A program made the translations under genes and the position numbers. Shown piece after piece: positions 1-28,860 of a stretch of 28,860 bases of DNA; positions within the stretch are counted from its first letter, which is position 1, and the number at the start of each line of letters is the position of its first letter. Source of the stretch: a virus; IMG/VR virus record IMGVR_UViG_3300036885_000599, positions 1 to 28,860 of that record. One strand, given 5' to 3'. The notes beneath the pieces were generated by a model. That model saw only the letters and a program-made list of their open reading frames with translations. It was not told the origin of the DNA and searched no databases.

Positions 1-2
1 AT

Positions 3-1157
3 GTACTTCAAACAAATGGTGCTGGATCAGATCCAACATGGGTTGTAAATAGTGGTGGTGGACCTATCACCGGACAAACACAATATGCCGTTGAAGTTGG
101 AGCTTCAGGTGGAGGAATTCAATCATTAAGTGTTGTTGGCCCAACTGGATCATGTTTGATGGGAAATACTGGAGCGAACCCATCGTGGACTGGAAGTCCA
201 ATATTTAGCGGAACTGTTACAATAACTGGAGCATTTTCAGCGCAGAGTTTTGCATTTACTTATCCGGCAAATCCAGCATCACCTATAATTACTATAGGCG
301 GTGATTCTTTTTTAAATGTTTGGCATCAAGGATCATTGGATTCAGAAAACATTTTCTTGGGATCTCTTGCTGGAAATCCTAGCGCTGGAGCTAATGTTAA
401 TCAGAATATAGGTATAGGATATCAAGCACTTTCAAGTCTAACTGGTGCTATAAGTGGACAATCAAATGGCAACGTTGGCATAGGATCTCAGGTACTTGAA
501 AGTTGTACCTCAGGTTCTCAAAATTGTGCATGTGGCTTTCAATCATCTATGTCATTAACGACTTCTAAAGGAAATTGTTCTTATGGATATCAGTCCTTGG
601 CCCAAATAATAAGCGGATCTTTTAATAGTTGTTTAGGGGCCTTGTCAGGATATAATTATACTGGAAGTGAAGGCTCAAATATTTGTATTGGATATAATGT
701 TGGTGGAACACCTGGTGAATCAAATACTCTCAGGATTGGAGCTGGGACAGGCACTGGAGACGGTCAATTAAATTCAGCTTATATTGCCGGTATTTATGGA
801 AAATCGGTTAGTGGCTCAGCTGTTTATGTAAGCGCATCAGATCAACTTGGAGTTCTTGTCTCCTCGGCCCGCTACAAAGAAAATATCCAAGATATGGCTG
901 ACGACAGTTCTAAACTTATCGACCTTCGCCCCGTGACTTTTAATTATAAGTCAGACAGCGACAAAAATGCCCAATACGGATTGATTGCAGAAGAAGTAGG
1001 GCAGATATACCCAGAACTTGTATCTTATGATAAAGATGGGAAACCATTCACTGTACATTATCACTTACTTCCAGCAATGTTATTAAATGAATTTCAAAAG
1101 TTGAGTGCAGAAATGAAGATTCTTGAAGCGCAATTAGCCGAGAAAGGGTTATCATGA
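3..1157 (+). CDS. Tail fibre protein with C-terminal S74 chaperone domain (5' partial)
   Basis: The frame is open from the first bases of the window, so the gene begins upstream; the first in-window ATG (156) is probably internal. The visible part starts with a glycine-rich fibre section (LQTNGAGSDPTWV, echoed by LMGNTGANPSWTG). It continues with imperfect repeats of the type NIGIGYQAL / NVGIGSQVL / CACGFQSSM / NICIGYNVG, which look like a trimeric left-handed beta-roll. The last ~98 residues (from about base 861) match the intramolecular chaperone/peptidase S74 domain: SSARYKENI, then a YGLIAEEV-type segment, and a helical C-terminus. In this family the domain helps the fibre trimerise and then cuts itself off before a conserved serine. 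The stop overlaps the next start (ATGA). Receptor binding is inferred from family and repeats. Confidence 0.85.
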   Translation, partial: VLQTNGAGSDPTWVVNSGGGPITGQTQYAVEVGASGGGIQSLSVVGPTGSCLMGNTGANPSWTGSPIFSGTVTITGAFSAQSFAFTYPANPASPIITIGGDSFLNVWHQGSLDSENIFLGSLAGNPSAGANVNQNIGIGYQALSSLTGAISGQSNGNVGIGSQVLESCTSGSQNCACGFQSSMSLTTSKGNCSYGYQSLAQIISGSFNSCLGALSGYNYTGSEGSNICIGYNVGGTPGESNTLRIGAGTGTGDGQLNSAYIAGIYGKSVSGSAVYVSASDQLGVLVSSARYKENIQDMADDSSKLIDLRPVTFNYKSDSDKNAQYGLIAEEVGQIYPELVSYDKDGKPFTVHYHLLPAMLLNEFQKLSAEMKILEAQLAEKGLS

Positions 1158-1849
1158 GCCAAAGTGATATCAACAGAGACCTAAATGGATTAAATCCCCT
1201 TTCTTATATGGGAGTTAATCCAACTACTCCACCTCAATTAGTAACTGAGAACAGAATTCCAACTCCTAACGATTATATTCGCTTTCCCATTGGTACTTTA
1301 TGGTTAGTTCCCCCTACCTCAGATGTTTTTATTCTCACCAGCAAATCAGGCAATGTTGCCACATGGACACAATTAAGTTCTGGTGGTGGAATAATCTCAT
1401 TTACTACTGATACGGGTGGACCAGTGGTTCCCGCGCCAGGAAATATTGTAACAATTCACGGAACGCTTGGAATTACAACTGATGGGACAGTTCCAAATAC
1501 AATAACGATTAGTGGTAGTGGTGGTGGTGTCACTTGGTCGACAATAAATGCAAATACTCCAGCAGCAATTGATAGTGGTTATATCGTAGATGGTGTTGGA
1601 ACAATAGTTATTACACTTCCAGCAGTGTCGCCAGCTGGATCTGTCTTTAAAGTTACGGGAATAAATAATGCAACGGGTTGGCAAATACAGGCCAATACGG
1701 GCCAAACAATTCATTTTGGGGCGGTAGATACATCAGTTGGTGGGACATTAACATCGACGGGAACATATAATTCGATAGAAATTGTTTGTTCTGTTGCAGA
1801 TACAGCGTTTAATGTGTTAAGCTCTCAGGGCAATATCACTGTTGCATAA
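1154..1849 (+). CDS. Tail fibre/appendage-like protein
   Basis: 231 residues, translationally coupled to the S74 fibre by a 4-base ATGA overlap. The N-terminal third has an IGTLWLVPPTSDVFILTSK...ATWTQLSSGGG stretch, which resembles a module in the fibre at 27220-28215. The rest is rich in Gly, Thr, Ser and Val, with short beta-type repeats (TIHGTLGITTDGTVPNTITISGS spans about residues 103-125). The C-terminal portion, about residues 128-231, looks like a compact beta domain. No enzymatic motif is visible. It is the last gene before a strong terminator, so it ends the fibre transcript. Fibre or fibre-tip assignment rests on composition and neighbours. Confidence 0.6.
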   Translation: MSQSDINRDLNGLNPLSYMGVNPTTPPQLVTENRIPTPNDYIRFPIGTLWLVPPTSDVFILTSKSGNVATWTQLSSGGGIISFTTDTGGPVVPAPGNIVTIHGTLGITTDGTVPNTITISGSGGGVTWSTINANTPAAIDSGYIVDGVGTIVITLPAVSPAGSVFKVTGINNATGWQIQANTGQTIHFGAVDTSVGGTLTSTGTYNSIEIVCSVADTAFNVLSSQGNITVA

Positions 1850-1877
1850 GATCAAAATAAGGGTACTTTACTACTCT

Positions 1878-1916
1878 AAAAAGGGACGAGTTTCTAACCC
1901 ATTCTCGCCCCTTTTT
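1878..1916. terminator. Bidirectional intrinsic terminator between convergent operons
   Basis: AAAAAGGGACGAG pairs with CTCGCCCCTTTTT around a 13-nt loop, with one A/C mismatch in the stem. It has a T-run on both strands, so it can stop the rightward fibre transcript and the leftward ERF operon, whose last stop is at 1929. Confidence 0.85.
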
Positions 1917-1928
1917 GCTTGTTCGAGT

Positions 1929-2186
1929 TTACTTTTCTTCGTAGAGTTTAAGGCAATCGTCTATAAATATTCTATCATTTATTGCTTTTCTGAATGCTAT
2001 CTCAAGAAAATCCCCAACCCGCATCCATTCACTATTTTCTATATTATCATGAGAGACCTGAATGTAATATTCGTGCTTTTCCCCTTCACGAAGTATTTTG
2101 CAAACAGCTCCATAAGACGCTTTGTCATATCTGGTTGGTGTTGTGTATCGTAAGATAATATCGCCATCACACGCGTGTGTCTCCAT
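1929..2186 (-). CDS. Small protein of unknown function, end of the leftward operon
   Basis: 85 residues, not recognised. The sequence is mixed alpha/beta with an N-terminal METHACDGDIILRYTT and a mostly charged C-terminal half (DFLEIAFRKAINDRIF). There are no membrane segments or clear motifs. The start is supported by AAGGAG 5-6 bases upstream on the minus strand. It lies 9 bases downstream of the ERF gene, so it is almost certainly co-transcribed with it. A role linked to recombination or early DNA metabolism is only suggested by position. Confidence 0.6.
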   Translation of the reverse strand: METHACDGDIILRYTTPTRYDKASYGAVCKILREGEKHEYYIQVSHDNIENSEWMRVGDFLEIAFRKAINDRIFIDDCLKLYEEK

Positions 2187-2195
2187 TAATTCTCC

Positions 2196-2951
2196 TTATT
2201 TGCCGACGCCATTCCTTGCATTTTTAATAGCTCTTACGCGCTCTATGCTTACCATATATTTGGATTTAGGCATATCAGCAAGGGCTTGTATCTTTAAGCC
2301 ATCAAGAACCATTTCAGTGATATCAGGGAACTCAGCAAGTTCATATTCAAGTTCTTCAAGTTGTTCTTTGGTTATGACATCAGGTGATTGTTCCCGAGGA
2401 TCATATTTACGGTTTATAGCCGTCCCCTTAGCAAAGGTATCTCGTTGGCTGACCATGGCTATTTCAGCATCGTCATCAGCAAAGTCAGCGTCGATAGTAA
2501 CGTTCAACAAAGCCATAACTGCATGACGTTTCATATAGCTCAAGGTAGAGGCGTAAGACTGCATATCATTTTTAGGGGGTATAATTCGAACACGTGATTC
2601 GATCCACTGCCCGGTAGAGTGTCTAACCCTTGAAACAAGAATCGTTGCGCCATCGGGCAATATCTTCGTCTGTTGGGTAACACACAAACCATACTTAGCC
2701 AAAGCGGGTCTTATGGACCGGATAATATTATTAAGATCCGCAAACCCTGATTTGAAGTAAGGATTTTCCTGATTGATGTTTATACGTGGAAATTCCCCTT
2801 GGGCTTTAGATAATGCTGTGGCTATCTCATTAGTCGACTCGGATTCATACGCATCTTCTGGGACGTTTTTGAGGGCTGCCTGTGTGCGTTCATCTATGAT
2901 CTTGTTGAACTCCTGGAGAAACTCCAATTGTTCTTTAAAGTTGATTTCCAT
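2196..2951 (-). CDS. ERF-family single-strand annealing recombinase
   Basis: 251 residues with the ERF signature over about residues 45-160: IATALSKAQGEFPRI, then NPYFKSGFADLNNIIRSIRP, ALAKYGLCVTQQ, and a late LSYMKRHAVMALLNVTID segment followed by an acidic DADFADDDAE patch. ERF proteins (type member P22 Erf) anneal complementary single strands during phage recombination, genome circularisation and repair. The start overlaps the preceding stop (TAATG), and AAAGGGA lies upstream. It sits between unknown small genes under one leftward promoter near 3763. With RusA (5544-6056) it forms a plausible recombination pair. The family call is confident; a requirement for phage growth is inferred. Confidence 0.92.
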   Translation of the reverse strand: MEINFKEQLEFLQEFNKIIDERTQAALKNVPEDAYESESTNEIATALSKAQGEFPRININQENPYFKSGFADLNNIIRSIRPALAKYGLCVTQQTKILPDGATILVSRVRHSTGQWIESRVRIIPPKNDMQSYASTLSYMKRHAVMALLNVTIDADFADDDAEIAMVSQRDTFAKGTAINRKYDPREQSPDVITKEQLEELEYELAEFPDITEMVLDGLKIQALADMPKSKYMVSIERVRAIKNARNGVGK

Positions 2952-3181
2952 TATTTTCCCTTTTTTGGAATAATGTTTTTATGGCCACTGGCTAATCTTT
3001 TAACATATCTTTCAAGTTTAATGACTTTATCTTCAAGATCGATAATTCTTAATCGATTCTTAAGAACGGTTATCATTGGTTGCTCGTCACCAAGAGAAGC
3101 CTTTAAATCATTGAGCAACCGCTCTTCGGCTATTTCCTCTGGATTTTTAATTTTATGTCTAGCTCTAGAAAAACCAAACAT
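2951..3181 (-). CDS. Small charged coiled-coil protein, unknown function
   Basis: 76 residues, very rich in Lys, Arg, Glu and Leu. A heptad-like stretch covers about residues 45-65 (RIIDLEDKVIKLERYVKRL), suggesting a short coiled coil or dimer helix. AAAGGAG lies in front of the ATG on the minus strand, and the stop overlaps the ERF start by one base, so the two are translationally coupled. It may be a partner of the ERF protein, but that is inference from coupling only. Confidence 0.6.
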   Translation of the reverse strand: MFGFSRARHKIKNPEEIAEERLLNDLKASLGDEQPMITVLKNRLRIIDLEDKVIKLERYVKRLASGHKNIIPKKGK

Positions 3182-3182
3182 T

Positions 3183-3416
3183 CTATTCTCCTTTCCCTTC
3201 CAACAATTTATTGATATCTACAAGTTTATATAATCGATAATTTGATATCGAATGTCTATAGGCTTTAAGCCTTCCCTTCTTATCCCAGTTATGCAATGTT
3301 CTGATGCAAACGCCAAGTAGTTTGGCTGCCTCTCCAACCGTTAGATAATCATCATATTTGATTGGAGATCTGATTTTCATTGGTTTAGCCATTATGGACT
3401 TCCCTGTTCCTTTCAT
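3183..3416 (-). CDS. MerR/excisionase-like helix-turn-helix DNA-binding protein
   Basis: A compact winged-helix DNA-binding protein. YLTVGEAAKLLGVCIRTLHN (about residues 24-43) is a classical MerR/HTH_17 recognition helix-turn-helix, and NYRLYKLVDINKLL forms the following wing and helix. No effector domain follows, so it resembles excisionases or small transcription regulators. ATG at 3416 gives 77 residues, but ATG at 3392 (MAKPMK) has the better ribosome site (GGGAAG, 6-base gap) and gives 69; I favour 3392 slightly. It lies in the leftward ERF operon and could autoregulate the promoter near 3740, which carries an inverted repeat. No integrase is seen nearby, so an excisionase role is unproven. 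Confidence 0.75.
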   Translation of the reverse strand: MKGTGKSIMAKPMKIRSPIKYDDYLTVGEAAKLLGVCIRTLHNWDKKGRLKAYRHSISNYRLYKLVDINKLLEGKGE

Positions 3417-3433
3417 TCTTCGTATTGATTTTG

Positions 3434-3688
3434 TTAATAATCTTCGCTCCCCATTTCTGATTCATATTCTCGCATATATGCTATAAACATTTGAAGATTT
3501 TCGAATTCTTTCATGCGGTCACCGCAACGTTCAAACGTGAATTGATTTATAACGTTTGGATATTCTTGTCGAGCTTTATTCGCTTTTATCAACATGTCGT
3601 AATAAAGAAATATTGTTTTATTATTGTCATCATCTATCACATCTTGATATTTTATTGTAGCATCTAAAAGATCTTTTAATAATTGCAT
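3434..3688 (-). CDS. Small protein of unknown function, first gene of the leftward operon
   Basis: 84 residues, predicted mostly helical, with acidic ends and aromatic residues (IFLYYDMLIKANKARQEYP; FENLQMFIAYMREYESEMG). No motif is recognised. AGAGGG lies 5-6 bases before the ATG on the minus strand, and the promoter at 3735-3763 lies about 45 bases upstream, making it the promoter-proximal gene of the ERF operon. Early phage genes in this place are often host-takeover or regulatory proteins, but nothing in the sequence decides this. Confidence 0.6.
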   Translation of the reverse strand: MQLLKDLLDATIKYQDVIDDDNNKTIFLYYDMLIKANKARQEYPNVINQFTFERCGDRMKEFENLQMFIAYMREYESEMGSEDY

Positions 3689-3734
3689 CGAATACCCTCT
3701 GAATCGAATTGAACTACATTTAATTCATGTTCTA

Positions 3735-3763
3735 ATCTTACCAGGGTATGGTAGGGTTGTCAA
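3735..3763 (-). promoter_or_regulatory. Leftward sigma70-type promoter with embedded inverted repeat
   Basis: On the minus strand a perfect TTGACA (3763-3758) is followed by a 17-base spacer and TAAGAT (3740-3735), with an extended -10 TGG just before it. An inverted repeat TACCA-GGGTA-TGGTA (3739-3753) overlaps the spacer and the -10, a natural place for a repressor. It would drive 3688 down to 1929. Confidence 0.75.
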
Positions 3764-3772
3764 GGGTTTGTT

Positions 3773-3811
3773 AATAAATAAAAAAAAGACCCGAATGTTA
3801 TTTTCGGGTCT
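3773..3811 (-). terminator. Intrinsic terminator for the 3841-4104 gene
   Basis: AGACCCGAA (3787-3795) and TTCGGGTCT (3803-3811) form a perfect 9-bp stem with a 7-nt loop. Read leftward the hairpin is followed by eight T and further T/A-rich sequence. It lies just after the leftward gene's stop at 3841 and insulates the ERF-operon promoter. Confidence 0.9.
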
Positions 3812-3840
3812 CTGAATTAAATGATTGTAAATGGACTAGA

Positions 3841-4104
3841 TTATTTATTCATAAGTTCTTTTGTTTGCGCTGCAATTTTTTCCATCTTTCTGGTTTCATA
3901 TGCCTGTATATAACAATTGTTAAAAGAATCTGATAATTTTTGAGCTACTTCTTCATATTCTCTTTTTATTTTATAGTCATATCCAATAGGATCTAATAAA
4001 GAATTCACGTCTTGATGTCTAACATACTCTAAAACATCTATTAACATAGCAAGCGAGGTATTTAGTCGAAAAATGTAAGGTATTTCATTGATATTAATTG
4101 ACAT
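3841..4104 (-). CDS. Small helical protein of unknown function
   Basis: 87 residues from the ATG at 4104 (MSININEIP), chosen because AAGGGA lies 5-6 bases upstream; the longer open frame to 4173 adds a cysteine-rich, unlikely N-terminus with no ribosome site. The product is mainly helical and charged (REYEEVAQKLSDSFNNCYIQ; KMEKIAAQTKELMNK). No HTH was found. It is a one-gene unit with its own terminator and stands divergently to the replication-like gene at 4224, as phage regulators often do. Function unknown. Confidence 0.6.
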   Translation of the reverse strand: MSININEIPYIFRLNTSLAMLIDVLEYVRHQDVNSLLDPIGYDYKIKREYEEVAQKLSDSFNNCYIQAYETRKMEKIAAQTKELMNK

Positions 4105-4139
4105 ATTTTTCCCTTGAAAGCAATATAATGATATCATTA
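4098..4139. promoter_or_regulatory. Candidate divergent control region with 14-bp palindrome
   Basis: TAATGATATCATTA (4126-4139) is a perfect palindrome overlapping a TATAAT hexamer (4124-4129). A TTGACA lies at 4098-4103, but the 20-base spacing to TATAAT is too long for a normal promoter. Leftward, TTTACT-N18-TATATT is a plausible promoter for 3841-4104. The elements are seen; their use is inferred. Confidence 0.4.
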
Positions 4140-4152
4140 AAAAACAGTAAAG

Positions 4153-4190
4153 GCCGGTTGTATTAACTACCACAGTTAAACCGGCTTTTT
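4153..4190 (+). terminator. Terminator- or attenuator-like hairpin in the leader of the replication gene
   Basis: GCCGGT...ACCGGC closes an inner TTAACT-ACCAC-AGTTAA stem, with a 4-base bulge on the left side, and is followed by TTTTT. It points rightward and lies 34 bases before the start at 4224, with no rightward gene ending in front of it. It may attenuate transcription into the replication gene. Confidence 0.5.
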
Positions 4191-4223
4191 ACCAATTCTG
4201 TTCCCCGTGTAAGGAGAAAACAT

Positions 4224-4985
4224 ATGACAAATCTTAAAACAAAATCTTTTAAAGATCAAGCAGAAACAAAACATTTTTTTTCAAAACCATCTAAGCTTCA
4301 TTTGTATAGGCTTGAAATATACAAATTGAAAAAAGGTTTTTCTTTGGCAGTAGCAGATGATATGATTTTGAAAATATTAAGAAACGGCAAACTAAAAGAA
4401 GATCAAATGACTATAGCAAAAAGCTGTGATCTTTCGCGCAAGAGCACTAATAAATCTATTTGTAGGCTAGTTAATCTAGGAATAATAAAAAAAGTTCATA
4501 GTAAGCAAAAATGGGATCCAAGAAAGAATGGAATATGTACTTATTATTTAGGAAGTGCTTGTTTTAATATTGAGAAATTAAAAATCCTTTTTGAGGTTCT
4601 TCCATCTCTTGGAGTTGTTTTGCAGGCAGCATTAAACGTAGAAAAAGAAGCGTGGGATTTTGGACAAAAGTTATCAACAGAAAGGTTACAGCATAAGAGA
4701 GTTATCAACAGAAAAAAAGGGGTTACAGCAATATTAAGAATTCTTAATAACAATCCCTATAGCTCTTATCCTAATCCTTCTTCTTCGTTCATGAATATGA
4801 ACAAAGAGTGTGTGCGCGCGAGAGAAAAAGTTTGTGTGACAAATTTAGAAAAAGACATTACAAAAAAGAGAGCAATCGAGACGGTAGAAAATCTTCCAAA
4901 AACAATTTCACAACACCCATCAACTTTGGCTTGGTTGGCGAGAGCAAAATGTACAATTATTAACGGAAAGCTTGAACGTGTTTGA
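4224..4985 (+). CDS. Winged-helix replication-initiator-like protein
   Basis: 253 residues. The N-terminal half contains a helix-turn-helix/winged helix: DDMILKILRNGKLKEDQMTI, AKSCDLSRKSTNKSICRLVN, LGIIKKVHSKQ (about residues 44-93), a layout seen in phage replication proteins and MarR-like regulators. A variable helical region and a basic C-terminus follow. AAGGAGA stands before the ATG. Two iteron-like direct repeats and an 18-bp AT-rich palindrome lie inside the gene (4670-4749), much like the lambda and P22 arrangement where the origin lies inside the initiator gene. The replication role is an inference from this arrangement and from the neighbouring RusA and terminase; a transcriptional regulator is the alternative. 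Residues encoded by the repeats differ because they lie in different frames. Confidence 0.6.
   Translation: MTNLKTKSFKDQAETKHFFSKPSKLHLYRLEIYKLKKGFSLAVADDMILKILRNGKLKEDQMTIAKSCDLSRKSTNKSICRLVNLGIIKKVHSKQKWDPRKNGICTYYLGSACFNIEKLKILFEVLPSLGVVLQAALNVEKEAWDFGQKLSTERLQHKRVINRKKGVTAILRILNNNPYSSYPNPSSSFMNMNKECVRAREKVCVTNLEKDITKKRAIETVENLPKTISQHPSTLAWLARAKCTIINGKLERV
4670..4730 (+). repeat. Two iteron-like direct repeats (origin candidate)
   Basis: The pattern GTTATCAACAGAAA...GGTTACAGCA occurs at 4670-4693 and 4701-4730, the second with a few extra A/G bases between its halves. TTATCAACA (4671-4679, 4702-4710) differs from the DnaA-box consensus TTATCCACA at one base. The copies fall in different reading frames of the host gene, so repetition is at DNA level. 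Confidence 0.65.
4732..4749. repeat. 18-bp perfect AT-rich palindrome beside the iterons
   Basis: TATTAAGAATTCTTAATA is its own reverse complement. It lies 2 bases after the second iteron-like repeat, inside the 4224-4985 gene. An unwinding or initiator-binding element of an origin is the natural reading, but this is inference. Confidence 0.6.
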
Positions 4986-5475
4986 AACTATCCCTGAAAA
5001 AGAACCATTTTTGGCCCAAAGTACCCCTGTAAAACAACCATCGTTGGGCGTTTTTACCCCCCAAAAACAACCATGCGTGGTTAAAAATTGCTTTGGAAAT
5101 GATACATGCGCTACGCCAATAAACCCATTTGATGATCTCTTTGAAGAGTCGCCGGTGCAACAACAAGCACAACCACAAATGCCAACTCCAAAACCAAATC
5201 TTCAAGAGCAGGAATTCCTCAAAAAAGAAAGCAAACAAATAATTTATGGGGGACCAGAAGCGCCAGTTTGGTCCAGGAAGCATCCACCACGATCAGGCCC
5301 ATCGATTTGGTGGCAGAAACAATCGCACGAAATGGATGAAGTAACGCGATGGCATAGAACTCACCCATTGTCTCCAGCATTTAAAGTAGGTAACATAGAC
5401 AATAGCAGAAAGAAAGAAGAACCACGCAAGCCAAGTCATGGACGTTCGGAGCCATGGTATGTGGATAACGATTAA
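4972..5475 (+). CDS. Proline/glutamine-rich protein of unknown function
   Basis: Up to 167 residues. There is no ATG: the start is TTG at 4972 or, with better spacing from GGAAAG, GTG at 4978; either way it overlaps the end of the preceding gene, suggesting coupling. The N-terminal half is low-complexity (TPVKQPS, TPQKQPC, QQQAQPQMPTPKPN). The C-terminal half has a tryptophan-rich, basic patch (APVWSRKHPPRSGPSIWWQK, HEMDEVTRWHRTHP) that may be the conserved functional part. It lies between the replication-like gene and RusA, so a DNA replication accessory role is possible but not shown. Confidence 0.6.
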   Translation: MNVFETIPEKEPFLAQSTPVKQPSLGVFTPQKQPCVVKNCFGNDTCATPINPFDDLFEESPVQQQAQPQMPTPKPNLQEQEFLKKESKQIIYGGPEAPVWSRKHPPRSGPSIWWQKQSHEMDEVTRWHRTHPLSPAFKVGNIDNSRKKEEPRKPSHGRSEPWYVDND

Positions 5476-5476
5476 A

Positions 5477-5522
5477 TTTGACGATAGGAGCCTTTTCAAA
5501 AGGCGACTGTTTTTGACGATAG
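5477..5522 (+). repeat. 11-bp direct repeats flanking a small hairpin
   Basis: TTTGACGATAG occurs at 5477-5487 and 5512-5522. Between them GCCTTTTCAAAAGGC (5490-5504) forms a short hairpin, followed after six bases by a T-run (5510-5514). It may be a weak terminator or a control element in front of the RusA gene. Confidence 0.45.
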
Positions 5523-5543
5523 CGCAACGAAGGGAGATAGTAG

Positions 5544-6056
5544 GTGAAAGATATCCAGATAAAAGAAAAAGCTCAGCTGAAGTCAAATATGATACGTGAA
5601 AATGTAAATCCGTGGTTGAATATAGGAAGCTCTGCTCATTATACAATCGAAGGATCACCAATTCCGTTAAAAAGACCAAGATTTGGTGTTGACCACGTTT
5701 ATGATTCTCAGAAACGTGAAAAAATGGGCGCATCTCTTCAACTTAAATCTCAACACGAATATACTATGCCATTTGAAGGGCCACTCAAAGTCGAGATAAC
5801 TTTCTTTATGCCAATTCCATTACGCCGTGCAAAAAAAGATCAAATCGCTTGTTACATGCCGCATCACATCAAACCCGATCTGGATAATCTCATTAAGTTT
5901 GTGTTAGACTGTGCAAATGGAATTATTATTTGTGATGACGCCCTTGTATCAAGTATTGTAGCAAATAAGATTTATAGTCGGATAGCTAGAACTGAGCTAT
6001 CAATAACTCGTTTGGAGCCCAATGGAGAAAGTGAAAGCACCAAGAAGAAAAATTGA
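5544..6056 (+). CDS. rusA: RusA-family Holliday junction resolvase
   Basis: 170 residues from a GTG start with GGGAG 7 bases upstream. RusA-type enzymes are dimeric endonucleases that cut four-way junctions. The core is clear: YTIEGSPIPLKRPRF, a beta-strand VEITFFMPIP, then HHIKPDLDNLIKFVLDCANG (about residues 107-126) and IICDDALVSSI (about 128-138). K110, D112, D114, N115, D131 and D132 match the acidic metal-binding motif and its surroundings. It has about 30 extra residues before the core relative to a ~120-residue RusA. It would resolve junctions made by recombination or branched replication before packaging by the terminase encoded just downstream. Confidence 0.9.
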   Translation: MKDIQIKEKAQLKSNMIRENVNPWLNIGSSAHYTIEGSPIPLKRPRFGVDHVYDSQKREKMGASLQLKSQHEYTMPFEGPLKVEITFFMPIPLRRAKKDQIACYMPHHIKPDLDNLIKFVLDCANGIIICDDALVSSIVANKIYSRIARTELSITRLEPNGESESTKKKN

Positions 6057-6543
6057 ATATTTGCCTACAAAAACTATCAAGAATGCTTTTTGCAGGATTC
6101 CAATTAATTCAAAAACTCAGAACGCTCTCGCTGATGAAATGTTGGTTTATGTAGATGAAACACAGATACTTGATCTTGATAAATTTCCCAACAAATTAAA
6201 AATGTCGCCATATAGGTTTTATAAAGTTGCAGAAAGTAATGAATATTTTGCCGAAGCATTAGAATGTGCACAATATATTATAAGCGCTCGAATAAAAGAT
6301 GGATGGATTCATAAAGACTTTGATTCAAAAGCATGTTCCGAACTTTTACCAGAGTATAACCAAGCTTATAGAGATTGGGTATGCTCGAAAGTAACTATGG
6401 CTATTCAAGCAAGAAATCAAGCGAACAAAACCGGAAATTTAACTGTTGTCATGGATTCAGTACAAACCACTGCAGTTGTCCCAGAAAGGCAAAAGGAAGA
6501 TGAACGTTTCGTCGGAAACTCAAATCAAGTTGAATCTTTTTAA
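6022..6543 (+). CDS. Putative terminase small subunit
   Basis: 173 residues; the ATG at 6022 has TTGGAG 5 bases upstream and overlaps the RusA gene by 35 bases. The protein is mostly helical, with a central segment (SPYRFYKVAESNEYFAEALE, YIISARIKDGWIH, YRDWVCSKVTMAIQARNQAN) that fits the length and position of small terminases, which bind the packaging site and recruit the large subunit. The HTH is not sharp, so the call rests mainly on its place directly before the large terminase and its overlap with it. A different packaging accessory protein remains possible. Confidence 0.6.
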   Translation: MEKVKAPRRKIEYLPTKTIKNAFCRIPINSKTQNALADEMLVYVDETQILDLDKFPNKLKMSPYRFYKVAESNEYFAEALECAQYIISARIKDGWIHKDFDSKACSELLPEYNQAYRDWVCSKVTMAIQARNQANKTGNLTVVMDSVQTTAVVPERQKEDERFVGNSNQVESF

Positions 6544-7873
6544 ACCACGACCCTATCAGATTCCTGTTCTTGATGCGCTCGAAAACAAAGGATACAAGCG
6601 AGTTATCGCAGTTTGGCCCCGCAGAGCAGGAAAAGACATCGTTGCCTTTAACTACATGATACGATGTGCTATTAAAACAGTTGGCGTCTTTTTTTATATA
6701 TTCCCAACCTATAGCCAAGCTAGAAAAGTAATTTATGATTCAATAACATCTTCGGGCAAACGATTTGCTGATTTTATACCACCTGAACTTTTGTCTAAAA
6801 CCAATTCTACTGAACTAAAATATACGTTTATTAACGGATCTATTATCCAACTTATAGGATCTGATAACATCGATGCTATTGTCGGTACAAATCCTTTGGG
6901 ATGCGTATTTTCTGAATATGCTCTTCAAGATCCAAAAGCTTACCAATTTCTTCGCCCTGCTCTCACACACAACGACGGATGGGCACTTTTCATTTCAACA
7001 CCTCGTGGCCATAATGCTTTTTATGAGCTCTACCAGATAGCCTTACACAATAAAAATGACTTCTTTGTTAGTAAACTTACGGTAAATGATACACAACATA
7101 TATCACTTAAGGAAATTGAACGAGAAGTGGCTCAGGGAGAGCTTTCCCGAGATATGAGCAACCAAGAATATATGACAAGTTTTGATATGGGTGTATCGGG
7201 ATCCTATTATTCTCAGTATTTAGATCGTATGCGCGTTAATAGCCAAATTGGCATGGTACCTTACGAAACAGGATTTCCTGTGCATACTTCATGGGATATT
7301 GGGCATGACGCAACCTCAATTATTTTCTTCCAGACGGTAGGACAAATAGTTCGCATAATTGATGCTTATGAAAACTCTAGCCAAGGACTTGAGCATTATA
7401 TTAAAGTAATCAATCAAAAACCATGGGCCGGAATGTACGGAAAGCATGTGGGACCCCACGATCTTCGTTGCCGAGAATGGGCAAGTTCTCAAGGACAAAC
7501 ACGCCTAGAGAAAGCACGACAATTAGGAGTAACTTTTACGATAGCAAATAATCTACCGATAGAAGATGGCATAGAAACCGTACGATCCGTTTTAAGTAAA
7601 ACTTGGATTGATGAACGAAATTGTGCAGATCTCATAAAATCGTTAGAAAACTATAGAAGAGAATTTGACGAGAAGCGACAAACTTATAAAGAGATGCCGG
7701 TCCACGACAAATATAGCCATTTTTGTGACAGCATGCGATACCTTGCGATATCTTTGCCAAAGACCCGATTAGGTCTAAGCGCAGAAGAACTCGACGCTCG
7801 CTATCGCGAGGCGGTTTATGGCGATAATAATAACCTTCCTCCGATGTTTCGAGACGATGCACCAAAATACTGA
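6500..7873 (+). CDS. terL: Terminase large subunit (packaging ATPase/nuclease)
   Basis: 457 residues from the ATG at 6500, which has AAAGG/AGGA upstream; an in-frame ATG at 6446 lacks a ribosome site. Visible motifs: Walker A WPRRAGKD (residues 39-46), Walker B GCVFSE with catalytic Glu139, and coupling motif ISTPRG (about 165-170). The C-terminal RNase-H-like nuclease has acidic residues in WDIGHD (266, 270), RIIDAYE (288), GPHD (321) and a final HDKYSHFCDSMRY. Length and order are those of a normal large terminase: it cuts concatemeric DNA and pumps it through the portal. The gene overlaps the putative small subunit by 44 bases. Confidence 0.96.
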   Translation: MNVSSETQIKLNLFKPRPYQIPVLDALENKGYKRVIAVWPRRAGKDIVAFNYMIRCAIKTVGVFFYIFPTYSQARKVIYDSITSSGKRFADFIPPELLSKTNSTELKYTFINGSIIQLIGSDNIDAIVGTNPLGCVFSEYALQDPKAYQFLRPALTHNDGWALFISTPRGHNAFYELYQIALHNKNDFFVSKLTVNDTQHISLKEIEREVAQGELSRDMSNQEYMTSFDMGVSGSYYSQYLDRMRVNSQIGMVPYETGFPVHTSWDIGHDATSIIFFQTVGQIVRIIDAYENSSQGLEHYIKVINQKPWAGMYGKHVGPHDLRCREWASSQGQTRLEKARQLGVTFTIANNLPIEDGIETVRSVLSKTWIDERNCADLIKSLENYRREFDEKRQTYKEMPVHDKYSHFCDSMRYLAISLPKTRLGLSAEELDARYREAVYGDNNNLPPMFRDDAPKY

Positions 7874-7904
7874 AATAAGCCATTGACAGCCTCTATTGTG
7901 CATA
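7873..7904 (+). promoter_or_regulatory. Promoter-like repeat, copy 1 (before HNH gene)
   Basis: AAATAAGCCATTGACAGCC (7873-7891) is repeated exactly at 8776-8794. It contains TTGACA (7883-7888), a 16-base spacer and TAGACT at about 7905. It begins at the last base of the terL stop codon and leads into the HNH endonuclease gene. Confidence 0.55.
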
Positions 7905-7986
7905 TAGACTAATTATAGCAATACATCAATATAGGGATCACATCGCGCAAGGAAAAAGACGATCTAGAGAGCTAAATAAAGAAAAA

Positions 7987-8004
7987 GGCCAGCAGTAACT
8001 GGCC
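7987..8004 (+). other. Stem-loop directly before the HNH ribosome site
   Basis: GGCCAG-CAGTAA-CTGGCC is a perfect 6-bp stem with a 6-nt loop, ending 10 bases before AAAGGA of the endonuclease gene. No T-run follows, so it is not a terminator. It may affect mRNA stability or translation. Confidence 0.45.
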
Positions 8005-8022
8005 CAGAATCGAAAGGAATGC

Positions 8023-8781
8023 ATGAATCCAGAAGATATCAAGCTTCGGGAAACAAATCAAATTGCTAATGAAATCACTGAAAAAGAAATATATATAGTA
8101 ATCAAGGGCGTTAAGTTTAAAAGGATTACAGAAGAATTTCTTTTATCTGAAGATGGAGTTCAAGCAATTTTTAATGGTTATTTTTTTAGGTGGAATAATT
8201 TTTACTATGTTTCTGCCCGAACCCCACTCAATCCTTGTTCAACTTTACATAGATATGTTTGGATGTTTTATAATGGGCCAATTCCAGAAAAACATCACGT
8301 ACATCATGTTGATGGGAACAGAAGAAATAATCATATCTCTAATTTGCGTTGTGTTCTTGGATCGCAACATCAATCGGAACACATGCTTAGACCTGAAAGT
8401 TGGGCTCAATCAGAAAGATGTAAACAAGTCCTGAGAAGCCTTAATGCAAAGGCTACTGAATGGCATAGAAGTGAAGAAGGTAGGGAATGGCATAGAAATC
8501 ATGCCCAAAAATCATTACCGGCATGTACCGGGAAAAAATATAAAAAAATATGTAAATGTTGTTCGAAAGAATTCTTTGGAGAAGTTGCTCATCAATTATT
8601 CTGTTCTAATGCTTGTAAAACGAAAAACAGAGTTATTTATAGAAAAGATTTCATATATAGAGCTTGTTGTGTATGCACAACTTTATTCTTTTGCAATAAA
8701 TATGCCCTTAAAAAAACCTGTAGTAAAAAATGTGCAATTGTATCAATGTTAAAAACAAGAAACCCATATTTAATTAAATAA
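8023..8781 (+). CDS. HNH homing-type endonuclease with C-terminal zinc fingers
   Basis: 252 residues, AAAGGA 5 bases before the ATG. About residues 76-118 form an HNH_3-type nuclease: LHRYVWMFYNGPIPEKHHVH, then HVDGNRRNNHISNLR with H94, H95, N99, N103 and N107 as the metal and active-site pattern. The C-terminal 80 residues have two zinc-finger-like cysteine sets: C177/C180...C194/C198 and C215/C218...C233/C237. Nuclease plus add-on DNA-binding fingers is typical of free-standing phage homing endonucleases. It is a mobile intruder after terL, and an exact 19-bp repeat occurs in front of it and across its stop codon. Base composition is somewhat more AT-rich than terL. Confidence 0.85.
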   Translation: MNPEDIKLRETNQIANEITEKEIYIVIKGVKFKRITEEFLLSEDGVQAIFNGYFFRWNNFYYVSARTPLNPCSTLHRYVWMFYNGPIPEKHHVHHVDGNRRNNHISNLRCVLGSQHQSEHMLRPESWAQSERCKQVLRSLNAKATEWHRSEEGREWHRNHAQKSLPACTGKKYKKICKCCSKEFFGEVAHQLFCSNACKTKNRVIYRKDFIYRACCVCTTLFFCNKYALKKTCSKKCAIVSMLKTRNPYLIK

Positions 8782-8812
8782 GCCATTGACAGCCATTATT
8801 GGCTATGTATCC
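8776..8812 (+). promoter_or_regulatory. Promoter-like repeat, copy 2 (after HNH gene)
   Basis: Exact second copy of the 19-bp element, overlapping the HNH stop codon. TTGACA (8786-8791), a 16-base spacer and TATCCT (8808-8813) resemble a promoter for 8891-9211. The leaders after both copies also share a GCGCAA(A/G)GAAAAA segment, which suggests duplication of a longer leader. Confidence 0.55.
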
Positions 8813-8890
8813 TATCTGTGGCCGTATATCTACATGAGTACGCGATGCGCAAAGAAAAACCAGAAAAAACCATTATTCAGAGAGGCAATT

Positions 8891-9211
8891 ATGAAAGAGT
8901 TACTTAAGAAAGATATTCGTATACTTTGGAATCAGAAATTTAATGAAGAAAATTGCAGATTTGAAGTTGCGGATATGATCGTCACAGAATTCACCGAAGA
9001 CAATGACCCACAATATCTTTATAAAGAGTATAGCCATGACGTAGGCAATTGCTTATCTGATTGGAATACTTGGAATGTTGCTTTTATTATTTGGCAATTG
9101 TTAGTAGAACAGGAATTTGTAAATAATGAAGTTAAAGAAAAAGCCAAAAGAGAATTGTTTAAAATAAAAGAAATACGTGAAGAATTAAATAAGGTGCGTT
9201 TAGATGTTTAA
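8891..9211 (+). CDS. Small acidic/helical protein of unknown function
   Basis: 106 residues from the ATG at 8891 (MKELLKKDIRILW), chosen because GAGAGG lies 6 bases upstream; the longer frame from 8786 would translate the promoter-like repeat. The product is rich in Glu, Lys and Trp (WNQKFNEEN, SDWNTWNVAFIIWQLLVEQE) and ends in a charged helix. No family recognised. It probably belonged directly to the terL transcript before the HNH gene was inserted. It overlaps the next gene by 8 bases. Confidence 0.6.
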   Translation: MKELLKKDIRILWNQKFNEENCRFEVADMIVTEFTEDNDPQYLYKEYSHDVGNCLSDWNTWNVAFIIWQLLVEQEFVNNEVKEKAKRELFKIKEIREELNKVRLDV

Positions 9212-9503
9212 GAAATCATTAATATTTTCAGCTCTATTGCTAACTACCCCAGCTTTTGGCATGGAATTAACCCCAGTACCACCAGAAAATTCATCAGATG
9301 AATCAGATGATGTAGTATTTCTGCAATGCCCTAATTGCGAAGAAACCAGGATGTTTCCAAGCTATTTAGCGTTTATGAATAAATTGAGATTCCTTTCAGA
9401 AGAAGAGAAACGAAAAATGTCTTTCGCTATTACTAATTATGTAGGCGAGAAAGTTGCTGGTAGAGTATGTCCTTTTTGTAATGAAAGAACCTCAGAGAAA
9501 TAA
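9204..9503 (+). CDS. Exported small protein with paired CxxC motifs
   Basis: 99 residues, AAGGTG before the ATG and an 8-base overlap with the previous gene. Residues 1-19 (MFKKSLIFSALLLTTPAFG) are a typical Sec signal peptide with a cut after AFG. The mature part has a Pro/Asp/Ser-rich linker, then CPNC and, 41 residues further on, CPFC, consistent with a zinc ribbon or a redox-active pair in the periplasm. A phage-encoded exported protein outside the lysis cassette suggests a role in changing the host envelope, for example superinfection exclusion, but this is speculation. Confidence 0.6.
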   Translation: MFKKSLIFSALLLTTPAFGMELTPVPPENSSDESDDVVFLQCPNCEETRMFPSYLAFMNKLRFLSEEEKRKMSFAITNYVGEKVAGRVCPFCNERTSEK

Positions 9504-9566
9504 TAAGTGGCGTCGTAGGAGGCTGGTTTCTAGCCGACTTGACTGTAATAAAAGATACATATGAAT
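9504..9566 (+). other. Non-coding stretch before the tRNA-like genes, with a duplicated tRNA 5' end
   Basis: TGGCGTCGTAG (9508-9518) repeats the start of the abnormal tRNA (9566-9576). GGCT...AGCC forms a short hairpin at about 9521-9535. A weak promoter-like TTGACT lies at 9539-9544. No coding frame is convincing. Confidence 0.4.
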
Positions 9567-9690
9567 GGCGTCGTAGCTCAATGGTGGCCTAAATTATTGG
9601 CAGATCTTTTAAGCGTCCGGGACTAGCTTAAAGATAAGAGCGCTCTTAATAGAAAAGAGAAGAACGAGGGTTCGATTCCTTCCGGCGCCT
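9567..9690 (+). tRNA. Abnormal tRNA-like gene with insertion in the D-loop (possible pseudo-tRNA)
   Basis: The ends fit a tRNA: acceptor GGCGTCG (9567-9573) pairs fully with CGGCGCC (9683-9689), D-stem GCTC (9576-9579) with GAGC (9638-9641), anticodon stem CTCTT with AAGAG, T-stem GAGGG with CCTTC, and T-loop TTCGATT. The D-loop carries about 51 extra bases (9586-9636) that fold into their own hairpin. The 7-nt anticodon loop AATAGAA lacks the near-universal T33; a formal reading gives TAG (Leu). At 124 nt it is far too long for a normal tRNA. A second copy of its first 10 bases lies at 9509-9518. Either an inactive remnant, a mosaic of two tRNAs, or an unusually processed RNA. Confidence 0.5.
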
Positions 9691-9714
9691 CCCGAAATAA
9701 TATAGATAGGACAT

Positions 9715-9788
9715 GGCCCTATCATCTAACTGGCAAGGATAATCGCTTTTCAAGTGATCAATGGTGGGTTCGACTCCCCCTAGGGCTA
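9715..9788 (+). tRNA. tRNA-Glu (anticodon TTC)
   Basis: Complete cloverleaf: acceptor GGCCCTA with TAGGGCT (one G-T pair), D-stem ATCT/GGAT with GG in the loop, anticodon stem ATCGC/GTGAT around TTTTCAA (anticodon TTC at 9749-9751), 5-nt variable loop, T-stem GTGGG/CCCCC with one mismatch, T-loop TTCGACT. CCA is not encoded. It reads GAA/GAG codons. Confidence 0.88.
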
Positions 9789-9805
9789 TATAAGATAGGA
9801 GAGAA

Positions 9806-10159
9806 ATGGAAGATAAAACACTTAGTGTTACACATACAGATTTATATATTCGTGTTATAGAAACGGTCGACATAATAGAGACCATTAAGAAATATATCCC
9901 CTTAGATGGAGGAGATGGCTCTTATCTTGAAGGTAAATGTCCCTTTGATGAAAAGTGCGGCAAATCATTTTGCGTCAGCCCAACGAAGAAAACGTTCTAC
10001 TGTTTTGGATGTCATTCGAGGGGTGATGTCATAGCGTTTATGGCAAAAATGGGCAATATGAATAAAGCAACAGCAGCCAGATTTCTGGATAACTTACAGA
10101 AGTCCAATTCTTGGAGTAGTAATGTATCCATACAAGAAGAAACAGATAAACGCCTATAA
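9806..10159 (+). CDS. Orphan DnaG-type CHC2 zinc-finger protein
   Basis: 117 residues, AGGAGAG before the ATG. It starts with IIETIKKYIPLDGGDGSYLE, typical of primase N-termini, followed by the zinc-finger fold: KCPFDEKCGKSFCVSPTKK (about 44-62) and FYCFGCHSRGDVIAFMAKM (about 64-82). Primase zinc fingers (PF01807) bind the DNA template in DnaG. Here only this domain exists, with no Toprim polymerase domain. The usual histidine (CPFH) is Asp48; Cys51 or Cys56 could supply the ligand instead. It may modulate host primase or bind DNA. It sits with tRNAs between terminase and portal, far from the replication genes. Confidence 0.8.
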   Translation: MEDKTLSVTHTDLYIRVIETVDIIETIKKYIPLDGGDGSYLEGKCPFDEKCGKSFCVSPTKKTFYCFGCHSRGDVIAFMAKMGNMNKATAARFLDNLQKSNSWSSNVSIQEETDKRL

Positions 10160-10466
10160 TAAGGCAGAGCTTTATGACATGCTTGACTGCATGATTTTGC
10201 TTTGCCTTGATGGAATAGTTAAATATAAGACACGCGATGGGTTTGGGGTTCAAAGTCTTCATAATATTACTGATATCGAAACTCAGGCTCCAACTTCCTT
10301 TCAGGAGCGGTTCTTTCTTTTTATGGATATCTTAGAACCCGTCCAAGGATATGCCCTGCATTTTATCCATCATAAACACCCAGATGCGGAATATCTATTC
10401 AAGTTATTGCTGAATCTCTATAATAGTGAGGTGCAAATGGAATCTTCTTCTGAAAAAGAGATCTAG
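10122..10466 (+). CDS. Small protein of unknown function
   Basis: 114 residues; GGAG lies 5 bases before the ATG, which is inside the end of the CHC2 gene (38-base overlap). The N-terminus is basic (MYPYKKKQINAYNKAELYDM), the centre hydrophobic and aromatic (MILLCLDGIVKY, RFFLFMDILEP, LHFIHHKHPDAEYLFKLLLN). No motif recognised. Coupling to the primase-like zinc finger and position just before the portal are the only clues. Confidence 0.55.
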   Translation: MYPYKKKQINAYNKAELYDMLDCMILLCLDGIVKYKTRDGFGVQSLHNITDIETQAPTSFQERFFLFMDILEPVQGYALHFIHHKHPDAEYLFKLLLNLYNSEVQMESSSEKEI

Positions 10467-10490
10467 GCCCGTCACTAAAAGGATAAAGAG

Positions 10491-12512
10491 ATGCTGTTCC
10501 CCCAACTTGGCGCTGAATATTATGATGAAAAAGATAAAAGCATGATCGCTAAGATGTCTGCTTTTTATGCGGAAAGTATATCAATAAACCAGTCCTACTG
10601 GGGCGAGGCAGATACCGATGCCAGATTCTTTGCAGGTGATCAGACTTTATGGAACGACTTGTATGCCAACTTGCCGGCCAATAGACGCCGACAGTTTAAT
10701 TTTAATCGTATTCGGCGCGTTATTAATATGATCTCTGGTCATCAACGCCGTAACCGCAAGAGCACTATTTGTGTTCCCGTGGAAAATGGCGATGAAGAAA
10801 CGGCTGATCAATTCACTAAAGTATTTATGTGGCTCAATCAGCAAGAAGGTGTTCTTGAGACAATTTCTGAGTCATTTGAAGGCGCTTTGGTTACCGGCAT
10901 GAATTTGCTGCAGGTCTGGGTGGATTACAGATCCGATCCAGTATCGGGCAATATTAAAGTAGATAACTGTTCTTATAATTCATTCCTGATAGATCCCTTT
11001 TTTAGAAAATCTGACCTTTCTGACTGTAATGCTATATGGAAGAGATCGTTTTTAACTAAACGAGAAGCTTGCTCCTTGATGCCTGGTCATGATGATGAAA
11101 TACTTTCGATGGCGGGCGATTCTCAGCGAGACGGCAAGTTTCAGTTCATGCCCGAGACTTATAACTACGGCATGAAGAATCTTGTTACCTATGACGAATA
11201 TTACTATCGAACATATAGACCTCAAAAGATGTTAGTCGATACACAAACCGGACAAGTGATGGAGTGGAAGCATCCAGATGAAGATCGCTTAAAGCTGTTT
11301 TTGCAGACATACCCACAAATGACCGTGATTTACCAAGATATACCAACCGTTAACCTAGCGATCGTTGTTTCTGGGAAAGTGCTTTACGATGGACAGAATC
11401 CTCTGGGAATCGATAATTATCCTTTCGTTCCTGTCATGGCTTATTATACGCCTGAAATACCCTACTATCCGTGGAGGATACAAGGTGTTGTTCGAGGTAT
11501 GCGTGATGCTCAGTATCTTTATAATCGTCGCAAAATTATTGAGTTGGACATTTTCGAATCTCAGATAAACTCTGGGTTCAAATATAAAGAAGATGCCCTT
11601 GTTAATCCAAAAGACATATTTTTAAATGGGCAAGGTCGAGGACTGGCGCTTAAATCAGAAGCCCAGATGTCTGATGTTGAGCAAATCCAAGCTCCACAAG
11701 TTCCGCCATCAATGATGCAACTATCTGAAAGTTTAGCCAATGAGCTTCAACAAATCTCTGGCGTAAATGAAGAACTTTTGGGATCTGCTATGGATGAAAA
11801 AGCTGGCGTTCTTGCCATGCTTCGTCAAGGGGCTGCGCTTACTACCCTACAAGGCCTTTTTGATAAATTAGACAGATCCCAAAAACTATTGGGCAAGATT
11901 ATATTAGATATCATCCAAAATAACTTCACGCCGGGTAAGATCTCTCAGATCCTTGAAGGAAAACAACCATCGGCTCAGTTCTACAATAAAGCATTCGGTA
12001 AATATGATGCTTCTGTTGAAGAAGGGCTTAATACAACTAATCAACGCCAGATGCAACTTCTCCAATTGCTTCAACTTAAAGAAGTTGGTATTCCTATTCC
12101 CGATGATGTTTTGCTTGATGCATGCACCGTCCAGAATAAGAAACAACTTGTTGAGAAAATTACTCAAGCTCGTCAGCAACAAGAGCAAGTCGCCCAGGCT
12201 CAACAACAGGCCCAGGTTGAACAATTACAGGCTCAGGCTGAATTGGCCAGGTCTCGGTCTATGGCTGATCAGGGGCTTGGCCTTGAGCGTATGAGCCGTA
12301 TCCAAGAAAATAAGGCTTTAGCCGTTGAACGAATGGCTGCAGCTGCTAAAGATGAAGATGCTGCAACGCTTGATATGATTAAAGCCATTAAAGAGATAGA
12401 AGGAGTAGATCTTGCCCATATTCAACAATTATTATCTATGTTAAGTATTGTTAAACAGCACGAGCAAGGACAACAAAAAACAAATGCTGCCCAAGAGCAG
12501 CCAATACAATAA
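10491..12512 (+). CDS. Portal protein (P22-like)
   Basis: 673 residues, AAGGAT before the ATG. The length and sequence style fit P22-type portals: an N-terminal RRRQFNFNRIRRVINMISGHQRRNRK, a VTGMNLLQVWVDYRSDP core, NSFLIDPFFRKSDLSDCNAI, a central region with RIQGVVRGMRDAQYLYNRRKIIELD and the stem/crown region near EKAGVLAMLRQGAA. The C-terminus is a long Gln/Ala-rich helix (about residues 550-670), like the barrel helix of podoviral portals. Twelve copies would form the DNA entry ring at one capsid vertex, docking the terminase and later the tail adaptor. Position after terminase and before scaffold and capsid is standard. Confidence 0.92.
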   Translation: MLFPQLGAEYYDEKDKSMIAKMSAFYAESISINQSYWGEADTDARFFAGDQTLWNDLYANLPANRRRQFNFNRIRRVINMISGHQRRNRKSTICVPVENGDEETADQFTKVFMWLNQQEGVLETISESFEGALVTGMNLLQVWVDYRSDPVSGNIKVDNCSYNSFLIDPFFRKSDLSDCNAIWKRSFLTKREACSLMPGHDDEILSMAGDSQRDGKFQFMPETYNYGMKNLVTYDEYYYRTYRPQKMLVDTQTGQVMEWKHPDEDRLKLFLQTYPQMTVIYQDIPTVNLAIVVSGKVLYDGQNPLGIDNYPFVPVMAYYTPEIPYYPWRIQGVVRGMRDAQYLYNRRKIIELDIFESQINSGFKYKEDALVNPKDIFLNGQGRGLALKSEAQMSDVEQIQAPQVPPSMMQLSESLANELQQISGVNEELLGSAMDEKAGVLAMLRQGAALTTLQGLFDKLDRSQKLLGKIILDIIQNNFTPGKISQILEGKQPSAQFYNKAFGKYDASVEEGLNTTNQRQMQLLQLLQLKEVGIPIPDDVLLDACTVQNKKQLVEKITQARQQQEQVAQAQQQAQVEQLQAQAELARSRSMADQGLGLERMSRIQENKALAVERMAAAAKDEDAATLDMIKAIKEIEGVDLAHIQQLLSMLSIVKQHEQGQQKTNAAQEQPIQ

Positions 12513-12520
12513 GGAAGTAT

Positions 12521-12718
12521 ATGAAGATATCAATTGCATTATGTGTGGTTGGTATAGTTCTTTTAAGTTCTTTTAGTGGATGTAAAAAAAGAGATGACGG
12601 TCTAAAAAAGATAGATTGGAGCACTTCACGTCTAGCTGATATTGTTGATACGGATGAAGACGACGACAATGACCGGCGAGATCAAGAAAAACAAGATGAT
12701 TATTGGTGTGCTGTATAA
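12521..12718 (+). CDS. Small lipoprotein
   Basis: 65 residues, AAGGAAG before the ATG. Residues 1-20 are a lipoprotein signal peptide (MKISIALCVVGIVLLSSFSG) followed by Cys21, a lipobox-like FSGC. The mature part is very acidic and hydrophilic (DTDEDDDNDRRDQEKQDD), with a final WCAV. It is placed 8 bases after the portal gene. Phage lipoproteins usually act in superinfection exclusion or as outer-membrane spanins; no proline-rich spanin pattern is seen and no inner-membrane partner is adjacent, so exclusion is the better guess. Confidence 0.7.
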   Translation: MKISIALCVVGIVLLSSFSGCKKRDDGLKKIDWSTSRLADIVDTDEDDDNDRRDQEKQDDYWCAV

Positions 12719-12731
12719 TGAGAGGAGAAAA

Positions 12732-12896
12732 ATGAAGAAAAAGTCGGTTATCAAAAAGATAGAAAATAAACAAGAAAAAGAAGAAAGACGTCACGATCGC
12801 GTGGAAGAAGCTGAAGAAGCTCGCCATGAAAAGACGCACGACAAAGAAGTAAGCAAAATTATCAAGTCTATGTCGAAAGCTAAGAAGAAAAAATAA
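12732..12896 (+). CDS. Very basic small protein (Lys/Glu-rich)
   Basis: 54 residues from the ATG at 12732 (MKKKSVIKKIENK); GGAG lies about 5 bases upstream, and the longer open frame from 12642 overlaps the lipoprotein without a ribosome site. Almost entirely Lys, Glu, Arg and His (QEKEERRHDRVEEAEEARHE), ending KAKKKK, likely one charged helix. Nucleic-acid binding or capsid interior function is possible. Composition is the only evidence. Confidence 0.55.
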   Translation: MKKKSVIKKIENKQEKEERRHDRVEEAEEARHEKTHDKEVSKIIKSMSKAKKKK

Positions 12897-12907
12897 TCTA
12901 GACATGT

Positions 12908-12959
12908 GGACCAATATGGTCCGGTGGTTAGAGGTTTAACCTTGAGGCCCCGAGCCTCA
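12908..12959 (+). other. Three consecutive stem-loops in a gene gap
   Basis: GGACC-AATAT-GGTCC (12908-12922), GGTTA-GAGGTT-TAACC (12926-12941) and TGAGGC-CCCGA-GCCTCA (12943-12959) follow each other with almost no spacers. No T-run follows, so this is not a terminator. It could be an mRNA processing or stability element. Confidence 0.5.
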
Positions 12960-12981
12960 GTAACTACTTAAGGAGCCAATA

Positions 12982-13329
12982 ATGGCAAGACATCATTCAG
13001 CAAAAATGCACACGCCTCACAATGTTGAGAAAAAAGTTGTGCATCACTTGGTAAAACATACTATTCACAGCGTGCATCATGCTGGGCATGAAGGTATGTA
13101 TGAAGGTATGGAAGAAAGGCGTAAACAAGAGCGCGAAGATGCATCCCTTTTTGGGGAATCTCAACACATGTATATGGCCAACTTGCCAACCGAAGTCATT
13201 TTGAAGACGGTTGCTCGTCCATATAGCGGCATGCCAGAGAATCTTGATGATACAATGCGCGGCGTCGATCATCAAATCGGAACAGATGAAGCAGGCATGC
13301 ATAAAGACTTTGCTCCTAAGAAAGTCTAA
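12982..13329 (+). CDS. Histidine-rich small protein, unknown function
   Basis: 115 residues with AAGGAG before the ATG. The first third is exceptionally rich in His (MARHHSAKMHTPHNVEKKVV, HHLVKHTIHSVHHAGHEGMY), which could bind metal or nucleic acid. The middle is a charged helix (EERRKQEREDASLF), and the C-terminus is ordinary (PTEVILKTVARPYSGMPENL). The downstream half may be the structural core. It lies in the portal-scaffold interval, so a minor capsid or assembly role is possible. Not assigned to a family. Confidence 0.6.
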   Translation: MARHHSAKMHTPHNVEKKVVHHLVKHTIHSVHHAGHEGMYEGMEERRKQEREDASLFGESQHMYMANLPTEVILKTVARPYSGMPENLDDTMRGVDHQIGTDEAGMHKDFAPKKV

Positions 13330-13347
13330 CCACCTGAAAGGTGTAAA

Positions 13348-13503
13348 ATGCCTACAATGTTGCGTACCGACCCCAAGTTTCAGAAGATAGTCGATCAAAT
13401 CTTCGGTCGCAAACCTATCAAGCATTCAGAACATCCTGATATTGATAAGAAAAGCGAACGCGAGAAGAAGTTGACCTATGAAGAAACTATTCGCGTGCGA
13501 TAA
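13348..13503 (+). CDS. 51-residue basic protein
   Basis: A short frame with AAAGGTG 5 bases before the ATG, encoding MPTMLRTDPKFQKIVDQIFG then RKPIKHSEHPDIDKKSEREK and a charged tail ending IRVR. It follows the His-rich gene by 18 bases and fits the dense gene order, so it is probably expressed. Function unknown. Confidence 0.55.
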   Translation: MPTMLRTDPKFQKIVDQIFGRKPIKHSEHPDIDKKSEREKKLTYEETIRVR

Positions 13504-13520
13504 TCGATAATTGCCTCGAT

Positions 13521-13578
13521 GGCGGGCTGTCCTGTAGTGGTTGCAGCAGCCCGCCAAAAAATACTCAATACGTTGAGT
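13521..13578 (+). other. Strong stem-loop plus TACG-tetraloop hairpin
   Basis: GGCGGGCTG (13521-13529) pairs perfectly with CAGCCCGCC (13547-13555). ACTCAA-TACG-TTGAGT (13563-13578) follows, with a UNCG-type loop, ending 5 bases before the next ribosome site. Six A follow the first stem instead of T, so neither is a rightward terminator. Possible mRNA end-protection or processing element. Confidence 0.5.
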
Positions 13579-13593
13579 AAAATTAGGAGATAC

Positions 13594-13662
13594 ATGGCAA
13601 AGAAAGAAAAGAAAGACAAGAAACCTACTAAATCGACTGGTTATGACGAAACCTGTTATTAG
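13594..13662 (+). CDS. 22-residue micropeptide (tentative)
   Basis: MAKKEKKDKKPTKSTGYDET then CY and a stop, with a good AGGAGA site 3-4 bases upstream. It resembles the lysine-rich starts of neighbouring small proteins and could be a genuine tiny gene or a translational leader for the next gene 8 bases later. No further evidence. Confidence 0.4.
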   Translation: MAKKEKKDKKPTKSTGYDETCY

Positions 13663-13670
13663 GAAAAGAG

Positions 13671-13871
13671 ATGGCAGCAAAGAAAAAGAGCAAAGGAAAA
13701 GTCGCTAAAGTAATGACCGAGCTTAAAGAAGGCAAGTTACATTCTGGCTCTAAAAAGGGCCCTATTGTAACAAACCCTAAGCAAGGGATTGCGATAGCCT
13801 TGAGTGAAGCACGCAAAGCTGGAGAGAAAGTAAAGCCCGCCAAGGCACGCGCGCCTAAGAAAAAAAAATAG
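13671..13871 (+). CDS. Small basic DUF6496-like protein
   Basis: 66 residues, AGGAAAAG before the ATG. The central KVMTELKEGKLHSGSKKGP, NPKQGIAIALSEARKAG segment (about residues 12-50) matches my recall of the DUF6496 family, short proteins found in phages and bacteria; the ends are poly-Lys (MAAKKKSKGK; ARAPKKKK). Strong positive charge suggests DNA or RNA binding, possibly inside the capsid. Family recall is from memory and not searched. Confidence 0.65.
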   Translation: MAAKKKSKGKVAKVMTELKEGKLHSGSKKGPIVTNPKQGIAIALSEARKAGEKVKPAKARAPKKKK

Positions 13872-13943
13872 CACAAATGTCCATTTTTGCTTATATAAGA
13901 CAAGTGATAGATAAAATTACAAAATTTTTCGAAAAGATTAACC

Positions 13944-14447
13944 ATGACGAAGATCAATGGTAGGGACACGCGTTCGCGTGAAACAGTTGGTAAAATATCA
14001 ACCGAGCTATTATCAAAAGCCCCAAATTCTACCGATCCCATTGAAATAGAGCGTGAACTCCACAAAGATTACGTTAAAAACATACTTGAATGCGTAGAAT
14101 CCAACAAAAATCAGTTTGACGGGGACTTTTTTGTTATTGTGCTCACTAAAAAAGAGCCGCTCATGCAAAATGTACTACGTCATTACTATTTTTCGCGGCA
14201 TTCTTGCCCAACCCCTGATTATGATCAAACCGTTTACCAATACCACCGAGAAAAAGAAGATATAGAGTTTTTGTGGGTGATTCCATCCAAAGAAGCCTGC
14301 TTAACCTTTATGGAACAAGCTTCATCAATAGCACCAGAAGAATGGGGATTATTACACTATGTGCTGAAATTTGCCGATGGCACACTATTTAAACTTGCTA
14401 AGCAACTTAATAATGAGAAACTAGAGACATCAGAAATTATTCAATAG
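13944..14447 (+). CDS. Conserved-looking protein of unknown function
   Basis: 167 residues, weak ribosome site. The centre has a mixed fold with FDGDFFVIVLTKKEPLMQNV, HYYFSRHSCPTPDYDQTVYQ and DIEFLWVIPSKEACLTFMEQ, followed by PEEWGLLHYVLKFADG. This looks like a folded globular protein. It precedes the scaffold-like gene by 8 bases and is probably a head-region protein, although non-structural roles cannot be excluded. Confidence 0.6.
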   Translation: MTKINGRDTRSRETVGKISTELLSKAPNSTDPIEIERELHKDYVKNILECVESNKNQFDGDFFVIVLTKKEPLMQNVLRHYYFSRHSCPTPDYDQTVYQYHREKEDIEFLWVIPSKEACLTFMEQASSIAPEEWGLLHYVLKFADGTLFKLAKQLNNEKLETSEIIQ

Positions 14448-14455
14448 GGAGAGAT

Positions 14456-15178
14456 ATGTTTGATGATGAAAAAATAGTCGAAGAAACACAACCAGAACAA
14501 ACGCAACCAGAACAGCAGCCAGAACAACAAGAAGTTCCCGCCCAAGAATCACCAGTTCAAGCTCCAGTTGAAACTCCAGCTGATCGCAATTTAAGGGCGA
14601 TGGCTAAGAAGATGAGAGAGGTTGAGCGCGAGCGTGATGAAGCATTAAGATTAGCCCAAGAAAAACATGCTCCGGTAGAAGAACCAGACGAAGAGATCAA
14701 TATCGGAAATGATGATATAGCTGAAGGCAAACATGTTAAGGCCATAACGCAAAAGATAAAGCGTATGGAAGAGAAGCTAAGAAAATACGAACAGGCTTCG
14801 ACAACAATGTCTGCAGAGGCTATGCTTAAGGCCCAGTATCCAGATATAGATAAAGTTGTTACCAAGGAAAACCTTGATGCACTTCGTGAGTCTGATCCCG
14901 AGTTTGCTGAGATGCTTGATACATCTAGTTCTTTTCGGGCTAAGGCTATATCGGCTTATAAACATATTAAGAAGCTCGGACTTTACGTGGAGGACAATTA
15001 CGTGGCAGATAGAGAATTGGCGCAAAAGAACGCTTCTAAACCTAAACCTTTGGCTAGCGTATCTCCACAGCAAGGAGATAGCCCTCTTTCGAGAGCTAAT
15101 GCGTTTGCTAATGGGCTAACACCAGAGCTACAAAAACAATTGTTACAAGAGATGGCTGAAGCTAGAAAAAACAGGTAA
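14456..15178 (+). CDS. Putative scaffolding protein
   Basis: 240 residues, GGGAGAG before the ATG. N-terminus is low-complexity acidic (Glu, Gln, Pro), then a long coiled-coil helix (RAMAKKMREVERERDEALRL; AITQKIKRMEEKLRKYEQ, about residues 45-120). The C-terminal region (PKPLASVSPQQGDSPLSRAN ... LQKQLLQEMAEARKNR) ends in a short basic helix, as needed for coat binding in P22-type scaffolds. Position between portal and capsid protein fits. Scaffolds guide procapsid assembly and are then expelled. Homology is not shown, so the call rests on composition and order. Confidence 0.75.
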   Translation: MFDDEKIVEETQPEQTQPEQQPEQQEVPAQESPVQAPVETPADRNLRAMAKKMREVERERDEALRLAQEKHAPVEEPDEEINIGNDDIAEGKHVKAITQKIKRMEEKLRKYEQASTTMSAEAMLKAQYPDIDKVVTKENLDALRESDPEFAEMLDTSSSFRAKAISAYKHIKKLGLYVEDNYVADRELAQKNASKPKPLASVSPQQGDSPLSRANAFANGLTPELQKQLLQEMAEARKNR

Positions 15179-15181
15179 CCT

Positions 15182-15319
15182 ATGAAAGTATTCCCAATTT
15201 TTCTTGTAATATTATTTCTTACCTTTATTGTTGGGTTTTTGGGAATGATTGCAGCGTTTAAAAACTTATCAGATGAAATTACGCGGCGATCTTATGAGAG
15301 AACGCTTTTTAATAAGTAA
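15182..15319 (+). CDS. 45-residue single-pass membrane protein
   Basis: Starts 3 bases after the scaffold stop; MKVFPIFLVILFLTFIVGFL and GMIAAF give a transmembrane helix (about residues 4-26), followed by a basic polar tail (KNLSDEITRRSYERTLFNK). The ribosome site is weak (CAGGT), so coupling to the scaffold gene is likely. A holin-like or envelope role is possible; a single helix with a basic C-terminus does not decide it. Confidence 0.55.
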   Translation: MKVFPIFLVILFLTFIVGFLGMIAAFKNLSDEITRRSYERTLFNK

Positions 15320-15332
15320 ATTACTCCCTGAC

Positions 15333-15361
15333 GGTTGGCGATAGTATGCTTATCGTCAACC
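15333..15361 (+). other. 11-bp stem-loop in a gene gap
   Basis: GGTTGGCGATA-GTATGCT-TATCGTCAACC is an 11-bp stem with one G-T pair and a 7-nt loop. No T-run follows. It lies 28 bases before the start at 15389, probably an mRNA element. Confidence 0.5.
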
Positions 15362-15388
15362 AACTTTCAAGAATATAAAGGAGATTTT

Positions 15389-15811
15389 GTGAACAAACTC
15401 ACCAAGATTTCTCTTCTCGTTTTTTCTTTAATAGCAATTACTGATGGACTAAATGCAATGAATCAAAATGCATCGTGCATGTCTAAGACCTGCATGTTTT
15501 TGAATTGTTGCCTTGCTGATTTGTCTGAAGTGCTTGATTTTGGCGAGCAGACACTCGAAATTGTTTTGGTTGCTGATCCTCGCGTTGCCGATAAAGCAAT
15601 ATTATCGACACTTGTAGCATTATTTAAAACAATAAGCCCTGAATTATTGGCTCTTGCTAATGCGTGTAAAAACGAAGCAAATAAAATCTCTGCAGAAGAC
15701 CAAGTAAAACTTAAGGCTTTAAATCTTATCGATGCTAATGGCCAAGTAACGAATCCAAAAGTAATAAGTACAGTTAACGCTTGCGTTAAAGTAACTCAAA
15801 AGGAGACATAA
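15389..15811 (+). CDS. Exported protein of unknown function
   Basis: 140 residues from a GTG start with AAGGAG 5 bases upstream; an in-frame TTG at 15335 lies inside the hairpin region and is unlikely. Residues 1-22 (MNKLTKISLLVFSLIAITDG) are a signal peptide. The start of the mature part is cysteine-rich (CMSKTCMFLNCC), followed by helices (EVLDFGEQTLEIVLVADPRV; ELLALANACKNEANKI) and a C-terminal Cys. Disulphide bonding in the periplasm is plausible. It is one of several exported products in the structural region. Confidence 0.65.
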   Translation: MNKLTKISLLVFSLIAITDGLNAMNQNASCMSKTCMFLNCCLADLSEVLDFGEQTLEIVLVADPRVADKAILSTLVALFKTISPELLALANACKNEANKISAEDQVKLKALNLIDANGQVTNPKVISTVNACVKVTQKET

Positions 15812-16143
15812 TGGCAGATTTTGTGGTAGCTCCAGCTAATTCAACGACTACAGCTGTTCCAACAGCACATGAATTAGTTGCTAATGTTAAAGATGCAGCG
15901 CTTGCTGCAATAAATGAACTTGTTTCTCATCACGTTAAAGGCGCTGATCTTTTGCAAAAGGGATTTACGCAAATGTGTGACATATCAACAGAAGTGGCTG
16001 ATTGGTATGAAATTTTAAAAAATCTTCTTACTGCTCTTAGGCCATTTTTTGATGTTATTGAGACATGGCTTAAAGTTGCCTATGCTCACCTTGTTGAAAT
16101 CTTCAATTGGGCGAAGGCTATGTGGAAGAAAATCTTTGGTTAG
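15811..16143 (+). CDS. Small helical protein, unknown function
   Basis: 110 residues, coupled to the preceding gene by a TAATG overlap and with AAAAGGAGA upstream. N-terminal Ala/Thr/Val-rich segment, then helices with amphipathic character (LAAINELVSHHVKGADLLQK; DWYEILKNLLTALRPFFDVI; WLKVAYAHLVEIFNWAKAMW) and a basic KKIFG end. It might associate with membranes or oligomerise. It is the last gene before the strong terminator at 16190, so it closes the portal-scaffold transcript. Function unknown. Confidence 0.55.
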   Translation: MADFVVAPANSTTTAVPTAHELVANVKDAALAAINELVSHHVKGADLLQKGFTQMCDISTEVADWYEILKNLLTALRPFFDVIETWLKVAYAHLVEIFNWAKAMWKKIFG

Positions 16144-16189
16144 ACTACTCTCCTTTTTTACTTGGGGCATAATTGCCTCTTCTTTTTTC

Positions 16190-16225
16190 GGGCCGCGATT
16201 TGAACTACCGCGGCCCTATTTTTTT
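16190..16225 (+). terminator. Strong intrinsic terminator before the capsid gene
   Basis: GGGCCGCG (16190-16197) pairs perfectly with CGCGGCCC (16209-16216), followed by TATTTTTTT. It separates the portal-scaffold transcript from the capsid unit. Confidence 0.93.
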
Positions 16226-16234
16226 AAAAAAGTG

Positions 16235-16240
16235 TATAAT
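16235..16240 (+). promoter_or_regulatory. Capsid-gene promoter -10 element
   Basis: A perfect TATAAT preceded by GTG lies 10 bases after the terminator T-run. No TTGACA-like -35 is visible at 16-18 bases upstream (GC-rich stem there). Start of transcription would be near 16247, giving a leader of about 160 bases with the three repeats. Confidence 0.6.
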
Positions 16241-16247
16241 AGTATTA

Positions 16248-16345
16248 GCGTTACGAGGAGTTCGCAGGCCTCAAAAATCGCGTTACGTGGAACTCGCAGG
16301 CCACAGCGTTACCACCCTCGGGTGTACGGGGAACTCGCAGGCCCC
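16248..16345 (+). repeat. Three repeated stem-loops with compensated base changes in the capsid leader
   Basis: Unit pattern GCGTTAC..GNGG-AACTCGCAGG-CCNC. Stems: GAGG/CCTC (16255-16258, 16269-16272), GTGG/CCAC (16287-16290, 16301-16304), GGGG/CCCC (16328-16331, 16342-16345). The loop is AACTCGCAGG in units 2 and 3 and AGTTCGCAGG in unit 1. The second base pair changes A-T, T-A, G-C. Unit 3 has 15 extra bases before the stem, including CACC-CTCG-GGTG. Paired changes point to selection for RNA (or cruciform) structure. Confidence 0.75.
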
Positions 16346-16408
16346 AGACGTTAATTCTAAGCCTCGTCAACTTAGTTGTTGAAGTTATTTTTAACACTAA
16401 GGAATTCT

Positions 16409-17356
16409 ATGCCTATTACAACTACATCGGTACTTCCATCGCCAGTGCAACAGAGCTTTAGTTATAAGCTCCTGTCGGTTCCAGTACCAAATATGATCCA
16501 TAAGATTCCAGCAATGCATAAAGCAATGCCTAGGAATGGTGGTCGTACGTTGCGTATGCGTCGATACAATCCATTGGCTACCGCAATGGTACCACTTGGA
16601 AATAGCGGCGTAACTCCTCCACCTCAGCTATTGACCGCCGTAGACATCGATGCTACAATATCATTTTACGGAACCTACGTCCAGATCAATGAACAGGTGA
16701 CGTTACAATCTCAAGATCCCGTGCTCAACGAATGCGCGGCTCGTCTTGGTGTTTCACTTCGTCAAACAGAAGATCAATTGACTCGTGATATGCTTGCTTC
16801 TACAGCATCAACGATTAATTGTACGGCTGGTGCAAATGGTGATTCCCCAACAGAAATCACTCGAGCAGACGTTGATGAAGTGGTTAGAACATTGTTAAAT
16901 AACAATGCTTACACCATTTTGGATAACATTGAAGGTGAAGATAAGTTCGGTACAGCACCAGTTCGTGATGCGTACTTTGCACTTACTTCTACCCAAATGA
17001 CAGGTAATCTTGATGCGGTTGCTGGTTTCATTCATAAGAACCAATACCCATCACCAATGAATGCCCTTCGATCTGAATGGGGTTCAATTGGAAACTTAAG
17101 ATTCTTGGTATCATCGATTGGTTCAGTAAGCCCACAATCTTCTGTTAATGGCGCAGATGTGTATAACATTTTCTGTGTTGGTATGGAAGCTTATGCCTGT
17201 ATTGAGCAAGATGGTTATAGCGCAAGCTTTATCTATCGCCCACCAATATACGATGGTCCATTAGCTCTTAATGCTAGCGTCGGTTATAAGTTCGCTGAAG
17301 TCCCAAGAATCTGTAACGATTTGTGGATTATCAACCTTAAAGCCACATTAGCGTAA
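16409..17356 (+). CDS. Major capsid protein, N4-gp56 family
   Basis: 315 residues from the ATG at 16409, chosen because AAGGA lies 7 bases upstream; the longer open frame from 16376 has no ribosome site. The sequence matches the N4-gp56-type coat protein layout: GGRTLRMRRYNPL, an extended TISFYGTYVQINEQVTLQSQ region, ECAARLGVSLRQTEDQLTRD, the central TRADVDEVVRTLLNNNAYTI, a YFALTSTQM segment, and a C-terminal domain with RFLVSSIGSVS, GMEAYACIEQDGY and the final WIINLKATLA. These proteins adopt the HK97 fold and build the capsid shell. It has its own promoter element, a structured leader and a downstream terminator after the next gene, fitting a need for very high expression. Confidence 0.9.
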   Translation: MPITTTSVLPSPVQQSFSYKLLSVPVPNMIHKIPAMHKAMPRNGGRTLRMRRYNPLATAMVPLGNSGVTPPPQLLTAVDIDATISFYGTYVQINEQVTLQSQDPVLNECAARLGVSLRQTEDQLTRDMLASTASTINCTAGANGDSPTEITRADVDEVVRTLLNNNAYTILDNIEGEDKFGTAPVRDAYFALTSTQMTGNLDAVAGFIHKNQYPSPMNALRSEWGSIGNLRFLVSSIGSVSPQSSVNGADVYNIFCVGMEAYACIEQDGYSASFIYRPPIYDGPLALNASVGYKFAEVPRICNDLWIINLKATLA

Positions 17357-17368
17357 TAGGAGATAAAC

Positions 17369-18418
17369 ATGGCTACAAACACAACTATCCAACAGGGCGT
17401 GTTAACCGCTACCGGTAACAACCTTTGGATTCCTTTAATTAATGGCGCAGATTGGGTTGAAGTTGTTAACTATACCCAAACGATCGCCTCTACCCAATGG
17501 GCAGCAACAAAGTTCTACTGGCAATATGGGATGGCTCAAGATGATGCTCTTCAAGAGTTTCACTCTACCGCTTCCCAAATTGTTTCAACGAGCTTTTGTT
17601 CAACTGGTTATAATGGTGCTACTTATCATGGGATAAGCGCAGTTAATACCAGTGCTCAGACAATTGGAGCAGCTATTGCTGTAACAGGTGTTACTGCAGC
17701 TAACCCTCCTCTTGTTCAGACCGGTACAACGACTGGGCTTATTCCAAATAAGTCTGTTGTTCGTCTATCTGGTCTTACAACTGGTCCACAAATGTGTGGA
17801 ATTGATTTCAGTATTGGCGCAGTGGTTCCTACAACAAGCTTTTCGCTTGCTCATATGCCACAACCAATAGCTGGCGGAACAGGATTCTATCGACAAATCC
17901 AATATCCATCATTGTACTATCCACGTCGTCGTTACATTACACAAGTAACAACGGGTGTAACAACAACTTTAGTTACATCAGTAACGAACAGTTTCAATGT
18001 TGGTGAGTCTGTAAGATTTGTTGTTCCTGCAGCATTTGGTATGACCCAACTTAATGGTCTTCAAGGAACAGTTCTTGCAGTAAACCAAGTTGGCACAACA
18101 GGAAATAACACGGTAACCGTAGATATTGACTCATCTGGGTTTAACGCGTTTGTATTCCCATTGGCCGCTGCGGTTCCGTTTAGTTATGCTGAAATTATCC
18201 CTGTAGGTGAAGATACGGCTATTGCATTGGCTCTTAATGCCAATATTTTAGCTGATTCGACAGTTAACACGGGATGGACAGGAATTATATTAGGAACAGA
18301 TTCATCGGCAGCAGCAGTTGCGTTAGGCAGTGCTGGCGGTACGTCTGGCGATGTAATTTATTGGAGAGCTGGTAGCTCATTCAATAATCTCGTTCAGCCT
18401 ATTCCTGCAGTATTTTAA
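17369..18418 (+). CDS. Probable capsid decoration/head protein with FCCH-like beta domains
   Basis: 349 residues, AGGAGA before the ATG, 12 bases after the capsid gene and ending before the terminator at 18453, so expressed with the coat at a high level. N-terminus ATNTTIQQGVLTATGNNLWI is bristling with beta and polar residues. Two FCCH-like beta modules are visible: NPPLVQTGTTTGLIPNKSVV to TTSFSLAHM (about 112-163), and about 190-265 with GESVRFVVPAAFGMTQLNG and FNAFVFPLA. The second resembles the protein at 19134-19538. The C-terminus has small-residue-rich GTDSSAAAVALGSAGGTSGD. Decoration or major tail protein are the main options; adjacency to the coat gene favours decoration. Confidence 0.65.
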   Translation: MATNTTIQQGVLTATGNNLWIPLINGADWVEVVNYTQTIASTQWAATKFYWQYGMAQDDALQEFHSTASQIVSTSFCSTGYNGATYHGISAVNTSAQTIGAAIAVTGVTAANPPLVQTGTTTGLIPNKSVVRLSGLTTGPQMCGIDFSIGAVVPTTSFSLAHMPQPIAGGTGFYRQIQYPSLYYPRRRYITQVTTGVTTTLVTSVTNSFNVGESVRFVVPAAFGMTQLNGLQGTVLAVNQVGTTGNNTVTVDIDSSGFNAFVFPLAAAVPFSYAEIIPVGEDTAIALALNANILADSTVNTGWTGIILGTDSSAAAVALGSAGGTSGDVIYWRAGSSFNNLVQPIPAVF

Positions 18419-18452
18419 TCAAGCGTAATTGTGGTTTAACACATTTAATGTG

Positions 18453-18485
18453 TAGGGAGGGATTAATCTCCCCTCCCTATTTTTT
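18453..18485 (+). terminator. Intrinsic terminator after the capsid unit
   Basis: TAGGGAGGG (18453-18461) pairs perfectly with CCCTCCCTA (18471-18479) around a 9-nt loop and is followed by six T. A small CACAT-TTA-ATGTG hairpin precedes it. It closes the two-gene capsid transcript. Confidence 0.92.
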
Positions 18486-18504
18486 AGGACCATTAGGAGA
18501 CAAG

Positions 18505-18939
18505 ATGGCAAGTGATAATAAAAATATGGAAAATAAAACAACAAGTTCGCCTGTTAAAGAAGCAAAGACGCCCGTTAATCTTAAGTATCAACACGATAAA
18601 GATCGCGAGAACGTTAAGGGGATCTTTAGGTTTTATGAAGTTCCAGGCGGATCAATGAGTTTTGTTTTTAAAGTGTACAAAGAAGATCCAGTAGCGCGCT
18701 ATGATTTAGTTGATGGTCAAGTTTATACGCTTCCTCTTGGTGTTGCTAAGCATCTTAATAAAAACGGCTGGTATCCAGTACATGTACACTCAGTTGATGA
18801 AGGCGGCAAACCATTGGCTCGAATTGGACAAAAAGTAAGACGTTTTGGCTTCCAGAGCTTGGAATTTGTTGATATTGAAGATTTGAATATCGGTGATAAA
18901 CAAATAATAACCGTAGAACATATAGAACCAATGAGATAA
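18505..18939 (+). CDS. Probable head/tail structural protein, unknown role
   Basis: 144 residues from the ATG at 18505 (MASDNKN) with AGGAGA upstream; the longer frame from 18448 runs through the terminator. A disordered Lys/Thr/Asn-rich start is followed by a beta-rich core (GIFRFYEVPGGSMSFVFKVY; RYDLVDGQVYTLPLGVAKHL; NKNGWYPVHVHSVDEGGKPL; GQKVRRFGFQSLEFVDIED). The style is that of conserved podoviral structural proteins. It opens the tail gene block. Confidence 0.6.
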   Translation: MASDNKNMENKTTSSPVKEAKTPVNLKYQHDKDRENVKGIFRFYEVPGGSMSFVFKVYKEDPVARYDLVDGQVYTLPLGVAKHLNKNGWYPVHVHSVDEGGKPLARIGQKVRRFGFQSLEFVDIEDLNIGDKQIITVEHIEPMR

Positions 18940-18942
18940 AAA

Positions 18943-19137
18943 ATGATCGTGTTAGTTACAGTATTTAGTGTTACAGTTTTAGCAACACCTCCAGAAGAAC
19001 CAATTCAACCGGATATCGACATAATTGTTCTGGATGATGAAGATGATTTTAAGCCTCGGCCTATGCTAGACCCAGACTTTGAGTCAGATTTAAAAGAATA
19101 TTGTAAGTATGAAGATATCGATCTAGGAGAACGATGA
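18943..19137 (+). CDS. Small acidic protein with signal-like N-terminus
   Basis: 64 residues starting 3 bases after the preceding stop, weak ribosome site. MIVLVTVFSVTVLATPPEEP is a short hydrophobic, signal-peptide-like start without basic N-region; the rest is highly acidic (DIDIIVLDDEDDFKPRPMLD, DFESDLKEYCKYEDIDLGER). It overlaps the next start (ATGA). Export is uncertain. Function unknown. Confidence 0.5.
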   Translation: MIVLVTVFSVTVLATPPEEPIQPDIDIIVLDDEDDFKPRPMLDPDFESDLKEYCKYEDIDLGER

Positions 19138-19538
19138 GCACGTGTTTCGTGAATCCAAATGCATATTTCTACCCAGTGGCTCGGCTTATCTTGTCTATTT
19201 CTCAGTCATCGCCAGCAATCATAACCACGACCAACAATACACAGGTTACAGGAGGAGTTTTAGTAGCAGTTGCGGCTCCCCATGGTTATGAATCAGGACT
19301 TACTGTGAGATTAGATATTCCCGTTGCATGTGGTATGCAACAGTTGAATGGATTTGCTGGCGAGATAATCGTCACAAGTCCTACAACGTTTACGATAGCC
19401 GCTGATACGACCAAATATGACCCATTTGTGATCCCATTGGCGCCTATACCCCCTTGGGCCCAGACATGTGCTCAGGTAGTTCCCTTTGCAGAAGACAATA
19501 GTATGTTAACAAGTGCAGTTCAGAATATTTTACCTTAA
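19134..19538 (+). CDS. FCCH-like beta-domain structural protein, paralogue of the 17369 C-terminal part
   Basis: 134 residues, AGGAGA before the ATG, overlapping the previous stop by 4 bases. FYPVARLILSI, then GGVLVAVAAPHGYESGLTVR, GMQQLNGFAGEIIV (about residues 67-80) and FTIAADTTKYDPFVIPLAP reproduce the second module of the 17369-18418 product in order (YYPRRRYITQV, GMTQLNGLQG, FNAFVFPLA). Such domains are common add-ons in virion proteins. Likely a minor head or tail component. The duplication is visible; its role is inferred. Confidence 0.65.
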   Translation: MSTCFVNPNAYFYPVARLILSISQSSPAIITTTNNTQVTGGVLVAVAAPHGYESGLTVRLDIPVACGMQQLNGFAGEIIVTSPTTFTIAADTTKYDPFVIPLAPIPPWAQTCAQVVPFAEDNSMLTSAVQNILP

Positions 19539-19546
19539 GGAGTAAT

Positions 19547-20605
19547 ATGCCAGTAGCCCCAGATACCACATTATCGACCTTACAGCAGATTAATATTAAG
19601 GTACGTAGACTGACAAGGTCGCCTTCAGCATCTCAGATTACTGATAGCCAAATCAACGATTACGTTAATACGTTTATCCTGTATGACTTACCAGAAAATC
19701 TAAAGATATTCTCGCTGCACAAGACGTTTTCATTCTATTGTAATCCCTATATTGATCGGTATACGACTAATACTACTAACCCCAACGACCAGTTCTACAA
19801 TTTTAAGAACCAGTATCTCAGCATCGAGAAACAGATAACTATGGCCGGATTTCCAGCTATGTTATCCGAATCGCGTGAACAATTTTTTGGTATCTATCCA
19901 CTTACTTTTAGCATTAATGCTATAGCATATGGCGATGGTGTTACAACTGCTTATACTGGATATCTTGCAAGCGCTCAAGCTGGTTTTGGTGGTGGATTTG
20001 TTCCTATTATTCGAAATGAAGTACTTTTTAGTTCTGTCGATATAAACAATAACGGACTATCTATAATTGACCAGCCTCGTGCAAATTCAGACCTTGGCGA
20101 CTTGATTATCCCAACAAGCATCTATAATACTTCACCAACAAATGTCGGATTCATCAATTATATTACGGGGCAATATGGGTTCTTCTTTCCAGTGGCACCC
20201 CAAAGCCAAGCGGTAATTAATAGCCAGACAATACCATTCGTTCCAGCAAGACCTCAAGCAATGCTCTATTTTGACGATACGTTCATTTTAAGACCTGTTC
20301 CTGACCAACCATATAAGATAACTATGGAATGCTTTACACGGCCATCTGTATTGCTGGCATCTACTGATGTTCCGCAACTAAGTGAATGGTGGCAATATAT
20401 TGCTTATGGAACAGCCAAGAAGATATTTGAAGACCGTATGGACACAGAATCACTTCAGATGATCATGCCTGAGTTTAAAAATCAAGAACGCCTTGTATTG
20501 CGTAGAACTATTGTTAATGCTGCTTCTGAGCGAACTTCTACGATCTACACAGAACAAGTAGACATCTCAAGTGGAATTTCTGGATGGGGCGGAAATAACG
20601 TTTAA
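19547..20605 (+). CDS. Probable head-tail adaptor/tail protein
   Basis: 352 residues, AAGGAG before the ATG. N-terminal part STLQQINIKVRRLTRSPSAS, QITDSQINDYVNTFILYDLP followed by FSLHKTFSFYCNPYIDRY is helical then beta, and the C-terminal region (RPQAMLYFDDTFILRPVPDQ; WWQYIAYGTAKKIFEDRMDT; QERLVLRRTIVNAASERTST) is a helical end like those of podoviral adaptor/connector proteins that sit between portal and tail. The middle has a Gly-rich insert (GFGGGFVPII). It stands between head genes and the large nozzle-like gene. Family assignment from memory, moderate. Confidence 0.6.
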   Translation: MPVAPDTTLSTLQQINIKVRRLTRSPSASQITDSQINDYVNTFILYDLPENLKIFSLHKTFSFYCNPYIDRYTTNTTNPNDQFYNFKNQYLSIEKQITMAGFPAMLSESREQFFGIYPLTFSINAIAYGDGVTTAYTGYLASAQAGFGGGFVPIIRNEVLFSSVDINNNGLSIIDQPRANSDLGDLIIPTSIYNTSPTNVGFINYITGQYGFFFPVAPQSQAVINSQTIPFVPARPQAMLYFDDTFILRPVPDQPYKITMECFTRPSVLLASTDVPQLSEWWQYIAYGTAKKIFEDRMDTESLQMIMPEFKNQERLVLRRTIVNAASERTSTIYTEQVDISSGISGWGGNNV

Positions 20606-20623
20606 TTAAGAATAGGAAATAAA

Positions 20624-21184
20624 ATGGTATATAATGCGAATGTTCCCTTGTCGACTGACAAATTATCATCATCTCAAGCTGATCTTTATAATAACTTTCA
20701 GGCGATTAATACACTTGTTGCTGTTGATCATTCTGGATTTAATACAGCAAATGCAGGAAAACATAATAAAATTACGTTTCCTATTGCTACTGCCCCTGCT
20801 GTAAGCGCTGCGGGATTTATTGGACTTTATGGGGCTAATTATGGCGGGATTCCACAAATATGGGTAAACAATGTGGCTCCTGCACATCAAATTCCTATGA
20901 CTGCTGGATCATTAGTGGCTGAAGGATGGTCATATTTACCGTCAGGGCTTATTATGAAATGGGGAATTGCTTCTGTAGCTCATGGCTCAGGCCCTTTGCA
21001 TAATTTTCCAACAGGTGTAGGCATTCCCGTATTTGCCGCATTGGTATCCATCCAGTTAACAGGAATTTATGTATCGTCTGGCGATAATTCTGCGCTTTGG
21101 GTTGCATCTGCAACTACTACTGGGTTTACGCCAGCATCAAACTCTTTTGCTAAAAATTGCTATTATTTGGCTATAGGTTATTAA
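20624..21184 (+). CDS. Short tail fibre with gp53-like C-terminal domain
   Basis: 186 residues; ribosome site AGGAAA. The start VPLSTDKLSSSQADLYNNFQ, AINTLVAVDHSGFNTANAGK followed by HNKITFPIA is an attachment-type N-terminus seen in many phage tail proteins. The C-terminus LPSGLIMKWG...FPTGVGIPVFAA...NCYYLAIGY has the layout of the gp53-like receptor-binding fold (GLIMKWG near the domain start, aromatic IGY end). It likely forms trimers. Receptor binding is inferred. Confidence 0.7.
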   Translation: MVYNANVPLSTDKLSSSQADLYNNFQAINTLVAVDHSGFNTANAGKHNKITFPIATAPAVSAAGFIGLYGANYGGIPQIWVNNVAPAHQIPMTAGSLVAEGWSYLPSGLIMKWGIASVAHGSGPLHNFPTGVGIPVFAALVSIQLTGIYVSSGDNSALWVASATTTGFTPASNSFAKNCYYLAIGY

Positions 21185-21194
21185 AAGGATCACC

Positions 21195-23450
21195 ATGGCA
21201 TACGACAGATTTCTCATTGCTCCGTTAGGCACCGGTTTAGAGACTGACAAGAGACCTTGGATGATTCCTGACGACGCTTTCTCGGAGCTAGAGAATGCGT
21301 ATGTCTTCCGTGGTCGCGTACGTAAACGTTTTGGATCAACATTTACTGGTGTTGGAGCAAGTTCAAGCCAAACAGCCCAATTATTCTCTCGAGTAAGATA
21401 TGCGGTTGATACTACCGATAATACTGGCGCCTCTACCCCAGCGTCAAAAGTTCCAGGAGCGGTATTTGCCGTCGGGCAATTATTTTCTATCGGGGATGAA
21501 ATATTTACTGTTAACGTTACGGGAACTCCTGCTGTTATGCTTACTACGGGAGTTTCTTCAACGCATACTTATAATACGACTACCGGGGAGTTTGTTTTCG
21601 CTGGGGCCGCTCATAACACCGCTGTTTATTTTTATCCATCGACACCAATAATGGGCCTGACGCTTTATGAAACAGCCGCGATAATTGATAATGTAGCCTT
21701 TGCTTTCGATACTCAGTTTGCTTATTCATTTTCTGGTGGAGCATGGAATAATCTTCCGGGCAGTCCAGTTTGGCAAGGAAGCGATTCACAGTTCTTTTGG
21801 ACGTGTAACTGGCAAGGTGCAGTAACATCTACAGTCGAGATGTTTGTTACCAACTTTAATGCTACTCAAAATGCAGCCCCTGGTTTGACAGACGATTCCA
21901 TGTATTCTTATGATCCAACGGCTGGATGGGCAACTTTTAAGCCAAAATTTCTAGTCGCTGGTGATTTTGTTCAGAGTGCTCGCATAATTGTTCCTTTTAA
22001 GGACCGATTAATATTATTAAATACCGTAGAACAAAATGCTGCTGGGACGTATAACTCCCATTATCCTGCTCGTTGTAGGTTTTCTCATAATGGGACGCCG
22101 ATCCCGGCAAATGCTAATGGTTCATGGCTTGAACATAATGAAGTTGGATGGAATGGGGCTGGGTGGATAGATGCAGCTACAGACGAAGAAATTGTCAGCG
22201 CTGAATTTATCAAAGACCGTTTGATTGTTTATTTTGAGAGCTCTACGTGGGAGTTAGCATATACGGGCAACCAAATACAGCCTTTTGTTTGGCAGAAGAT
22301 TAATACTGAATTAGGGGCTGAATCGACTTTCTCGTCAGTTCCTTTTGATAAATTTATTTTAACGGTTGGAAACGTTGGTGTTCATGCTTGTACTGGTGGT
22401 AACGTTGAACGTATAGACTCCAAAATTCCCGACCAGATATTTAAAATCAGGAATGACAATGAGGGAATTTATCGCGTACATGGTATTCGTGATTATTTTA
22501 CTGAAATGGTTTATTGGAGTTTCCCTAAAGTTGGGGCTAACAATAACTCTGATACTTATCCTAATAAGGTACTGGTTTATAACTACAAAAATGATTCCTG
22601 GGCACTAAATGACGATTGCGTAACTGCCTTTGGGTATTTTGAGCAACAAGACGACAAAATCTGGTCTACCTCAACATTTACTTGGGAAGAGAATGAATAT
22701 ACCTGGGGATCAGGAATAATTGATTCTCAAGCACGTAGAATTGTTATGGGAAACCAGCAGGGATATATTCTCTATCTTGATACGGAAATGCCTCGTAATG
22801 CTCCGGGATTACAAATTACCGATATTATAGTTGTTGGCGCAGCAACTACATTAGTTATTCCAAACCATTCGCTGCAGCCGGGTGATTATATCTATATCGA
22901 AGCTGGCTGGCAAACCGGCCCAGATCCTTTAGCTTTGAGCTACACAATATATACAATTGATCAAGTTATCGATGCCGATACGGTCTCTATAGGCCAGGTT
23001 GCTTTACCTCAAACTTATTTAGGAGGGGCAACTGCTGCGCGAGTTTCTAATATATTGATCAAGTCTAAGCAATGGAATCCATATATAGAAAAAGGGCAAG
23101 ACGTTAGCATTGCTAAAATAGATTTTGGGGTACAAAAGACCGATGCTGGACAAGTATACGTCGACTACTATTCAAGCTCTTCTAATATTCAACTTGTTGC
23201 CGACGCTACTGGGTCTAATACTATTTTGGGCGTAGGTAATATCCTTGAAACAACACCATACCAATATGTACAGCGTGAACAGACCCAAGATCGTCTTTGG
23301 CATACTATTTATTTGCAGAGCCAGGGTGAATGCATCCAGATATTAATAACGATGAACCAGGCCCAAATGTATGATCCTACGATAACATTCTCTGACTTTC
23401 AACTTGAAGGTATCATGCTTTACACCAATCCAACCGGGAGATTACAATAA
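21195..23450 (+). CDS. Large tail nozzle/stabilisation-like protein
   Basis: 751 residues; ribosome site AAAGGA. MAYDRFLIAPLGTGLETDKR followed by PWMIPDDAFSELENAYVFRG and RVRKRFGS is a conserved-looking start. The body has many repeated beta blades with W-containing turns (FSGGAWNNLPGSPVWQG; SSTWELAYTGNQIQPFVWQ; HACTGGNVERIDSKIPDQIF; ENEYTWGSGIIDSQARRIVM), like a beta-propeller of podoviral nozzle or P22 gp10-type plug proteins. An FCCH-like module (about 540-610, LQITDIIVVGAATTLVIPNH, SLQPGDYIYIEAG) is inserted before the C-terminal domain. Between adaptor and ejection proteins, a place expected for a tail tube/nozzle. Confidence 0.65.
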   Translation: MAYDRFLIAPLGTGLETDKRPWMIPDDAFSELENAYVFRGRVRKRFGSTFTGVGASSSQTAQLFSRVRYAVDTTDNTGASTPASKVPGAVFAVGQLFSIGDEIFTVNVTGTPAVMLTTGVSSTHTYNTTTGEFVFAGAAHNTAVYFYPSTPIMGLTLYETAAIIDNVAFAFDTQFAYSFSGGAWNNLPGSPVWQGSDSQFFWTCNWQGAVTSTVEMFVTNFNATQNAAPGLTDDSMYSYDPTAGWATFKPKFLVAGDFVQSARIIVPFKDRLILLNTVEQNAAGTYNSHYPARCRFSHNGTPIPANANGSWLEHNEVGWNGAGWIDAATDEEIVSAEFIKDRLIVYFESSTWELAYTGNQIQPFVWQKINTELGAESTFSSVPFDKFILTVGNVGVHACTGGNVERIDSKIPDQIFKIRNDNEGIYRVHGIRDYFTEMVYWSFPKVGANNNSDTYPNKVLVYNYKNDSWALNDDCVTAFGYFEQQDDKIWSTSTFTWEENEYTWGSGIIDSQARRIVMGNQQGYILYLDTEMPRNAPGLQITDIIVVGAATTLVIPNHSLQPGDYIYIEAGWQTGPDPLALSYTIYTIDQVIDADTVSIGQVALPQTYLGGATAARVSNILIKSKQWNPYIEKGQDVSIAKIDFGVQKTDAGQVYVDYYSSSSNIQLVADATGSNTILGVGNILETTPYQYVQREQTQDRLWHTIYLQSQGECIQILITMNQAQMYDPTITFSDFQLEGIMLYTNPTGRLQ

Positions 23451-23995
23451 TGGCAAGCGCAAGCAGCTCTGCTGGTGTTTACTTACAATCTACACAAGTT
23501 TGGGACGTGACAGAAATAAAGGATATGGATGTAACCAAACCTGAGTTCAAAGAGCTTCTGGTGCGCATGTACCAGAACTTGAACCAGATGTCGGTTACGA
23601 TTAATAATAAAGAGTCGTCGTATTTTGATACCGCTGAGACGGTTAAAGGCCAAGCGTTTTTCCCCAACCCCGCTTATGATTCATCTACCCCAACCAAACC
23701 AGAATACCGGCAATCATTCAATAAGGTAATTAACTTTGGCGCACTTCCCAACACAGCTACAAAGTCCGTTGCTCATGGCATATCAGTTAACTCTGGGTAC
23801 ACCTTTACGCGTATTTATGGAACAGCGACCAATACAACTGGGTTGACTGCTCTTCCGTTGCCTTATGTTGATCCTGGTACCTTAGCTAATGGTATACTTC
23901 TATCAGTTGATAGTACCAATGTTAATGTAAAAACAGCAGCAAATTATAGTGCGTATAATGTAACGTATATAGTTTTGGAATATATTAAAAATTAG
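23450..23995 (+). CDS. Tail-associated beta-sandwich protein
   Basis: 181 residues, coupled to the nozzle-like gene by TAATG. An N-terminal helix region (KPEFKELLVRMYQNLNQMSV) is followed by a beta domain: RQSFNKVINFGALPNTATKS, VAHGISVNSGYTFTRIYGTA, LPLPYVDPGTLANGILLSVD, and ending in VTYIVLEYIKN. This resembles conserved tail tip or receptor-binding proteins in podoviral contigs. Exact role unknown. Confidence 0.55.
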   Translation: MASASSSAGVYLQSTQVWDVTEIKDMDVTKPEFKELLVRMYQNLNQMSVTINNKESSYFDTAETVKGQAFFPNPAYDSSTPTKPEYRQSFNKVINFGALPNTATKSVAHGISVNSGYTFTRIYGTATNTTGLTALPLPYVDPGTLANGILLSVDSTNVNVKTAANYSAYNVTYIVLEYIKN

Positions 23996-24000
23996 GAGAT

Positions 24001-24528
24001 ATGATGAGTCTATTTGGTGGAACTCCAGGAAAATGGTCACAAAGATCAACGGTAAATCCACAACAGCAAGGGGCTTTAAGCCAATTATTATCTCAAGCAA
24101 TGGGTGGACTTCAGGGAAATAAATTTGATTTTGCTCCTATTGAAGCACAGGCTCGACAAGGATTTCAACAAAATACTGTTCCCGGAATTGCTGAAATGTT
24201 TTCTGGGATGGGTACGGGTGGCGGACAGCGTTCAAGTGCATTTGCTCATTCTTTAGGACAGGCTGGTGCTGGACTTGAAACAAATTTAGCTTCAATGAAA
24301 TCTCAATATGGACAACAACAGCAACAAGCTTTGATGCAAATGCTGCAAATGGCATTAATGCCTCAATTTGAGAATATTTATCAGCAAGGGCAACCAAGTC
24401 CATTGCAGGGATTATTTAGTGGTCTTGGTCAAGGATTGGGACAAGGTGCAGGAATGTGGGCAACGGGTGGAATGTCTGGACTCAATCAACTTTTGCCATT
24501 TCTAAATAAAGTAAGAGCAGGAGTATAA
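24001..24528 (+). CDS. Putative internal virion (DNA ejection-type) protein
   Basis: 175 residues, AGGAGA before an ATGATG start (24001 or 24004). The sequence is Gly/Gln/Met/Ala-rich and helical: QARQGFQQNTVPGIAEMFSG, GAGLETNLASMKSQYGQQQQ, QALMQMLQMALMPQFENIYQ, ending in a Gly-rich LFSGLGQGLGQGAGMWATGG. Proteins of this composition before a large multi-domain internal protein are typical of podoviral ejection proteins (compare P22 gp7/gp20/gp16), which form a channel across the envelope. Homology is not shown. Confidence 0.55.
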   Translation: MMSLFGGTPGKWSQRSTVNPQQQGALSQLLSQAMGGLQGNKFDFAPIEAQARQGFQQNTVPGIAEMFSGMGTGGGQRSSAFAHSLGQAGAGLETNLASMKSQYGQQQQQALMQMLQMALMPQFENIYQQGQPSPLQGLFSGLGQGLGQGAGMWATGGMSGLNQLLPFLNKVRAGV

Positions 24529-24529
24529 C

Positions 24530-26974
24530 ATGGCACAAATTATTAATGATCCTTATGCAAGAGGTGGTGGGCTTGGTGCTGCTTTTGGTGGTGGTCTGGG
24601 AGCAGGATTAAATCAAGCGCTTCAGCATAAATTAAATGACATACTGGACACACAAAAACAGTCAAAATTATCCAAAGCATTGCAACAAACTGGTAATTTT
24701 AGTCCACAGCAAGCAGAAGTCATATCAATGTTTCATGCCAATCCTGTGGCAGCACAAAGAATGATGGCATTATTTGGTCAACCAGCCGAAGAACAACAAC
24801 AGCAAATTCCTCAACAAATGCCAATACAGCAAATAGATCAAACTGGCATCGATAATCTTCAAAAATTGATGGCACCACCACAACAACAGCAATTCCAAAA
24901 TCCTATGATTGAAAATGCTATGCAATCAATGGGTATGGCGCATGGACAACCAGGGCAACCTGGATATATGCCAAATTTCACCCAGGATCAACTTTCTAAG
25001 ATTCTTGGACAACCAACGCCAGAAGAAGCAAATCAACCATTATTGCCAGAAAGAATGCCAATTCCTCAAGTAGGCGGAGAAGTTCCAGCACAGGCCGGAT
25101 TTGGAACACAAAGACCAAGAAAGACATTCGGTGCTTTTGGTGAAACTCCTCAAATGCAACTCGCTCGAGAAAAACTTGCACAACAAAAAGAAACAGTTGC
25201 GCAGAAAAAAATTGATTCTTCTAATAAAAAATTTAAAGAGAGTCTATCAAAGTCATATATGGATGCATTTAATATGCGCCAAAGCGCCGAAGAAGCGCTT
25301 GGACTTATTGAAACAGGGCAAACACGTTCTGGATTAACAGGATATGCACCTTTATGGGGTGCTGGCGCAGAGACTAGAGAATTAGCTAAGATATACGAAG
25401 ATTTAGCATTAAGTCTTTCTGCTTCTCAGCGTGGTCCATTATCAAAGGCAAAGATAGTGGCCGCTCGCGCTACTAAACCAAGTCTTGATATGCCTATTGA
25501 AGCGCAAAAATATATGTTAAATCGAATAATCGATAAAGCCAATCGAGAAGGCATTGCGCTTGATGATATATCGGAAAAAATAATTGCCGATAATGATGGC
25601 AAAGAACCGGCTGATTTAGAGCAAAAAGTATTGCAAGAATGGAAAAAGATTTATATGCCAGGTGGAAAAGTTGCAGCGCCAATAAATCCGTCAGGTGGTT
25701 CTACTCCTCCAATGAATCAACCAGAGAATGCCGTTGAATATGCAACAAGGTTGGCCGGTGGTGTAGGTTCCAGAATTGGAGCTGGCGCTGTTACGGGATT
25801 GGGAAATATCGCTTCAGCAGGTCTTGGCGTAGCAAATTATTTAAGTGGCGGAAAAACTCCAACCTATTCTGAAATACAAGCTAAGTTGCCAATTTCGGCT
25901 CCCACATCTGAAGATGCTTCAAAAAAGTTGTCTGAATGGAGTAAGGGATATACTGATCCACGATCTAGTTTTGAGAATACACTTTATGATGTTGCTGAAA
26001 CATTTGGATCTATTTTTATGCCAGGAGCTGCTTTAGGAAAAGTATCTAACGTATTACAAAAAGTAGGAGTTTCTGCGGCTAACGCATTAAAGACAGGTAA
26101 AATTCTTATGCCATTTTCGGGAATAAATGTTCCGTGGAAGAGAGCGCTTGGTATGGCAGCAGCTGGAGAAACTGGTAAGAAAACTGCAGAGGCATTTGGT
26201 GCTGGACCAATTGGACAAACAGCCACAAGCTTAGCCTTTACTGTAGCGGCTGGTTATCCTGGCCCGAGAAAAGCATTTGCTCAAGAAGCAGCCAAGTCTT
26301 ATGAAACTGCTAAAACAGCATTTGCTGATGATACAGTCAATATAAAAGATCTTGAATCTGGGGTTGCAAAACTTAAGAGCAAGTTTGTTAGAGAAAATAT
26401 TCCACACAAAGCAGAGCTGGATGAAATTATTAGTGGCGTTGAGAATTCATTGGCACAATCTCCAAATGGTGAAATGAGTGTCAATGAACTTATTAACATG
26501 AAACAAGGTCTTAATGCTCGATATGGTTGGTCTGAATCGCCTAAAATAACTGGAGATAGATCTTATTTGCCCAAGGAATTAAGAAAACCATTAGGCGAAT
26601 TAATAGATGAAGTAAAACAACCAATTGCTAAAGCAGGGTTGAAAAATCCTCAAGGAGGAATCCCATTTGCTTTAGCTGATGATATAACCAAGGGGTTGAG
26701 TAAATCAAGCGCTACTACGCAATGGCTTAGAGAGCATAGCAAATTATATAGGCACGGTCATACACTTCCAGCAATACTCATGAGAATGACAACAGGCGCT
26801 GGATTATTAGTTCCAAAAGAAATATCACAAATGCGTGATTTTTTTAAGGCATATCCTGCAGCAAGGAAATATTATTGGAATGTTCTTAAAGCAGCAAAAG
26901 AAGAGAATAAAGCAGCATTAGTCAAGAATATGGCGAATTTAGACAAGATCGCTCGCAGCCAAAAGAAAGAATAG
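24530..26974 (+). CDS. Large internal virion/ejection-type protein
   Basis: 814 residues; ribosome site GGAG, starting 1 base after the previous stop. N-terminal Gly-rich start (GGGLGAAFGGGLGAGLNQAL), a long Gln/Pro-rich linker, a helical domain (about residues 215-370), then glycine/alanine-rich hydrophobic stretches that could insert in a membrane (GSRIGAGAVTGLGNIASAGL; FGSIFMPGAALGKVSNVLQK; LGMAAAGETGKKTAEAFGAG). The C-terminal 250 residues are helical and basic. The pattern suits an injected pore protein. No peptidoglycan hydrolase motif was seen. The stop abuts the stop of the leftward RHH gene. Confidence 0.6.
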   Translation: MAQIINDPYARGGGLGAAFGGGLGAGLNQALQHKLNDILDTQKQSKLSKALQQTGNFSPQQAEVISMFHANPVAAQRMMALFGQPAEEQQQQIPQQMPIQQIDQTGIDNLQKLMAPPQQQQFQNPMIENAMQSMGMAHGQPGQPGYMPNFTQDQLSKILGQPTPEEANQPLLPERMPIPQVGGEVPAQAGFGTQRPRKTFGAFGETPQMQLAREKLAQQKETVAQKKIDSSNKKFKESLSKSYMDAFNMRQSAEEALGLIETGQTRSGLTGYAPLWGAGAETRELAKIYEDLALSLSASQRGPLSKAKIVAARATKPSLDMPIEAQKYMLNRIIDKANREGIALDDISEKIIADNDGKEPADLEQKVLQEWKKIYMPGGKVAAPINPSGGSTPPMNQPENAVEYATRLAGGVGSRIGAGAVTGLGNIASAGLGVANYLSGGKTPTYSEIQAKLPISAPTSEDASKKLSEWSKGYTDPRSSFENTLYDVAETFGSIFMPGAALGKVSNVLQKVGVSAANALKTGKILMPFSGINVPWKRALGMAAAGETGKKTAEAFGAGPIGQTATSLAFTVAAGYPGPRKAFAQEAAKSYETAKTAFADDTVNIKDLESGVAKLKSKFVRENIPHKAELDEIISGVENSLAQSPNGEMSVNELINMKQGLNARYGWSESPKITGDRSYLPKELRKPLGELIDEVKQPIAKAGLKNPQGGIPFALADDITKGLSKSSATTQWLREHSKLYRHGHTLPAILMRMTTGAGLLVPKEISQMRDFFKAYPAARKYYWNVLKAAKEENKAALVKNMANLDKIARSQKKE

Positions 26975-27124
26975 TTACTGATATTGAGCATCTTTTTTGA
27001 TTTGTTCTAATATAGCTGCAATTATATATTTCTTAATCGACAAGTGTTTAAACAGAGCCTGCTCCTTAATCTTATGGTGCAGGCTTTCTGGTATCTCTAC
27101 ATAAATAACTTTTTGTTCTTCCAT
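26975..27124 (-). CDS. Ribbon-helix-helix (Arc/MetJ-type) DNA-binding protein
   Basis: 49 residues on the minus strand: MEEQKVIYVEIPESLHHKIK, EQALFKHLSIKKYIIAAILE, then QIKKDAQYQ. The pattern beta-strand (VIYVEIP), helix, LS-turn and a second helix is a textbook ribbon-helix-helix. AGGAG lies 6 bases before the ATG. Its stop is directly next to the stop of the rightward 24530 gene, so the two are convergent with zero spacing. Upstream, a perfect 18-bp palindrome (27157-27174) lies between it and the divergent fibre gene at 27220, a fitting operator. It may regulate itself and the fibre genes. It is the only leftward gene in the late half of the window. Confidence 0.78.
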   Translation of the reverse strand: MEEQKVIYVEIPESLHHKIKEQALFKHLSIKKYIIAAILEQIKKDAQYQ

Positions 27125-27156
27125 GACTATCTCCTAGATATCTATGATTATTTACA

Positions 27157-27174
27157 GAACTTACCATTAAGTTC
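27157..27174. promoter_or_regulatory. 18-bp palindromic operator candidate
   Basis: GAACTTACCATTAAGTTC: 7-bp perfect half-sites with a 4-bp centre. It lies 33 bases upstream of the RHH start and 45 bases upstream of the fibre start. A second shorter palindrome TAGATATCTA is at 27135-27144. RHH proteins commonly bind such short inverted repeats. Confidence 0.55.
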
Positions 27175-27175
27175 A

Positions 27176-27191
27176 CGCTCTTAATAGAAAA
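27176..27191 (+). repeat. 16-bp copy of a segment of the abnormal tRNA-like gene
   Basis: CGCTCTTAATAGAAAA is identical to 9641-9656, which spans the end of the D-stem and the anticodon arm of the tRNA-like element. Here it lies between the palindrome and the fibre-gene ribosome site. Confidence 0.55.
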
Positions 27192-27219
27192 TTAACTCTT
27201 TTTAAGAAGGAAATTTAAC

Positions 27220-28215
27220 ATGGCTCAACAGATTCAAGATACTGCGTATGGTCTTAGTCAGGCTATATTAGCGGTAAATCCAAATCCAATTATCAGCGTA
27301 AGAAATCCAAAAACTAATGACAAGGCGCAACTTGGCCAAATGTGGATCAATAAAAATACAGCGATTGTATTCTTTTTAGCCAGGATCGCTAATAATACTT
27401 ACTACTGGTCACAAGGCGCTTCTGTTGTAGCTGCATTGGCTATTGCTGGTGCTGCAACAATTGGCACAACCCTCACGGTAACTGGCCTTACCACATTAAA
27501 TGGCGGAGCTACAATTGGAACAGGACTTACCGTATCTGCTGGTGGTGCAGCCATTACAGGCAATTCTTCAGTAACTGGTACTTTCGGGGTAACCGGCGTA
27601 ACAACGCTTACGGGTGCTACAAACGTTGTTGGCGCTATACATGCTACAACAACTATTACGGCCGGCACAGGGCTTGTTGCAACAACTGGTGGCGTTACAG
27701 CAACGGCTGGTGGCTTAACGGTCACGGCTGGTGGCGCTGCTATTTCTGGCACAACTAATATCAATACAACAACTGCTTCTACAACGGCAATTGGTCGTGG
27801 TGGAACAGGTTTATTGAATCTTGGAAACCTTACGGCTAATACATCAATTTGGGGTCTCAACGTTAAAGTAGAGCTTGGTGATGCTGCTGGCGCAGATCAA
27901 TTCCAAGTTCTTGACAACACAACAGCTGTTGTATCTTCTATCGATTCTGATGGTAACTTGACAGCTGCTTTGGGTATTACTTCAACAGCTGGCGATATTA
28001 CAGCTACGGCCGGGGATGTGATTATTTCAACAGCCACAAAGGGAATTACCCTTCCTGGACCAACGAGAATCATCAATGGCGCTGGTGCTCCTGCTAATGC
28101 CTTAGCTGTTAATGTAGGCGATATTTATATCAATACGACATCTGTTAATATTGCGACTCGTATTTATATAGCCACGGCCGCCTCGACGTGGACTAATATC
28201 GTATGCGCTGCCTAA
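27220..28215 (+). CDS. Tail fibre with beta-repeat shaft
   Basis: 331 residues, AAGAAGG before the ATG. N-terminus MAQQIQDTAYGLSQAILAVN and NPNPIISVRNPKTNDKAQLG, then GQMWINKNTAIVFFLARI...YWSQGAS, a module also seen in the 1154-1849 protein. Residues about 72-200 are a regular Thr/Gly/Ala/Val repeat (TLTVTGLTTLNGGATIGTGL, TVSAGGAAITG, TVTGLTTL, TATAGGLTVTAGGAAISG) forming a beta-helix shaft. The C-terminus (RIINGAGAPANALAVNVGDI, YINTTSVNIATRIYIATAAS) repeats the same GxxWIN/YIN-type module. An open frame on the opposite strand across the repeats is a shadow. Confidence 0.75.
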   Translation: MAQQIQDTAYGLSQAILAVNPNPIISVRNPKTNDKAQLGQMWINKNTAIVFFLARIANNTYYWSQGASVVAALAIAGAATIGTTLTVTGLTTLNGGATIGTGLTVSAGGAAITGNSSVTGTFGVTGVTTLTGATNVVGAIHATTTITAGTGLVATTGGVTATAGGLTVTAGGAAISGTTNINTTTASTTAIGRGGTGLLNLGNLTANTSIWGLNVKVELGDAAGADQFQVLDNTTAVVSSIDSDGNLTAALGITSTAGDITATAGDVIISTATKGITLPGPTRIINGAGAPANALAVNVGDIYINTTSVNIATRIYIATAASTWTNIVCAA

Positions 28216-28240
28216 GTTAAAATATCTATCACTTGTCTCT

Positions 28241-28287
28241 GAAATCCTTCAAGAGCGCTCGTTCGAGTAAAACTTTTGAAGGATTTC
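28241..28287 (+). other. Long perfect hairpin after the fibre gene
   Basis: GAAATCCTTCAA (28241-28252) pairs perfectly with TTGAAGGATTTC (28276-28287), and CTCG-TT-CGAG (28257-28266) forms a small inner hairpin. No T-run follows in either direction, so it is not a classical terminator. It may be an RNA processing, stability or recombination element. Confidence 0.55.
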
Positions 28288-28382
28288 ACTAATCTCATGA
28301 CATCACGTTACAGTCGATATATTCTATAGATAGTGATAAATATTCTAACTTTTATGGTCGCAAGACTGAAAGGATTTTCGCG

Positions 28383-28607
28383 ATGGAACAGAAAGCAGCA
28401 CTTATATTCGAGCGCAAAAAAGAAGAACGCGTATATCAATTTATCATCCCTGTGGGAGCTCCATTTGGAGAAGTATTTGATGTAGTTTTTGAAATGCTTG
28501 GGGCAGCTCAAGAATTTTCTAAGCAAGCCTTAGAGTCTTCTAAGAAAGCTCTAGATGAAGCAAAAGCTAAAGAAGCTGCTACTTCCGAGGGTCCTATAGA
28601 AAACTAA
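28383..28607 (+). CDS. Small protein of unknown function
   Basis: 74 residues; AAAGGA lies about 9 bases before the ATG. A beta-rich start (MEQKAALIFERKKEERVYQF, IIPVGAPFGEVFDVVFEML) is followed by an Ala/Lys/Glu helix (EFSKQALESSKKALDEAKAK) and a Ser/Glu end. It could be a small virion or chaperone-like protein; the helix resembles a coiled coil. It starts a short gene group after the fibre hairpin. Not recognised. Confidence 0.55.
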   Translation: MEQKAALIFERKKEERVYQFIIPVGAPFGEVFDVVFEMLGAAQEFSKQALESSKKALDEAKAKEAATSEGPIEN

Positions 28608-28618
28608 AGGAAATCAAG

Positions 28619-28860
28619 ATGGCTCTAACGAGTACAGTTAAAGCAGTCAGCCTGAGCAGTTTTGATACTGCCGGGCTGACTGGCGGTTATGATGTTATAA
28701 ATGCAAATGGGCTCGCCCATTCATGTTTTAAGCTGAGAATTATAAATGCCTCTGACACTGACCTGGGTATTAGTTATGATGGTACCAGCACTAGCGATTA
28801 CATTCCTAGCGATTCTGTGTTTACCCTAGATTTACAAAATAATGCTGGTCCATCGGGCTA
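28619..28860 (+). CDS. Probable structural protein, 3' partial
   Basis: Begins at ATG 28619 with AAAGG about 8 bases upstream and runs off the window. The visible 80 residues (MALTSTVKAVSLSSFDTAGL, TGGYDVINANGLAHSCFKLR, IINASDTDLGISYDGTSTSD, YIPSDSVFTLDLQNNAGPSG) look like a beta-sandwich of the type used in virion surface and tail proteins. No family assigned. Confidence 0.55.
   Translation, partial: MALTSTVKAVSLSSFDTAGLTGGYDVINANGLAHSCFKLRIINASDTDLGISYDGTSTSDYIPSDSVFTLDLQNNAGPSG

Follow-up and report, generated by a model that had tools for sequence, protein, structure and literature searches.

The stretch of DNA analysed here (hereafter the window) is a complete IMG/VR record of 28,860 bases that ends inside a cluster of fibre genes. 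Near its right-hand end, a short leftward gene for a predicted ribbon-helix-helix (RHH) protein lies between a large rightward gene and the first fibre-type gene, with a perfect palindrome between the divergent starts of the RHH and fibre genes. Morons are autonomous transcription units inserted in phage operons, and the boundaries of a putative unit of this kind are given among the features of the junction, in window coordinates:

24530 to 26974, rightward strand: gene for an 814-residue protein, ejection-type by position; left boundary of the putative moron
26975 to 27124, leftward strand: Arc-like RHH gene, 49 residues; head and sole gene of the window's putative leftward moron
27130 to 27135, leftward strand: Shine-Dalgarno sequence AGGAGA of the RHH gene (TCTCCT on the rightward strand), read from the sequence
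27147 to 27176, leftward strand: predicted weak sigma70-like promoter GTGAAC-18-AATAAT (-35 at 27176-27171, -10 at 27152-27147)
27157 to 27174, no strand assigned: palindrome GAACTTA-CCAT-TAAGTTC, overlapping the predicted -35 element and spacer; candidate autorepressor operator
27204 to 27210, rightward strand: Shine-Dalgarno-like AAGAAGG of the fibre gene, read from the sequence
27220 to 28215, rightward strand: first fibre-type gene, 331 residues, with an N-terminal part that relatives also have in their first fibre; bounds the putative moron on the right

The RHH reading frame at 26975-27124 has an ATG start with AGGAGA upstream, its stop codon abuts that of the 814-residue frame, and past position 14456 it is the sole plausible leftward gene of the window. 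PHROG 582 (‘Arc-like repressor’) matched the protein with an E-value of 2.1e-5, and a leave-one-out profile of 18 relatives, with the window excluded, recovered it at E 2.5e-12. Pfam RHH families matched only below their gathering scores, with weak likeness to the ParD, HicB and CopG antitoxins, and Pfam identified no HNH nuclease domain in the 49-residue protein. When the RHH family profile was compared with PDB structures, P22 Arc was matched over nearly its whole length (E 0.0045). An AlphaFold2 model (pLDDT 92.3) has an extended N-terminus followed by helices at residues 13-25 and 30-48, and its best Foldseek matches were AmrZ, Arc-operator and CopG structures with probabilities of 0.98-1.00, at E-values that were weak (at least 0.04), in keeping with a length of 49 residues. 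As modelled, the protein fits the MetJ/Arc class, in which a strand and two helices are contained in ~45-50 residues, and operator binding as a dimer or tetramer would be predicted for it as a trait of that class. It resembles the 53-residue RHH protein Arc of P22 in size and fold (TM 0.81 between the model and the Arc-operator structure 1par), but is only ~17% identical to it by structural alignment, and its leftward gene points away from the fibre, unlike arc, which is read rightward into ant. Similarity to the RHH transcription factors AmrZ (TM 0.80-0.84) and CopG (TM ~0.68) extends to proteins with short operators, although these are bacterial or plasmid regulators from unrelated contexts. 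Together, profiles and fold model indicate that this is a genuine RHH gene, and the original prediction of a 49-residue leftward RHH gene, abutting its neighbour and alone on its strand in the late half of the window, was correct in each of these respects. Its description of that neighbour as ejection-type was right in that a large rightward gene is there; the ejection role was assigned because of position alone, the 814-residue protein having no Pfam or PHROG match of note.

Direct searches of IMG/VR with the window RHH returned no matches because the protein is short and divergent, and fibre-based searches yielded no relatives or no usable pattern. The clade was found instead through portal and tail-protein searches. 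The portal is of P22 type (Pfam, E 3.8e-78), shares only 21-24% of its aligned residues with the phage-collection records listed, and occurs at ~50-100% identity in 75 IMG/VR loci. It is also carried by six genome-collection contigs, three of them binned with Chlamydiota. Portal relatives of 56-67% identity (L283, L284 and L288) were located in metagenome-assembled genomes labelled Chlamydiia, Simkaniaceae and Parachlamydia, and other such genomes with portal relatives were labelled Methylococcaceae, Methanomicrobiales and Lokiarchaeota. These labels hint at chlamydial hosts; the binned contigs may be unintegrated phage contigs swept along with host sequence, because several are 33-40 kb, the size of a phage. 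A sister contig (G002) is 99.98% identical to window positions 1-9263 and 9500-20407 and has further fibre-like genes not in the window. Between those two blocks the window has 236 bp (9263-9500) and G002 has 563 bp, the result of a recent insertion or deletion, and a tRNA-Glu gene follows shortly afterwards at 9714-9789; at gathering thresholds, Rfam identified only a tRNA in the window. For the RHH region itself, same-species coverage stops short on both sides: contig L276/G001 ends within the 814-residue gene, and G002 matches only from window position 28267 onwards.

To examine the junction more widely, ~50 relatives (metagenomic contigs, some of them partial) were oriented, reading frames were called mechanically, the junction was defined by a fixed rule and RHH genes were detected by profile. 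An RHH gene lay at the ejection-to-fibre junction in 19 of the 22 spanning contigs, the window included, and was antisense to the late genes in all 19, which supports an RHH regulator that recurs at this place in related phages. Most of these 19 sequences also built the profile, so that the independent part of the evidence is seven genes outside it: six (G052, G054, G015, G022, G025 and G059) are antisense and precede fibre genes, and the seventh (G055) adjoins a fibre match on a contig whose gene order was not worked out. A junction RHH was absent from G035, G039 and G041, the first of which is rearranged there, and was kept in G036 and G038 even though a gene other than the usual fibre comes next. 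Conservation of position and strand places the RHH gene far beyond chance. Its sequence is much less constant, with a mean identity among relatives of 25% compared with 64% for the portal; the best single match to the window RHH, from G054, reaches 37%. Mantel tests of co-inheritance between the RHH and the genome backbone gave P = 0.55 against the tail protein and P = 0.04 against the portal. These comparisons portray the RHH gene as a conserved, fast-evolving add-on to the virion block of this uncultured, short-tailed phage. RHH genes away from the junction were few, and most were close to the ERF recombinase gene in the leftward early part of the genome. A second RHH lies there in G015 (15152-15475), G016 (3798-4004) and G022 (18043-18255), in coordinates that apply once the portal is oriented rightward.

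What lies behind the RHH varies. Nothing separates it from the ejection-type gene in the window, G008, G036 and G038, and a second, tandem RHH follows the first in G031, G044 and G046. Elsewhere the leftward cargo includes a DUF551 protein (G019, E 1.6e-9), a protein weakly similar to the C-terminal part of RecE-like exonucleases (G010), hydrophobic proteins (G010, G019, G027 and G028) and an overlapping two-gene operon (G009). In G003 a separate HNH endonuclease comes immediately after the RHH (Pfam HNH_3, E 3.5e-10), and HNH-RHH fusion proteins of ~150-165 residues occupy the same antisense position in G016 (loci L150/L151), G021 (L156/L104) and G047 (L135/L136), with G015 (L148) and G022 (L105) alike; the HNH part was recognised by profile match in G016 and by sequence in the other fusions. 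The island is AT-rich: in all 18 islands compared, GC content was lower than the average of the two flanks. Between the convergent RHH and ejection-type genes no terminator was found, and leftward transcription would therefore continue, in antisense, into the ejection-type gene.

Such cargo invites two explanations in which the RHH is a component of something larger. The HNH gene behind the RHH in G003 and the fusions would fit an RHH that began as the DNA-binding or autoregulatory part of a free-standing HNH endonuclease established at this junction, with the window retaining only that part. We regard this as unlikely: most relatives have no HNH at the junction, and in HNH-less genomes the RHH is intact and has kept its start signals and strand, whereas a relic should decay. 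Alternatively, the weak Pfam similarity to antitoxins and the overlapping two-gene operon of G009 might mean that the RHH is an antitoxin, either within a toxin-antitoxin or addiction module or on its own once the toxin had been lost. This we rate as very improbable because a partner is lacking. There is no adjacent leftward gene in the window and none in G008, G036 or G038, and the partners tested in relatives differ from one another and match no toxin family.

Promoter signals were evaluated in 22 regions separating an RHH gene from its right-hand neighbour, on both strands, against 300 dinucleotide shuffles. The sigma70 matrix followed the general consensus and was fitted neither to these phages nor to their host. 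Leftward scores, towards the RHH, were strongly elevated (z +8.3), with none of the 300 shuffles reaching the total, whereas rightward scores, towards the fibre, were in no excess (z -0.3), and the two directions differed in a paired Wilcoxon test (P = 2e-5). In the window itself the leftward promoter scores weakly (P = 0.30); strong examples are TTGACA-17-TATATT in G017 and TTGACA-17-TACAGT in G019. Across five relatives with HNH-RHH genes, no intergenic block is better conserved than the TTGACA element, the fibre start signals aside. This leftward-only enrichment favours a leftward transcription unit and speaks against the fibre having a host-type promoter to itself; a late or rightward promoter type specific to the phage is one that the sigma70 scan would miss.

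As predicted, the palindrome is present as an exact copy between the divergent starts, yet in itself it is ordinary. The window contains four perfect repeats of this geometry (7-bp arms, 4-nt loop), compared with ~2.3 expected, and 37 when loops of 0-12 are considered; shuffling of its own intergenic region gave P values of 0.09-0.35; and its 14 specified bases occur in at least 119 IMG/VR stretches, a pattern that is not specific. Nor was the proposed pairing of RHH and palindrome kept in relatives. The RHH stays and the palindrome sequence does not, some relatives having a different palindrome at the same place, an outcome that the original prediction had itself named as counting against it. 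Because the RHH is so divergent, judging the palindrome requires closer alleles of the window's own RHH.

Position is more informative than sequence. Across the 22 regions, inverted repeats overlapped the leftward promoters above shuffle expectation (z +4.1; 0 of 200 shuffles). Overlap was individually significant (P ≤ 0.05) in five of them and in none of the other 17: in the window (G000) the repeat covers part of the -35 element and the spacer (P = 0.03), in G010 TTGCACAATTGTGCAA lies within the spacer of the leftward promoter, and the others are TAACATA-GA-TATGTTA in G030, TTGACAC-N12-GTGTCAA in G034 and a perfect 24-bp repeat in G054. The excess amounted to 0.98 score units per site for RHH promoters, 0.6 for other leftward genes and 0.03-0.15 for rightward genes, and individually significant overlaps were found in 5 of 22 RHH regions versus 7 of 94 control promoters (Fisher P = 0.05), a modest difference. 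The one feature of the window palindrome that fits an autorepressor operator is its place over the predicted -35 element and spacer, which makes a role as the operator of the RHH plausible. By eye, a TAACTTA-like half-site recurs in some intergenic regions.

Taken as a whole, the feature is probably a self-regulated, RHH-headed leftward moron at the ejection/fibre junction, present in the window in a one-gene version. We infer autorepression, the palindrome's role as operator, the timing of shut-off and any benefit from the cargo, and envisage the following sequence of events. Host RNA polymerase would initiate at a sigma70 promoter located in the ~90-140 bp that separate the RHH from the following rightward gene. 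The leftward transcript would cover the RHH and also, in relatives, the variable cargo that lies beyond it. RHH dimers would then bind the short inverted repeat overlapping the leftward promoter and shut it off, which would keep an antisense transcript out of the late genes during rightward late transcription. The fibre genes would simply be read by the late transcript.

The original prediction favoured a different arrangement, a private regulatory unit in which the RHH binds the palindrome and controls fibre transcription, tuning expression or marking a cassette for fibre exchange. The location of the palindrome between divergent starts is compatible with such control. In P22, moreover, the ant moron is reported to have a possible, perhaps accidental, influence on the level of tailspike, perhaps via read-through (PMC2629481), and by analogy an indirect effect of the RHH on the fibre through read-through, as proposed for P22, could be imagined here. 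Control of the fibre nevertheless appears quite unlikely: the promoter signals point at the RHH only, the usual fibre is not behind the RHH of G036 and G038, and the variation in palindrome sequence argues in the same direction.

The self-regulated moron that we prefer has a known counterpart. In P22-like phages, the ‘ant moron’ (mnt, arc, ant and sieA) lies between ejection gene 16 and tailspike gene 9 (PMC2629481, PMC8022706); its name comes with the observation that no morons occur elsewhere in the morphogenetic cluster, and whether its location is the only insertion-tolerant site of the late operon was posed as an open question (PMC2629481). In the P22 record, gene 16 is rightward, sieA, orf59a and mnt are leftward, and arc, ant and 9 are rightward; the space from mnt to arc holds divergent promoters together with the operators of Arc and Mnt. 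The claim that a control point of this kind is not seen in standard podoviral maps was thus mistaken, because the mnt/arc/ant/sieA moron of P22-like phages occupies this very junction. Both systems share the junction between ejection and tailspike or fibre genes (with ejection assigned by position here), a leftward RHH repressor gene (mnt in P22) with a promoter overlapping an operator in a divergent region (both predicted in the window), and leftward cargo between the RHH and the ejection gene that includes a membrane protein (sieA in P22) and varies among relatives. They differ in that the window has no rightward arc or ant, nor any rightward gene between the RHH and the fibre, and no sar is known; in that the leftward RHH is nearly universal here, single in the window and tandem or HNH-fused elsewhere; and in that the present phages are a distant, mostly integrase-less lineage. 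We consider the resemblance in layout an analogy and not a demonstration of common descent.

Compared with phage morons in general, the island has an own promoter by prediction, deviating base composition and variable content, and is present in most relatives and absent from some. One family, the RHH, is common to nearly all versions, unlike morons composed of unrelated single genes. Judged from sequence, it is an antisense variable unit with its own enriched promoters and predicted transcription: a known kind of element, in a variant carried by a distinct, mostly integrase-less podovirus lineage.

The parallel with P22 could be carried further, to a secondary immunity switch that resembles immI and serves lysogeny in a temperate phage, with the prophage making the RHH. 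The junction, the RHH repressor and the membrane-protein cargo match P22 mnt/sieA, and G025 encodes a tyrosine integrase (G025:C1:15986-16474) and could be temperate. Even so, such a switch is highly improbable, as 29 of the 30 related records examined, some of them partial, have no integrase, CI-like repressors are few (HTH_3 exceeded its cut-off in 3 of 30), and no arc, ant or sar was found at the junction. The window, a fragment, likewise has no tyrosine integrase. An immunity or exclusion switch in phages without lysogeny is conceivable, though improbable. Here, a fast-diverging RHH/operator pair, transcribed from a host promoter within the late block, would govern an antisense operon whose cargo, membrane proteins and nucleases, acts early against co-infecting relatives and is then silenced; if this were so, the fusions of HNH and RHH would illustrate how a mobile endonuclease and a regulator merged into one protein.

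For the self-regulated moron, two consequences stand out. The ant moron is on record from P22-like phages of enterobacteria; here, a podovirus lineage very distant from them and represented only in metagenomes carries a variable moron of its own at that junction, supporting either a real insertion-tolerant site of this genome layout or a very old association. The relatives also supply ~20 naturally occurring RHH/promoter pairs for work on how the specificity of repressor and operator diverges.

Two further features were noticed elsewhere in these genomes. Downstream of the terminase, the window encodes a 252-residue reading frame (8023-8781) that by eye is HNH endonuclease-like, with zinc-finger-like C-terminal motifs. 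The major capsid gene is uninterrupted in the window (16376-17356), and in about half of the relatives is split by one to four inserts, mostly of ~190-1000 bp and some longer, as in G003 (L139:15027-16963), G046 (L133/L134) and L288 (15166-17952). The inserts recur at codons ~42/43, 90/91, 99/100, 155/156, 192/193 and 286/287, and reading resumes at about the next codon, as would be expected of introns. Rfam returned zero matches for the stretch with the G046 capsid inserts, and matched one G003 capsid insert to a group I intron below the gathering score (E 7e-5).
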